A stretch of 64,000 bases of DNA from Actinomycetes bacterium (GTDB lineage: Bacteria > Actinomycetota > Acidimicrobiia > Acidimicrobiales > RAAP-2), in assembly GCA_021779855.1 (NCBI GenBank), contig JAJXZW010000004.1:1-64000 (forward strand), written 5' to 3'. The notes beneath the pieces are model-generated. The model ran no database searches, was not told where the DNA came from, and saw only the letters and a list, made by a program, of their open reading frames with translations. Numbering within the stretch: the stretch's first letter is position 1; each line of letters starts with the position of its first letter. A program made the position numbers and the translations under genes. Of the stretch, positions 1 through 64,000 are shown in pieces.

Positions 1-718
1 GCGGCGGCGGGCCCGGGCGGCGGGCCCGCTGGGCGGCCCGGCGCTCGCGACGCCGCTCGCGCACCGCCTCGTCCACCACCCGGGGTCCGGGGGACGCCGT
101 GGGAGAAGTCGCCTCGGGCAGATCGGCCAAGGCGAGCTCGGGATCGTCCTCGAGCAGACGGGCGCAGTGGGGCGCGGCGGCGAAGCCCTCGAGGACGGCG
201 TAGGCCAGCACGAGCAGCCGCTCGTCACGACTCAAGCCCTCGGCGGCGAGGGACGCGAGGGCATCGCGCAGCTGCTCCGCGGTCGGGTCGTCGGCCGCCG
301 CCCCGAGGCGCGCCACGACGGCCTCGAGGGGGGCCATCGTGAGCAGCTCCACGAGACCGCGCACGGCGGCCCACGGCGCGCGGGCGGCGAAGGCCGCGAC
401 GTCGCGGGTGCGCTGGAGCTCGCGCAGGGGCATCGCGACGACGGGCGTGAGCTTGCCCGAGGGCCTCAGGTCGAGGGCGTCGACGGTCTCGAGGACCCAC
501 GAGGGGGCGAGGCTCGCCAGGGCGCGCCGGGCCAGGGTCGGCCCAGAGGGGAGCTCGCCCACGGTTAGCGCGGGCTCACGCGCGCGCCAGCACGCGAGGC
601 GGGGGATGAGCCCGGGGGGCGACGAGCGACCGGGGACGCCGCGGACGAGGACCCGATTGTCCAGGCCACTGGAGCCGACTGACGACGTGCCATGGACCGC
701 CACTCTACGTCGGTGCAT
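1..718 (-). CDS. Hypothetical protein, 3' end beyond the left edge
   Basis: A reading frame enters from the left edge and shows clear coding character from about 562 leftwards: alternating hydrophobic and Ala/Leu/Glu-rich helical stretches such as LTPVVAMPLRELQRTRDVAAF and strong G/C third positions. Two starts are possible: ATG at 718 preceded by a purine-rich GAAGGGGGA, or GTG at 562. The part visible ends in a very basic Arg-rich stretch. I do not recognise the family and the C-terminus is missing, so no function is offered. It lies downstream of the fusion gene on the same strand. Confidence 0.6.
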   Translation of the reverse strand, partial: MHRRRVAVHGTSSVGSSGLDNRVLVRGVPGRSSPPGLIPRLACWRAREPALTVGELPSGPTLARRALASLAPSWVLETVDALDLRPSGKLTPVVAMPLRELQRTRDVAAFAARAPWAAVRGLVELLTMAPLEAVVARLGAAADDPTAEQLRDALASLAAEGLSRDERLLVLAYAVLEGFAAAPHCARLLEDDPELALADLPEATSPTASPGPRVVDEAVRERRRERRAAQRARRPGPPP

Positions 719-763
719 TCCCCCTTCACGCCAAGGGCGTCGGGGGCCGGCCACCCGCGGCCG

Positions 764-3397
764 TCAGTAGCCCGTCGGCTCGGTCTCGTACTCGGGTTCG
801 AGCGGATGGGCCTCGTGGTGCAGGGGACGCAGGGCGTCGCCGCGCTCGAGCCACACGAGGGCGTCGTAGCGCAGGCCCATCCGGGTCTCGACGTAGTTCC
901 CGTGCTCGCGCTGCGGGCGGTAGACCACGCCGATCGCCCGATGTCCTCGACGCTCCGACAGCCACGAGCTCGAGCGGTCCGCCCCGAAGTCGAGGACCGC
1001 GTCCATGCCGAGCGCCGTGTGCAGGACGTCCTCGTGACTGCCGGCCACTGCCCGAGGTACCGGCATGACGCGCTCCGCCCCACCCCAGGAATCGGCGGCG
1101 ATCACGCTTCCCTCGTACGAGGCCATCCCGATCAAGAAGACCCCTTCGCTCTCGTGACGCTCTCGGACGAGTTGACCGACGTTGACCATCCCCACCGACG
1201 CCATGTCAGTCGCCCTCGCGTCGCCCACGTGAGTGTTGTGCGCCCAGATCACCCCCCGGCTCTCGGCCCCCCGATGACGGGCCACTCGGTCGACGGTGTC
1301 GACCATGTGGATATCCCGCACGTTCCAGGATTCCCGGTCACCCCGGAGCATGGCGCGGTAGTACCGCTCGGCGCCCGCAGTGACCTCCGCGTTCTGCACC
1401 ACGTCGAACGCGCTCTCACCGCCGTCCAGCGCCAGCGCGCGAAGGCGAACCTCCGTCAGCAGTCTCGTGACGTCGCCCTCGCACGAGTCGGGCACCAGTC
1501 GCGTGGCCCGAGCGTAACGCTCGGGATCCTCGCCGTACGGGTCGAAGCACCGCCACGCGCGCAGGGCGCCGTCGAGGGCGTCGGGGGCGTTCTCGCGGAG
1601 CCAGTCGATGACGACGCGCAGCGAGTCCCACAACGAGTAGACGTCGAGTCCGTAGAACCCGACCTGGTCCTCCTCGGGTCGCCCCTCGTTCCAACGTCGC
1701 AGCCACTCGACGAAGTCGGCCACCTCCTCGTTGGCCCACATCCAGGTCGGCCACCGCTCCAGGCTCCCAAGAAGTTGTCGGGCGTCGCGGAACTGGTCGT
1801 CTCCACCTCGCACCCAGCGATTCACTCGCCAACAGTCGGGCCAGTCACCCTCGACGCCGACCCAATCGAAGCGCCTCTCGGCGATGAGGCGCTTGCTCAG
1901 TTCGCCCCGCCACGCGTAGAACTCGTGGGTGCCGTGGGAGGCCTCCCCGACGCCCACGAAGCGACAGTCTCCCGCACGCTGGACGAGCCCGTCCAGGTCG
2001 CCGGGCCCGTGGAGCGGCCGGGCCAGGGAGCGGATCTGCTGGTCGACCCCGGCGCGGGCGACCCGCCAGACGGGGCTCACCTCCCCCGGCAAGCGAAGGT
2101 AACGGCCGAACCACTCGCGAGCGAGCTGCGCCACCTCCTCAAGCGCCCCGGGCTCCTCGAAGAGGTGACCGGCGCCGGCCACGACCTCGAGCCGGGCCGA
2201 GGTCGGCAGTTGGCGGAGGGCCCGGCGGTTCAGGACGAGAACCTCGCTGTCGGCCCCCCCGACAATCAAGAGGGTGGGCGCCCTCACCCGGTCGAGTACC
2301 GCACTCGCCAGGTCGACGCGGCCCCCACGCGACACGACCGCGCTCACGCGCTCGTCGCCCTGGGCGGCGGCGACGAGGGCCGACGCCGCGCCGGTGCTCG
2401 CACCGAAGTAGCCGAGCGCGAGCCCCGTAGCCCGAGGATCGGCCTCCAGCCATCGCGTGGCCGCGACCAGCCTCGAGGCCAACAGTTGGATGTTGAAGAC
2501 GTTCGCGCGGTCGGCCTCCTCCTCGACCGTCAGGAGGTCCAGGAGCAGGGTGCCGATGCCCGCTGCGTTCAGACGCTTGGCCACTTGTTGGTTGCGGGGG
2601 CTGTGCCGACTGCTCCCGCTGCCGTGGGCGAAGATCACGATGCCACGCGCGCCGTCGGGGACGACCAAGCGGCCCGCGAGCATCACCCCGCCCACGGCAA
2701 TGGGCTCGTCGCCCGTCTCGTCCCCACCCCACGCTCCCGCACGGGCGCGATCGGCCACGCGCGAGCGCGCCCGCGAGAGCAGCTCGACCACCGTCGCGTC
2801 GGGGGTCGCGGGGAACTCGTCGTAGTACTGGCCCACCGCGTAGAAGTCCTCCGGGGCTTGAACCAAGACGACCACGTCGGCGTCGGGGAAGCGCTCGAGC
2901 ACGGCGGGCGGACCCACCGGAGTCGCGAAGACGACTTCAGCGGCACCACGCGCACGCGCGACGCGACACGCCACGCGCGCGGTCGCCCCGGTCGCGACAC
3001 CGTCGTCGACGATGACGGCGCATCGCCCCGCAAGCTCCACAGCCGGCTGGCCCCCTCGCAGCAGGTCGACTCGGGCCTCGAGCAGGCGCCGCTCCCGAGC
3101 TCGGACCGACGCAATCTCCGCCTCGCTCACCCCGGTCTTCGCGACGACGCGAGGGTCGAGGTACTCAGCCCCGCCCTCGCCGATCGCACCCATGGCCAGT
3201 TCGGGCTGAGACGGGACGCCCAACTTGCGCACCACGATGACGTCCAGCGGGGCGTCCAGTGAGAGTGCTACCTCGGCCGCGACGGGGACGCCGCCGCGAG
3301 GTAGGCCGAGCACGACCACGTCACGGCCCTTGAGAAAGCCCAACCGCGCGGCCAACTTCCGACCGGCGTCGGTGCGGTCCGAGAAGACGGTCACCAC
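764..3397 (-). CDS. Phosphoribosyltransferase / dienelactone hydrolase-like / erythromycin esterase-like fusion protein
   Basis: An 877-residue cytoplasmic protein with three recognisable modules. Residues about 1-215 are a type I phosphoribosyltransferase with the PRPP loop VIVDDGVATGAT. Residues about 225-435 are an alpha/beta hydrolase of the dienelactone-hydrolase kind (FAHGSGSSRHS, GYFGASTGAAS as nucleophile elbow, GAGHLFEE for the His). Residues about 450-870 match the erythromycin-esterase superfamily, including GEASHGTHEF and the GVEGDWPD segment that carry catalytic His and Glu residues in that family. From general knowledge, mycobacteria carry related two-domain combinations in dormancy-regulon proteins such as Rv0571c and Rv2030c. 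The real substrate is unknown; macrolide resistance should not be assumed. Start is GTG GTG behind a GGAG-containing stretch. Confidence 0.88.
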   Translation of the reverse strand: MVTVFSDRTDAGRKLAARLGFLKGRDVVVLGLPRGGVPVAAEVALSLDAPLDVIVVRKLGVPSQPELAMGAIGEGGAEYLDPRVVAKTGVSEAEIASVRARERRLLEARVDLLRGGQPAVELAGRCAVIVDDGVATGATARVACRVARARGAAEVVFATPVGPPAVLERFPDADVVVLVQAPEDFYAVGQYYDEFPATPDATVVELLSRARSRVADRARAGAWGGDETGDEPIAVGGVMLAGRLVVPDGARGIVIFAHGSGSSRHSPRNQQVAKRLNAAGIGTLLLDLLTVEEEADRANVFNIQLLASRLVAATRWLEADPRATGLALGYFGASTGAASALVAAAQGDERVSAVVSRGGRVDLASAVLDRVRAPTLLIVGGADSEVLVLNRRALRQLPTSARLEVVAGAGHLFEEPGALEEVAQLAREWFGRYLRLPGEVSPVWRVARAGVDQQIRSLARPLHGPGDLDGLVQRAGDCRFVGVGEASHGTHEFYAWRGELSKRLIAERRFDWVGVEGDWPDCWRVNRWVRGGDDQFRDARQLLGSLERWPTWMWANEEVADFVEWLRRWNEGRPEEDQVGFYGLDVYSLWDSLRVVIDWLRENAPDALDGALRAWRCFDPYGEDPERYARATRLVPDSCEGDVTRLLTEVRLRALALDGGESAFDVVQNAEVTAGAERYYRAMLRGDRESWNVRDIHMVDTVDRVARHRGAESRGVIWAHNTHVGDARATDMASVGMVNVGQLVRERHESEGVFLIGMASYEGSVIAADSWGGAERVMPVPRAVAGSHEDVLHTALGMDAVLDFGADRSSSWLSERRGHRAIGVVYRPQREHGNYVETRMGLRYDALVWLERGDALRPLHHEAHPLEPEYETEPTGY

Positions 3398-3944
3398 TCC
3401 ACGGCCTACTCCACCACCGTCGGTGGCCCAAGGGACGTTCGACCCCTCCCCGTGCCGGCCCGCTCTCCCCGCGGGCGGGCAGGGGGCTCATCCTCCCGAC
3501 GCCGGGTTGAGGCACCCGCTGGGTCGCTTGTGCGACCGCGGAACCCCCGCGTTCGAGGAGAGTCAGCGCATTTCCTAGGTGATCGGACCCCTGGCTAGCG
3601 CAGCAACTCGCGGGCGACGACGACGCGCCGGCAGAGTGCCCCCCGTCGCTACGCCACCTCCGTCGCCACACCGGTGCGCGATTCGCACGTGCATCGGGAT
3701 GGCGACGGCTGCGTCGAAGGGTACCGGAGGCTGTGACACGGCCGCCCGAATTCCGGAACGCTCCCCGTCGGCACAGTCGTTCAGTGCAGTCGGTTCGCCT
3801 CCATTGGGCTCCCGACGGCCCTAGACGATGACCGCGTGAATGTTGGCGGTCACGACGTAAGCAGAGGTCTCGGATACAACGTCTCGGCTACGTGGCTGAG
3901 CCCCATTCCCCGTGTTCCGGCAAAGACCCACCATGACTGGAAGT
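3398..3944. other. Intergenic stretch, no gene seen
   Basis: About 550 bases between the fusion gene and the toxin gene. Short open frames exist on both strands but lack coding bias, ribosome sites and recognisable motifs. It should contain the promoter of the fusion gene. I looked for a DosR-like palindrome and did not see one. GC content falls toward the toxin end, in line with acquired DNA. Confidence 0.5.
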
Positions 3945-4313
3945 TCATCGCTTACAGCGCAGGCGCGCTGCGATCCGCGTGAGATCCAGGTCTGACGACG
4001 CGACCTCCCACACGAGGTGGAAGGCCTCGTCATCGCTGAGCTCGGGCGCTGCGCCGTTCAGGTCACAGAAGACCACCGTGGCGAGCCACGCCAAGCGCTT
4101 GTTGCCATCCACGAGCGCGTGGTTCTTGACCAACGAATGAAGCAAAGCCGCCGCCTTCAGCTCCAACGTCGGGTAGAAGTCCTCCGAAAAGGCACCGGAG
4201 CGGGGTCGGGAGACTGCCGAGTCCAAAAGCCCGAGGTCTCGAATTGGCCCGATCTCGAGGAGTCGAACCATGTGGAGCACGTCCTCGAGTTCGAGGTACT
4301 CGATGTCCTTCAC
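3945..4313 (-). CDS. doc: Doc-type toxin of a type II toxin-antitoxin module (Fic fold)
   Basis: A 122-residue protein with the Fic/Doc signature HALVDGNKR at residues 65-73. In Doc of phage P1 this motif supports phosphorylation of elongation factor Tu, and the size matches Doc rather than long Fic AMP-transferases. The GTG start at 4313 was preferred to an ATG at 4346 because GTGA then overlaps the antitoxin stop, giving translational coupling, and because the protein would begin VKDIEYLELEDVL as Doc proteins do. The pair lies just left of the integrated element's boundary and has lower GC than the core genes. The module assignment is strong; the target is inferred from the family. Confidence 0.88.
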   Translation of the reverse strand: MKDIEYLELEDVLHMVRLLEIGPIRDLGLLDSAVSRPRSGAFSEDFYPTLELKAAALLHSLVKNHALVDGNKRLAWLATVVFCDLNGAAPELSDDEAFHLVWEVASSDLDLTRIAARLRCKR

Positions 4314-4516
4314 TCCGTACCGAGTCGCTCCAAGACGTCGTGCCAACGAGCGAGCATTCGAGAGCTCGAGTCCGCCACGCGACCCGTGTGCTCACTTCGC
4401 TCATAGCGCTCGAGAACGGCCCGACGCACGATCTCTTGGCGTGAGAGACCTTCGGAAGCCGAGAGCGCGTCGAGCGCCAAGTCGAGGACCTTGTCGGTGC
4501 GCACGGTGAAGGCCAT
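4310..4516 (-). CDS. Ribbon-helix-helix antitoxin partner of Doc
   Basis: A 68-residue protein beginning MAFTVRTDKVLDLALDAL, with the short beta strand plus two helices of CopG/Arc-type repressors (residues about 2-45) and a C-terminal part likely to bind the toxin. The frame stays open to an ATG at 4543, but that codon lies inside the operator palindrome, so ATG 4516 is the likelier start. It precedes the toxin gene and overlaps it by 4 nt. The family normally represses its own operon. Confidence 0.82.
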   Translation of the reverse strand: MAFTVRTDKVLDLALDALSASEGLSRQEIVRRAVLERYERSEHTGRVADSSSRMLARWHDVLERLGTE

Positions 4517-4522
4517 GCGAGA

Positions 4523-4543
4523 ATGATACCACTTTGGTATCAT
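4523..4543. promoter_or_regulatory. Perfect palindromic operator of the toxin-antitoxin operon
   Basis: Two 9-base arms, ATGATACCA and TGGTATCAT, flank a 3-base centre, a perfect inverted repeat. It starts 7 bases upstream of the antitoxin ATG at 4516, where a ribbon-helix-helix repressor would bind. Sequence is seen directly; autoregulation is inferred from the family. Confidence 0.75.
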
Positions 4544-4644
4544 CCCTGCTCAGAATACTCTGCGCCAATCGGGTTTCGCGATGGGCCCTCCACCCACCGA
4601 CGGACCCGGGTTCGACGGTGGACGTCGCCGCTAACCCAGCAGGC

Positions 4645-4697
4645 GCCTCGCCACGACCACGCGCTGGATCTGGTTGGTGCCCTCGTAGATCTGGGTG
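4645..4697 (-). repeat. Left attachment-site copy (53-bp direct repeat)
   Basis: Identical over 53 bases to 13124-13176, and one mismatch further out the match extends by six more bases. Read on the minus strand it encodes the end of acyl-CoA dehydrogenase; the displaced copy ends ARRLLG and a TAG-type stop at 4631-4633 instead of ARHLLS. No upstream part of the gene is present, so this is a leftover gene end, not a gene. Confidence 0.85.
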
Positions 4698-4812
4698 CTG
4701 TGGCTCACGCGTCCAACGTATCCGTGAGGCCATCGTTTTCAAGGCTTCCCGTCCGTACAGAGAGCCTCCCGCCGCCCTCTAACTCCGAGTTGTAGGGATG
4801 AAAGTAGGGATG
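4681..4812. repeat. End-associated repeat, copy 1
   Basis: About 130 bases that align without gaps, at roughly 70% identity by eye, to 8941-9072. It begins inside the attachment repeat and ends with two direct copies of TAGGGATG (4793-4800 and 4805-4812). The doubled octamer also lies beside the right attachment site, so it may be an arm-type integrase site. A third, more diverged copy is at about 10955-11035. Confidence 0.6.
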
Positions 4813-4844
4813 CTCAGACGGTCCACTGAAGGGCACCGGATTTC

Positions 4845-5186
4845 AGGTTGACGGTTCGGTGGGAATGGGTCGACCTCGTCCAGTTCGAGTGAGAATTTCG
4901 AGGGGTCTGTCCCAGGGGCTGAACAGCAGGGACAGCGCCACGGCGACCACGACCACCCCGGCGAGCCGCGGCGCCGTGTGCTGGGAGACGACGGCGCGGC
5001 CGACCGTGGTCGTGGGGGACCCGAGCCCACGAACACCGCGCCGAAGCCGGCGATGAACTGAGGGTGTCACGGGTGAGCCACCACCGGCCGCGCCGGCGGG
5101 CGCCGGTGAGGAGGCGTCGGCGGGGTGCCGGCGCCCCGTGGTCCGGGGACGAGCGGGTACCCGATCGCGAGCGTGGCCGTGCTCAT
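4845..5186 (-). pseudogene. Decayed CcdA-like membrane protein gene
   Basis: Pieces in different minus-strand frames resemble the thiol-redox transporter CcdA: an N-terminal MSTATLAIGYPLVPG, then FIAGFGAVFV, then, after a frame change near 5025, PTTTVGRAVV and the hydrophobic LAGVVVVAVALSLLF. CcdA proteins have an equivalent order, with a PLVPG segment after the first helix, but here the helix pair between them is missing and stop codons interrupt the frames. It is therefore read as a frameshifted and internally deleted relic. The recognition is by eye and moderate. Confidence 0.4.
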
Positions 5187-5431
5187 CGGCCCGCGCTCGT
5201 GCTCCGCGCGGCTCGCTGAGGCCCATGAGAGCTGTCCACGGTGGTCCTCCCTGGTTCAGCGGTCGCTCCCGCCGTGCGCTACATACCCTCGGGGCATAAA
5301 TCCCGGAGGCGGGCGGGCGGCTCTCGTCCGATCGACCCGTGCGACCCGTCTCCTATTCCCGGACGACCGGCTCGCGAGCCGACTCCCCGAGCGACCCGGG
5401 GGGCCGGGATCGCACGCTGCTAAGGTCGACG
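5187..5431. other. Intergenic stretch with a possible CsoR-like site
   Basis: Between the ccdA relic and the riboswitch no gene is seen. At 5283-5298 there is an imperfect inverted repeat, ATACCCTCGGGGCATA, of the kind bound by CsoR-family copper or persulfide sensors. It is placed to control the minus-strand relic. A TAAGGT hexamer at 5421-5426 could be the -10 box for the riboswitch transcript on the plus strand, starting near 5433. Both sites are weak evidence. Confidence 0.35.
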
Positions 5432-5538
5432 TCGCTTCATCGGGAGCTCGGGCGAACCGGGCTGAGAGGGTGAGCGTACGGCTGGGCCGTTCCATCACCG
5501 ACCGACGAACTTGTCCGGGTAATGCCGGCGTAAGGAGG
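5432..5538 (+). promoter_or_regulatory. TPP riboswitch (THI element), translational type
   Basis: The conserved TPP-aptamer landmarks are in the right order: a P2 stem formed by GCTCGG and CCGGGC, the invariant GGGCTGAGAGGG at about 5459-5470, a variable P3 helix, then CGAACTT and the P5 hairpin CCGGGTAATGCCGG followed by CGTAAGGA. The last purine-rich part overlaps the ribosome-binding site AAGGAGG (about 5532-5538) of the next gene. Binding of thiamine pyrophosphate would therefore be expected to close P1 and block translation. No terminator hairpin lies between the aptamer and the gene. Confidence 0.9.
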
Positions 5539-5541
5539 AGC

Positions 5542-6924
5542 ATGGACGCACTCTCGTCATTCACCGTCGTCACCGGCGACGTCCGGTCGGAGGTCGCGCG
5601 GACCCTGGAGGAGCCGGTGCCCCAGTCTCTCGGGGTCTTCGACCAGTTCGGACTGTGGGGGAACCTCGGGGTGAGCCTGCTCGGCTTCACCGGAGCGATC
5701 TTCGTGTTGCAGCCGGGAGGGACGGGGACACCGGAGCTCTCGCTGGCCGCGGCGATGACCTCGATCGTGCTCGGGACCCTGGTCGGGACGCTGACGATCT
5801 CGGCCTCGGCGGTGGCCGGGGCACGAACCGGAGCGCCGGGGATGGTGCTGCTGCGCGGCTTGCTTGGCCGGCGCCTCTCTTACGTACCGACCCTGCTCAA
5901 CGTCGTCCAGCTCTTCGGTTGGACGATCTTCGAGCTCGTGACCATCGCCACGGCAGCCCACGTGGTCGCGCCCGGGGCGCCCCGCTGGCTCTACGTCACG
6001 ATCGCGGGCATCCTCACTGGGCTGCTCACCCTGCGGCCCCTCGGTGCAATACGGATCCTGCGCCGCGTGGCCACACCCGCCGTCCTCGTGGTGCTCGCCT
6101 ACCTCGCGGTCGAGATGCTGCGTCACCCACTGCCCGCGCTGACCCACGGAACGTGGTCGGGGTTCTGGGTCGCGACCGACACCGTCGTCGCGGCGGCGGT
6201 GTCCTTCGCGCCCCTCGCCGCGGACTACACCCGGCACGCCCGCACGGCCCGGTCGGCGTTCTGGGGATCACTCGTCGGATACGGGTCGACTCAGGTCCTG
6301 TGCTACGGCATCGGCCTCGTCGCGCTGGTCACCTTCGCGAAGACGCCGTCGGACATCTACGGCGCGTTCGTCGCGGTGCCCCTCGGTGCGCTCGGCTTCG
6401 CCGTCTTGGTCACGCGAGAGCTCGACCAATCCTTCGCCGACGTGTACTCGACCGTCGTCTCCGTGCAGAACGCGCGACCCCGTTGGGATCGACGAGTCCT
6501 CGCCGGCGTCGTGGCGGCCCTCAGCACCGTTCTCGCGCTCACGATCAATATCTCGGACTACGAGAACTTTCTCATCTTGTTGGGCTCGGTCTTCGTGCCG
6601 CTCACGGCGGTGTTCCTTGTCGACTTCTACGTCAAGCACCCGCGCGAGATCGGAGTGTCGGCGGCGCGCCGCCCGGCGATGGTCGTCGCGTGGCTGGTGG
6701 GCTTCGTGGTCTACCAGCTCATCAACCCCGGATACATCTCCTGGTGGGCGTCGATCTGGGCCCACGTCGCTTCATTCGTCGGATTCCGCGTCCAACCCTG
6801 GATGTCCGCCTCCCTGATCTCCTTCGGCGTTTCCGCGGCCGCTGCGGCGCTCCTGGGCGCGGTCGAGGGCGCACGGCGCCGCCGCGCGCCCGCCCGGAGG
6901 AACGACGGGCGCGAAACCTCGTGA
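5542..6924 (+). CDS. NCS1-family permease under TPP riboswitch control (probable thiamine or thiamine-precursor importer)
   Basis: A 460-residue inner-membrane protein with about twelve hydrophobic segments and the layout of cytosine/purine/hydantoin (NCS1) permeases: an N-terminal EEPVPQSLGVFDQFGLWGNLGVS region before the first helix, LLTLRPLGAIRILRR in mid-protein and ISDYENFLILLGSVFVP near the end. ATG 5542 follows an excellent AAGGAGGAG. Because a TPP riboswitch precedes it, the substrate is probably thiamine or the hydroxymethylpyrimidine moiety rather than a nucleobase; TPP-controlled NCS1 proteins are often called CytX. GTGA couples it to the kinase gene downstream. Transport specificity is inferred from regulation. 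Confidence 0.85.
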   Translation: MDALSSFTVVTGDVRSEVARTLEEPVPQSLGVFDQFGLWGNLGVSLLGFTGAIFVLQPGGTGTPELSLAAAMTSIVLGTLVGTLTISASAVAGARTGAPGMVLLRGLLGRRLSYVPTLLNVVQLFGWTIFELVTIATAAHVVAPGAPRWLYVTIAGILTGLLTLRPLGAIRILRRVATPAVLVVLAYLAVEMLRHPLPALTHGTWSGFWVATDTVVAAAVSFAPLAADYTRHARTARSAFWGSLVGYGSTQVLCYGIGLVALVTFAKTPSDIYGAFVAVPLGALGFAVLVTRELDQSFADVYSTVVSVQNARPRWDRRVLAGVVAALSTVLALTINISDYENFLILLGSVFVPLTAVFLVDFYVKHPREIGVSAARRPAMVVAWLVGFVVYQLINPGYISWWASIWAHVASFVGFRVQPWMSASLISFGVSAAAAALLGAVEGARRRRAPARRNDGRETS

Positions 6925-8057
6925 CCCTGCATCGCGTGCACGGGATGGACCGTGGGGTGGTGGCTCCGGACTGGCCGCCGATCGACGACGGCGAGCTGTC
7001 GATCCCGCTGTCGGAGCTCGGACGTGACGCGCGCGACGTCGAGGTCCTGTGGCGAAGCCCGCGCCCGATGTCCGCGGGGGCGCTCGTGCGAGTCGGATCC
7101 GAGACGGTCTTCGTCAAGCGACACCATCACCGCGTCCGCTCCGTCGAACGCCTCGAGCGAGAGCACCGTTTCGCCGCACACCTTCGTGCGCACGGCGTGG
7201 AGACGCCCCGGGCCTTGCGCGGGGAGCATTCGAGCGTCGCGGTCGCCGGTGACTACCGCTACGAGGCGTACGAGCTCGCCTCCGGGCACGATCGATACCG
7301 CGACGTGCCCTCCTGGCACCCCTACGTTGACGGCGCCGACGCGCGCGGTGCCGGCCAGATGCTCGCACGCCTCCATCGGGCGGCCGCGTCCTTCGACGAG
7401 CCCGCCGATGACCTCAGCGTGCTCATGGACTCGTCGGTGCTCATCGACGGCCGCGACCCAGTGTCGGCAATCGAGGAGCTCCTTCGCCGCCGCCCGGGGC
7501 TCGCCCGGGCGACCGCGAGCTACCGACTGGTGGACGACGTGAGCGACGTGCTGAGCGGGCCGCTCGCGGTGGCCCACCGCGCAGCGCGAGAACTCTCTCG
7601 GCAGTGGACCCACGGCGACTGGCACCCTTCCAACTTGACGTGGGCTCCGGGATCGACGGGGAGGGTGCAGGCAGTGATCGACCTGGGCCTGGCGAATCGC
7701 ACCTTTGCGGTCCACGACCTCGCAACCGCGATCGAGCGGGCGGTGATCGATTGGTTAGACGTCGCGCGGCGCGGTGCCGTCAGCGCCGACCTCGGCGCGC
7801 TGGAGGCGCTGCTCGACGGCTACGCCGCCGAGCGTCCGCTTCACCGGAGCGACCTCGTCGCGCTAGCGGCCGTGCTGCCTGTCGTGCACGTCGAGTACGC
7901 CCTGTCGGAGGTCGAGTACTTCGGCGACGTGGTGAACTCACCCGCGAACCGGGACCTCGCCTACCACGGGTACCTCCTCGGCCACGCGCGGTGGTTCACG
8001 AGCGTCGCGGGGCGCGCCCTGCTCGGCGCAATCACCAGGCGAACGGTACTCGGCTGA
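6921..8057 (+). CDS. APH/choline-kinase-fold small-molecule kinase (candidate thiamine kinase)
   Basis: A 378-residue cytoplasmic protein of the aminoglycoside phosphotransferase/choline kinase superfamily. The catalytic loop is THGDWHPSNL (HxDxxxxN type, about residues 231-240) and the metal-binding Asp is in VIDLGLANR. An N-lobe Lys is available in ETVFVKRHHH. GTG 6921 overlaps the permease stop as GTGA, and translation to the left of it in this frame is only antisense-like noise. Bacterial thiamine kinase (ThiK) belongs to this superfamily, so together with the TPP riboswitch the likely job is to phosphorylate the imported vitamin or precursor. An antibiotic kinase is less likely given the operon. 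Confidence 0.75.
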   Translation: MTLHRVHGMDRGVVAPDWPPIDDGELSIPLSELGRDARDVEVLWRSPRPMSAGALVRVGSETVFVKRHHHRVRSVERLEREHRFAAHLRAHGVETPRALRGEHSSVAVAGDYRYEAYELASGHDRYRDVPSWHPYVDGADARGAGQMLARLHRAAASFDEPADDLSVLMDSSVLIDGRDPVSAIEELLRRRPGLARATASYRLVDDVSDVLSGPLAVAHRAARELSRQWTHGDWHPSNLTWAPGSTGRVQAVIDLGLANRTFAVHDLATAIERAVIDWLDVARRGAVSADLGALEALLDGYAAERPLHRSDLVALAAVLPVVHVEYALSEVEYFGDVVNSPANRDLAYHGYLLGHARWFTSVAGRALLGAITRRTVLG

Positions 8058-8310
8058 TCTCGCCCGCTCGCCGCGCCATCATCCGCGTGCCCGGTCAGGC
8101 GAGCGCTCGAGGTGGTTGACGGCACGAAACTCGTTGCGCTCACCGGTTGAAGACGCCGCCTTTCATCAAGGCCCGAGCTCGACAAGTGACGTGGAAAATA
8201 TTCCTGGGGCAGGTCAGTGTCAACCGGAGTCGGGGCAGACCCGAGCGAATAACATCTCGATCGCCGGGTCCCGACCTTTGAATCATCCCTCCACCACATG
8301 AGGACGACTG

Positions 8311-8739
8311 ATGAAGACTCACAAGAATGGTCGGATCGTAATGATTGCGAGCATCACTACTGTGTGCATCGCAGTGGGGATCGTGGTGATATCAGTCGAA
8401 CAAGGCAATGGCACCGAGGCTCCGACCGTCTCACTTACCCAAATATCTTTTATCTGCATGAGCGCAATTCACCACCCTGTGCGAATCAACTCGCGGACCG
8501 AAGTCCGCATTGCGACTGGCTACTTCAAGTCTGGAACAAGCGCGGTCGCGGTCTCCAACTACGAATTGAGAACTCTCACTGACGAGTTGTCGGGTTGCAT
8601 GGAGGAGTACGAGAATGGCTACTCCAAAGGCTTCAGGATGCTTACGATTTTTGGGTCAAGATTGCAAAGGTTGAGCTTTCAAAATCTTGTAGAGTACGCG
8701 CTGGTCGAGTCTGGGAAGTTTTCCAGAGTGACGACATGA
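8311..8739 (+). CDS. Small membrane-anchored or exported hypothetical protein
   Basis: A 142-residue product with a charged start (MKTHKNGR) and one hydrophobic segment at about residues 9-28, fitting a signal anchor or uncleaved signal peptide, then a hydrophilic domain containing two Cys. GAGGA ends 5 bases before the ATG. The gene has visibly lower GC and different codon use from the neighbouring permease and kinase, so it was probably acquired separately. No family is recognised. The 250 bases before it show no further gene. Confidence 0.6.
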   Translation: MKTHKNGRIVMIASITTVCIAVGIVVISVEQGNGTEAPTVSLTQISFICMSAIHHPVRINSRTEVRIATGYFKSGTSAVAVSNYELRTLTDELSGCMEEYENGYSKGFRMLTIFGSRLQRLSFQNLVEYALVESGKFSRVTT

Positions 8740-8784
8740 ATTCACGGTCGCCTATGCAAGCTCACGTGTGTCGAAGCACGTGTG

Positions 8785-8954
8785 AGATTCCCCAGTAGAA
8801 GTGGACGCCCGGTAAGCCAGTTCGTTGAACCGGCCGAGAGGACGTCACCATGGCAATCACCAGGAAGACGTTAACCCTTGAGTTCAAAATTGAGGCGGCC
8901 CATCGCGTCACCGACTCGGGCCGCAGTGTCGTCGAGGTCGCCCGAGAGATCTGA
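8785..8954 (+). pseudogene. IS3-family transposase OrfA, N-terminal fragment
   Basis: From ATG 8850 the frame gives 34 residues, MAITRKTLTLEFKIEAAHRV and on to EVAREI then a stop. This is the start of the helix-turn-helix OrfA of IS3-type elements (RRKFTPEFKAEAVRLV...GRSIAEVAREL in typical members). The bases before the ATG look like an IS left end with leader. Similarity stops abruptly at 8950 where end-repeat copy 2 begins, so the IS was cut by a later insertion or deletion. Confidence 0.7.
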
Positions 8955-9072
8955 GTGTTGTGACGCACTGGTCCAATGTATCCGTAGAGCCAGGAGTTTC
9001 AAGGCTGGCTGTCCGTCGTAGGAGCCCCTGCCCGCCCCTCATCGCCGAGTTGTAGGGATGAAAGTAGGGATG
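8941..9072. repeat. End-associated repeat, copy 2
   Basis: Ungapped match to 4681-4812, including GATCTG.GTG at the left, TTTCAAGGCT in the middle and a shared final stretch around GAGTTGTAGGGATG. The doubled TAGGGATG lies at 9053-9060 and 9065-9072. The 53-bp attachment core itself is absent here; its place is taken by the IS3 fragment. Confidence 0.6.
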
Positions 9073-9484
9073 CCTAGACCCCCTGCTTCGGACCCCGGCG
9101 TCGCAAGTTCGTAGTTGGGGGGAGGGGTGGCGTTGCCTCGCTTGATGGGTAATTTGCGTCGACTGATTGTCCGACGAGCGTACGGGGGGCCATCCCTTCG
9201 CCCTGGCAGCGCGGATCGAATGAGAACACGAACGGACTGCTGCGCCACTACATGCCCAAGGGCCCCCGACCCGCTAGGGAAGGGGTAGGCGTTCCACGCT
9301 TGTCACGTTGTTAGTGGGCCGCTTAGGGGTGTGACCGGTGTGAAGTGACCAAGGATTCCTTGAGGCCGTGTCCCGATCCAGGTCGATCTGGTTGACTCGT
9401 AGTTTGTACTCGCGTCAAAGGGGGATCCGGGCAATACCTGGGCAACGTGCTGCGAAGAGCTGCGCGGGGCTAGTCAGAACCCCA
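9073..9484. other. Intergenic stretch, no gene seen
   Basis: About 410 bases of lower-GC sequence between repeat copy 2 and the MFS gene. Short open frames run through it without coding bias or ribosome sites. It probably represents decayed mobile DNA. Confidence 0.45.
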
Positions 9485-10705
9485 TCAGCCATGCTGTGCA
9501 GGCGGAGGAACAAGCTGTACGACTGATGGCACGAGCAGCGTTAGAAGGGTCAAGACGAAGATGAGGACACCGCATCCAACCAGCGTCGTTGAGATACCGA
9601 TGCTCGAGGCCACGGGGCCCGCGAAGGCCATCCCCAGTGGCAGAACCGCAAGCGATCCGATCCAGTCGTATGCACTCACGCGCGACAGGACGTCTTCAGG
9701 TATCTCGCGCTGCAGTGTCGTCGTCCACTGCACATTGAATACCGCGATGAACACGCCGACTACGAATCCGCTCAGAGCGATGACGACCACGGAGGATCGA
9801 GCTGCGATGAAGAACAGCGGCACTGGATAAATCAGCGACGACAGAGTCGCAACAAACAGGGGGCGACGAGGATGCACTCGTAGCATCACGATCCCCCCTA
9901 GAAGCGCGCCCACGCCCTCCGCTGCAAGGATCGCCCCCCACGACGTCGCTCCCCCGAGTGACTCCTTGGCGACGACGGGTCCGAGAACAAACAGCGAGGC
10001 GAAGAGGGCATTGACCAGCGCGGACTGAATCACGATGACCCACAGCCACGTGCGGGACCAGAATTCGCGCCAGCCTTCTCGGAGCAACTCAACAAACGCG
10101 TCGGAGTGCTCGCTGGGATTCCAGTCAATGCGAATGAGTGCCAGCGACATCACGCTGACGAAATAGGTCGCAGCGTCGGCAATGATGGCCCATCCGGGGC
10201 TGACGACGGCAACGATGACTCCCGCGATGGCCGGGCCAATCACGGCGCCGCTCGAATTCGACATTCCGTTAAGCGCGTTGCCTTGCTGTAGCATCTCGGG
10301 CTCGAGCAGTTGCGGCACGATGCCCGTCATGGCTGGATTAAAGAATGCTTCGCCGATACCCATCACGGCGGCGAGCGCCAGGAATCCCCACAGGGGAGGG
10401 GGTCCAAGGAGGACCCAGATACCCAGTCCCATTTCGGCAAGGGTTCGCAAGGAGTCCGCCAGGAGCATCAAGCGGCGCCTACTCATTCGATCGCCTACGA
10501 CCCCACCAACGAGGACGAGAATCAGGAGAGGGATCGTTCCTGCCGCGAGCACATAACCGACGTCGCTCGCCGTTCCGTGGGCCAAGACCGCGAAGGCAAT
10601 GGCGACCGGCGCCATCCCCGTTCCAATCTGCGACGCCGTTTGCCCAAGAAAGAAGAGTCGGAAGTTTCGTTCCCCTAGAGGGCGAAACCAGTTCGTAGAA
10701 CGCAC
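9485..10705 (-). CDS. MFS drug-efflux-type transporter (DHA3/MefA-like)
   Basis: A 406-residue inner-membrane protein with about twelve hydrophobic segments. The loop between helices 2 and 3 reads GGVVGDRMSRRRLMLLAD, the MFS signature of the DHA3 (macrolide exporter-like) group, and the N-terminus begins FRPLGERNFRLFFLGQTASQIG. GTG 10705 is preceded, exactly 6 bases away, by TAGGCT (10712-10717), suggesting a leaderless transcript. It sits inside the integrated element between two end repeats, and its GC is somewhat lower than that of core genes. The substrate cannot be told from sequence. Confidence 0.82.
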   Translation of the reverse strand: MRSTNWFRPLGERNFRLFFLGQTASQIGTGMAPVAIAFAVLAHGTASDVGYVLAAGTIPLLILVLVGGVVGDRMSRRRLMLLADSLRTLAEMGLGIWVLLGPPPLWGFLALAAVMGIGEAFFNPAMTGIVPQLLEPEMLQQGNALNGMSNSSGAVIGPAIAGVIVAVVSPGWAIIADAATYFVSVMSLALIRIDWNPSEHSDAFVELLREGWREFWSRTWLWVIVIQSALVNALFASLFVLGPVVAKESLGGATSWGAILAAEGVGALLGGIVMLRVHPRRPLFVATLSSLIYPVPLFFIAARSSVVVIALSGFVVGVFIAVFNVQWTTTLQREIPEDVLSRVSAYDWIGSLAVLPLGMAFAGPVASSIGISTTLVGCGVLIFVLTLLTLLVPSVVQLVPPPAQHG

Positions 10706-11119
10706 CGGGTGAGCCTAACTATTGGGGTGGATCCGAGCTGCTGGAACTGCTCTACAAACTTGAGTGGGCTTTGGTACCCTCGTCGACGCTCCTCACCTCG
10801 AACGAGCCGACAAACCGCCGATCTGCGTGGTAGCTCAAGTCAATCGATGTGATGACGCTTAGAGTTTCTTCCCTCCCTTCGCTGGTGTACCGCCCCGGGG
10901 AGAGGCACCGGACGAAGTCGAGGGGCCCCTCCGGGTGCCTCACGCCGTCGTCATGTCCGAGAGTGAGATGTTGTGATGCACGCGTCCAATGTGCCCGTGA
11001 AGCCAGTCGCTTCAAGGCACTTTGTCCGCCGATGGAGTTCTTCAGGGTTAAGTCCCGACGAGTGGTGTAAGAGTTCGCGTGTCGTGACGTTCGCCGCGCC
11101 AACCTCTTCGTCGTGAACT
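10706..11119. other. Decayed stretch between MFS gene and IS256 relic
   Basis: It includes end-repeat copy 3 (about 10955-11035). On the minus strand 10752-10950 there is an open stretch that reads somewhat protein-like (TSIDLSYHADRRFVGSFEVR), perhaps the tail of a lost gene, but it has no credible start and no family was recognised. Confidence 0.4.
10955..11035. repeat. End-associated repeat, copy 3 (diverged)
   Basis: Matches copies 1 and 2 over GTTGTGA, the CGCGTCCAATGT block, CCCGTGAAGCC and the CTTCAAGGC block, then loses similarity before the TAGGGATG pair, which is missing here. Alignment needs small gaps. It is the most diverged copy and nearest to the integrase. Confidence 0.5.
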
Positions 11120-11372
11120 CTATGCCGCGGTGAGATCGATGGCAACCTCCTCGCGTGCGGCGATGATCGCCGGCCTTGGATCCTCGAGTGATGGTTCATT
11201 GATCGTCGGCTGACTGAGTGACTCGATGCGCACGTAACGCCTCGAGATGGCCCACTCGTCGTTCTGCTCAGCCAGCAGCGCCCCGACGAGACGGATGACC
11301 GCCTGACGGTTAGGGAAGATCCCGACCACGTCGGTGCGCCGGCGGATCTCCTTGATGACGTAAAGAAAGGTT
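11120..11372 (-). pseudogene. IS256 (Mutator)-family transposase, C-terminal fragment
   Basis: The minus strand reads [19 protein letters not shown] followed by [22 protein letters not shown] and ends at a stop, the conserved C-terminus of Mutator-type transposases such as IS1081. A stop codon lies just upstream and the catalytic DDE part is absent, so this is a relic of about 80 residues. The following bases to 11606 hold one short minus-strand frame without recognisable features. Confidence 0.75.
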
Positions 11373-11606
11373 CAACAGATCCACCCCTCGGACGTGCTCG
11401 CCGGGCTCGGTCCCGTTGCCCGGGGCCGGCCGGCGCGTAGCGCCGAGACGGCCCGTCGGGCCAAGTCGTAGTCATCAGATTCGTTGAAAAGAAGCGGTCT
11501 CAAGAACAATTCTGGATGAACGTCGCACATTCCTGTTCGATTCGGCCCCAAATCGTGGGCTCCATAAGTAGAGGGCGAATTTTTCGCTCCATTGCGAAGG
11601 AGCACC

Positions 11607-11972
11607 ATGGGACTGCCTATCGACTTCACGAGCCCGAGGTCTGCAGGGGCCGGAGCAGCCGAACTGAGTCTCGACTGCGAGACCCAGGTGCAGTGGTCGC
11701 CAAACGCTAGGGGAGCCCGCCGGGCAGTCTTGTCAGTGACGGAGGCGGCGCAGGTGCTCGGAATCTCGCGGAGCCACGCCTACGACCTGGTCGCGCGGGG
11801 CGACCTGCCCTCGCTACGCCTCGGCCGTCGCGTCCTGATCCCGGCCACGGCGCTGGGACGCATCCTCTCGCCCGAGTCGGGTGAGCGAGACTGCCTCTGT
11901 CACTTGAGGTCGAGTGCCGCCCCGAGCGACTCGGCCACCGGGGCGTCGCGTGACTCGACCGCGTGGGCGTAG
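11607..11972 (+). CDS. Putative excisionase / helix-turn-helix DNA-binding protein
   Basis: A 121-residue protein whose middle (about residues 40-85) is a MerR-like excisionase domain: LSVTEAAQVLGISRSHAYDL, then ARGDLPSLRLGRRVLIPATAL. ATG 11607 follows GAAGGAG at good spacing. Its 3' end overlaps the 3' end of the convergent integrase gene by 73 bases, and the last ~30 residues are probably only a read-out of that overlap. In this position next to a tyrosine integrase the likely role is control of excision direction. Confidence 0.75.
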   Translation: MGLPIDFTSPRSAGAGAAELSLDCETQVQWSPNARGARRAVLSVTEAAQVLGISRSHAYDLVARGDLPSLRLGRRVLIPATALGRILSPESGERDCLCHLRSSAAPSDSATGASRDSTAWA

Positions 11973-13021
11973 GTGCGCAGCGTCATCGACGGGTTCGCGT
12001 GACCCAGGCGGTTGGCGACCGTGCGGATGTCGTGGCCCTGTGCGATCGAGGTCGTCGCGGACCAGTGGCGAAGGTCGTGCAGACGCCACCGGCGATCCAC
12101 GCCAGCGGTGTCCCTCGCGCGACGCCACCACGCCGTCACCCGCTCGGGGTTGACGGGCCGCTCCCCCACGCTGAGGACCCAGGGTCCGAGGTCCTCGTAC
12201 GCGGCACGCAGGGCCGCGAGGGCCACGGCCGTCGCCGCGTCCAGGGTCACCGTGCGGTGGTTGGCGGTCTTCGTGAGATCGTCCCGCAGGACCGGCTTCG
12301 CGCCGGCCCCAGGGTCTCGGAGGATGGCGATGCTCGAGTCGATCGTGATTTGACGGCCCTTGAGGTCCTCCCAGCGCAGCGCGGCGAGCTCGGAGCGGCG
12401 CGCTCCGGTGACGGCCGCGAGACGAAGCGCCAGGGCCGCCTGGGGCTCGACGGCGCCCCGGGCCACGAGCTCCGACGCCGCGACGAGCACCCGGCGGACC
12501 TCGTCGGCGCCGAGCGTCCCGCGTGGTGAGCTCTTTCGCCGGGCCAGGCGCGCGACGGCGACGACGTTCGCGCTCACCCACCCCCACCTGACGGCGAGGG
12601 TGACGGCCGCGCGCAGGGCCCCGTGCTGGTTGCGCAGGCTCTCCTCGCCCGTTCCCCTCGAGCGCTGACGGGCGTGCCAGCGGTCGACGTCGGCGGCGCT
12701 GAGGCGCGCCAAAGGGACCTCGGCGATCGGGTCGGCCTTGATCGAGCGCACCCGGCTCCGGTTGTCGGCGAGCGACGAGGGCGCCCAGGAGGGCCGGTTC
12801 TGGTCGACCCAGAGGTCGAGCAGGTCGGCGACCTTGACGCGACTGGACGCCGACCTCGGGGCCGATAGCACCATCTCGGCGGCCGCGCGCTTCGCGTCGC
12901 TCTTCGTGCCGCGCACCGTCTTGCTCACCTGGACCGGCCGGCCCCGCTCGTCGCGTCCGATGAAGGCGCGGACCTCGAAGACCCCCGGTCGGCGCTCGCG
13001 GATGGTGGCCACGGCCCCCAA
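11900..13021 (-). CDS. int: Tyrosine-type site-specific integrase
   Basis: A 373-residue recombinase. Residues about 1-60 form an arm-type DNA-binding domain, about 60-160 the SAM-like core-binding domain, and the rest the catalytic domain with Arg in TGARRSELAALRW, the HxLRH-type box LHDLRHWSATT, LGHANPSMTLRTY with the nucleophile Tyr. All catalytic positions appear present. The annotated start is TTG 13021; GTG 13012 is an alternative. The gene reads away from the right attachment repeat, 103 bases from it, as in integrated actinobacterial elements that use gene ends as targets. Confidence 0.92.
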   Translation of the reverse strand: MGAVATIRERRPGVFEVRAFIGRDERGRPVQVSKTVRGTKSDAKRAAAEMVLSAPRSASSRVKVADLLDLWVDQNRPSWAPSSLADNRSRVRSIKADPIAEVPLARLSAADVDRWHARQRSRGTGEESLRNQHGALRAAVTLAVRWGWVSANVVAVARLARRKSSPRGTLGADEVRRVLVAASELVARGAVEPQAALALRLAAVTGARRSELAALRWEDLKGRQITIDSSIAILRDPGAGAKPVLRDDLTKTANHRTVTLDAATAVALAALRAAYEDLGPWVLSVGERPVNPERVTAWWRRARDTAGVDRRWRLHDLRHWSATTSIAQGHDIRTVANRLGHANPSMTLRTYAHAVESRDAPVAESLGAALDLK

Positions 13022-13042
13022 CGGTCGCTCGAAAGGGGGCTG

Positions 13043-13061
13043 TAGGGATGAAGTAGGGATG
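13043..13061. repeat. Doubled TAGGGATG beside the right attachment site
   Basis: Two direct copies, 13043-13050 and 13054-13061, separated by 3 bases, lie between the integrase start and the attachment repeat. The same pair with a 4-base gap lies inside the left end (4793-4812) and in repeat copy 2. Arm-type binding sites for the integrase or its regulator are a reasonable reading; operator sites for int expression are an alternative. Confidence 0.5.
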
Positions 13062-13109
13062 GAGGGCCCGAATCGGCCCCAAACTGGCCCGCCCGTCCGG
13101 ACGGAAACC

Positions 13110-14252
13110 CTAGCTGAGCAGGTGCCTCGCCACGACCACGCGCTGGATCTGGTTGGTGCCCTCGTAGATCTGGGTGATCTTCGCGTCGCGCATGAACCGC
13201 TCGACCGGGAACTCCTTGGTGTAGCCGTAGCCCCCGAGGAGCTGCACGGCGTCGGTCGTGACGCTCATGGCGGTGTCGGCCGCGTAGGACTTCGCGGCGG
13301 CCCCGAGGTAGCTGAGGTCGCCGTCGGGGTCGCCGTCGTCGATCGTCGCGCAGGCCCGGTACACCAGGGCCCGGGCCGCCTCGGTGCGAATGGCCATGTC
13401 GGCGAGTATGAAGCGCAGCCCCTGGAACTCGCTGATCGGCGAGCCGAAGGCCGAGCGCCCCTTCATGTACTGCGCGGCGTAGTCGATCGCCCCCTGGGCG
13501 ATCCCCACGGCCTGGGCGCCGATCGTCGGGCGGGACCGGTCGAGGGTGTGCATCGCGATCTTGAAGCCCTCGCCCTCGGCGCCGACGCGGTGGCTGGCCG
13601 GCACGCGCACGCCGTCGAAGACGACCTCGCCGGTGGGCGAGCCGCGCAGCCCGAGCTTGTCCTCGTGCTTGGGGAACTGCACCCCCCACCCCTTCTCGAC
13701 GAGGAAGCAGGTGATCCCCCGGTGTCCCGCCTCGGGGTCGGTCTTGGCGAAGACCGTGTAGGTCTCCGAGACCCCCGCGTTGGTGATCCAGTACTTGGCT
13801 CCCGTGAGGACGTAGTCGTCCCCGTCGCGCACCGCGCGGGCGCGCATCGCCGCCACGTCGCTGCCGGCGTCGGCCTCCGAGAGGCAGTAGGAGGCCTGGA
13901 TCTCGCCGGTGGCGATGCGGGGCAGGTAGGCGCGCTTCACCTCCTCGGAGGCGAAGTTCATGATCGGCAGCATGCCCAGCTTGGAGATCAGCATCGTCAC
14001 CGAGGTCGACGCGCAGCCCCGCGCGATCTCCTCGGCCATGATCGCCTGGGTGACCATGTCCGCCCCGGCCCCGCCGTAGGCCTCGGGGACCCATAGAGCC
14101 GGCAGCTCCATCTCGCGGCACGCGTCGAAGCTCTCCTGGGGGAAGGCCTGGTCGCGGTCGTAACGGGCGGCGTTGGGCGCGATGCGCTCGTCGACGAACG
14201 AGCGCATCACGTCGCGGAAGGCCCGCTGCTCATCGGTCAGCGTGAAGCTCAC
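13110..14252 (-). CDS. Acyl-CoA dehydrogenase (integration target)
   Basis: A 380-residue flavoprotein of the acyl-CoA dehydrogenase family, oxidising acyl-CoA thioesters to enoyl-CoA with electrons passed to ETF. Seen are the SYCLSEADAGSDVAAMRARA-type FAD-binding segment, the KYWITNAG motif, the DRSRPTIGAQAVGIAQGA helix, QLLGGYGYTKEFPVER and the terminal IYEGTNQIQR. The Glu of YEGTNQIQ is the usual catalytic base in the short-chain class. GTG 14252 overlaps the upstream gene stop (GTGA). The integrated element lies directly behind its 3' end. Confidence 0.93.
   Translation of the reverse strand: MSFTLTDEQRAFRDVMRSFVDERIAPNAARYDRDQAFPQESFDACREMELPALWVPEAYGGAGADMVTQAIMAEEIARGCASTSVTMLISKLGMLPIMNFASEEVKRAYLPRIATGEIQASYCLSEADAGSDVAAMRARAVRDGDDYVLTGAKYWITNAGVSETYTVFAKTDPEAGHRGITCFLVEKGWGVQFPKHEDKLGLRGSPTGEVVFDGVRVPASHRVGAEGEGFKIAMHTLDRSRPTIGAQAVGIAQGAIDYAAQYMKGRSAFGSPISEFQGLRFILADMAIRTEAARALVYRACATIDDGDPDGDLSYLGAAAKSYAADTAMSVTTDAVQLLGGYGYTKEFPVERFMRDAKITQIYEGTNQIQRVVVARHLLS
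13124..13176 (-). repeat. Right attachment-site copy (53-bp direct repeat)
   Basis: Identical to 4645-4697. It lies within the last 23 codons of acyl-CoA dehydrogenase and covers codons for the conserved YEGTNQIQR helix, so integration here leaves the gene reading frame complete. Confidence 0.85.
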
Positions 14253-14656
14253 TTCGCACCCCTCTCTACCGGCGCGAGCAGGTCGGCGTCGGCGACCGAA
14301 TCGACGAGGTCGCGCTGGGCCGCGTAGCTGTGGCTGAGGCCGCGGAAGCGGCGCGCGGCCTCACCGGTGACCGGTGAGGCCACCCCGAGCAGCGCCATCG
14401 CGCGCTCGACGTCGCCCCGGGTGGGGCCCCGCCCGATCAGGCTCGCCCGCTTCGCCGCGACCAGGCCGACGGCGAGGGCGACCTCCTCGCGGTCGTGGGC
14501 GTGCTCCACCTCGAGCTCCTCGACCGCCCGGGCCGCCAGGGTCAGGGCGAAGCCCTCGTTGGGCGCCGGGTTGCCGTAGCGACCCGGCACGCGCGGCACG
14601 TGGCGCAACAGGCCGGGGTTCTTCTCCCGGCCGACCTCGGGAGGCTGGGTCGTCAT
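14249..14656 (-). CDS. Hypothetical protein upstream of acyl-CoA dehydrogenase
   Basis: A 135-residue soluble, Ala/Glu/Arg-rich protein beginning MTTQPPEVGREKNPGLLRHV, mostly helical by composition, without Cys clusters or membrane segments. It is coupled to acyl-CoA dehydrogenase by a 4-nt GTGA overlap and lies 80 bases downstream of ilvE on the same strand. The family is not recognised. Coding is supported by strong third-position GC and the overlap. Confidence 0.7.
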   Translation of the reverse strand: MTTQPPEVGREKNPGLLRHVPRVPGRYGNPAPNEGFALTLAARAVEELEVEHAHDREEVALAVGLVAAKRASLIGRGPTRGDVERAMALLGVASPVTGEAARRFRGLSHSYAAQRDLVDSVADADLLAPVERGAK

Positions 14657-14736
14657 GATGGGCCGGACCCCACCGGCCTCGGGGACGGGGGCGAAGGAAG
14701 GCTGAGCCACGCCCCCGAGGTTACCCCTGGCGCGGG

Positions 14737-15663
14737 CTAGACCCGGTCGAGCCACTCCTCGTAGGCGGGCTCCTCGCCGCGCACGACCCGGTGGTAGAGG
14801 TCCTGGATCCGGCGCGTGAGGGGCCCGGGCGTACGGTCGCCGACGACGCGGTCGTCGACCGAGCGGATCGGCACCACCTCGGCGGCGGTGCCGGTGAGGA
14901 AGGCCTCGTCGCAGAGGTAGAGGTCGTCGCGACGCAGCGTCTCGTAGCTCACGTCGTGGCCGAGGTCGGCCGCGAGGCGCGCCACGCTCGCCTGGGTGAT
15001 CCCCCGCAGCGCCCCGGCCTCGCTCGGCGGGGGCGTCAGGAGCTGGCCGTCCCGCACGATGAAGAGGTTCTCCCCCGTGCACTCGCTGATGCGCCCGTCG
15101 GGGCCCAGCATGATCGCCTCGTCGTAGCCGGCCTTGATGGCCTCGGCCTTGGCCAGCGAGGAGTTGACGTAGCCCCCGATGGTCTTGGAGGCCGTGGGCA
15201 TGGCGTTGGGGTGGTGGCGCACCCACGAGGAGACCTTCATCCGCACGCCCTGGGCCACGCCCTCGTCACCGAGGTACGCCCCCCACGGCCACGCGGCGAT
15301 CGCGACGTTGACCGGCGCGGGGAGGGGGTTGACCCCCATCTCGCCGTAGCCGAGGTAGACGAGGGGCCGGATGTAGCACCCCTCGGTCAGCTCGTTCACC
15401 CGCACGATCTCCTTGGCGGCGTCACAGAGCTCGTCGAGGGAGTAGGGCACGTCGATCATCAGGATCTTGCAGCTGCGCAGCAGGCGCACCATGTGGTCGC
15501 GCAGGCGGAAGACCGCCGGCCCGCGAGGCGTCGGGTACGCTCGGATGCCCTCGAAGGCGCCCGTGCCGTAGTGGAGGGTGTGGGTGAGCACGTGGGTCGT
15601 GGCGTCGCGCCAGTCGACGAGCTTGCCGTCCATCCAGATCTTCGAGGTCTCCGGTATCGCCAT
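14737..15663 (-). CDS. ilvE: Branched-chain amino-acid aminotransferase
   Basis: A 308-residue PLP enzyme of fold type IV that makes Val, Ile and Leu from their keto acids with glutamate. The PLP Lys is in ASKTIGGYVNSSLAK, and ISECTGENLFIV and GALRGITQASV are family motifs. The N-terminus IWMDGKLVDWRDATTHVLTHT is typical of IlvE rather than D-amino-acid transaminase or aminodeoxychorismate lyase. ATG 15663 shares one base with the leuB stop (TGATG), so the two are translationally coupled. Confidence 0.95.
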   Translation of the reverse strand: MAIPETSKIWMDGKLVDWRDATTHVLTHTLHYGTGAFEGIRAYPTPRGPAVFRLRDHMVRLLRSCKILMIDVPYSLDELCDAAKEIVRVNELTEGCYIRPLVYLGYGEMGVNPLPAPVNVAIAAWPWGAYLGDEGVAQGVRMKVSSWVRHHPNAMPTASKTIGGYVNSSLAKAEAIKAGYDEAIMLGPDGRISECTGENLFIVRDGQLLTPPPSEAGALRGITQASVARLAADLGHDVSYETLRRDDLYLCDEAFLTGTAAEVVPIRSVDDRVVGDRTPGPLTRRIQDLYHRVVRGEEPAYEEWLDRV

Positions 15664-16694
15664 CACACCCTCTCTAGGAGCCGCGCCGTGACCCCGGCCG
15701 TCCCGAGGGACGAGGGGTCGCCGTCAAAGTCTGCCACCGCCGCGGCGACCCGCCGCGCGGCCGCCTCCTCGCCCAGGTGCTCGAGCATCAACGCGGCCGA
15801 GGACACGGCCGCCAGCGGGTTGGCCCGCCCGGTCCCGGCGATGTCGTGGGCCGCGCCGTGCACCGGCTCGAAGAGCGAGGGCCCGGTGCGCGCCGGGTTC
15901 AGGTTGGCGCTCGCGGCGAAGCCGATCCCGCCCGACACGGCCCCCGCGAGGTCCGAGAGGATGTCGCCGAAGAGGTTGTCGGTCACGATGACCCCGTAGC
16001 GCGCCGGGTCCTCCACCAGGTAGATGCAGGCCGCGTCGACGTGCTGGTAGTCGACGGTGACCCCCGGGTGGTCCGAGGCGACCTCGTTCACCACGCGCTG
16101 CCAGAGGTCGCCGGCGAAGGTGAGGACGTTGGTCTTGTGCACCAGGGTCAGGTGGGGCGACTCCAGGCGGGCCGCGCGCCCGAAGGCGTAGCGCACGCAG
16201 CGCTCGACGCCGAAGCGGGTGTTGACCGAGCCTTGGGTCGCGACCTCGTGGGGCGTGCCCGCGCGCAGACGTCCCCCCTCGCCGGCGTAGGGGCCCTCGG
16301 TGTTCTCGCGCACGATGGCGAAGCGGCACCCCGCGGCCAACGAGCCCGCGACCCCGTAGAAGGGCCGGTAGTTGACGTAGAGGTCGAGCTCGAAGCGCAG
16401 GCGCAGCAGGAGGCCCCGCTCGAGGATCCCCGGGGGCACCCGCGCGTCGCCGATCGCCGGGCCCACCGCGCCGAGCAGGATCGCGTCGAACCCGCGCAGC
16501 TCGTCGAGCGTCGCGTCGTCGAGCACCATGCCGTCGCGCAGGTACCGGGCGGCCCCCAGGTCGAAATCGGTCGTCTCGAGCGCCACCCCGGTCCCCCGCA
16601 CGACCTCGAGGGCGGCCGCGGTCACCTCCGGGCCGATGCCGTCGCCGCCGATGACGGCGACGCGATGGGGTCTCGGGCGGGGGGTGTCGGCCAT
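15663..16694 (-). CDS. leuB: 3-Isopropylmalate dehydrogenase
   Basis: A 343-residue NAD-dependent beta-decarboxylating dehydrogenase of leucine synthesis. It shows GDGIGPEV at the N-terminus, [17 protein letters not shown], the Lys in [26 protein letters not shown] and [22 protein letters not shown] 16694 has CAGAAT 6 bases upstream, a weak leaderless signature. It is the first gene of a leuB-ilvE-hypothetical-acyl-CoA dehydrogenase run and is divergent from greA. Confidence 0.95.
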
Positions 16695-16787
16695 CGGTCC
16701 ATTCTGGTCGAGCCCGCTGACCGGGGCAAACCCGGCCGGGTCGGGGGACCCGCCGGTAGAATGGCCTATCCATCAGTCGAGGTAGCC

Positions 16788-17264
16788 ATGTCCGACTCCG
16801 TTCACCGCATAACCCGAGAGACCCTCGAGAAGCTAAAGGCCGAGTACCAGGACCTCACGACCGTCGGGCGCACCGAGATCGCTCGGGTCATCGAGGCGGC
16901 TCGCGCCCTCGGAGACCTGTCGGAGAACGGCGACTACCACGCCGCCAAGGACGAGCAGGGCAAGATGGAGGCCCGCATCCGCCAGATCGACCAGGTGATC
17001 CGCAACCACGAGATCGTCGAGCGCGACGAGAACGCCGGGGTCGTCCAGCACGCCTCCGTCGTGTCGGTCGTCTACGACGGCGACACCGACGACGACGCCC
17101 AGGAGTTCTTCATCGGCTCGATCGAGGAGCGCACCGAGGGCGTGGCCGTGGCCTCGCCCTCCTCCCCCCTCGGCGAGGCCCTGCTCGGCCACGGCGTGGG
17201 CGACACCGTCGAGTACGAGGCGCCCTCGGGCACGCTGCGCGTCCGCATAGCCGGGATCCGCTAG
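16788..17264 (+). CDS. greA: Transcription elongation factor GreA
   Basis: A 158-residue protein, the usual GreA length, with an N-terminal coiled coil (LEKLKAEYQDLTTVGRTEIA, ALGDLSENGDYHAAKDEQG bearing the acidic tip) and a C-terminal FKBP-like domain ending LRVRIAGIR. It rescues backtracked RNA polymerase by stimulating transcript cleavage. ATG 16788 behind GAGG was preferred to ATG 16761, whose extension (MAYPSVEVA) is not part of GreA. A TAGAAT at 16757-16762 is a plausible -10 box. leuC starts directly after its stop. Confidence 0.95.
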   Translation: MSDSVHRITRETLEKLKAEYQDLTTVGRTEIARVIEAARALGDLSENGDYHAAKDEQGKMEARIRQIDQVIRNHEIVERDENAGVVQHASVVSVVYDGDTDDDAQEFFIGSIEERTEGVAVASPSSPLGEALLGHGVGDTVEYEAPSGTLRVRIAGIR

Positions 17265-18667
17265 GTGGCCGGCCGCACCCTCTACGACAAGCTCTTCGAC
17301 GAGCACGTCGTCGCGACACCGCCGGGCGAGCCGACCCTCCTCTACGTCGACCTCCACCTGGTCCACGAGGTGACGAGTCCCCAGGCCTTCGACGGGCTGC
17401 GCCTCAACGGGCGACGGGTGCGCCGACCCGACCGGACCCTCGCCACGGCCGACCACAACGTCCCCACCGACCCCCCCTCGGTCCCGGTCGCCGACCCGGT
17501 CTCGCGCCGCCAGCTCGAGGTGCTCGAGGAGAACTGCGCGGAGTTCGGCGTGACCCTCTTCCCGCGAGGCGACGCCAACCAGGGCATCGTCCACGTGATC
17601 GGCCCCGAGCTCGGCGCCTCCCAGCCGGGGATGACGATCGTGTGCGGCGACTCGCACACCTCGACCCACGGCGCCCTCGGGGCGCTGGCCTTCGGCATCG
17701 GCACGAGCGAGGTCGAGCACGTCCTGGCGACCCAGACCCTCCCCCAACAGCGCGCCCGCACGATGGCCGTCACCGTCGAGGGCCGCCTCGCCCCCGGAGT
17801 GAGCGCGAAGGACCTGGTGCTCGCGATCATCGGACGCCTGGGCACCGGCGGCGGGGCGGGCCACGTCATCGAGTACCGCGGCGAGGCGATCCGTGCCCTC
17901 TCGATGGAGGGGCGCATGACCGTCTGCAACATGTCGATCGAGGCCGGGGCCCGGGCCGGGCTCATCGCCGTGGACGAGACGACGATCGAGTACCTGCGCG
18001 GCCGGCCCGGCGTGCCCGCGGGCGCGGCCTTCGACGAGGCGGCCACCCGGTGGCGGACCTACGTCTCAGACGAGGACGCCGACTTCGACGTCGAGGTCGT
18101 CATCGACGCGGCCGCCCTCTCGCCCCGGGTGACCTGGGGCACGAACCCCGCCCAGGTCGTCCCCCTCGACGGCGTGGTGCCCTCGCCCGAGGACGCCCAC
18201 TCGCCCGAGGAGCGCGACGCGATCGAGCGCGCCCTCGCCTACATGGACCTCACCCCGGGCACCCCGCTGCGCGAGGTGGGCGTGGACGTCGTGTTCATCG
18301 GCTCGTGCACCAACTCGCGCCTCGAGGACCTGCGCGCCGCCGCGGCGGTCGCCCGGGGGCGCTCGGTCGCGGCGGGGGTGCGGGCCCTCGTCGTGCCCGG
18401 CTCGCACCGGGTGAAGGCCGCGGCCGAGGCCGAGGGCCTCGACCGGGTCTTCGCGGCCGCCGGCTTCGAGTGGCGCGAGCCCGGGTGCTCGATGTGCCTG
18501 GGCATGAACCCCGACCAGTTGAGGCCCGGCCAGCGCTGCGCGTCGACCTCGAACCGCAACTTCGAGGGGCGCCAGGGCCGGGGTGGGCGCACGCACCTGG
18601 TCTCACCCGCCGTCGCGGCCGCCACGGCCATCGCCGGGCGCTTCGCCGCCCCCGCCGAGGTGGCCCC

Positions 18668-18671
<4 letters not shown>
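17265..18671 (+). CDS. leuC: 3-Isopropylmalate dehydratase large subunit
   Basis: A 468-residue aconitase-family subunit that isomerises 2- to 3-isopropylmalate together with LeuD. The [4Fe-4S] ligands are in IGSCTNSR and [30 protein letters not shown] and the ATADHNVPT block are conserved. GTG 17265 follows the greA stop without a gap and GTGA joins it to leuD. A shared transcript with greA is likely. Confidence 0.96.
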
Positions 18672-21114
<2,443 letters not shown>

Positions 21115-21115
21115 C

Positions 21116-21121
21116 TAGGGT
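21116..21121 (+). promoter_or_regulatory. Leaderless -10 box before the small membrane protein
   Basis: TAGGGT ends 6 bases before ATG 21128, the same geometry seen before several other first genes here. It is divergent from the leuA promoter. Confidence 0.5.
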
Positions 21122-21127
21122 TGGCCC

Positions 21128-21280
21128 ATGAGCCTCGTGAAGACCCTTTTGAAGTTGGCCCTGCTCGCGGCCCTCGTGGCCGCGGTGGCCGGGGCGGTCG
21201 TGATGCTGCGACGCACCAACGGCTCCACCGACGTCGCCACCGACGAGTGGCCGGACGTCCCTGAGAACCCCGCCGCCTAG
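21128..21280 (+). CDS. Small single-span membrane protein
   Basis: A 50-residue protein: short N-terminus MSLVKTLLK, one strongly hydrophobic Ala/Leu/Val helix at about residues 8-30, then RR and an acidic, Pro-containing tail DEWPDVPENPAA. The topology fits an N-in anchored peptide with an outward or cytoplasmic acidic tail. It has a TAGGGT box 6 bases upstream and ends 27 bases before the aldo/keto reductase gene. Many actinobacteria have similar short membrane proteins; no function is known to me. Confidence 0.65.
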   Translation: MSLVKTLLKLALLAALVAAVAGAVVMLRRTNGSTDVATDEWPDVPENPAA

Positions 21281-21307
21281 CCCGGCCCCACACCACTGGA
21301 GGAAGAG

Positions 21308-22285
21308 ATGGAGTACCGTCGCCTGGGCCGTTCCGGCCTGAAGGTCAGCGTGCTGTCGTTCGGGTCGTGGGTGACCTTCGCCAACTCCGACCAGATCAAG
21401 TCCACCGCCCAGGCCGTCGAGTGCATGGCCGTCGCGAAGGACGCCGGGGTCAACTTCTTCGACAACGCCGAGGCCTACGCCGAGGGCGAGTCCGAACGGG
21501 TGATGGGCGCGGCGATCCGCGAGCTCGGCTGGGCCCGCCACGAGTACGTCATCTCCACCAAGCTGTTCTGGGGCCTGCACGAGATCCCCAACATGCGCAA
21601 CACTCTCAATCGCAAGTACCTCCTCCAGGCGATCGACGGGTCGCTCGAGCGCCTCGGGCTCGACTTCGTCGACCTGCTCTTCTGCCACCGACCCGACCGG
21701 CACACCCCGATCGAGGAGACGGTCTGGGCGATGAGCGACATCATCGACCGGGGCCAGGCCCTCTACTGGGGCACCTCGGAGTGGTCGGCCGACGAGATCC
21801 GCGCCGCCTACGAGATCGCCGAGCGCCACCACCTGCACAAGCCCCTCATGGAGCAGCCCGAGTACAACATCCTCCACCGCGACCGCGTGGAGAGGGAGTA
21901 CGCCCGCCTCTACGAGGACATCGGTCTGGGCACCACGATCTGGTCCCCGCTCGCGAGCGGAGCGCTCACCGGTAAGTACCTCGACGGCGTCCCCGAGGGG
22001 TCGCGGGCGGCGCTCCCGGGCTACGAGTGGATCCGCCAGCACGTCACCGACGAGACCCGTCAGGCCCAGGTGCGCGAGCTCAAGAAGATCGCCGACGAGC
22101 TCGACGTGCCGCTCGCCCAGTTCGCGCTCGCCTGGTGCGCGAAGAACCCGCACGTCTCGACGGTCATCACCGGCGCCTCGCGAGTCGACCAGGTGCGCCA
22201 GAACATGGCCGCACTCGAGGTGGTGCCCCTTCTCACCCCCGAGGTGATGGAGCGGGTCGACCTCGTCTCGCTCATGACCGCGTAG
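21308..22285 (+). CDS. Aldo/keto reductase (Kv-beta-like group)
   Basis: A 325-residue NADPH-dependent oxidoreductase with a TIM barrel. The catalytic tetrad is visible as Asp52, Tyr57 (NAEAYAEG), Lys85 (ISTKLFWG) and His127 (LLFCHRPD). The sequence [20 protein letters not shown] and the [11 protein letters not shown] segment place it near the potassium-channel beta-subunit/YghZ group. GGAGGAAGAG gives a strong ribosome site for ATG 21308. Substrate is unknown; carbonyl detoxification is usual for the group. Confidence 0.9.
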
Positions 22286-22774
22286 ACAACCGCGGCCCAG
22301 CAGCTGCCGTAACCCGAGCCCTTGAGTCACCCGTCGACGGAGATCCAACGGAGCCTGTCGGGCGGACAATCTCCCGGTGGGCGCTGAGGCGAGGTAGGTG
22401 CTGACCCCCCACGGGGTCGAGCGGACCGAGCCATCGGCCAAGGTGCCGGCTGGCGCCGGAGGCCACCCTCGTCTTGACCGGGTGAGTGGGACACCGCGAG
22501 TGGGGGGAGTCGGCCGGAACGATAACGGCGATCGCCCGGCGCGCGGGTGGGATCGACTCAGCCCGAGGCGGGGCGCATCGCCAAGCCCGCCACCTGAGGA
22601 GGCGAGCGACGGCGCGTAGACCTCGCGCCAGCGGCCGACGGGGTCGCCGCTCACGACCTCGCCCGGGCGCCCCGAGCCGACACCCCCCGCGGTGGTAGCC
22701 CTCGGCCCGCAAACTGGGCGACGGTGCGTCCGAGCGCTCCCACGCCCCGTACGGCACTCGCGGGCGCGCGGGCC
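22286..22774. other. Intergenic stretch, no gene seen
   Basis: About 490 bases between the convergent aldo/keto reductase and serA genes. Several short frames have Arg/Pro-rich translations typical of noise in GC-rich DNA. This is the only convergent junction outside the element that lacks overlapping stop codons. Confidence 0.5.
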
Positions 22775-24349
22775 CTAGCGCAGGGCGATGAGGTGGATGT
22801 CCTGGATGCCCGCCGTCGCCCGCAGCGCCGCGATCACCCCTGGGGGCGTGGGCTCGACGGTCGATAGGACCATCAGGGCCGAGTGGTCACGGGGGTCGGG
22901 ACCCACCGCCATCGACTCGATGGAGATACCGGCGGCGCCGAGGGCCGTGCCCACGAGGCCGATCATCCCCGGGCGGTCGTCGTTGTGCACGACGAGCATC
23001 GAGGCCCGGGGCTCGATCTCGACGGCGTGGCCGTCGACGGCGACGATGCGCGTCTCGACCCGGGTCCCGATCGTCATCAGGGTCCCCGAGACGGCGTGGC
23101 CGTCGGAGCGCACCGTTATCAGGCTCACGTACTCGGGCGCGTCACGGCTCGACCGCTCGGAGAAGGCGAGATCCTGGTCGGCGGCGAGCTGGGGGGCGTT
23201 CACGAACGAGACCCCCTCCTGACCGGTCGCCGACAGCAGGCCCTTGAGCGCGCAGAGGGTGAGGATCTTGGTGCCGGACCCGGCGAGCTCGCCGTGGTAG
23301 ACGACCTCGAGGTCGGCCGGCTGGCCGTCGAGCAGGCCGCCGATGAAGCGCCCGAGCAGCTCGGCGAGGCCCATGAACGGGCGCACCGAGTTGGACACCT
23401 CGCCGGCCGACACGTTGACGGCGAAGGGCACGAAATCGCCCGCGAGGGCGAGCTCCACCTGCTCGGCGATGGTGACCCCGGCCTTGTCCTGGGCCTCGAC
23501 CGTGGAGGCCCCCAAGTGGGGCACGACGACGACCGAGGGCAGGTCGAAGAGGGGCGACTCGGTGGTCGGCTCCTTCGCGAACACGTCGAGGGCCGCGCCC
23601 TGGACGTGACCCGAGCGAATCGCCTCGGCCAGGTCGGCCTCGTCGACCAGGCCGCCCCGGGCGACGTTCACGATGCGAACGCCCGGCTTGGTCTTGGCGA
23701 GGCTCGCCGCGTTGAAGAGCCCGACGGTCTCCTGGTTCTTGGGCAGGTGGATGGTGATGAAGTCGCTCTGGGCGAGCAGGTCGTCGAAGTCCACCAGCTC
23801 GACGCCCATGTGGCGGGCCCGCTCCTCGGTGATGAAGGGGTCGTAGGCGACCAGGCGCATCCCGAAGGCCAGGGCGCGCTGGGCGACGAGGGCCCCGATC
23901 TTGCCGAGCCCCACGATGCCGAGCGTCTTGCCGTGCAGCTCCACACCCTCCCACTTCGAGCGCTCCCACTTGCCCCCGGTGAGGGCGGCGTGGGCCTGGG
24001 GGATGTTGCGGGCCTGGGCGAGCAGGAGGGCCATCGTCTGCTCGGCGGCCGAGAGGATGTTCGAGACCGGCGCGTTCACCACCATCACCCCGAGCTCGGT
24101 GGCCCGGGTGACGTCGACGTTGTCGAGCCCGATGCCGGCCCGGCCCACCACGACCAGGTCCGTCGCCGCCTCGAGGGTGGCGGCGTCGACCGTGGTGGCC
24201 GAGCGGATGATGAGCGCGTGCGCCCCGACGACCGCCTCGGCGAGCTCGGCCGGGGTGAGACCGAGGCGGACGTCGACCTCGTGGCCGGCCTCGCGCAACT
24301 TGGCCAGGCCGGACTCGGCGATGGGTTCGGTCACTAGAACTCGGGCCAC
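22775..24349 (-). CDS. serA: D-3-phosphoglycerate dehydrogenase
   Basis: A 524-residue type I enzyme of serine synthesis: split substrate domain, NAD-binding domain with LGIVGLGKIGALVAQRA, catalytic Arg in NVARGGLVDE and His in VVPHLGAST, then the intervening ASB domain (about 320-450) and a C-terminal ACT domain (LVVHNDDRPGMIGLVGTALG) for serine control. GTG 24349 is preferred over TTG 24355 because GGAAAGG lies 6 bases before it. It follows the aminotransferase gene by 45 bases on the same strand. Confidence 0.96.
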   Translation of the reverse strand: MARVLVTEPIAESGLAKLREAGHEVDVRLGLTPAELAEAVVGAHALIIRSATTVDAATLEAATDLVVVGRAGIGLDNVDVTRATELGVMVVNAPVSNILSAAEQTMALLLAQARNIPQAHAALTGGKWERSKWEGVELHGKTLGIVGLGKIGALVAQRALAFGMRLVAYDPFITEERARHMGVELVDFDDLLAQSDFITIHLPKNQETVGLFNAASLAKTKPGVRIVNVARGGLVDEADLAEAIRSGHVQGAALDVFAKEPTTESPLFDLPSVVVVPHLGASTVEAQDKAGVTIAEQVELALAGDFVPFAVNVSAGEVSNSVRPFMGLAELLGRFIGGLLDGQPADLEVVYHGELAGSGTKILTLCALKGLLSATGQEGVSFVNAPQLAADQDLAFSERSSRDAPEYVSLITVRSDGHAVSGTLMTIGTRVETRIVAVDGHAVEIEPRASMLVVHNDDRPGMIGLVGTALGAAGISIESMAVGPDPRDHSALMVLSTVEPTPPGVIAALRATAGIQDIHLIALR

Positions 24350-24394
24350 GCTCAACCTTTCCGTCGGAGCACCCAGACTAGGGCGCGCGGCGGT

Positions 24395-27691
<3,297 letters not shown>

Positions 27692-27692
27692 G

Positions 27693-28727
27693 TCAGTCGG
27701 TGTCGCCGCCCGAGACGTCGGCCACCCGCTGGTGGCCCGACGAGACGAACGGCATCATCCCGCGCAGCTCCCTGCCGATCGTCTCGATCGGGTGGCGCTT
27801 GCCCGACTCGCGCAGCTCGCGGTACCGGGGCCGGCCCACGGCGTTCTCCTCAATCCACTCCGCGGCAAACGTGCCGTCCTGGATCTCGGTGAGGATGTTG
27901 CGCATCTCGGCCTTGACCTGGTCGGTGATGACCCGCGGGCCCCGCGTGAGGTCCCCGTACTCAGCGGTGTCCGACACCGAGAACCGCATGCCGGTGATCC
28001 CCTCTTCGTACATCAGGTCGACGATGAGCTTGAGCTCGTGGAGGCACTCGAAGTAGGCGCTCTCGGGCTGGTAGCCCGCCTCGACGAGGGTCTCGTAGCC
28101 CGCACGCACCAGGGCCGTCACCCCGCCGCAGAGGACCACCTGCTCGCCGAACAGGTCGGTCTCGGTCTCCTCGGCGAAGGTCGTCTCGAGCACGCCGGCC
28201 CGGGTCGCCCCGATCCCCCAGGCGTAGGCGAGGGCCAGCGCGTGGGCCTGGCCGGTGGCGTCCTGGTGGACCGCGATGAGGGCCGGTACCCCGGCGCCCT
28301 CGACGTAGGTCCGGCGCACCAGGTGGCCGGGGCCCTTGGGGGCGATCATCGCCACGTCGACGCCGGCGGGCGGGTCGATCTGGTTGAAGCGGATGTTGAA
28401 GCCGTGGGCGAACAGGAGCAGCTTGCCGTCGGCGAGGTTCGGCGCGATCTCCTCGGCGTAGATCCGCGCCTGCTCGGTGTCGGGCACGAGCACCATGATC
28501 ACGTCGGCCTCGGCCGAGGCCTCGGGAATAGTGCGCACGCGCAGACCGGCCTCCTCGGCCTTGTGGACCGACGAGGAGTCGGCGCGCAGCCCGACGCGCA
28601 CGTCGAATCCGCTGTCGTGGAGGTTGAGCGCGTGGGCGTGGCCCTGGGAGCCGTAGCCCAGCACGGCGATCTTCTTCGACTTCAAGAGATCGGGCTGGGC
28701 GTCCTTCTCGTAGTACAGGGTGGTCAT
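27693..28727 (-). CDS. ilvC: Ketol-acid reductoisomerase
   Basis: A 344-residue class I enzyme turning acetolactate or acetohydroxybutyrate into dihydroxy acids with NADPH and Mg. The Rossmann motif is [15 protein letters not shown], and the loop GLRADSSS has the Arg/Ser pair for [15 protein letters not shown] and [10 protein letters not shown] plus [18 protein letters not shown]-like sequence carry the metal ligands. ATG 28727 overlaps the ilvN stop as ATGA. Confidence 0.96.
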
Positions 28728-29278
28728 CGGCTCCTCATCGGCTCGTGGGTGGGAACCCCCAGTCTAGGGACGGCCACGCGGCCGGTCCGGTGGAGCTCCA
28801 CCCCAGGGTGGACCTCGAGGGCCCGCTCCAGGGCGTCACAGCCCGCGGGGGTCGCGGCGAGCATCACCGTCACGTGGTGGGCGTCGACGTCGACGATCGA
28901 GGCGTTGGCCGCCCCGATCACGTCGAGCAGCGAGGTCCGGTTCTCGACGTCGGTGGGAATCGTCGCGAGCAGCAGCTCGCGCTCGACGGCGTCGTCAGGG
29001 GCGATGTCGCTGATCTCGACGACGTTCACGAGCTTGTGGAGCTGCCCGAAGACCTGCTCGAGCGGGGCCGTCTCGGCGTCGACGACGATCGTGATCCGGC
29101 TGAAGCGCTCGTGGGACTCGGCCGGGGCCACCGCCAGGGAGTAGATGTTGAACCCCCGGCGGGCGAAGAGCCCGGCCACGCGGGCCAGCACGCCGGCCTT
29201 GTTCTCGACCAGCACCGAGAGGATGTGGTGGCGCACCGGTGAGTGCTGGGCGTCGCCGAGGAAGGGTTCCGGGCTCAC
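28724..29278 (-). CDS. ilvN: Acetolactate synthase regulatory (small) subunit
   Basis: A 184-residue protein with an N-terminal ACT domain ([33 protein letters not shown]) that binds valine in this family, and a second ACT-like C-terminal domain. GTG 29278 overlaps the ilvB stop as GTGA. The 16 residues before the ACT domain are a short actinobacterial-style extension. Confidence 0.94.
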
Positions 29279-30987
29279 GCGCGCCCCCTCTGGGAGGGGT
29301 GGACCATGATGTCGTCGTTGCTCGCCCCGGCCGCGACCATCGGGAAGACCTTCTCGGAGGTGTCGGTGCGGAAGTCCACCACGACCGGCACGTCGTTGAT
29401 GGCGTTGGCCTCCTCGACGACGGCGCGCATCTCGGCGGGCGTGCGCGCGCGCAGGCCCACGCAGCCCATCGCCTCGGCCCACTTCACGTAGTCGGGCAGG
29501 TCGGCGTTGAGGTAGACCTCGCTGTAGCGCTCCTCGTAGAACATCTCCTGCCACTGGCGGACCATGCCGAGGTAGGCGTTGTTGAGGATGGCCACCTTGA
29601 TCGGGATCCCCTCGGCGCGCGCCGTCGTGAGCTCCTGGGCCGTCATCTGGAAGCAGCCGTCTCCGTCGATGCACCAGACGGTGCGCTCCGGGCGACCGAC
29701 CTTCGCCCCGATCGCGGCGGGCACGCCGAAGCCCATGGTGCCCGCTCCCCCGGAGTTGACCCAGGTGCCGGGCTCCTCGAAGCGCCAGAACTGGCTGGCC
29801 CACATCTGGTGCTGGCCCACCCCGGCCGCGACCACGGTGCCCTCGGGCGAGGCCGCCTGGATCGTCTCGATCACCTGCTGGGGGCGCAGCGGCCCGGCCT
29901 CGGCCGGCGGGTCGTAGGTGAGCGGGTAGCTCTCCTGCCAGGTGCGGATCTCCTTCCACCACACGTCGAGGTTCGCCGGCGTGGCACCCATCTCCTCGAG
30001 CGCGCCGAGGGCGCCGGCCGCGTCGGCGCGCAGGGCCACCTCGACCCGGCGAATCTTGTTGATCTCGGCGGCGTCGATGTCGACGTGGATGACCTTCGCA
30101 CTGGGCGCGAAGGCCGAGACCCGCCCGGTCACGCGGTCGTCGAAGCGGGTGCCCACCGCGAGCAGGAGGTCGGCGCGCTGCAGCGCCGTGACCGCGGCGT
30201 AGGTGCCGTGCATGCCGGGCATGCCCAGGGCCAGCTCGTGGCTGTCGGGGAAGGCGCCGCGGGCCATGAGGGTCGTGACGACCGGGATGCGGGTGCGCTC
30301 GGCGAAGGCGCGCAGCTGCTCGTGGGCCCGGGCCTTCAGCACGCCGCCGCCCACGTAGAGCACCGGCCGCTCCGAGGCGGCGAGCAGGGCGGCGGCCCTC
30401 TCGAGCTCGGCCTCGTCGAGCCCGGCCAGGGGCCGGTAGCCGGGCAGGTCGAGCTCCTCGACGCCCGCGGGGTACCACCACTCCATCGTCGACTGGGCGA
30501 CGTCCTTGGGCAGGTCGACGAGCACCGGTCCGGGCCGGCCGGTCGTGGCGATGTGGAAGGCCGCGGCGATCGCCCGGGGGATCTCGCTCGCCGAGCTGAC
30601 GAGGAAGTTGTGCTTGGTTATCCCCATCGTGATCCCGGTGATGTCGCACTCCTGGAAGGCGTCGGTGCCGATGGCGGCGCGCGCCACCTGGCCGGTCACC
30701 ACCACGAGGGGCGTCGAGTCCATGTGGGCGTTGGCGATGGGGGTGACGATGTTGGTCGCGCCGGGTCCGCTCGTGACCATCGCGACCCCCGGCCGGCCGG
30801 TCGCGAGCGCGTAGCCCTCGGCCATGTGGCCGGCGCCCTGCTCGTGGCGCACGAGGATGTGGCGGATCGGCGAGTCGAGGATGGGGTCGTAGACCGGCAG
30901 GATCGCCCCGCCGGGCAGGCCGAAGACGACCTCGACGCCCTCGCGCTCGAGACTCTTGATGAGGGCCTGGGCTCCGGTGATCTCCAC
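29275..30987 (-). CDS. ilvB: Acetolactate synthase catalytic (large) subunit
   Basis: A 570-residue ThDP enzyme making acetolactate and acetohydroxybutyrate. The active-site Glu is in [15 protein letters not shown], and the ThDP/Mg motif is [18 protein letters not shown]...[24 protein letters not shown] is typical. It is slightly short because the variable N-terminal extension of actinobacterial IlvB is missing. GTG 30987 follows GAAGGAGC. Upstream lie an attenuator and leader peptide. Confidence 0.96.
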
Positions 30988-31011
30988 GGGGCTCCTTCGG
31001 TGGTCGGGATA

Positions 31012-31040
31012 AGAAAAAAGGCCTCCCGCTGCGGGAGGCC
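31012..31040 (-). terminator. ilvB attenuator terminator
   Basis: On the minus strand GGCCTCCCGC pairs with GCGGGAGGCC (31020-31040) and is followed by a T-rich tail (31012-31019). It lies between the leader peptide and ilvB, 25 bases before the start codon, so it is an intrinsic attenuator rather than a gene-end terminator. Confidence 0.88.
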
Positions 31041-31063
31041 TCTGGTACGACGTCGGGACGTGA

Positions 31064-31111
31064 CTAGAGGCGCCGCTCTCCTACTACCAGGGGCAGTCGG
31101 CGGTTCGTCAC
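31064..31111 (-). CDS. ilvBNC leader peptide
   Basis: GTG 31111 opens a 15-residue frame, [15 protein letters not shown], rich in Leu and Val and ending before the attenuator. Composition and position resemble the leader peptides known for ilvBNC in corynebacteria. Ribosome stalling at the Leu/Val codons would let ilvB be transcribed when branched-chain aminoacyl-tRNA is low. TAGACT lies 7 bases before GTG, so the mRNA is predicted to be leaderless. Confidence 0.85.
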
Positions 31112-31118
31112 GAGCGCG

Positions 31119-31147
31119 AGTCTAGGGGCTCGCCCGCACCGGCACAA
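31119..31147 (-). promoter_or_regulatory. Promoter of the ilvBNC leader transcript
   Basis: A -35 TTGTGC (31142-31147) and a -10 TAGACT (31119-31124) are separated by exactly 17 bases. The -10 ends 7 bases before the leader GTG, which should be the transcription start. This is the best sigma-70-type promoter in the window. Confidence 0.75.
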
Positions 31148-31150
31148 CCC

Positions 31151-32830
31151 CTACCGGCTGGTCACCGCGCCCTTCTCAGCCCCCTGGGCCAGGCGCGCGA
31201 ACTTCTCGAGCACGCCGGTGGTGTAGCGCGGGGCGGGTGCCACGACGCGCGCGCCGCGCGCCGCGAGCTCGGCCGCGTCCACCTCGAGGTCGATGCTGAG
31301 GCGCTCGACGTCGATGACGATCCGGTCCCCGTCCTCGACGAGGGCGATCGGGCCGCCGTCGACGGCCTCGGGCGCGACGTGGCCCACGCAGAAGCCGTGG
31401 GTGCCCCCGCTGAAGCGACCGTCGGTCACCAGGGCGCAGTCGCCGCCCCGGCCCGCACCCTTCAGGGCCCCGGTGATCGCGAGCATCTCGCGCATCCCCG
31501 GCCCGCCCTTGGGACCCTCGTAGCGGATGACGAGGACCGTGCCCGGCTCGATCGAGCCGGCGAGGATCGCCTCCATGGCCGCGACCTCGCCGTCGAAGAC
31601 CCGGGCCCGCCCCTCGAAGCGCAGCTGGTCGATGCCGGCCACCTTCACGACCGCGCCCCTGGGCGCGAGCGAGCCCGAGAGCACGGCGATACCGCCCTGG
31701 ACGTGGATGGGGTGGTCGAGGTCGTGGACGACGGCCCCGTCGGGGCGGCGGGCCTGGTAGTCGGCGAGGGCCTCGGCCATGGTCACGCCGGCGACGGTCA
31801 TCACCTCGCCGTGGAGCAGGCCGCGCTCGGCCAGGTGCGCGAGCACGACCGGCACCCCGCCGACGGCGTCGAGGTCGCTCATGTGGTAGCGGCCGTGGGG
31901 CTTGGTGTCGGCGATGTGGGGCACGCGCGCCGCGACCGTGTTGAAGTCGTCCAGGGAGAGCTCGACGCGCGCCTCGTGGGCGATGGCGAGCAGGTGCAGC
32001 ACCGCGTTGGTCGAGCCGCCGAGGGCCATCACCACGGCGATGGCGTTCTCGAAGGCCGCGCGGGTGAGGATCCGCCGGGCCGTGATCCCGGCGTCGAGCA
32101 GCCCCAGGACGGCCCGGCCCGAGGCGGCGGCGTAGGCGTCGCGACGCGGGTCGACCGAGGGCACCGACGCGCTGCCGAGCAGCGACATCCCGAGCGCCTC
32201 GCCGACGCTCGCCATGGTGTTGGCGGTGAACATGCCCGCGCAGCTCCCCTCGCCCGGACAGGCGGCGCACTCGATGGCCCTGAGCTCCTCGTCGCTCATC
32301 TGGCCGACGGCGTGGGCGCCCACGGCCTCGAAGACCGAGGTGATGTCGAGGGCCCGGTCGTCGAGGTGCCCGGGCAGGATGGTGCCGCCGTAGAGGAAGA
32401 CGGCCGGCAGGTCGAGGCGCGCCGCGGCCATCAGCATGCCGGGCAGGCTCTTGTCGCAGCCGGCGAGGGTGACCATCGCGTCGAAGCGCTCGGCGTGCAT
32501 GACCGTCTCGACCGAGTCGGCGATCACCTCGCGCGAGACCAGCGAGGCGTGCATCCCCTCGTGGCCCATGGAGATCCCGTCGGAGACCGCGATGGTGACG
32601 AACTCGAAGGGCACCGCCCCGCCCTCGCGCACGGCCTCCTTCACCCGGTCGGCCAGCCGGTCGAGCGGGAGGTTGCACGGGGTCACCTCGTTCCAGCTCG
32701 AGGCGACGCCGATCTGGGCCCTGGCCATGTCCGCGTCGCCGAGGCCCATCGCGCGCAGCATGGCGCGCGCGGGCGCCCTCTCCGCTCCGAGCGTGACGGC
32801 GGTGCTGCGCGGCGTGGGGTGGCGATCCAT
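31151..32830 (-). CDS. ilvD: Dihydroxy-acid dehydratase
   Basis: A 559-residue Fe-S dehydratase giving the 2-keto acids of valine and isoleucine. Cluster Cys residues are in [20 protein letters not shown] and [38 protein letters not shown] closes the active site. ATG 32830 has TAGTAT (32837-32842) 6 bases upstream, a leaderless signature, so it has its own promoter although it follows gatB on the same strand. The gene ends just upstream of the ilvB promoter. Confidence 0.96.
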
Positions 32831-32836
32831 CGCCCG

Positions 32837-32842
32837 ATACTA
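32837..32842 (-). promoter_or_regulatory. Leaderless -10 box of ilvD
   Basis: TAGTAT ends 6 bases before ATG 32830. There is no ribosome-binding site between, consistent with translation from the 5' end. Confidence 0.5.
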
Positions 32843-32878
32843 GAGAACCCTCGCGGTCCCCCCGGCGCCGGGCGGGCG

Positions 32879-34308
32879 CTACCGGCCCCGCCGGGCCCTC
32901 AGGAGGTCGAGGACGACCTTGCCGTCGGCCTGGCCGCGCGTGGCGCGCATGACCTGGCCGGTGAAGAACTGGGCCAGCTTGTCGTCGCCCTCGTCGTAGC
33001 GGCGCCACTCGTCGGGGTGCTCGGCGACGAGGCGCTCGAGCAGCCCCTCGAGCTCGTCGGCGGCCATGCGTTCGAAGCCGAGCTCGCGCGCGACCGCGGC
33101 CGGGTCCCCGCCGGCCAGGGCGAGGGTCGAGAGCACCGTCTTCGCCTGGGTCGCCGAGAGGTCGCCCGCCTGCTCGAGCCGCAGGGTCTCGGCGAAGCCC
33201 TCCCCGGTGAGCCCGGGGCGCTCGTGGGGGTCGCCCGCGAGCTCGTTGGCCGCCCGGGCGATCGCCCGGTCCACCTCGACGCCCGCGGCGACGGCGGCCT
33301 CGACGAACCCGTCGATCCCGAGGTCGACGACGGTCCCCACGGCGTCGAGCTGGGCGTCGGTCGGCTCGGTGAGCAGCGCCGTGAGGCGGGCCCGCCGCTC
33401 GGCCGGCATCGGGCCGAGCCCGGCGCGCACCGCCTCGACCCAGGCCGCCTCGGGGGCGAGGTCGACCAGGTCGGGCTCTTGGAAGTACCGGTAGTCGTCG
33501 GCCTCCTCCTTCGAGCGCATGGTCGCGGTGACCCCACGGTCCTCGTCCCAGTGGCGGGTCTCCTGGCGCACCACCCCGCCCGAGGCCACGAGCGCGTACT
33601 GGCGCTCGGCCTCGTAGTCGATGGCGCGCTGGAGGCTGCGCAGCGAGTTGAGGTTCTTCATCTCGCAGCGCGTCCCGAAGGGCTCGCCGACCCGGTGGAC
33701 CGAGACGTTGGCGTCGATGCGCATCGAGCCCTCCTCCATGCGCCCGTCCGAGGCGCCGGCGGCGATCAGGATCCCGCGCAGCTCCGCGGCGTAGGCGCGG
33801 GCCTGGGCCGCCGAGCGGATGTCGGGGGCCGAGACGATCTCCACGAGCGGCACCCCGGAGCGGTTGTAGTCGACGAGGGAGCGCTCGGCGCCGTGGATGC
33901 GCCCGCTGCCCCCGAGGTGGGTCGACTTGCCGGTGTCCTCTTCGAGGTGGGCCCGCTCGATGCCGACGCGCGAGCCGTCGGGCAGGTCGAGGTAGCCGCC
34001 CGCGTTGATCGGCCGGTCGTACTGGCTGATCTGAAAGTCCTTGGGCATGTCGGGGTAGAAGTAGTTCTTGCGGTGGAACGTCGAGGGCGAGACCGTCGCG
34101 TGCAGGGCGAGGCCGATGGCCATGGCGAGATCGACCGCCCGGCGGTTCAGCACCGGCAGCGAGCCCGGCAGGCCCAGGCAGACCGGGCAGGTCTGGGTGT
34201 TGGGCTCCGCGCCGAAGGCGTTGGCGCAGCCGCAGAAGAGCTTGGTGCGCGTGAGCAGCTCGGTGTGGACCTCGAGGCCCACGACCATCTCCCAGCCCTC
34301 GGGCAGGC

Positions 34309-34312
<4 letters not shown>
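32879..34312 (-). CDS. gatB: Aspartyl/glutamyl-tRNA amidotransferase subunit B
   Basis: A 477-residue kinase-like subunit of GatCAB that activates Glu or Asp on misacylated t[19 protein letters not shown] with CPVCLGLPG (zinc Cys pairs), [22 protein letters not shown] and [18 protein letters not shown] are diagnostic, and the C-terminal YqeY-like tail is present. ATG 34312 overlaps the gatA stop (ATGA). Confidence 0.96.
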
Positions 34313-35720
<1,408 letters not shown>

Positions 35721-35724
<4 letters not shown>

Positions 35725-36020
35725 GGCGCCTCGCCGATGATCCGCGGCACGGCGAAGCGGTCCTCGGCGACGTCGGGCGCCTGGGCCAGCACCTCGGCCC
35801 GGTCCAGGCTCGCGCGCACCTCGTCGTCGCGCACGACGTTCGCGAGCCCGTGGGGGTGGGCCGTCGGCGCCACGTCCGCCAGGTCGAGCGCCTCGAGGTC
35901 GGCCACGTGCTCGAGCACCTGGGCCAGCTGGTCGGTGAAGCGCTCGAGCTCGACCTCGTCGAGGGCGATGCGCGCGAGCCGGGCGACCTTGGCCACCTCC
36001 TCGCGCGAGAGCCGCGCCAT
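35721..36020 (-). CDS. gatC: Aspartyl/glutamyl-tRNA amidotransferase subunit C
   Basis: A 99-residue belt-like subunit: [19 protein letters not shown] at the start, a helix [11 protein letters not shown], and a C-terminal [16 protein letters not shown] stretch that wraps GatA. ATG 36020 shares one base with the stop of the preceding carboxylesterase gene (TGATG). Confidence 0.94.
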
Positions 36021-36766
36021 CAGGCGAGGACCCGGGCGAGGAAGCCCACGACCGCCGCCTCGACCCGGTCGCGATCGTTGTCCAGGGTCGCCACGTGGAA
36101 GGAGTCCTCGAGCCAGACCCGCTCCAGGGGGCCGGTCACCCGCGCGGCGAGCAGGTCACCGTTCTCGGTCGGGACGACGTGGTCCTCGCGGCTCGAGAGC
36201 AGGAGCACCGGGCAGGCGACGCGCGCCAGGTCGGCCTCGACCTCGGCGAGCGCGCCGAAGAGGCTGTGGGCGCTCGCGAGCGGGGTGGCGTCGTAGCTCA
36301 GCTCGCGCATCCCCTCGCGCTTGATGTCCGAACCGATGGCCTCGACGGTCGAGAGGCCGGCCTCCAGGAGCTGGCCGATCCCCTCGAGCATCTCGGGCTG
36401 GGCCTTCACGAGCGGGTTGATCAGGGCGGCCCCGGCGACCGGGCGGGTCTCGGCCAGGCGCACGGCGAGGGTGCCCCCCATCGACAGGCCCACCACCGCG
36501 ACGCGCCCGCCCCGGGCGAGGAGGCGCCCGTAGGCGGCGTCCGCCTCGCCGAGCCAGTCCTCGAAGCGGGTCGCGACCATGTCCTCGACGCTCGTGCCGT
36601 GGCCGGGCAGACGGGGCAGCTCGACGCTGTAGCCGGCCCGGGCGGCCGCCTCGGCCAGCGGTCGCATCGAGGTCGGGTTGCCGGTGAAGCCGTGCAGCAC
36701 GAGCACGCCGTCCGCCGAGCCCTCGTGGGAGAAGGGCTCGCAACCAGGGAGGACCTCGGCCGACAT
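36020..36766 (-). CDS. Carboxylesterase / monoacylglycerol-lipase-like alpha/beta hydrolase
   Basis: A 248-residue cytoplasmic hydrolase of the Est30 kind: oxyanion segment [11 protein letters not shown], nucleophile Ser in [10 protein letters not shown], Asp in SREDHVVP and His in [14 protein letters not shown] 36766 was preferred over the GTG at 36775 because TAGTGT (36774-36779) lies 7 bases before it, the leaderless spacing. It is the first gene of the gatC-gatA-gatB run, an odd partner for translation genes. Confidence 0.88.
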
Positions 36767-36773
36767 CGCGTCC

Positions 36774-36779
36774 ACACTA
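36774..36779 (-). promoter_or_regulatory. Leaderless -10 box of the esterase-gatCAB operon
   Basis: TAGTGT ends 7 bases before ATG 36766. This suggests the tRNA amidotransferase genes are transcribed from here. Confidence 0.5.
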
Positions 36780-36783
36780 CCGG

Positions 36784-38430
36784 CTAGGCCTCACTCCACC
36801 CGAGGGGGTGGCGCTCGACGCTGCGCACCGCGAGCGCCGCGCCGAGCCCCACGAGGGCGACGACGCCCCCCACGAGGAAGGGCGTGCGGAACGTGGCCAG
36901 CCACGCCGCGGTCCCCGCGTGGACCCCGAGACGGTGGGCGCGCGCGAGACCCTGCTGGAGGGTCGCGAGGACCTCGATCCCGGCGACCTCGCCGACTTGC
37001 ATGGCGAGCAGCTGGGCGGCCGACATGACCCCGAACTCGTGGACGTCGACCTCACTCGCCATGACCGAGCTGGAGGCGGGCATCGCCACGCCCATGGCGA
37101 GCCCCGATAGCGCGAGGGCGAGTCCGATGACCCAGGGGCTCGACGTCGCCCCGAGCGTCGCGAACAGCGCCATCGAGGCGACGAGCGACGCCGCCCCGGC
37201 GACCGCGCTCGTGCGCTCGCCGATCCGGTAGGCCACGTAGCCGGCGACCGGCGAGCTGACCGCGAAGACCAGGGGCCGGGCGATGGCGAGCCCGCCGGCC
37301 CCGGTCACGCTGTAGCGGTAGGCCTCTTCCATCATGAGCGGGAAGAGGAAGAAGCCGCCGAAGTAGGCGAAGTTGGACGCCGCGCGCAGCACCAGGGGTC
37401 CGAGGAAGTTGCGCCGGGTGAAGTAGTAGGCGGGGATGAGCGGGCGTGACGCCGTGCGCAGTCGCACCACGTACAGCGCGACCCCGGCCGCGCCCACCAC
37501 GAAGGCACCGAGGGTGAAGGGGTCGCGCCAGCCGACCGTAGGACCGATCGAGAGGCCGAGCATCACGAGGGTCACCGCGAGGGAGAGGGCGAGCGAGCCC
37601 ACCCAGTCGAGGGCGCGCAGCTCGGCGCGGGCCGCCACCCGCCGCGCCGCCTCCGCGGAGGCGCCGAGCGCCGCGGCCGGCAGCAGCAGCGAGACCACGG
37701 CCAGGGCGACGGCGATGAGGGCGAGCTGGAACCAGAAGAGCGTGCGCCAGCCGAAGGCCTGGATGATCGGCGAGCCGAGCGACACCCCGATCACCGGGCC
37801 CCCCGCCCCGACCAGGCTCCACCAGCCCAGCGCCTTCACCCGCTCCTCGCGCGAGAAGGCGGCGTTCACGAGCGCCCCCGAGGCGGTGCCGGTGGCGGCG
37901 CCCTGGACCCCGTCGAGGGTGCGCGCGGTGATGAGCGTGGCGACGTCGTGGCTGAGCGCGGTGAGGGCCGCCGCGACCAGCGCCCCGGCCAGCCCCACCA
38001 GGTAGAGGCGCCGGTGTCCGAAGACATCGCCCACCTTGCCCAGGAGGGGGGCCGCCAGGCCGTAGGCGAGCAAGGGCCCGACCATCGTCCAGGTGAGCGT
38101 CCCCACCGAGGTGCGCAGCTGGTGGGCCACCGTGGGCAGGGCGACGATGAAGACGGTGAAGGTGAAGTTGAGGGCGAAGAGCCCGGCGAGAAGGGCCCAC
38201 AGGACCCACCAGGCGTGGCGGGTGGAGGCCCCCGCGCGCGCCTGGACGCGGCGGTGGAGCAGGGCCCACCAGTTGAGGTCGCTCCCGGCCTCGGTGCCCA
38301 GGGCACCGAGGGCCGCCGCGCCGGGGTCGTCGCTCGGGTCGAGGAGGGCGTCGGGGTCGTCGCGGCGCGCCCGGCGCGCCCGGGCTAACCGAGTTCGCCC
38401 AGCCGAGCGGCCAGCTCGGCCACCCTCCAT
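36784..38430 (-). CDS. MFS transporter, DHA2 (EmrB/QacA) type
   Basis: A 548-residue inner-membrane protein with about fourteen hydrophobic segments after a charged N-terminal tail of some 65 residues. LLGKVGDVFGHRRLYLVGL is the loop 2-3 motif and LDGVQGAATGTASGALVNAAF the antiporter-type helix. The start is ATG 38430, behind AAGGGGG, overlapping the 3' end of the SDR gene by 46 bases; no other in-frame start lies between there and the first helix. Drug or metabolite export is likely; the substrate is unknown. Confidence 0.85.
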   Translation of the reverse strand: MEGGRAGRSAGRTRLARARRARRDDPDALLDPSDDPGAAALGALGTEAGSDLNWWALLHRRVQARAGASTRHAWWVLWALLAGLFALNFTFTVFIVALPTVAHQLRTSVGTLTWTMVGPLLAYGLAAPLLGKVGDVFGHRRLYLVGLAGALVAAALTALSHDVATLITARTLDGVQGAATGTASGALVNAAFSREERVKALGWWSLVGAGGPVIGVSLGSPIIQAFGWRTLFWFQLALIAVALAVVSLLLPAAALGASAEAARRVAARAELRALDWVGSLALSLAVTLVMLGLSIGPTVGWRDPFTLGAFVVGAAGVALYVVRLRTASRPLIPAYYFTRRNFLGPLVLRAASNFAYFGGFFLFPLMMEEAYRYSVTGAGGLAIARPLVFAVSSPVAGYVAYRIGERTSAVAGAASLVASMALFATLGATSSPWVIGLALALSGLAMGVAMPASSSVMASEVDVHEFGVMSAAQLLAMQVGEVAGIEVLATLQQGLARAHRLGVHAGTAAWLATFRTPFLVGGVVALVGLGAALAVRSVERHPLGWSEA

Positions 38431-39260
38431 CGGTCCCCCTTCTCCAGGGTCTCGGTCATCGTCCAGTTCTGGAAGAGCCGGACCGTGCCGCCCTGGACGA
38501 AGTAGACGTGGCCGGTGATCGGGCACTCGCGCGTCGAGAGCGCCGCCACGAGCGGCGAGACGTTGGCCGGGTCCCAGACGTCGAAGGTGGACGGGTCCTC
38601 GGGCTTGACGACGTAGTCCGACAGCCCCGGGGTCGACTCGGTCATCCGGGTGCGCGCGGCCGGGGCGATCGCGTTCACGCGCACGCCGTAGCGGCCGAGC
38701 TCCTCGGCGGCGATGACGGTGAGCGCGGCGATCCCGGCCTTGGCCGCGCCGTAGTTGGACTGGCCGACGTTGCCCAAGAGGCCCGAGGTCGACGAGGTGT
38801 TCACCACCGCGGCCTCGACCGGGTGGCCGGCCTTGGCCCGCTCGCGCCAGTAGGTCGCGGCGAAGCGCAGGGGGACGAAGTGGCCCTTCAGGTGGACCCG
38901 TACGACCGCGTCCCAGTCGTCCTCCGAGAGGTTGACGAGCACCCGGTCGCGCAGGATGCCGGCGTTGTTCACCAGCACGTGCAGGTCACCGAAGGCCTCG
39001 ACCGCGGCGCCGACCAGCGCCTCGCCGCCGGCCCACGTCGCGACGTCGTCGTGGTTGGCGATCGCCTCGGCGCCCATCGCGCGGATCTCGGCCACCACCT
39101 CCTCGGCGGCGCTCGCCGCACCGCCCGAGCCGTCGAGGCCCGCGCCGAGGTCGTTCACGACGACCTTCGCGCCCTCGGCGGCGAAGAGCAGGGCGTGCTC
39201 ACGGCCGATGCCCCGGCCGGCTCCGGTAATGATCGCGACGCGTCCGTCGAGGGCTCCCAT
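38385..39260 (-). CDS. Short-chain dehydrogenase/reductase
   Basis: A 291-residue NAD(P)-dependent oxidoreductase with TGAGRGIG, NNAG, the Ser in NTSSTSGLLG and YxxxK as SNYGAAKAG. The length, the VNDLGAGLDGSGG insert and the C-terminal PITGHVYFVQGG part resemble the 3-hydroxyacyl-CoA dehydrogenases of peroxisomal MFE-2/HSD17B4 type rather than FabG. ATG 39260 follows AAGGAG. A role in lipid or steroid-like acyl-CoA oxidation is possible but unproven. Confidence 0.88.
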   Translation of the reverse strand: MGALDGRVAIITGAGRGIGREHALLFAAEGAKVVVNDLGAGLDGSGGAASAAEEVVAEIRAMGAEAIANHDDVATWAGGEALVGAAVEAFGDLHVLVNNAGILRDRVLVNLSEDDWDAVVRVHLKGHFVPLRFAATYWRERAKAGHPVEAAVVNTSSTSGLLGNVGQSNYGAAKAGIAALTVIAAEELGRYGVRVNAIAPAARTRMTESTPGLSDYVVKPEDPSTFDVWDPANVSPLVAALSTRECPITGHVYFVQGGTVRLFQNWTMTETLEKGDRWRVAELAARLGELG

Positions 39261-39299
39261 GCGTTCTCCTTGGCTCAGAGCCGAGTGTACCGAGGCCCG

Positions 39300-39584
39300 C
39301 TACCGGCGCCAGAACGAGGGCGGCCGGGCGTGGGCGTGATAGTGATCGGGGATGTTGCGCATGTGGTCGTCGATGCGCCACGGCCCGCCCTCGAACTCCG
39401 CCTCGGCCACCCGGGCCAGGGCCTCGTGCAGGGCCCTGCGCACCTCGGCCGGCGGCTCCGGGTCGTGCTCGCGCCACACGACCATCGGCACGAGGCAGAT
39501 CTCGCAGTCGGCGATCCAGCAGCGCTCGTCCTCGTAGTAGCGCCGGGTGACCACCGCCGCCTCGCAGAGGTCGCAGCCGCTCAC
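39300..39584 (-). CDS. Small zinc/HIT-like protein
   Basis: A 94-residue protein with two Cys pairs (CDLC at residues 4-7 and CEIC near 28-31) and a C-terminal histidine cluster, IPDHYHAHAR. The layout resembles HIT-superfamily proteins with an N-terminal zinc site, though the classical HxHxHxx is only partly matched. GTG 39584 overlaps the stop of the kinase-like gene as GTGA, so the two are co-translated. No specific role is known to me. Confidence 0.65.
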   Translation of the reverse strand: MSGCDLCEAAVVTRRYYEDERCWIADCEICLVPMVVWREHDPEPPAEVRRALHEALARVAEAEFEGGPWRIDDHMRNIPDHYHAHARPPSFWRR

Positions 39585-41404
39585 TTCACGACGAGCGAGA
39601 CGGTCGACTTGAAGGGCACCAGGGTCCCGGCGCCGGGCGTCTCGCTGACCACCTGGGTCCACTTGGTGGTGCCGGCGAGGTGGCCCGACGTCGTGAAGTA
39701 GAGCCCCGCCTTCTTGAAGGCGGCGTAGGTCTGCGCGTAGTTCTCGCCGACGACGTCGGGCACGGCCCGCCGTCCCGGGGCCGTCGTCGTGGTGGTCGTC
39801 GGGGCGGTCGTCGTGGTGGTGGTGCTCGCCGGGTTGGGACCCTTGGACAAGGCCAGGATGACCGCAGCCCCGGCCGGCACCGCCAGGGGGTTCCGCGCAC
39901 CGCGGTAGATCACCGCGACGACGTCGCCCGCGGCCACGCTCGACGAGTAGACCGCTGCGCCCGCCGGGCAGCTCGCGCGCAGGTGGAGGCTCGTGAGCTC
40001 GTTGGTCGCCCCGGCGCATCCCCGTCCGACCACGTTGCGCGGCACCGAGACGAGGGCCGCGCCCTCCGAGAGCACCACCGAGATCGTCGAGCCCGACTTG
40101 AGCGTCGTGCCCGCCGCGGGCGACTGGGAGACGACGTGGCCGCTCGCGACGCTCGCCGAGTGGGTCCGCCCGGTCACGTCGACGCTGAAGTGCAGGGGGG
40201 CCGTGGTGGTGGCCGCGTCGCTGAGCGAGGCGCCCACCAGGTCGGGCACGCTGTAGGAGCGGGTGAAGAGCCCGGCCTTCCACGCCGCCCCGGCGCCCAC
40301 CACGACGACGACGAGCAGGACGGCCACGGCGATGAGTCCCCAGCGGGTCGGGCGCGCGGGCGGGCGCGGCGGCTCGAGGCCCGGGCCGAAGCGGGGGGTG
40401 CGCCCGCTCACCACGCGTGCGGTGCTGAGCCCCGGACCGAGGTCCCGGCGAGGCCGCAGGGTGGGGCCGCTCGTGACCGGCGTCGTGGCCACCTCACTGG
40501 CCGAAGGGGCGTTGAAGCCGATCGAGCGCCGCGGGGCGCTCGGCTCGACCTGGGCGAGCAGGGGCGGCCGCGCCGCGGCCCGCGGTACGGCCGCCGGCGC
40601 GGCGTCACCGGCCACGGCCCCGAGGCGCTGGGCGAACTGACCGGCGTCGAGGCGCAACAGCGGGTCGGGCACCGTGGCCTGGGCCAGGATCATGTCGAGC
40701 GTGCCGAGCTCGACGCGCACCGGCAGGGGCTGGGTGAGGCGGGCCTGGGCCACCGCGTCGGCCGCCACGCCCGGGAAGGCCGGCTCGCCGGTCACCGCCT
40801 CGAAGAGCACGAGCGCCAGGGCGTACACGTCGCTCTTGTCGTCGGGCGCCTCCCCGAGGACCTGCTCGGGTGAGAGGTAGCGGGCCGTCTCGGCCGCGAC
40901 GCGCTCGCGGTAGGGGTCGGCGAGCCTCGCCAGGGTCACGTCGCCGACCCGGACCCGGTCGTCGCCGTCGAACAGCAGCGAGCCGGGCGACAGGTCACCG
41001 AGCACGAAGCCGTGCTCGGCCAGGTACGCCAGGGCCCCGGCGATGTCGCGGCCCAGGCGGGCGCCGTCTTCGACGCTGAGGCGCACCCCGCGGGCCAGCC
41101 GGTCCTCGAGCGAGCCGCCCGTGAGGTACTCGCCCACCACGAAGATCGCCCCGTGCTCCTGGCCCCCGTCGAAGACCCGGGGCAGGTGGGGGTGGCTCAG
41201 GGTCGAGGCGCTCACGATGCGGTTGCGGAACTCCCGGCGCACCGCCTCGTGGGCGGCGAGGGAGGGCGCCAGCGCCTTCACCACGACCGTGCGGTGCAGC
41301 GTGAGGTCCTCGGCGCGGTACGCCTCGGCGACCTCGCCGATCCCGAGCAGCTCGGCCACGCGGTAGCGGCCGGCGACCACGTGTCCGTTGGGGAACTGCG
41401 CCAT
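39581..41404 (-). CDS. PASTA-domain Ser/Thr kinase-like membrane protein, probably catalytically impaired
   Basis: A 607-residue protein: kinase-fold domain (about 12-270), a variable linker, one transmembrane helix (about 320-342) and three extracytoplasmic PASTA repeats, each beginning with a Val-Pro motif and divided by a Ser/Thr-rich linker. Lys43 of the VAIK motif and Asp137 are kept, but HRDLKPxN reads LGDLSPGS, so catalytic Lys and Asn are lost, and DFG reads DVT. It may bind ligands or partners without normal activity. ATG 41404 has TAGGGT 7 bases upstream. PknB-like proteins sense cell-wall fragments through PASTA domains. Confidence 0.88.
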   Translation of the reverse strand: MAQFPNGHVVAGRYRVAELLGIGEVAEAYRAEDLTLHRTVVVKALAPSLAAHEAVRREFRNRIVSASTLSHPHLPRVFDGGQEHGAIFVVGEYLTGGSLEDRLARGVRLSVEDGARLGRDIAGALAYLAEHGFVLGDLSPGSLLFDGDDRVRVGDVTLARLADPYRERVAAETARYLSPEQVLGEAPDDKSDVYALALVLFEAVTGEPAFPGVAADAVAQARLTQPLPVRVELGTLDMILAQATVPDPLLRLDAGQFAQRLGAVAGDAAPAAVPRAAARPPLLAQVEPSAPRRSIGFNAPSASEVATTPVTSGPTLRPRRDLGPGLSTARVVSGRTPRFGPGLEPPRPPARPTRWGLIAVAVLLVVVVVGAGAAWKAGLFTRSYSVPDLVGASLSDAATTTAPLHFSVDVTGRTHSASVASGHVVSQSPAAGTTLKSGSTISVVLSEGAALVSVPRNVVGRGCAGATNELTSLHLRASCPAGAAVYSSSVAAGDVVAVIYRGARNPLAVPAGAAVILALSKGPNPASTTTTTTAPTTTTTTAPGRRAVPDVVGENYAQTYAAFKKAGLYFTTSGHLAGTTKWTQVVSETPGAGTLVPFKSTVSLVVK

Positions 41405-41411
41405 CGGCCCC

Positions 41412-41417
41412 ACCCTA
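41412..41417 (-). promoter_or_regulatory. Leaderless -10 box of the PASTA kinase-like gene
   Basis: TAGGGT ends 7 bases before ATG 41404, and it decides that start against the GTG at 41413. Confidence 0.5.
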
Positions 41418-41425
41418 CTGAGGGC

Positions 41426-44511
<3,086 letters not shown>

Positions 44512-44532
44512 GGCCCCAGTCTGCCAGGGCCC

Positions 44533-45687
44533 TCAGACGGCCCGCAGGCGCTCGATCGACGCGGCGACCAGTGCGATGACCGCGTCGACCTCCTCGCTCG
44601 TCGTCTCGGCCCCCATCGACAGCCGTAGGGAGCCGCGGGCGCGGGCGCCGTCGAGCCCCATCGCCGCCAGCACGTGGCTCGGCCCGCTCGCCCCGCTCGA
44701 GCAGCTGGCCGCGGCCGAGGCGCAGACCCCGCCGCGGTCCAGAAGGAACAGGAGCTCGTCGCTCGCCACGCCCTCGACGGTGAGGTGGACGGTCCCGGGC
44801 AGGCGGGCCGCCTCGGCGGCGGTGACGCGCACCCCGGGCAGGGCGCCGAGCGCGGTCCCGATCCGGTCCCGGTAGCCCCCGACGCGACCGGCTGCGTCCG
44901 CGCGCTCACGCGCGACGCCCTCGAGCGCCGCCGCGAGCCCCACCGCCGCGGCGACGTCGACCGTGCCCCCGCGCCGGCCGCGCTCCTGGCCACCCCCGGG
45001 CACGAGGGGATCGAGTCCGACCCCGCCGCGCGCGACGAGGGCCCCGGCGTTGACCGGCCCGCCGATCTTGTGGGCGCACACCGACACGAGGTCGAAACCG
45101 GCGGTCGCCCGGGCCAGGTCCAGCCACGGCGCGGCGGCCACCGCGTCGGTATGGGTCGCGCACCCGGGCACCCGGGCCGCGGCGTCGCGCACGGCCCCGA
45201 GCGGCTCGAGGACGCCGGTCTCGTTGTTGGCCGTCATCACCGAGACGAGGGCCACGTCCTCGTCGAGGAGCGCCGCGAGGCCCTCGGGCGTGACGCGTCC
45301 GTCGCCGTCGACCGGCGCGCGATCGACGCTCACCCCCGCCACGGCGTGCGCCGCCCAGTCGGCGGCGTCGAGCACGGCGTGGTGCTCGACGGCCGAGACC
45401 ACCAGGCGCGCCCGGCCCCGGGTACGCCGTGCCCACAGGGCCCGCCCGGCGACGGCCAGCTGGCACGACTCGGTGCCCCCGGCGGTGAAGGTGACCTCGC
45501 CGGGCCGGGCCCCCAGGTGGGCGGCCACGACCTCGCGCGCGTCCTCGAGGGCACGTTGGGCCGCGCGCGCGGCGCGGTGGGCGCCCGAGGGGTTGGCGAC
45601 GACGCCATGGAGCCACGGCGCCATCGCCGCGGCCACCACCTCGGAGCGGGGAGCCGAGGCGGCGTGGTCGAAGTAGTAGGTGGTCAC
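44533..45687 (-). CDS. Cysteine desulfurase (IscS/NifS type)
   Basis: A 384-residue class V PLP enzyme taking sulfur from cysteine. The PLP Lys is in VCAHKIGGP and the persulfide Cys in ASCSSGASGPS; TYYFDHAASAP and PSGAHRAARAA are typical. GTG 45687 overlaps the aldehyde dehydrogenase stop as GTGA, and mnmA follows after 21 bases. Placement favours a role in tRNA 2-thiolation; general Fe-S cluster supply is possible. Confidence 0.93.
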   Translation of the reverse strand: MTTYYFDHAASAPRSEVVAAAMAPWLHGVVANPSGAHRAARAAQRALEDAREVVAAHLGARPGEVTFTAGGTESCQLAVAGRALWARRTRGRARLVVSAVEHHAVLDAADWAAHAVAGVSVDRAPVDGDGRVTPEGLAALLDEDVALVSVMTANNETGVLEPLGAVRDAAARVPGCATHTDAVAAAPWLDLARATAGFDLVSVCAHKIGGPVNAGALVARGGVGLDPLVPGGGQERGRRGGTVDVAAAVGLAAALEGVARERADAAGRVGGYRDRIGTALGALPGVRVTAAEAARLPGTVHLTVEGVASDELLFLLDRGGVCASAAASCSSGASGPSHVLAAMGLDGARARGSLRLSMGAETTSEEVDAVIALVAASIERLRAV

Positions 45688-47048
45688 GCCACGTAGAAGG
45701 ACTTCGGGTTGGTGAACTCGCGCGCGCCCAGCACCGAGAGCTCGCGTCCGAAGCCCGAGCGCTTCGTCCCGCCGAAGGGCAACTCGGGCATCGAGGCGAC
45801 CGCGGTGTTGGCGAACACCATCCCCACCTCCAGGGTCTCGATCGCGCGGTCGATCTCGTCGGGGTCGGCGGTCCATACCGAGGCGCCGAGGCCCCAGGGC
45901 GTCGCGTTGGCGATCGCGACCGCGTCCTCCAGGTCCTCGGCGACGCGCACCACCGCGACCGGGCCGAAGAGCTCTTCGGTGGCGGCCCGGGCGTCGGGCG
46001 GGACGTCCACGAGCACGGTCGCCGGGTAGAAGAAGCCCCGCCCGGCGGGCGCGGCCCCGCCCACGAGCGCCCGGGCCCCGCGCTCGAGCGAGCTCGCGAC
46101 CTGGGCCGCCAGCAGGTCGCGCTGGGCGCCCGAGACGAGCGGGCCGAGGGTGGTCGCGGCGTCCATCGGGTCGCCCAGGGCGACGGCGCCCATGGCCTCG
46201 ACGAAGGCGTCGAGGAAATCCGCGGCGCGCTCGCGCACCACGATGAAGCGCTTGGCGGCGATGCAGGCCTGGCCGTTGTTCTGGATGCGCGCGCCCACCG
46301 CCGCGGCGACGGTGGGCTCGAGGTCGGCCGAGGCCGTGACGATGAAGGGGTCCGAGCCCCCGAGCTCGAGGACGCACTTCTTGAGGCTGGCCCCGGCCAA
46401 CTGGGCGACGGCGCGGCCGGCCCGCTCCGACCCGGTGATCGTTACCGCGGCGACACGGTCATCGGCGATGACCGAGGGGACCTGGTCGAGCTCGACGAAG
46501 AGGTTGGTCACCACCCCGCGGGGGGCGCCGGCGCGTCGGAAGAGGTCCTGGAGGTAGAGGGCGCAGCCCGGGACATTGGGCGCGTGCTTGACGGCGACGG
46601 CGTTGCCGGCCATGAGGGTGCCCGCGGCCATGCGCACCACCTGCCACAGGGGGAAGTTCCAGGGCATGATCGCGAAGACCACCCCGAGGGGCTCGTAGCG
46701 CACGCCGCTGCGCGATCCGGCGGTGGCGAGCGACTCGGGCAGGAGCATCGACTCGACGTGCTCGGCCATGTAGCGGATCGTGAGGGCGCACTTCATCGCC
46801 TCGCTCTTCGCGGCGGCGAAGGTCTTGCCCATCTCGCTCGTCATGAGCTCGGCCGCAGCCGGGAACTCGGCCTCGAGCAGCTCGGCCGCGCGGTTCATGA
46901 CCTCGGCCCGCTCGGCGAACGACATCGCCCGCCAGGCGCGCGCGCCCTCCGCGGCCGCGGCCAGGGCCGCCTCGAGGCGGGGACCATCGAAGGCGTCGTA
47001 GCGGGAGATCTCCTGCTGGGTGTAGGGGTTGACGGCGACAAAGGGCAC
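45684..47048 (-). CDS. Succinate-semialdehyde dehydrogenase-like aldehyde dehydrogenase
   Basis: A 454-residue NAD(P)-dependent enzyme with catalytic Cys in NNGQACIAAKR and Glu in VLELGGSDPF, and PWNFPLWQV as the cofactor loop. The N-terminus VNPYTQQEISRYDAF and overall length fit the GabD/Sad group that oxidises succinic semialdehyde. The GTG 47048 start has CAGACT 6 bases upstream, the same local motif as at mnmA. Confidence 0.88.
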   Translation of the reverse strand: MPFVAVNPYTQQEISRYDAFDGPRLEAALAAAAEGARAWRAMSFAERAEVMNRAAELLEAEFPAAAELMTSEMGKTFAAAKSEAMKCALTIRYMAEHVESMLLPESLATAGSRSGVRYEPLGVVFAIMPWNFPLWQVVRMAAGTLMAGNAVAVKHAPNVPGCALYLQDLFRRAGAPRGVVTNLFVELDQVPSVIADDRVAAVTITGSERAGRAVAQLAGASLKKCVLELGGSDPFIVTASADLEPTVAAAVGARIQNNGQACIAAKRFIVVRERAADFLDAFVEAMGAVALGDPMDAATTLGPLVSGAQRDLLAAQVASSLERGARALVGGAAPAGRGFFYPATVLVDVPPDARAATEELFGPVAVVRVAEDLEDAVAIANATPWGLGASVWTADPDEIDRAIETLEVGMVFANTAVASMPELPFGGTKRSGFGRELSVLGAREFTNPKSFYVA

Positions 47049-47052
47049 GGCC

Positions 47053-48297
47053 TCAGTCTGCCAGTGTCGCCACCGCCTCGGCCGGGCCCATCGCCCGCCA
47101 GAATCCGGGCGCCCCGACCCGCACCAGCGCGAGACCCGCCGCCACGGCGCCCGCGCCGACAAGGGTCACCACGCGCACCCCGACGTGGTGGGCGAGCGCC
47201 GCCTGAGCGAGCGAGCCGATCGGGAAGAAGACCGACAGCGAGAGGTTGTAGAGCGAGATGATCCGGCTGCGCTCGGCGGTGGGCGCGTGGATCTGGACCG
47301 ACGCGTTGAGCCCGGTCAGGGTCCCCAAGTAGCTCGCGCCGACCAGGACCATCGCCCCGGCGGCGAGCCCGAGCGAGGGCGCCAGCGCGTACAGGGCGAG
47401 CACGGACACGAGCACGACCACCGAGCCCGCGAGGACCGCGACCCGCGAGGTGCGTACGGCCACCGAGGGCAGCACGAACGCACCGACCACGGCCCCGACG
47501 CCCTGGGCCGTGACGAGCAGGCTCGTGCCGCGCGCCCCGGCGTGCAGGACCAGGATCGCCATCGCCGGCACGAGCGTGATGAAGGGGCTCGCCAGCACCG
47601 CCAGCCCGGCGATCGCCACGATCGGGTTGCGACAGCCCGGCACCGACCAGGCCCGCCGCGCGCCGTGGAGGGTCTCGGTGACGATCCGGATCCGGCCCTC
47701 GGGACGGGGGCGCGCGGGCGCGCGCACGAAAGCGAAGGCGACCAGAACCGCCAGGAACGACGCCGCGTTCGCGGCGAAGCACGCCTGGACCGAGCCCGCC
47801 GCGAGCGCCACGGCCGCCGCCACCGGGCCGACGATCCGGCCGAGGTTGAACTGGGCCGAGGAGAGCGAGACCGCGGCGAGCACCTCGTCGGGATCGACCA
47901 GGTCGGGCAGCAGCGACTGCCAGGCCGCCCCCGACGCCGACGAGCACAGGCCGTCGAGGGCCGCCAGGGCGCAGGCCCACAGCGGGGTCAGGTGATGGGT
48001 CAGCGCGAGCGCCGCCAGGGCGCTCGCCACCAGCGTCAGGGCGAGGTTGTTGGCCTGGATCCAGCGCGGGCGGCTCCACCGGTCGGCGAGCACACCCCCG
48101 ACCGGGGCGCTGACGACGGCCGGCAACCACGCCGCGGCCGTCAGGACCCCCAACCAGATCGGGTCGTGGGTGCGCTCGGTGAGGTAGATCCCGAGCGCCA
48201 CGCTCTGCATCCACGTGCCGACCGAGGAGACGAGCGACGAGGAAAGCGCCAGGGCGAAGCTCCGGTGGCGCAGCGGGCGGAGCGAGGCGGGCGCCAC
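47053..48297 (-). CDS. MFS transporter, DHA3/EntS-like
   Basis: A 414-residue inner-membrane protein with about twelve hydrophobic segments. PLRHRSFALALSSSLVSSVGTWMQ, GGVLADRWSRPRWIQANN and LFNLSLSVF-like segments place it with exporters of the enterobactin/macrolide group. GTG 48297 is 7 bases behind the upstream small gene, and its stop is 4 bases from the aldehyde dehydrogenase start, so it is part of that operon. Substrate unknown. Confidence 0.83.
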   Translation of the reverse strand: MAPASLRPLRHRSFALALSSSLVSSVGTWMQSVALGIYLTERTHDPIWLGVLTAAAWLPAVVSAPVGGVLADRWSRPRWIQANNLALTLVASALAALALTHHLTPLWACALAALDGLCSSASGAAWQSLLPDLVDPDEVLAAVSLSSAQFNLGRIVGPVAAAVALAAGSVQACFAANAASFLAVLVAFAFVRAPARPRPEGRIRIVTETLHGARRAWSVPGCRNPIVAIAGLAVLASPFITLVPAMAILVLHAGARGTSLLVTAQGVGAVVGAFVLPSVAVRTSRVAVLAGSVVVLVSVLALYALAPSLGLAAGAMVLVGASYLGTLTGLNASVQIHAPTAERSRIISLYNLSLSVFFPIGSLAQAALAHHVGVRVVTLVGAGAVAAGLALVRVGAPGFWRAMGPAEAVATLAD

Positions 48298-48304
48298 GCC
48301 CGGG

Positions 48305-48478
48305 TCAGTCGGCGGTGGGGCCGGCGTCCTCGTCGGAGGAGCGGCGCCGCGGGCGAAGCGCGAACCACCACACCGAGAAGATCGTGGCCAGCGCCCCCAG
48401 CACGCCGAGGCTCGAGCGCACGGCGTGCCCGTGGGCGGGCTCGGTCGGGGTCGTCTCGGGGTCGCTCACGCCAGACAT
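48305..48478 (-). CDS. Small single-span membrane protein
   Basis: A 57-residue frame: hydrophilic Thr/Pro/Glu-rich N-terminus, one hydrophobic helix at about residues 22-42 (SLGVLGALATIFSVWWFAL), then a basic RPRRRSS stop-transfer and an acidic tail. The positive-inside rule puts the C-terminus in the cytoplasm. It lies between a long hairpin and the MFS gene and reads into that operon. Family not recognised. Confidence 0.6.
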   Translation of the reverse strand: MSGVSDPETTPTEPAHGHAVRSSLGVLGALATIFSVWWFALRPRRRSSDEDAGPTAD

Positions 48479-48483
48479 CGTAA

Positions 48484-48519
48484 CGACGCCGGGCCGGGGT
48501 CTCCCCCGGCCCGGCGTCG
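48484..48519. terminator. Long GC hairpin after yceI
   Basis: A perfect 16-bp inverted repeat (48484-48499 with 48504-48519) with a 4-base loop, lying 11 bases beyond the yceI stop. No T run follows, which fits the tail-less terminators reported for actinobacteria. It should end the yceI transcript before the next minus-strand operon. Confidence 0.75.
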
Positions 48520-48529
48520 ACGAATCGGC

Positions 48530-49090
48530 TCAGTCCTTATGGGCCTCGATGGCCAGCTCGATCGTCACCCTGTTGCTCACGACGATCGTGCCGTTCTCCA
48601 GGGCGCCCTCGAAGTTGACGCCGAAGTCGCGCCGGTCGACCTCGGTGCGGGCCTCGAAACCGGCCACGGTCGAGCCGGGGGCCATCCCGGGGCCCGAGCC
48701 GAGGTACTCGAGGTCGAAGGTGACGCTCTTGGTCACCCCCTTGATGGTGAGGTCGCCGGTCAGCTCGAAGTGCTCGGCGCCCTTCGCCGTGATCCCGGTC
48801 GAGGTGAACGACAGGGTCGGGTAGGTCTCGATCTCGAGGAAGTCCACGCTCTTGAGGTGGTTGTCGCGCATCTCGTTGTTGGTCGTGATCGAGGCGGCCT
48901 GGACGGTGGCCTCGGCCTTGCAGGCCTCGAGGGTCTCGCCCACGGTGATGGCGCCGCTGAACTCGTTGAACTGGCCGCGGACCTTGGCGGCGACGAGGTG
49001 GCGCACGACGAAGCCGACGGTGCTGTGGACCGGGTCGATCGTGTACACGCCGGCGGCCGGCAGCTCGGTGCTCGAGGGGGCAGTGGTCAT
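48530..49090 (-). CDS. YceI-family lipid-binding protein
   Basis: A 186-residue lipocalin-like beta-barrel protein: YTIDPVHSTVGFVVRHL, then GQFNEFSGAI, HLKSVDFLEIETYPTLSFTS and ELTGDLTIKGVTKSVTFDLEY are the YceI signature. Members bind isoprenoid or fatty-acyl chains. No signal peptide is present, so it is likely cytoplasmic. ATG 49090 follows AAGGAGAC. It is divergent from a marR gene and shares its operator region. Confidence 0.9.
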   Translation of the reverse strand: MTTAPSSTELPAAGVYTIDPVHSTVGFVVRHLVAAKVRGQFNEFSGAITVGETLEACKAEATVQAASITTNNEMRDNHLKSVDFLEIETYPTLSFTSTGITAKGAEHFELTGDLTIKGVTKSVTFDLEYLGSGPGMAPGSTVAGFEARTEVDRRDFGVNFEGALENGTIVVSNRVTIELAIEAHKD

Positions 49091-49127
49091 GGGGTCTCCT
49101 TGGGTGGTCTTGCGGTTCCCGCCATCA

Positions 49128-49188
49128 TATCTGCTCACGCAGATACTTGTCAATAAGAATCATATCGTGCAGATATATCTGCTACACT
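49128..49188. promoter_or_regulatory. yceI-marR divergent operator/promoter region
   Basis: Two related palindromes are seen: TATCTGC/GCAGATA with a 4-base centre (49128-49145) and GCAGATATATCTGC (49169-49182). Both contain the half-site GCAGATA, suitable for a MarR dimer. TACACT (49183-49188) ends 7 bases before the marR GTG, so the second site would block that promoter, and the first lies toward yceI. Confidence 0.7.
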
Positions 49189-49195
49189 GTCCCTC

Positions 49196-49660
49196 GTGAC
49201 CGTCGACGCCGACGCCTGTCCCTCGGGCGACGAGCGGGTCGTGCTGTTCGGCCTGCTGGCCGAGACCAACGCCCGCCTCTCGCGCGACCTCGCCACGGCG
49301 CTCGAGGCCGAGTGCGGGCTCCCCCTCGCGTGGTTCGACGTCCTCCTGCGCCTGCGCCAAACCGAGGAGGGCCGCCTCAAGATGAGCCAGATGGCTGACG
49401 CCATCGTGCACTCGAGCGGGGGCACGACCCGCCTCGTGGACCGGCTCGAGGAGGCGGGACTCGTGACCCGCCAGAACTGCCCCAACGACCGTCGGGCGGT
49501 CTACGTCGCCATCACCCCCGCCGGCAACACCCGGCTCGACGAGGCCCTGGCCGTGCACCTCGGGTTCCTCGACCGTCAGCTGACGGCGCGGCTCAGCGGG
49601 GACGAGCGCGCCGCGCTGCGCGGCCTGCTCGCGAAGCTCGGCGAGCCCCCCGCCGCCTAG
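49196..49660 (+). CDS. MarR-family transcriptional regulator
   Basis: A 154-residue winged-helix repressor. The recognition part is LKMSQMADAIVHSSGGTTRLVDRLE and the wing ends LVTRQNCPNDRRAVYVAITPAG, both typical. Ligand-binding helices lie at either end. The GTG 49196 is the first base of the predicted mRNA. It probably represses itself and yceI; the effector is unknown. The stop overlaps the ileS stop in a CTAG. Confidence 0.92.
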   Translation: MTVDADACPSGDERVVLFGLLAETNARLSRDLATALEAECGLPLAWFDVLLRLRQTEEGRLKMSQMADAIVHSSGGTTRLVDRLEEAGLVTRQNCPNDRRAVYVAITPAGNTRLDEALAVHLGFLDRQLTARLSGDERAALRGLLAKLGEPPAA

Positions 49661-52600
49661 ACCCGGGCGATCCAGGCCCGGGCGTCGCGGCCGTCGTCGA
49701 GGTCGAGCGGGCTGCCCTCCCCCTCTCCGGGGAGGGTCAGCACCTCCAGGGCGAGCACCTCGGCGGCGATCGAGGCGAACTCCTCGGCGAGGTCGTCGAG
49801 TCCGGCGACGCGCAGCACGATGCGGTCGGCGACCTCGAGGCCCGAGGCCTTGCGCAGGTCCTGGATCTGGCGCACGACGTCGCGCGCCAACCCTCGGCGC
49901 ACGAGGCCCGCGTCGAGGGCGAGGTCGAGGGCGACGACCTCGCCCCGGTCCCGTGATACGGCGAAGCCGCCGTGCCCGCTCACCCGCAGCTCCACGTCCT
50001 CGCTCGAGAGGGCGACCGGCTCGCCCCCGAGAGTGACCGTCACCGGCCGGCCCGACTCGAGCGCCTCAGCGGCCGCGACCGGCTCGAGGGCGGCCAGCGC
50101 GCCGCGCAGCTCCTTGACGGCCTCGCCGAGGCGTGGGCCGACGCTGCGGAAGTTGGGCACGAGGGCGAAGTCGAGCACCTCGGCCAGCTCGCCGCCGAAG
50201 TCGAGCCGGTCGACGTTCAGCTCGTCCTCCACGATGCCCGCGGGCGGACGGGGCGTGCCCGGCGCGAGGAAGACCAGGGCCCGCGACAGGGGCTGGCGCA
50301 CCCGCACGCCGGCCTCGGCTCGCGCGGCCCGCCCGAGCGACGTCAGCCGGCGCGCGACGGCCATGGAGGCCTCCAGTGACTCGTCGCGGCGCGAGGGGTC
50401 CGCCGTCGGCCAGTCGGCCAGGTGGACCGAGTCCTCGTCGGCCACCTCGAAGAGCTCGTGGTAGAGCCGGTCGGCGAGGAACGGGCACAGGGGCGCGAGC
50501 AGCAGGGTCACCCGGCGCAGGACCTCGAGCAGGGTGGCCTGGGCGGCCAGGGTGTCCGAGCGCGGCGCGGTGGGGTCGGTGCGCCAGAACCGCCGTCGAC
50601 TACGTCGCACGTACCAGTTCGAGACGTCGTCGACGAGCTGGCGGAGCGCATCGGCCGCGGCGAGGGGCTCGTAGCCGTCGAGGGCCACCGTCACGGCCTC
50701 GGTCGCGGCCTCGGCGCGCGAGAGGATCCACCGATCGATGGCCGTGCGCTCGCCCACCCCCACCACGGCGGGGTCCTCAGGGTCGAAGCCGTTGAGCGAG
50801 GCGTAGGTCGTGAAGAAGCTCACCGTGTTCCACAGGGTGGCCAGCGTCTCTCTCAGGGCGCCGTCGATCGCGCCCAGGCTCGTGCGCGTCGAGGTCCACG
50901 GCGAGCCCTGGGAGAACATCCACCAGCGCAGCGCGTCGGCGCCCCGGGTGGAGAGGACCTCCCACGGGTCGATCACGTTGCCCAGGGACTTGCTCATCTT
51001 GCGGCCCGTCTCGTCGACGATGTGACCCAGGCAGAGCACGTGCTCGTAGGGGCTGCGCCCGAAGACGAGGGTGTTGACCGCGAGCAGCGAGTAGAACCAG
51101 CCGCGCGTCTGGTCGATGGCCTCGGCGATGAGCTGGGCGGGGAAGCTGAACGCCTCGGTGCTACCGGGCGCGTGGGGGTAGCCCACCTGGGCGGCCGGCA
51201 TGGAGCCCGAGTCGAACCACGCGTCGATGACGGGCTCGACACGACGCGCCGGCGACCCGCACACCGGGCAGTCGAAGACGACCTCGTCGATCTCGGGCCG
51301 GTGGGGCTCCACGTGGTGCAGGTCGCGGCCCGCCAGTGCGCTGAGCTCGGCGCGTGAGCCCACGCAGTGCAGGTGCCCGGCGTCACATCGCCAGATCGGC
51401 AGAGGCGTCCCCCAGTAGCGGTCACGCGAGAGCGCCCAGTCGACGTTGTTCTCCAGCCACTCCCCCATCCGGCCCTCGCGGATGTAGCCCGGGTGCCAGT
51501 CGACCGCAGCGTTCTCGGCGATGAGCCGGTCCTTCAGCCGGCTCGTCGCGACGTACCAGCTGGGCTTGCCCCAATAGATGAGGACGGTGTCGCAGCGCCA
51601 GCAGTGCGGCAGGGCGTGGGCGTAGTCCATCCGCCGGATCAGCAGTCCCCGTCGCTCGAGCTCGTCGTTGATCGTCGGATTGGCCTCGCGCACGCCGACG
51701 CCCTCGAGCCAGGCGACGGCGCTGGTGAAGGCGCCCGTCGGGCCCACCGGGTTGAGCGTGGGCAGGCCGTTCTCGCGCGCGACCTGGCGGTCGACCTCGC
51801 CAAAGGCCGGCGACTGGTGCACGAGGCCGGTGCCGTCGTCAGTCGTGACGTAGTCGGCCGCGACCACCACGCCGCAGTCGGCGCCCGCGGGGATCGCCAC
51901 GTCGTCGAAGGGCCGCTCGTAGTGCAGGCCGAGCAGCGCGGTGCCCGGGAACGTCGCGCTGGCCGTCGCGCCCTCGCCGAAGACCGCCTCGACCAGTTCG
52001 CGCGCGACGATCGTGCCCCCCACCACGGCGTACTCGATGGACGGGTTAACCGCCACCGCGACGTTCGAGAGCAGGGTCCAGGGGGTCGTCGTCCAGACCG
52101 CGAGGTGGGTCGCCCCGCCGAGGTCGTCCCGGCCCGCCACGTCGGTGATCGCAAGTCGCACGTAGCAGCTCTCGTCGACCTCGTCGTAGTAGACGCCGGG
52201 CTGTCCGAGCTCGTGGGAGGAGAGGGCCGTCTCGCACCGGGGACAGTACGGCACCACCTTGAGGTCCTCGTAGAGCAGCTCGGCGTCGAACAGGTACTTC
52301 AGGTGCCACCAGACCGACTCCACGTAGGCGGGGTGGAAGGTGTAGTAGGCGTGCTCGAGATCGGTCCAGTAGCCGATGCGCTCGGTGAGCCGCTCGAACT
52401 CGCCCACGAAGGCGAGGACGGACTCTCGGCACAGTCGCGTGAACTCGGCGACCCCGACCTCCTCCTCGATGGCCTTCTTGCCCGAAATGCCCAGCTGCTT
52501 CTCCACCTGGACCTCGACGGGCAGCCCGTGGGTGTCCCAGCCGGCCCGGCGGGCCACGTAGTAGCCCCGCATAGTGCGGTACCGGCAGAAGAGGTCCTTG

Positions 52601-52791
52601 TAGACCCGAGCCCACACGTGGTGCAGGCCCGGCTTGCCGTTGGCCGTGGGCGGGCCCTCGTAGAAGACCCACGACGGGCGCCCCTCGCGCCGGCGCATCG
52701 AGCGATCGAAGACCCGGTTGGCCTTCCAGCGGGCCAGCTCGGCCTCTTCGAGGGCGACGAAGTCGAACTCGGGACTGAGCGGACGGAACAT
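49657..52791 (-). CDS. ileS: Isoleucyl-tRNA synthetase
   Basis: A 1044-residue class I synthetase of the long, eukaryote-like (type 2) form. The HIGH motif is GKPGLHHVW near residue 60, the CP1 editing domain contains WTTTPWTLLSN, and KMSKS is in GRKMSKSLGNV near residue 597. The C-terminal part is the DALR-like anticodon domain plus extension. Type 2 enzymes are often less sensitive to mupirocin. ATG 52791 follows AAGGAGT and is preferred over an open extension to 52815. Confidence 0.96.
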   Translation of the reverse strand: MFRPLSPEFDFVALEEAELARWKANRVFDRSMRRREGRPSWVFYEGPPTANGKPGLHHVWARVYKDLFCRYRTMRGYYVARRAGWDTHGLPVEVQVEKQLGISGKKAIEEEVGVAEFTRLCRESVLAFVGEFERLTERIGYWTDLEHAYYTFHPAYVESVWWHLKYLFDAELLYEDLKVVPYCPRCETALSSHELGQPGVYYDEVDESCYVRLAITDVAGRDDLGGATHLAVWTTTPWTLLSNVAVAVNPSIEYAVVGGTIVARELVEAVFGEGATASATFPGTALLGLHYERPFDDVAIPAGADCGVVVAADYVTTDDGTGLVHQSPAFGEVDRQVARENGLPTLNPVGPTGAFTSAVAWLEGVGVREANPTINDELERRGLLIRRMDYAHALPHCWRCDTVLIYWGKPSWYVATSRLKDRLIAENAAVDWHPGYIREGRMGEWLENNVDWALSRDRYWGTPLPIWRCDAGHLHCVGSRAELSALAGRDLHHVEPHRPEIDEVVFDCPVCGSPARRVEPVIDAWFDSGSMPAAQVGYPHAPGSTEAFSFPAQLIAEAIDQTRGWFYSLLAVNTLVFGRSPYEHVLCLGHIVDETGRKMSKSLGNVIDPWEVLSTRGADALRWWMFSQGSPWTSTRTSLGAIDGALRETLATLWNTVSFFTTYASLNGFDPEDPAVVGVGERTAIDRWILSRAEAATEAVTVALDGYEPLAAADALRQLVDDVSNWYVRRSRRRFWRTDPTAPRSDTLAAQATLLEVLRRVTLLLAPLCPFLADRLYHELFEVADEDSVHLADWPTADPSRRDESLEASMAVARRLTSLGRAARAEAGVRVRQPLSRALVFLAPGTPRPPAGIVEDELNVDRLDFGGELAEVLDFALVPNFRSVGPRLGEAVKELRGALAALEPVAAAEALESGRPVTVTLGGEPVALSSEDVELRVSGHGGFAVSRDRGEVVALDLALDAGLVRRGLARDVVRQIQDLRKASGLEVADRIVLRVAGLDDLAEEFASIAAEVLALEVLTLPGEGEGSPLDLDDGRDARAWIARV

Positions 52792-52846
52792 GGGACTCCT
52801 TCGGGGTTCACCCATGGTACTGAAAGGCCCCCGACGACCCGACGCC

Positions 52847-52852
52847 TAGGGT
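52847..52852 (+). promoter_or_regulatory. Leaderless -10 box of the GNAT gene
   Basis: TAGGGT ends 6 bases before GTG 52859, and no ribosome-binding site intervenes. Confidence 0.5.
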
Positions 52853-52858
52853 GGCGCG

Positions 52859-53323
52859 GTGCCCCTCACCGTCGGAGTCGAGCCGATCTCCGGCTACGGC
52901 GCGCGCAGCCTCTACCTCGCGGCCCTCGACGAGCTCGTTCGCCGCTACGAGCGCACGACGATGCGCGAGGCGCTCGAGGAGTACGAGCCGCCGCGCGGGC
53001 TCTTCGTCGTCGCCCGCGACGACGGCGCGTTGGCCGGCGGGGCGGGGGTGCGCTCGATCGGCCACCCCGACGACGCCCTCGGCGAGGTCAAGCGGCTCTG
53101 GGTGCGCCCCGACCTGCGCCGCCGCGGGGTCGCGACGCGCCTCATGACGGACCTCGAGGGCTACGCCCGCCAAGCCGGCTTCGCCCGTCTCTACCTCGAG
53201 ACGGGCCCGCGCCAGCCCGAGGCCATCGCCCTCTACCGTCGCGAGAGCTGGGTGGAGGTCGCGGCGTACCCCGAGGGCGCCGTACGCCACCCAAGCTCCC
53301 TTCTCTTCACCAAGCCCCTCTAG
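52859..53323 (+). CDS. GNAT-family N-acetyltransferase
   Basis: A 154-residue acetyl-CoA-dependent enzyme. Motif A reads VKRLWVRPDLRRRGVATRLM with the pyrophosphate-binding RRGVA, and LYLETGPRQPEAIALYRR is motif B. The GTG 52859 has the leaderless TAGGGT box. The substrate is unknown; the closest look is to single-domain acetyltransferases of amino groups. Its stop shares CTAG with the HAD gene. Confidence 0.85.
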   Translation: MPLTVGVEPISGYGARSLYLAALDELVRRYERTTMREALEEYEPPRGLFVVARDDGALAGGAGVRSIGHPDDALGEVKRLWVRPDLRRRGVATRLMTDLEGYARQAGFARLYLETGPRQPEAIALYRRESWVEVAAYPEGAVRHPSSLLFTKPL

Positions 53324-53994
53324 GCGAAGCGGGCATCGAGCCACGCCGCCTCGAGCTCGTCGAGGGACGCGAGCACCAGGTCGGCGAGGGCGAAGGCCGG
53401 TGCCCCGCGATCCTCGGCCACCGGTACCGCGACCACCGTCATGCGCCCGGCCTTGCCGGCGAGGACCCCGGCCGCCGAGTCCTCGACGACCAGGCACGCC
53501 GTGGGGTCAACGTCGAGGGCCGCGGCGGCGCTCAGGAAGACGCCCGGGTGGGGCTTGCCGTAGGGCTCGTCCTCGGCCGAGTGGATCGCCGCGAAGCGAC
53601 CGCGTAGCCCGAAGTGGTCGAGGCAGCGCTCGATGAGAGCCGTCGGGGTCGAGCTCGCGAGCCCGAGCGGCCCGCGCGCCGCAGCCAGGTCGAGCGCCCG
53701 CAGGGCCCCCGGCAGGAGACGACCCTCGCCCTCGACGAGGTCACCCACGCGCCCGAGGAGCTCGGCCACCACCGCCGCGTCGCTCGGTCCCCTCCAGGGC
53801 TGGCGAGCGCGCCAGTACGCCACGACCTCCTCGACGAACATCCCCTTGGTCGTGCGCAGGTCGGCCGGCAGGACGACCCCGAGGCGCCCGAAGACCTCGT
53901 GCTCGGCTCGGTGCCAGAGCACCTCGGAGTCGATGAGGAGCCCGTCCATGTCGAACAGCGTCGCGCGCAGGGTCACCCCGAGACCCTTGCACAC
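53320..53994 (-). CDS. HAD-family phosphatase (beta-phosphoglucomutase-like)
   Basis: A 224-residue HAD subfamily IA enzyme. Motif I is LFDMDGLLIDSE, motif II the Ser in LASSTPT, motif III the Lys in PYGKPHPGVF, and motif IV VVEDSAAGVLAGKAG. The helical cap between motifs I and II fits sugar-phosphate phosphatases of the YniC/HxpB kind. Two starts are possible, GTG 53994 with TACACC 6 bases upstream and GTG 53976. It is divergent from the next GNAT gene. Confidence 0.87.
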   Translation of the reverse strand: MCKGLGVTLRATLFDMDGLLIDSEVLWHRAEHEVFGRLGVVLPADLRTTKGMFVEEVVAYWRARQPWRGPSDAAVVAELLGRVGDLVEGEGRLLPGALRALDLAAARGPLGLASSTPTALIERCLDHFGLRGRFAAIHSAEDEPYGKPHPGVFLSAAAALDVDPTACLVVEDSAAGVLAGKAGRMTVVAVPVAEDRGAPAFALADLVLASLDELEAAWLDARFA

Positions 53995-54002
53995 CCCCGG
54001 TG

Positions 54003-54008
54003 TACCGT
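54003..54008 (+). promoter_or_regulatory. Leaderless -10 box of the double-GNAT gene
   Basis: TACCGT ends 6 bases before GTG 54015. It overlaps, on the other strand, the TACACC that may serve the HAD gene. Confidence 0.45.
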
Positions 54009-54014
54009 GAGCCC

Positions 54015-54908
54015 GTGAGGGTGCGCCCGCTTCGCCCGAGCGACGTGGACGCGGTGTGCGAACGGGTCAGCACCCGCGTGGCGGCCGCGGCGCAGCGCTT
54101 CCCGCTGCTCGAGGGGGCGCTCGACCGCGGAGCACTGCGCGCCGCCGTGGCGAGCGTCGCGCCGGCGTGGGTGGCGCGCTCACGCGGCCGGGTCGTCGGC
54201 CACCTCACCGCGGCGCTGCTCGACGGGACGCGGCGCCGGGCCTGGGTCCCTCCCGACGGGGCGAGCTTCGACGACCCCGCCGTGCTCGCCGCCCTGCTCG
54301 AGGCCGCGGCGCCCGCGTGGCGCGACGCGGGCGCGCGCGGGTTCTCGGTCTGGGCCTACGACGAGCCGGACGAGGTAGGCGCGTGGGAAGCGTGCGGGGC
54401 GTGTCTGCGCGCCCGCCGGGGCGTGCGCGCCCTCTCCTCGGACGACCCGGGCTCCGTGCCGGGGCTCGGGCTTCGCCGGGCCGGCGCCGGTGACCTCCAG
54501 GTCGCCCTCGTCCTCGACCGGTGGGGCGACCCCCCGGGCGCGCCCGCGCTCGAGGACGACGAGCGGCGCCGAGAAGTCGGGGCGCTGCTCGAGGACCCCG
54601 AGGTCGACTACCTCATCGCCGAACTCGACGGCCGGGCCGTCGCCCAGGCCGTCGTGATGGCGCTGCCGGCGCGCCGGGGCAGCCGAGCGAACGCCGTCCA
54701 CCTGAGCGCCGTCGCGGTCGACCCGACCCGGCGCGGGCGCGGCCTCGGGGCCGCCCTCGTCGAGGCGGCCCTCGAGCGGGCCCGCTCGGCCGGCTATGCC
54801 GTCGCCGAGGTCAACTGGCGCACCGTGGACCCCCGGGTCGAGCGCTTCTGGCGCGCGCGGGGGTTTGCGCCCACCCACGCGCTAGTCGAGGGACCGCTGG
54901 CGAACTAG
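54015..54908 (+). CDS. Two-domain GNAT acetyltransferase
   Basis: A 297-residue protein starting VRVRPLRPSDVDAVCERV. The N-terminal half is a weakly conserved GNAT-like domain without a clear motif A. The C-terminal half is canonical, with VHLSAVAVDPTRRGRGLGAA and VNWRTVDPRVERFWRARGF. Tandem GNAT proteins of this sort include the mycothiol synthase MshD, but that identity is not supported by a specific motif here. GTG 54015 was chosen over GTG 54000 because of the TACCGT box. Confidence 0.82.
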   Translation: MRVRPLRPSDVDAVCERVSTRVAAAAQRFPLLEGALDRGALRAAVASVAPAWVARSRGRVVGHLTAALLDGTRRRAWVPPDGASFDDPAVLAALLEAAAPAWRDAGARGFSVWAYDEPDEVGAWEACGACLRARRGVRALSSDDPGSVPGLGLRRAGAGDLQVALVLDRWGDPPGAPALEDDERRREVGALLEDPEVDYLIAELDGRAVAQAVVMALPARRGSRANAVHLSAVAVDPTRRGRGLGAALVEAALERARSAGYAVAEVNWRTVDPRVERFWRARGFAPTHALVEGPLAN

Positions 54909-55387
54909 GAGAGCGCTGCCTCGATGGCGGCGACGAGGATGGGATCCTCGGGGGTGACCTGCGGGGCGAAGCGCTGGACGGAGCCGTCGGAGGACACGAG
55001 GAACTTCTCGAAGTTCCAGCGGACGTCGCCCTGGTAGCCCTCGGCGTCGGCGACCGCCGTCAGCTCGTCGTAGAGGGGGTGGCGCCCCTCGCCGTTGACC
55101 TCGACCTTCTCGAACATCGGAAAGGTCACGCCGTAGGTGGTCGAGCAGAACGTCTGAATCTCCTGCGGGGTGCCCGGCTCCTGGGCGCCGAACTGGTTGC
55201 ACGGGAAGCCCAGCACGCTGAAGCCCCGGTCCGCGTAGTTCTCGTGGAGCCGCTCGAGCCCCTCGTACTGGGGGGTCAGGCCGCACTTCGAGGCCACGTT
55301 CACGATCAGGACGGGTCGCCCGCGGTAGGGCTCGAGCGAGGCCGGCTCGCCCGAGAGGGTGCGCAGTGGTGCGTCGTAAATGGTCAT
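54905..55387 (-). CDS. Glutathione peroxidase-family thiol peroxidase
   Basis: A 160-residue peroxidase with the peroxidatic Cys35 in VNVASKCGLTPQY (Cys, not selenocysteine), Gln in FPCNQFGAQEPG and the WNFEKFLV segment with Trp and Asn. Actinobacterial members normally use thioredoxin or mycothiol systems rather than glutathione. TAGGGT lies 6 bases before ATG 55387. The gene is divergent from a quinone oxidoreductase, another redox enzyme. Confidence 0.92.
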   Translation of the reverse strand: MTIYDAPLRTLSGEPASLEPYRGRPVLIVNVASKCGLTPQYEGLERLHENYADRGFSVLGFPCNQFGAQEPGTPQEIQTFCSTTYGVTFPMFEKVEVNGEGRHPLYDELTAVADAEGYQGDVRWNFEKFLVSSDGSVQRFAPQVTPEDPILVAAIEAALS

Positions 55388-55393
55388 GGTCGG

Positions 55394-55428
55394 ACCCTAG
55401 CGGCTGGGGCACCGCCGACCCCTACGCT
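55394..55428. promoter_or_regulatory. Divergent leaderless promoters of gpx and the quinone oxidoreductase
   Basis: TAGGGT (minus strand, 55394-55399) ends 6 bases before ATG 55387, and TACGCT (plus, 55423-55428) ends 6 bases before GTG 55435. Both transcripts would start on their start codons. Confidence 0.5.
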
Positions 55429-55434
55429 GGTCGC

Positions 55435-56385
55435 GTGTTCGCCCTCGTCATCGACGACGGATCCCTCGCCTGGCGTGAGCGCCCGGACCCCGCCCCGGGT
55501 CCGGGCGACGTGCTGGTCGACGTGGCGGCGGCCGGGCTGAACGCCGCCGACCTCCTCCAGCGTCGTGGCCTCTACCCGGCCCCGCCCGGCGTGCCCGCCG
55601 ACGTGCCCGGCCTCGAGCTCTCCGGGCGCGTCGTGGCGGTGGGCGACGGGGTCGACGGGTCGTGGGTGGGGCGCCGGGTGGCCGCACTGACCGGCGGCGG
55701 CGCCCAGGCCACGCGCTGCGTCGTGCCGCTCGAGCACCTTCTCGAGGTGCCCGAGGGCGTCGGACTCGTCGAGGCCGCGGGCTTCCCCGAGGCCTTCTGC
55801 ACCGCCCACGACGCCCTCCTCACCCAGGGCGGCCTCGCCACGGGCCAGCGGCTGCTCGTCACCGGGGCCGCCGGCGGGGTGGGTTGCGCGGCGGTGCAGA
55901 TCGGTCACGCGCTCGGCGCCACGGTCGTCGCGCTCACGCGCGACCGGCGCCACGACGAGGCCCTGCGCGGGCTCGGGGCCGACGAGACCGTCGTCGCGGA
56001 CGACCTCGCCACGACCGAGCCCGTCGACGTCGTGCTCGAGCTCGTCGGTGCGGCGACGCTGCCCGCGGTCCTGCGCCGGGTGCGGCCCCGCGGGCGAGTA
56101 GTCGTCGTCGGGGTCGGATCGGGCGCCCGAGTCGAGCTCGACCTCCTCGCCGTGATGGGCGCTCGGCTCACCCTCACCGGATCCACCCTGCGCAGCCGCA
56201 CGCGCGACGAGAAGGCCGCCGTGGTCGGTCGCGTCGCGCGCGACCTCGGGCCACGCTGGCACGACGGGGGGCTGCGCGTCCCGGTCGCCGAGGTCGTCGA
56301 CCTTCGCGACGGGGCCCGCGCCTACGACACGTTCGCCCGACCCGGCAAGCTCGGCAAGATCGTGCTCACCGCGGGGCTGACGTGA
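55435..56385 (+). CDS. NADPH:quinone oxidoreductase-like MDR family protein
   Basis: A 316-residue zinc-free medium-chain reductase. The N-terminal GroES-like part has GLNAADLLQRRGLYPAPPG, the typical PIG3/QOR1 motif, and the Rossmann motif is TGAAGGVGCAAVQIG. Zinc-binding Cys residues are absent. It probably reduces quinones or enones with NADPH. GTG 55435 matches the leaderless box; the following small gene is coupled by GTGA. Confidence 0.9.
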   Translation: MFALVIDDGSLAWRERPDPAPGPGDVLVDVAAAGLNAADLLQRRGLYPAPPGVPADVPGLELSGRVVAVGDGVDGSWVGRRVAALTGGGAQATRCVVPLEHLLEVPEGVGLVEAAGFPEAFCTAHDALLTQGGLATGQRLLVTGAAGGVGCAAVQIGHALGATVVALTRDRRHDEALRGLGADETVVADDLATTEPVDVVLELVGAATLPAVLRRVRPRGRVVVVGVGSGARVELDLLAVMGARLTLTGSTLRSRTRDEKAAVVGRVARDLGPRWHDGGLRVPVAEVVDLRDGARAYDTFARPGKLGKIVLTAGLT

Positions 56386-56594
56386 GCGGACGGGTGCCGC
56401 ATCGCTCGCGGCTCGACCCCTCGCGCCCCGACTACGCCACGATCCTCGCCGCGCACGACGCGGCCGTGCGCGCCGGCCAACCCACCTACCGGGACCCCAC
56501 GACCGGGCTCAGCGTCCTCACGGCCGCCACCCACCTCGCGCGCGGCGCGTGCTGCGCCAGTGGCTGTCGCCACTGCCCGTACCTCGTCGACTAG
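56382..56594 (+). CDS. DUF5522-type Cys-rich small protein
   Basis: A 70-residue protein ending in a Cys-rich motif, RGACCASGCRHCPYLVD, with four Cys and one His that could bind a metal. The motif and the preceding TAATHLARG match the uncharacterised DUF5522 family. GTG 56382 overlaps the oxidoreductase stop, suggesting joint expression. Its stop shares CTAG with ald. Confidence 0.8.
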   Translation: MSGRVPHRSRLDPSRPDYATILAAHDAAVRAGQPTYRDPTTGLSVLTAATHLARGACCASGCRHCPYLVD

Positions 56595-57706
56595 ACGGAG
56601 GCCAGCGGGGTGTAGTCGAGCCCGAGGGACTCCGCGACCGGCCCGTAGGTGACGTGGCCGTGCACCACGTTCACGCCCTCGGCGAGCGCCGCGTCGGCCG
56701 CCACGGCGTCGCGCCAGCCACGCTGGGCCAGCTCGACGACGTAGGGCAGCGTCGCGTTCGACAGGGCTCGCGTAGAGGTGGCCGGGACGGCCCCGGGCAT
56801 GTTGGCCACGCAGTAGAAGATCGAGTCGTGGACGGCGAAGACCGGGTCCGAGTGCGTTGTCGGACGCGTCCCCTGGAAGCAGCCGCCCTGGTCCACGGCG
56901 ATGTCGACGAGCACCGAGCCGGGCTTCATCTGGGCCACGAGGTCGTTCGAGACGAGCTTGGGGGCGCGCGCACCCACCACTAGAACGGCGCCGATGACGA
57001 TGTCGGCCTCGCGACACGACTCCTCGATGGAGAGCACCGACGACGCCAGCGTCGCCACGCGGCCATCGAAGACGGTGTCCACGTGGCGCAGCCGCTCAAG
57101 GTTCTTGTCGAGGACCGTCACCTCGGCGTGCAGGCCGAGGGCGACGGTCGCGGCCGACATCCCCGACACCCCGGCCCCGATGATTACGACCTTGGCCGGC
57201 GCCACGCCCGGGACGCCCGAGACGAGGGTCCCGTGGCCGCCGCCGGGGCGCATGAGGTGGTGAGCCCCCATCATCGGGGCCATGCGGCCCGCGACCTCGC
57301 TCATCGGCGCTAGCAGCGGCAGGCTGTTGTCCGGCAGGCGCACCGTCTCGTACGCGATGGCCACGTTGCCGGCCTTCACGAGCGCGTCGGTGCACTCACG
57401 GCTGGCGGCCAGGTGCAGGTAGGTGAAGAGCACCTGGCCCTCGCGGGCCGACAGGCGGTGGTACTCCTCGGCGACGGGCTCTTTCACCTTGAGCAGCATC
57501 TCGCTCTCGGCCCAGACGTCGTCGGCCCGCTCGACCAGGGTCGCGCCGTTGGCCACGTACTGCTCGTCCGGGATCGACGAGCCGAGGCCCGCGCCCCGCT
57601 CGACCAGCACCCGGTGGCCGAGACTGGTCAACTCCCTCGCCCCCGCCGGCGTCAGAGCGACACGCCCCTCGTCGGTCTTGATCTCAGTCACAACTCCGAT
57701 GATCAT
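56591..57706 (-). CDS. ald: Alanine dehydrogenase
   Basis: A 371-residue NAD-dependent enzyme interconverting alanine with pyruvate and ammonia. GVVTEIKTDEGRVALTPAG at the start, Lys in LLKVKEPV, His in LFTYLHLAAS, the Rossmann VVIIGAGVSGMSAATVAL and YCVANMPGAVP are all present. ATG 57706 follows AGAGGTGAT. Its neighbour upstream is an amine-degradation aldehyde dehydrogenase, so it may recycle alanine made by the pyruvate-linked aminotransferase. Confidence 0.95.
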   Translation of the reverse strand: MIIGVVTEIKTDEGRVALTPAGARELTSLGHRVLVERGAGLGSSIPDEQYVANGATLVERADDVWAESEMLLKVKEPVAEEYHRLSAREGQVLFTYLHLAASRECTDALVKAGNVAIAYETVRLPDNSLPLLAPMSEVAGRMAPMMGAHHLMRPGGGHGTLVSGVPGVAPAKVVIIGAGVSGMSAATVALGLHAEVTVLDKNLERLRHVDTVFDGRVATLASSVLSIEESCREADIVIGAVLVVGARAPKLVSNDLVAQMKPGSVLVDIAVDQGGCFQGTRPTTHSDPVFAVHDSIFYCVANMPGAVPATSTRALSNATLPYVVELAQRGWRDAVAADAALAEGVNVVHGHVTYGPVAESLGLDYTPLASV

Positions 57707-57755
57707 CGTCGATCACCTCTCACTCTCCGGGTGCCCCGCACCCACTCAGGTCGGA

Positions 57756-59183
57756 TCAGAACTCGATGTTGTGCATCACGTGCTTTATGCGTGTGTAGTC
57801 CTCGAAGCCGTACACCGACAGGTCCTTGCCGTAGCCGGAGCGCTTGTAGCCGCCGTGGGGCATCTCGGCCACGAGCGGGATGTGGGTGTTGACCCACACG
57901 CAGCCGAAGTCGAGGTCACGGGTCATGCGCATCGCGCGCGAGTGGTCCCGGGTCCACACCGAGGACGCGAGGCCGTAGTCCACGCCGTTGGCCCACTCAA
58001 CCGCCTGGGCCTCGTCGGTGAACTTCTGGACCGTGATCACCGGGCCGAAGATCTCGTTCTGGATCATCTCGTCGTCCTGGTGGAGGTCGGCGACGACCGT
58101 CGGGGCGAGGAAGTAGCCGGCGTCGCGCACGCGCTCGCCGCCGGTGACGACCGTGGCGTGGGGCGGGCGACGGTTCAAGAAGCCCGTGACCCGCTCGAAC
58201 TGGTTGACGTTGTTCACCGGCCCGACGAAGGCGTCCTCGTCCTCGGGCGCGCCGACGACCGTCTGGCGGGCCTCGGCGGCCAGGGCGTCGACGAAGTCGC
58301 TGTAGACCCCGGCCTCGGCCAGCACCCGCGTCGCGGCCGTGCAGTCCTGGCCGGCGTTGAAGTAACCGGCGATGGCGATAGCCTCGACCGCCGCCTCGAC
58401 GTCGACGTCGTCGAAGACGACGACCGGGGCCTTGCCCCCGAGCTCGAGGTGGACACGCTTCAACCCCTTGGCGGCCGAGCCGGCCACCTCGCTGCCCGCG
58501 CGCACCGACCCGGTGATCGAGACCATCGCGGGAGTGGGGTGCTCGACGAGGGCCCGGCCCGTGTCGCGGTCGCCGCAGATCACGTTGAAGACCCCGGCCG
58601 GCAGGACCTCGGCCATGAGCTGGGCCATGAACAGCGTCGAGGCGGGCGTCGTGTCGCTCGGCTTGAGGACCATGGTGTTGCCGGCCGCGAGCGCGGGCGC
58701 CCACTTCCAGGTCGCCATCATCATCGGGTAGTTCCACGGGGTCACCGCCCCGCACACCCCGACCGGCTCGCGCCGGACGTAGCTCGTCATGCCCTCCATG
58801 TACTCGGTCGCGCCGCGCCCCTCGAGGAGTCGAGCCGCCCCCGCGAAGAAGCGGATCTGGTCGACCATGGGCGGGATCTCCTCGGCCAACGTGACGGCCA
58901 CGATCTTGCCGGTGTTCTCGGCCTCGATCGCGACGATCTCGTCCTTGCGCGCCTCGATGAGGTCGGCGATCTGCAGCAGCATGAACGAGCGCTGGGACGG
59001 CGTCGTGCGACGCCACGCCGTGAACGCGCCGGCCGCGGCCGCGAAGGCCCGGTCCACGTCCTTGTCGTTGGACACGGGCGTCTCGGCGAAGGGCTGGCCG
59101 GTGACCGGACTGATCAGCTCCACGTACTGGCCACTGGAGGGCGCTACCGACTCGCCACCGATGAAGTTCTCCAGACGACGCAT
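57756..59183 (-). CDS. Gamma-aminobutyraldehyde dehydrogenase-like aldehyde dehydrogenase
   Basis: A 475-residue NAD-dependent enzyme with catalytic Cys in NAGQDCTAATR and Glu in VHLELGGKAPV; PWNYPMMMATWKWAPALAAGN and the C-terminal KRSGYGKDLSVYGFEDYTRIKH are typical of PatD/betaine-aldehyde-type enzymes acting on aminoaldehydes. ATG 59183 follows AAGGAGAC. It is divergent from the Lrp-aminotransferase-oxidase operon, which could supply its aminoaldehyde substrate. Confidence 0.9.
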   Translation of the reverse strand: MRRLENFIGGESVAPSSGQYVELISPVTGQPFAETPVSNDKDVDRAFAAAAGAFTAWRRTTPSQRSFMLLQIADLIEARKDEIVAIEAENTGKIVAVTLAEEIPPMVDQIRFFAGAARLLEGRGATEYMEGMTSYVRREPVGVCGAVTPWNYPMMMATWKWAPALAAGNTMVLKPSDTTPASTLFMAQLMAEVLPAGVFNVICGDRDTGRALVEHPTPAMVSITGSVRAGSEVAGSAAKGLKRVHLELGGKAPVVVFDDVDVEAAVEAIAIAGYFNAGQDCTAATRVLAEAGVYSDFVDALAAEARQTVVGAPEDEDAFVGPVNNVNQFERVTGFLNRRPPHATVVTGGERVRDAGYFLAPTVVADLHQDDEMIQNEIFGPVITVQKFTDEAQAVEWANGVDYGLASSVWTRDHSRAMRMTRDLDFGCVWVNTHIPLVAEMPHGGYKRSGYGKDLSVYGFEDYTRIKHVMHNIEF

Positions 59184-59375
59184 GCTGTCTCCTTGGCTCG
59201 CGACGCCCCCGCGCGGCGTCACTCGTCACTCTGCCAGATGGCCTCGGACCACGCAAACCGAGATTATGAAAACAGTCGCAATATCGAATTATCACGCCGG
59301 TATCAGTCGTCAAGACCTGCTATACTTTCATTATCCGTTGCGTAGCGACCTCGTCGCTGCGCAGGGGTAAGTCCA
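59184..59375. promoter_or_regulatory. Divergent AT-rich control region of the amine catabolism cluster
   Basis: The lowest-GC stretch of this part of the window. On the plus strand TGC TATACT (59318-59326) is an extended -10 box for the lrp gene, whose mRNA would have a short leader ending in AGGGGTAAG before ATG 59376. Several ATTATGA/AATTAT half-site-like words between 59260 and 59295 are candidates for Lrp binding and for the opposing promoter. Confidence 0.5.
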
Positions 59376-59900
59376 ATGCCAGCAGCCAAAGCACCGCGAA
59401 AGGGCCGCTCGGGCGTCGAACGCCTGGCCCCAGACCCCGCGAACGGGGTACCGGCAGCGCTCGACGACCTCGACCGCAGGATCATCACGCTCCTGCAAGA
59501 GGACGGCCGTCGCGCCTACGGCGCCATCGCCGCCGAGGTCGGTCTCTCCGAGGCCGCGGTGCGCCGACGCGTGCAGCGACTCCGCGACACCGGAGTCATG
59601 CAGATCGTCGCGATCACCGACCCGCTCCAGCTCGGCTACGGCCGAGAGGCGCTGGTGGGTATTCGCGTCCACGGCGACGTACGGCTGGTGGCGGACAAGG
59701 TGGCGGCGATCGAGGAGGCCAACTACGTCGTGATGACGGCCGGCAGCTTCGACATCATCGCCGAGGTGATCGCCGGGGACGACAACGCCCTGGTGCACCT
59801 CCTCAACGACTCGATCCGCTCGATTCCGGGCGTGACCGAGGTCGAGACCTTCGTATACCTGAAACTAGCCAAGCAGACCTACGCCTGGGGGACCAAGTGA
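59376..59900 (+). CDS. Lrp/AsnC-family transcriptional regulator
   Basis: A 174-residue regulator: a 25-residue basic tail, helix-turn-helix LDDLDRRIITLLQEDGRRAY to EVGLSEAAVRRRVQRLRDTG, then the RAM ligand-binding domain (MTAGSFDIIAEVIAGDD). It is the first gene of the aminotransferase operon and divergent from the aldehyde dehydrogenase, so it is probably their local switch, responding to an amine or amino acid. Confidence 0.93.
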   Translation: MPAAKAPRKGRSGVERLAPDPANGVPAALDDLDRRIITLLQEDGRRAYGAIAAEVGLSEAAVRRRVQRLRDTGVMQIVAITDPLQLGYGREALVGIRVHGDVRLVADKVAAIEEANYVVMTAGSFDIIAEVIAGDDNALVHLLNDSIRSIPGVTEVETFVYLKLAKQTYAWGTK

Positions 59901-61318
59901 CATTGAACGACACCATCACCGACGGAATCACCGTGGCCGACGAGAGACATCCGAGCCATAACTACTCCGAACGAGCCCGGCGCCACCTCTGGCTGCAGAT
60001 GTCGCGGATGGGCGCCTACGACGAGCTCAACGAGATCCCCATCATGGTCCGGGGCAAGGGCACCCGGGTCTACGACGCCAACGGGACCGAGTACATCGAC
60101 GGGCTCTCGGGCCTGTTCACCAACACCCTCGGCTACGGCCGGTCCGAGATCGCCGAGGTCGCGGCCCGCCAAATGAACGAGCTCCACTTCTTCCCGCTGT
60201 GGACCTACGCCCACCCCCGGGCCATCGAGCTCGCCGAGCGCCTCGCGACCCTCGCCCCGGGCGACCTCAATCGGGTGTTCTTCACGACCGGCGGCGGCGA
60301 GGCCAACGAGAGCGCGTGGAAGCTCGCGCGCCAGTACCACCGAATCCGCGGCGACGTGGACCGCTACAAGGTGATCAGCCGTGACGTCGCCTACCACGGC
60401 ACCACGATGGGCGCACTCACCATCACCTCTCTCGACCCCTACCGCGACCCCTTCCTGCCCCTGGTGCCCGGGGCGGTCAAGGTCCCCGCGACCAACATCT
60501 ACCGCGCGCCGGTGCACGGCGACGACCCCGAGGCGTTCGGCCTGTGGTCGGCCCAGCAGATCGAGGAGGCGATCCTGCGCGAAGGGCCCGAGACCGTGGC
60601 CGCCGTCTTCCTCGAGCCGGTGCAGAACGCCGGGGGCTGCTTCACCCCGCCACCGGGCTACTGGCAGGCGGTGCGCGAGACCTGCGACCGCTACGGGGTC
60701 CTGCTCGTCTCGGACGAGGTGATCTGCGCCTTCGGTCGTATCGGCACGTGGTTCGGCGGCCAGAAGTACGACTACGTCCCCGACATCATCACCGCGGCCA
60801 AGGCCCTCACGGCCGGCTACGCGCCGCTGGGCGCGATGATCGTCTCGGACCGGGTCGCCGAGCCGTTCCAGCACGACGAGACCGCGTTCTTCCACGGCTT
60901 CACCTGGTCGGGCCACCCGGTCTCGTGCGCGGTGGCGCTCGAGACCCTGCGGATCGTCGAGGAGGAGAAGCTCCTCGACAACGTGCTCGCGAACCAGGAC
61001 TACTTCCGTGACAGCCTCGAGGCCCTGAAGGAGATCCCCATCGTCGGCGACGTGCGCGGGACGGGCTACTTCTGGGGCGTCGAGCTCGTGAAGGACCAGA
61101 AGACCAAGGAGACCTGGAGCGGTGAGGCCGCCGAACGGCTCCTGCGCGGCTACGTCTCCAAGGAGGTGTTCCGCCGGGGGCTGATCTGCCGCAGCGACGA
61201 CCGGGGCGACCCCGTCGTCCAGCTGGCCCCGCCCCTGGTGTGCACCCGCGAGGACATCGACGCGATGGTCGGCGTCCTGCGCGAGGTCTTCACCGGCGCC
61301 GCCCAGCTGAACTTCTAG
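59897..61318 (+). CDS. Class III omega-aminotransferase (putrescine/beta-alanine/GABA-pyruvate type)
   Basis: A 473-residue PLP enzyme. GTRVYDANGTEYIDGLSGLFT, FFTTGGGEANESAWKLARQY, SDEVICAFGRIGTWFG and the PLP Lys in TAAKALTAGYAPLGA are seen; FTWSGHPVSCAVALE follows. The family moves amino groups from terminal amines to pyruvate. The nearby aldehyde dehydrogenase favours putrescine or a related diamine. GTG 59897 overlaps the lrp stop as GTGA. Confidence 0.92.
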   Translation: MTLNDTITDGITVADERHPSHNYSERARRHLWLQMSRMGAYDELNEIPIMVRGKGTRVYDANGTEYIDGLSGLFTNTLGYGRSEIAEVAARQMNELHFFPLWTYAHPRAIELAERLATLAPGDLNRVFFTTGGGEANESAWKLARQYHRIRGDVDRYKVISRDVAYHGTTMGALTITSLDPYRDPFLPLVPGAVKVPATNIYRAPVHGDDPEAFGLWSAQQIEEAILREGPETVAAVFLEPVQNAGGCFTPPPGYWQAVRETCDRYGVLLVSDEVICAFGRIGTWFGGQKYDYVPDIITAAKALTAGYAPLGAMIVSDRVAEPFQHDETAFFHGFTWSGHPVSCAVALETLRIVEEEKLLDNVLANQDYFRDSLEALKEIPIVGDVRGTGYFWGVELVKDQKTKETWSGEAAERLLRGYVSKEVFRRGLICRSDDRGDPVVQLAPPLVCTREDIDAMVGVLREVFTGAAQLNF

Positions 61319-61320
61319 TC

Positions 61321-62718
61321 GTGCGCCCGCCGCGCTCCCTGTGGTGGGAGGGCCTCGAGGGCCCGGTCATCGCGCGACCGGCCCTCGTCGACCACCTCGA
61401 CGTCGACGTCGTGGTCGTCGGTGGGGGCTTCACGGGGCTGTGGTGCGCCCGCGAGCTCGTACGCCGCGACCCCGGTCTGTCGGTCGCCGTAGTGGAGCAG
61501 GCGGTCTGCGGCTACGGCGCCTCGGGGCGCAACGGGGGATGGGCCACGGCCCTCTACCCCCTGAGCGACGAGGCCGTCATCGAGCGTGACGGCCGTGAGG
61601 CGCTCGAGGAGCTGCGTGGGGTGCTACGCCGCGCGGTCGACGAGCTCGGCGCGGCGCTCGCCGCCGACGGGATCGACGCCCACTTCCTCAAGGGCGGCTC
61701 GCTCACCTTCGCGCGCAGCGAGATCCAGGAGTCGCGCCTGCGCGCCCAACTGGCCGAGGCCCGCGACCTCGGGGACACCGAGGAGGATCTCACCTGGCTC
61801 GAGGGCGACGATCTCGCGCGGCGCGCGCGCGTCCAGGGCGCGCGCGGCGCGCTCTACACGCCCCACAGCGCGCGCGTCCAGCCCGCCCGCCTCGTCCGGG
61901 GCCTGGCCGAGGCCGCCGAGCGCCACGGGGTTCGGATCTTCGAGGGCACGCGGGTCACCCGGGTGCTCGGCCGCCACGGGCGGCGGCGGGCGATGGCGGT
62001 CACCGCGGGCGGAACGGTGCACGCCGACGTCGTGGTGCGCGCCACCGAGGCCTTCACCCCGGGCCTGCCCGGCGAGCGGCGCACCGTCGCCCCGCTCTAC
62101 TCGCTCATGGTCGCGACCGAGCCGCTGAGCCCCGCGTTCTGGTCGAGCGTCGGCTTCGCCGCGCGCGAGACCTTCGCCGACGACCGCCACATGATCATCT
62201 ACGGCCAGCGCACGGCCGACGACCGGATCGCCTTCGGCGGCCGGGGCGCCCCCTACCACTTCGCCTCGGCGGTCGAGGAGCGCTTCGACGAGGTCCCGCG
62301 GGTCTTCGCGCTGCTCGAGCAGACCCTGAAGGACCTCTTCCCCGACCTCGAGGCGGGGCTCACCCACCGCTGGGGCGGGCCGCTGGCCATGCCGCGGGAC
62401 CTCTCGCCCTCCGTCCTCTACGACCCCGAGACGGGCCTCGCCAGCGCCGGCGGCTACACCGGTGACGGCGTGGTGATGAGCTACGTCGCCGGGCGCGCGC
62501 TGGCCGACCTCATCGCGACCCCGGAGGTGGAGACCGACCTCACCCGGCTGCCCTTCGTGCACCACCGCTCGCGCAAGTGGGAGGTCGAGCCCCTGCGCTG
62601 GATCGGCATCAACGTCGGGCTCTCGCTCGGAGCCCGGGCCGACCGGGTCGAGGAGACCGAGGGCCGCCCGAGCCGCGCCGGGAGGCTCCTCGGCCGGTTG
62701 GTCCCGAAGTCCCCCTAG
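61321..62718 (+). CDS. FAD-dependent amine oxidoreductase (DadA/PuuB-like)
   Basis: A 465-residue flavoprotein. The dinucleotide fold is DVVVVGGGFTGLWCARELVR and the second FAD motif GYGASGRNGGWA; SAGGYTGDGVVMSYVAGRALAD closes the domain. The family includes gamma-glutamylputrescine oxidase and D-amino-acid dehydrogenases. GTG 61321 starts 2 bases behind the aminotransferase stop, so the three genes form one operon for amine use. The CTAG at its end is shared with the next gene. Confidence 0.88.
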   Translation: MRPPRSLWWEGLEGPVIARPALVDHLDVDVVVVGGGFTGLWCARELVRRDPGLSVAVVEQAVCGYGASGRNGGWATALYPLSDEAVIERDGREALEELRGVLRRAVDELGAALAADGIDAHFLKGGSLTFARSEIQESRLRAQLAEARDLGDTEEDLTWLEGDDLARRARVQGARGALYTPHSARVQPARLVRGLAEAAERHGVRIFEGTRVTRVLGRHGRRRAMAVTAGGTVHADVVVRATEAFTPGLPGERRTVAPLYSLMVATEPLSPAFWSSVGFAARETFADDRHMIIYGQRTADDRIAFGGRGAPYHFASAVEERFDEVPRVFALLEQTLKDLFPDLEAGLTHRWGGPLAMPRDLSPSVLYDPETGLASAGGYTGDGVVMSYVAGRALADLIATPEVETDLTRLPFVHHRSRKWEVEPLRWIGINVGLSLGARADRVEETEGRPSRAGRLLGRLVPKSP

Positions 62719-63356
62719 CGCAGGATGTTGACGGCGCGCGCGGCCACGACCGCGATCGTCGTGAGCGAGACCAGCGACTCCCCGAGGAAGAGCAGCTTGG
62801 CCACCGGCGTTAGGGGCATCGCGTCGGCCGGGGCGAAGCTCGTGCCGTTGGCGAAGGACGTGTAGAGGTAGTCGACGAACCGCGGGCGCCATCCCGGTGG
62901 CGCGAGGTCGGGGTTCTCCATCTGGGGGAACTGGATGTCGGGGTAGGGGCGGCCGCCGCCCGCGCGCCGTCCCGGCCCGCCGCGGTCGACCTCCCAGAAC
63001 CACAGGCCGTAGACGATCACGTTGGTGAGCCAGATGGCCACCGCCGAGTAGATGAGCGCCCTCCCCTGGGACACGGCGCGGTCGAGGAGCCGCTGGACGA
63101 GCAGCACGACGGTGGCGACGTTGGCCACCGTCACGAGGCCGAGCAGGGCGATCGCCGTCGCGCGCACCCAGGGGGCCTCGTCGGGGCGCCGGTGGCGGCG
63201 GGCCGACAGGGGGATCAGGGGCAGCGCGATGAGAACGGGCGGCAGCCACCGGGGGCCGACGACGAGCCGCGCGGGCAGCGCGAGGTAGAGCGCCAGGCAG
63301 GCGACCAGCGCGAGCGACGCGGGCCAGTGCGGTTCGGGTCGCACCTCGGGGTCCAC
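62715..63356 (-). CDS. Multi-span membrane protein (DUF1345-like)
   Basis: A 213-residue protein with four to five hydrophobic segments and a hydrophilic loop (GGPGRRAGGGRPYPDIQFPQ). The segment VDYLYTSFANGTSFAPADAM followed by LFLGESLVSLTTIAVVAARAV resembles the ion-channel-like region of DUF1345 proteins. GTG 63356 is one base behind the stop of the next gene. Function unknown. Confidence 0.7.
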   Translation of the reverse strand: MDPEVRPEPHWPASLALVACLALYLALPARLVVGPRWLPPVLIALPLIPLSARRHRRPDEAPWVRATAIALLGLVTVANVATVVLLVQRLLDRAVSQGRALIYSAVAIWLTNVIVYGLWFWEVDRGGPGRRAGGGRPYPDIQFPQMENPDLAPPGWRPRFVDYLYTSFANGTSFAPADAMPLTPVAKLLFLGESLVSLTTIAVVAARAVNILR

Positions 63357-63357
63357 G

Positions 63358-64000
63358 TCAGTTGACGGTGGTCGTCCCGCCCGAGAGCAGTCCGCGGGGC
63401 AGGAGGATCGAGCCGAGCCCGGCCGAGTGCAGGAGCTTGGCGACCTGGCGCGACGAGACGGGCGCCACCGGCCCGACCGAGGGGAGGACGACCGCCGCCG
63501 GCGCGTTGTAGGCCTGCACCGTGGCGCTCAGCGTCGAGGTCTGCCCACCAGCGCTGATTTGCAGAACGCTCGCCGTGACCTCGCCCTGGCTGCCGACGGT
63601 GATCGACCAGTCCACCCTGCCCAGGCGCGAGGTCGTGGCGCGTCCCGCGAACAGGGGCGTCAGCGCCGCGTGGGGGAAGACGTAGGCGTAGGTCGTGAGG
63701 TAGCCGTCGCGGGTCACCGTACGCGTGTGGTAGCCGGAGATGAGGGCGAGGTCGGGCTTGGTGAGCTCGAGCGAGAGCCCGAAGAACTGGATGATGGGCG
63801 TCGTCACCCGGTACCACGGCCCGCTGCTCTCGGCGGCCGAGCGCACGTAGAGGTGCCGGCCGTTGAGCACGACGTTGAAGGCCTCGCCGCCCGTGGCCAA
63901 CCCCACGGTCGCCACGCCGGTCGCGCCCGCGTGGCGGAAGTCCACCGTGAGGTCAGCCGTCGCCTGCAGCGTCGACGTCGAGGCCGTGAACACCAGGTGC
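63358..64000 (-). CDS. Probable exported protein, 5' end beyond the right edge
   Basis: The frame is open to the right edge (reading HLVFTASTSTLQATADLTVD), so the start and any signal peptide lie outside the window. What is visible is beta-strand-rich and repetitive in Thr/Val/Ser (LQATADLTVDFRHAG, HLYVRSAAESSGPWYRVT), much like LppX/LprG-type or YceI-unrelated surface lipoproteins of actinobacteria. GTG 63993 inside it is unlikely to be the true start. It probably forms an operon with the membrane protein that follows. Confidence 0.6.
   Translation of the reverse strand, partial: HLVFTASTSTLQATADLTVDFRHAGATGVATVGLATGGEAFNVVLNGRHLYVRSAAESSGPWYRVTTPIIQFFGLSLELTKPDLALISGYHTRTVTRDGYLTTYAYVFPHAALTPLFAGRATTSRLGRVDWSITVGSQGEVTASVLQISAGGQTSTLSATVQAYNAPAAVVLPSVGPVAPVSSRQVAKLLHSAGLGSILLPRGLLSGGTTTVN

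Follow-up and report, generated by a model that had tools for sequence, protein, structure and literature searches.

Many bacteria without ThiC depend on imported vitamin B1 or on imported parts of it. CytX (model TIGR02358) is an NCS1-family protein found in thiamine gene clusters and a putative transporter of HMP, and ThiK (YcfN) is the thiamine kinase of E. coli, an APH-type enzyme of 274 amino acids. TPP-regulated PnuC-type proteins are termed PnuT, and according to the available part of PMC5613172 one of them has been reported as a thiamine transporter; in Bacteroidetes its partner gene is tnr3, which encodes a thiamine-phosphorylating enzyme, and operons of TonB receptor, PnuT and Tnr3 are associated with TPP riboswitches. 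Thiamine functions occur on accessory DNA too, in the form of the plasmid-borne biosynthetic genes of R. etli (thiCOGE) and E. amylovora (pEA29), as cited in the accessible text of PMC3479022.

The window, by which we mean the whole 64,000-nucleotide stretch that was analysed, holds an NCS1-family permease gene followed by an APH-fold kinase gene, with a TPP aptamer in front and an integrase-bearing element around them (Table 1). Like the Bacteroidetes operons, this joins a transporter to a putative phosphorylating enzyme. Tnr3, however, is of the pyrophosphorylase type and belongs to another family, whereas the APH-fold kinase would require ThiL from the host. The plasmid genes differ in serving biosynthesis, where the window has an importer paired with a kinase on an element that carries an integrase. 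A literature search covering little of the subscription literature found neither the window kinase family nor the NCS1-APH pair, and the pairing may be in print; within the main text of a TPP regulon survey (PMC3766115) the words cytX, pnuT and kinase are absent.

The reading that we favour, with a probability of roughly 0.57, is an operon for TPP-repressed import of thiamine and its phosphorylation to thiamine monophosphate (TMP), with ThiL finishing the conversion; we infer that both proteins act on thiamine. At low TPP levels the leader would free the ribosome-binding site, and both permease and kinase would be translated. The permease would carry thiamine into the cell, and the kinase would convert it to TMP and thereby trap it. 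Host ThiL would then make TPP, which would bind the aptamer, whose 3' side holds the ribosome-binding site, and shut the operon.

Table 1. Features of the operon and of the surrounding element, in window positions
Feature	Position	Strand	Basis or remark
Integrated element, 8.5 kb, repeat to repeat	4638-13176		att repeats, integrase, unoccupied site in G001
Left attachment-site repeat, 60 bp	4638-4697		98% identity to 13117-13176
TPP riboswitch aptamer (predicted)	5430-5553	+	RF00059 covariance match, sister leaders, covarying pairs; 3' side extends into the permease start
Possible P1 5' strand GCUUC	5434-5438	+	Read from the sequence; pairing with GGAGC (5537-5541) could cover the ribosome-binding site
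Shine-Dalgarno-like AAGGAGGA	5532-5539	+	Within aptamer 3' side, 2 bases before permease ATG (5542)
NCS1-family permease, 460 aa, CytX-like	5542-6924	+	PF02133, TIGR02358
APH-fold kinase, 378 aa, predicted thiamine kinase	6921-8057	+	PF01636; VFVKRHH, HGDWHPSNL and DLG motifs
MFS exporter (second cargo gene)	9485-10705	-	PF05977, PF07690
Excisionase-type HTH protein	11592-11972	+	TIGR01764, 47.5 bits (cut-off 28.8)
Tyrosine recombinase (integrase)	11900-13021	-	PF00589, 72.3 bits
Acyl-CoA dehydrogenase gene, 3' end is the integration site	13110-14252	-	PF00441, PF02770, PF02771; similar genes in the genus
Right attachment-site repeat	13117-13176		Inside 3' end of acyl-CoA dehydrogenase gene

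The leader and the two genes

The leader matches the TPP model RF00059 over its whole length (positions 1-105 of 105), with 48.4 bits and E 1.2e-7 in a cmscan with E-values, and no other TPP match in the host assembly (2.06 Mb) reaches E <= 0.001. The score falls short of the Rfam gathering score of 54.3 bits, so that a whole-window cmscan at that score lists nothing. Sister leaders of the same operon pass it with 54.8, 55.3, 56.7 and 59.1 bits (two from G008, one each from G015 and G020), and others lie below it, at 51.2 and 40.6 bits. The RNAalifold consensus of 20 leaders, picked as RF00059 hits, contains 22 pairs, 11 of them preserved through two-sided changes. The earlier note had placed a TPP aptamer here, and we agree in assigning the leader as one; it would bind TPP and act on translation. 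The putative P1 pairing of GCUUC with GGAGC is absent from the minimum-energy fold, and the Rfam register contains non-standard P1 pairs. Folded as a single sequence, the leader is no more stable than its shuffles (z 0.29); folding energy alone is uninformative on whether the leader is a riboswitch, and the result is a point against the favoured reading.

The permease belongs to the NCS1 family (PF02133, 52.4 bits; cut-off 23.5). Its best model is that of CytX, at 219.5 bits, which tells against thiamine even though it lies under the cut-off of 309.85 and membership of CytX was rejected on that score; a further difference from CytX is the kinase gene that comes next, while the TPP aptamer upstream is shared. 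Two genomes of the same order (G043 and G050) have a TPP-linked NCS1 gene without the kinase, again under the CytX cut-off at 238.4 and 222.7 bits. The kinase-linked NCS1s (that of the window and 18 others) are set apart from these two proteins by 46 positions, every one of them constant in no fewer than 18 of the 19. This split supports thiamine as the substrate. Positions read from an alignment to the cytosine permease 7qoa were not decisive, and a search for solved structures matching the kinase-free NCS1s gave none.

The kinase begins with a GTG at 6921 that overlaps the permease stop at 6922-6924, which upholds the GTGA coupling of an NCS1 permease and an APH kinase described earlier. It is a member of the APH family (PF01636, 85.6 bits, cut-off 23.2), and K66, E81, H231, D233, N238 and D254 are invariant in 51 sequences. 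An AlphaFold2 model has a mean pLDDT of 95.2. The nearest folds are kinases of alcohols and amino alcohols (homoserine, N-acetylhexosamine, aminopropanol and choline), which is in keeping with thiamine, and the matches also take in aminoglycoside and amicoumacin kinases. The modelled fold leaves the substrate unfixed, and the absence of a ThiK structure among the matches listed excludes nothing. The kinase shares with ThiK an HxDxHxxN-like catalytic motif and, as we propose, its reaction. The kinship stops there, which weighs against thiamine: neither ThiK model (TIGR02721, NF007620) matches the window kinase at E 0.01, where E. coli ThiK as positive control scores 338.1 and 554.5 bits, and BLASTP and HHalign between the two proteins give nothing significant. 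We therefore rejected an identification as ThiK. In the annotation records examined, products of the family are labelled just 'phosphotransferase'.

The kinase family and its neighbours

The kinase belongs to a widespread, conserved family. At least 434 pattern-matched stretches encode a relative at E <= 1e-3 in one scan, and the neighbourhood counts that follow rest on the best 80 of these (the named kinase loci). A window-type NCS1 gene is present at 23 loci, 19 with a TPP match and 4 without, where the permease is cut by a contig end. A PnuC-type transporter is found at 42 loci and a ThiXYZ-type operon at 3, and at two (L062 and L068) the TPP aptamer lies directly before the kinase gene. 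Gene order ties the kinase to importers of the thiamine and pyrimidine types in four lineages or more: actinobacteria, several orders of Proteobacteria, Metabacillus and Paenibacillus. Within Proteobacteria it adjoins PnuC-type genes, an arrangement like that of the PnuT partner. Six of the 23 genus genomes have the aptamer, and the same six have the permease and the kinase. The aptamer with its sister leaders, this co-occurrence, the aptamer-kinase order, the TPP matches beside NCS1 and PnuC-type partners and the reported thiamine transport by a PnuT all support thiamine, as does a genome of the same order (G040) in which a thiamine pyrophosphokinase (114.3 bits, cut-off 76.4) stands behind a TPP aptamer, with an ABC ATPase gene farther along.

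Other loci point away from thiamine. Of the PnuC-type loci 30 have a TPP match and 12 do not, and at plasmid loci the PnuC-type genes carry the annotation of nicotinamide riboside transporters. Eleven loci from Pseudomonas, Burkholderia, Bacillota and others have no TPP aptamer above the Rfam cut-off; where Rhodanobacter, Stenotrophomonas and similar loci do have a TPP match, the aptamer is downstream of the kinase gene and upstream of the TonB receptor. The Bacillota kinase is part of a ThiXYZ-type operon that also encodes a rhodanese and two NMT1-like proteins, which points to a pyrimidine or to another vitamer.

Could the kinase act on a breakdown product of thiamine or a related alcohol, with the NMT1-like protein and rhodanese performing further steps of the route? 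At 11 of 84 loci genes for both stand next to the kinase, with different transporters. Neither partner was found in the window operon or near the kinase at actinobacterial loci, however, and we know of no step in such a route that requires either protein. We consider this distinctly unlikely.

Pfam assigns the protein to APH and no further, and given the antibiotic kinases among its fold matches it might be a phosphotransferase for an antibiotic or something else, placed behind the permease by chance. Against this, an NCS1, PnuC-type, TonB-receptor, ThiXYZ-type or ykoD-type gene adjoins the kinase at 74 of the best 80 loci, two more have the aptamer directly upstream, and the catalytic residues are invariant. 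Such a coincidence seems to us very improbable.

Host pathway genes and the choice of substrate

None of the 23 genus genomes yielded a ThiC. The host carries ThiG, ThiE and ThiD, the last above its model cut-off, and a ThiL gene is apparently present: two partial matches on two contigs, of 133.8 and 64.4 bits, each under the cut-off of 184.15, appear to be one gene split in the assembly. The host is probably unable to make one half of vitamin B1. The earlier note's question of whether the host lacks thiamine synthesis genes is answered in part: thiamine synthesis is not missing altogether, since ThiG, ThiD, ThiE and ThiL-like pieces are present, and ThiC is the gene that was not found. The salvage role proposed for the operon stands up well against this gene content.

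The genes searched for form, by their matches, the pattern of an HMP auxotroph, and HMP is the main rival to thiamine as the substrate. A CytX-type NCS1 would import HMP, the kinase would make HMP-phosphate, and ThiD, ThiE and ThiL would lead on to TPP. Import of HMP alone would suffice for such a host, and G043 and G050 have a TPP-linked NCS1 with neither this kinase nor ThiC; both points speak against thiamine, as does the permease's best family model. CytX has been argued to be an HMP carrier from its occurrence where ThiC is missing (PMC5874261), which favours HMP. Set against HMP are the permease's score under the CytX cut-off, the kinase family's place beside PnuC-type transporters and the host ThiD. 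ThiD is ordinarily sufficient for phosphorylating HMP, so an additional HMP kinase would be redundant. On balance we regard HMP as unlikely, if worth keeping in mind.

Thiamine remains our preferred substrate. A search for thiamine pyrophosphokinase (TPK) in the host gave no match, and with ThiL-like pieces present, what the host would still need in order to use thiamine is a thiamine kinase. Two details reduce our confidence: the ThiL matches are partial and below cut-off, and the host encodes two other APH-family proteins, either of which could be a thiamine kinase.

The integrated element

The operon lies, as had been suggested, inside an integrated element. We call the 8.5-kb element because a 60-bp direct repeat with 1 mismatch bounds it, an integrase adjoins the repeat in the target gene, and the close relative G001 has an unoccupied site where the target gene is joined to sequence resembling window 3-596; these features class it as integrative. 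In five single-base shuffles of the window the best repeat matches had 27-30 mismatches. The stretch absent from G001 (window about 597-13116) exceeds the repeat-bounded element. G+C is 0.66 within the element and 0.73 rightward of it. Integrase homologues (66-69%) adjoin the same acyl-CoA dehydrogenase gene in G004 and G021.

The description of the pair as a mobile unit fits the window copy and does not generalise. At 39 other kinase loci (L132-L138 and L042-L073, with short flanks and at least three contigs present twice) no homologue of the window integrase or excisionase was found at E 1e-6, a check that covered the families of the window integrase and excisionase. We therefore no longer regard the module as mobile in general. 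Nor is the NCS1-APH pairing peculiar to mobile DNA, and the kinase is found in 11 of 37 genus genomes.

A broader idea, which we hold as speculative and rather doubtful, is that the kinase defines a family, unrecognised so far, that spans phyla and acts on an unplaced thiamine vitamer, with swappable importers (NCS1, PnuC-type, ThiXYZ-type) and with a dedicated NMT1-like protein and rhodanese in Pseudomonas, Acetobacter and Bacillota, one actinobacterial copy having become, on an integrative element, a new B1 source for a pyrimidine auxotroph.

The kinase family could provide the first phosphorylation where ThiL is present and the pyrophosphokinase absent. Its linkage to importers makes the substrates of NCS1, PnuC-type and ThiXYZ-type transporters directly testable. 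With the operon on an integrase-bearing element, this genome would have gained a way round its missing ThiC, and the element-borne copy shows how a dependence of this type might be mended by a single insertion.

The operon and its distribution in the genus

The operon proposed in the earlier note, a TPP aptamer ahead of genes for an NCS1 permease and an APH-fold kinase, is real, and its list of parts was correct. It lies on contig C12 of a host assembly of 2.06 Mb in 51 contigs, 97% complete. The aptamer scores 48.4 bits, below the Rfam gathering score of 54.3 bits for this model, and so a plain Rfam run of the window reports no TPP aptamer. The segments CTGAGA and GGGTAATGCCGGCGTAAGGA are both found in the leader, and the latter runs into the ribosome-binding site, 2 bases ahead of the permease ATG. 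The permease stop (6922-6924) overlaps the GTG of the kinase. Between the kinase and an exporter lies a 142-aa open frame for which Pfam gives no match at E 0.01.

Features of the window
Feature	Position	Strand	Remarks
Long single frame	764-3397	-	phosphoribosyltransferase, alpha/beta-hydrolase and erythromycin-esterase-type domains, consecutive
Fic/Doc-type toxin gene	3945-4543	-	ribbon-helix-helix protein gene upstream
Left repeat	4638-4697		60 bp
Degenerate copy	4687-4819		
TPP aptamer	5430-5553	+	all 105 model positions, E 1.2e-7
NCS1 permease	5542-6924	+	460 aa, ATG 5542, PF02133
APH-fold kinase	6921-8057	+	378 aa, GTG 6921, PF01636
Open frame	8311-8739	+	
Degenerate copy	8942-9079		
Degenerate copy	10957-11037		
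Excisionase-type HTH	11592-11972	+	
Integrase	11900-13021	-	
Acyl-CoA dehydrogenase	13110-14252	-	target gene
Right repeat	13117-13176		60 bp

The aptamer was sought in 23 genus genomes, the window's own and 22 sisters, and is present in six (the own genome G000, with G008, G009, G011, G015 and G020); among the 23, the permease (E 1e-10) and kinase are confined to those same six. Four sister leaders lie above the Rfam gathering score, with G009 (51.2) and G011 (40.6) below it, and the permease is split between contigs in G009, G011 and G015. G008 carries two TPP-NCS1-kinase modules, on contigs C115 and C67, the second truncated by the contig end. The kinase occurs in 11 of a wider set of 37 genus genomes, and in none of 24 genomes from other families of the order.

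The integrated element and its site

The suggestion of a mobile thiamine unit stands for the window copy, which does lie on an element, but as a general claim it was too wide; homologues of the window integrase and excisionase were found in none of 39 other kinase loci. The repeats, differing by one mismatch, flank 8.5 kb, and the right one is the 3' end of the acyl-CoA dehydrogenase gene, adjoining the integrase. The G+C content is 0.66 between the repeats vs 0.73 to the right. The comparison genome G001 has the target gene at 96% identity over 1131 bases, and directly past its end comes sequence 84.5% identical to window 3-596. Window ~597-13116 is therefore missing at that place, that is the element and a further 4 kb on its left, and neither the kinase nor such a permease was found in G001. 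Left-flank matches near the target gene in G005 and G017 are short and weaker. An integrase (66-69%) occupies the same site in G004 and G021, where contigs end shortly past it and kinase and permease were not found. The 3' end of the acyl-CoA dehydrogenase gene is a recurrent insertion site in the genus, because three repeat copies lie on one G003 contig (C49: 10036, 24714 and 43309) and two in G013 (C45).

Some further features were seen. The G003 copies are separated by metabolic-looking genes. The Fic/Doc-type toxin gene lies immediately outside the left repeat, and its stretch is likewise missing at the corresponding place in G001. Three degenerate copies (75-83%) of the stretch adjacent to the left repeat are spread through the element, and are possibly remnants of earlier insertions.

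The kinase family

When one genome per species was scanned, at least 595 stretches matched, at least 434 of them encoding a relative at E <= 1e-3. The closest loci among the matches listed are titled Actinomycetes, Acidimicrobiaceae or Acidimicrobiales, with a few Acidobacteria. Neighbors were surveyed at the best 80 of the at least 434 relatives and at 4 plasmid loci (84 in total). Among the best 80, a PnuC-type gene lies near the kinase in 42, a window-type NCS1 gene beside it in 23 (22 titled actinobacterial, L045 Acidobacteria), a TonB receptor without a PnuC match in 5, a ThiXYZ-type operon in 3 (Metabacillus, Paenibacillus) and a ykoD-type ABC gene in one, L061, with a TPP aptamer between its two divergent genes. 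Six have none of these types: L044 and L084 start near a contig end, a TPP aptamer precedes the kinase at L062 and L068, and at L071 and L102 the survey revealed no link. The four loci on plasmids, from Acinetobacter, Burkholderia, Novosphingobium and Sphingomonas, each combine a PnuC-type gene with one for a TonB receptor; in the three that are annotated the former is labelled nicotinamide riboside transporter PnuC. An NMT1-like protein, judged by eye to lack a signal peptide, and a rhodanese adjoin the kinase in 11 of the 84 loci (L066:5046-5987, L077:5066-5983 and 9 more), spanning Pseudomonas, Acetobacter, one Oxalobacteraceae genome and Bacillota.

A search model built from 20 leaders matches in the window, in 52 of the best 80 loci and at L018, on the Sphingomonas plasmid; some of the named loci are contigs also in the model and match by construction. 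Matches occur in 19 of the 23 NCS1 loci (the permease is truncated by the contig end in the other 4), in 30 of the 42 PnuC loci, and at L061, L062 and L068. In Rhodanobacter, Stenotrophomonas and similar loci the match lies 3' of the kinase, ahead of the receptor; in Sphingomonas it precedes the receptor, with the kinase downstream of that. The Rfam TPP model gives 66.4 bits on L018, whereas none of 11 loci lacking a leader-model match reaches its gathering score.

An AlphaFold2 model of the kinase, based on 51 natural sequences, that of the window and those of 50 among the best 80 loci, has a mean pLDDT of 95.2. Its nearest solved folds are N-acetylhexosamine 1-kinase (Z 25.9, 4.1 Å, 336 aligned), homoserine kinase (Z 25.8, 4.0 Å, 304), aminopropanol kinase (Z 22.5, 3.7 Å, 297) and choline kinase LicA (Z 20.0, 3.2 Å, 274). 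By this model the nearest folds are small-alcohol kinases, and the substrate cannot be read from the fold. The family sequence profile matches homoserine kinase 2ppq (E 3.8e-6) and YihE 1zyl (E 8.5e-4), with no significant kinship to E. coli ThiK. Trees with 35 and 19 rows place the window kinase and permease each near loci L042 and L043; support is weak for the immediate forks and strong for the larger groups (12 and 5 rows). The two Bacillota kinases group among the proteobacterial ones.

Host thiamine synthesis and the substrate

ThiC was found in none of the 23 genus genomes, vs 6 of 14 other genomes of the order and 13 of 14 controls. ThiG, ThiD and ThiE are all present in the own genome, and ThiL gives two partial matches (contigs C14 and C49, model positions 21-162 and 185-319), read as one gene split by assembly. 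From these matches, the host appears to encode thiazole formation, coupling and the final phosphorylation, and to lack the ThiC route to the pyrimidine. The own genome also has two further APH-family proteins above cut-off elsewhere, and one marginal match.

Thiamine as substrate is favored by the PnuC/PnuT link of the kinase family, since according to PMC5613172 thiamine transport has been shown for a PnuT. It is also favored by a host that already has ThiD and in which no TIGR01378 pyrophosphokinase was found (the same search was positive in 7 of 14 controls), and by the relative G040, with a pyrophosphokinase downstream of its TPP aptamer. The main rival is HMP. The predicted host auxotrophy is for HMP, the best family model for the permease is CytX (219.5 bits, cut-off 309.85), and in G043 and G050 a TPP-NCS1 pair is followed by an unrelated gene, without such a kinase. 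The kinase-linked permeases form a separate set, 60-78% identical to that of the window, with the two kinase-free ones at 47-49%; at 46 positions at least 18 of the 19 kinase-linked permeases share one residue, from which both kinase-free ones differ. These differences would fit a shifted substrate, short of proof, and thiamine is the substrate that we rank first for the operon, with a probability a little below 0.6.
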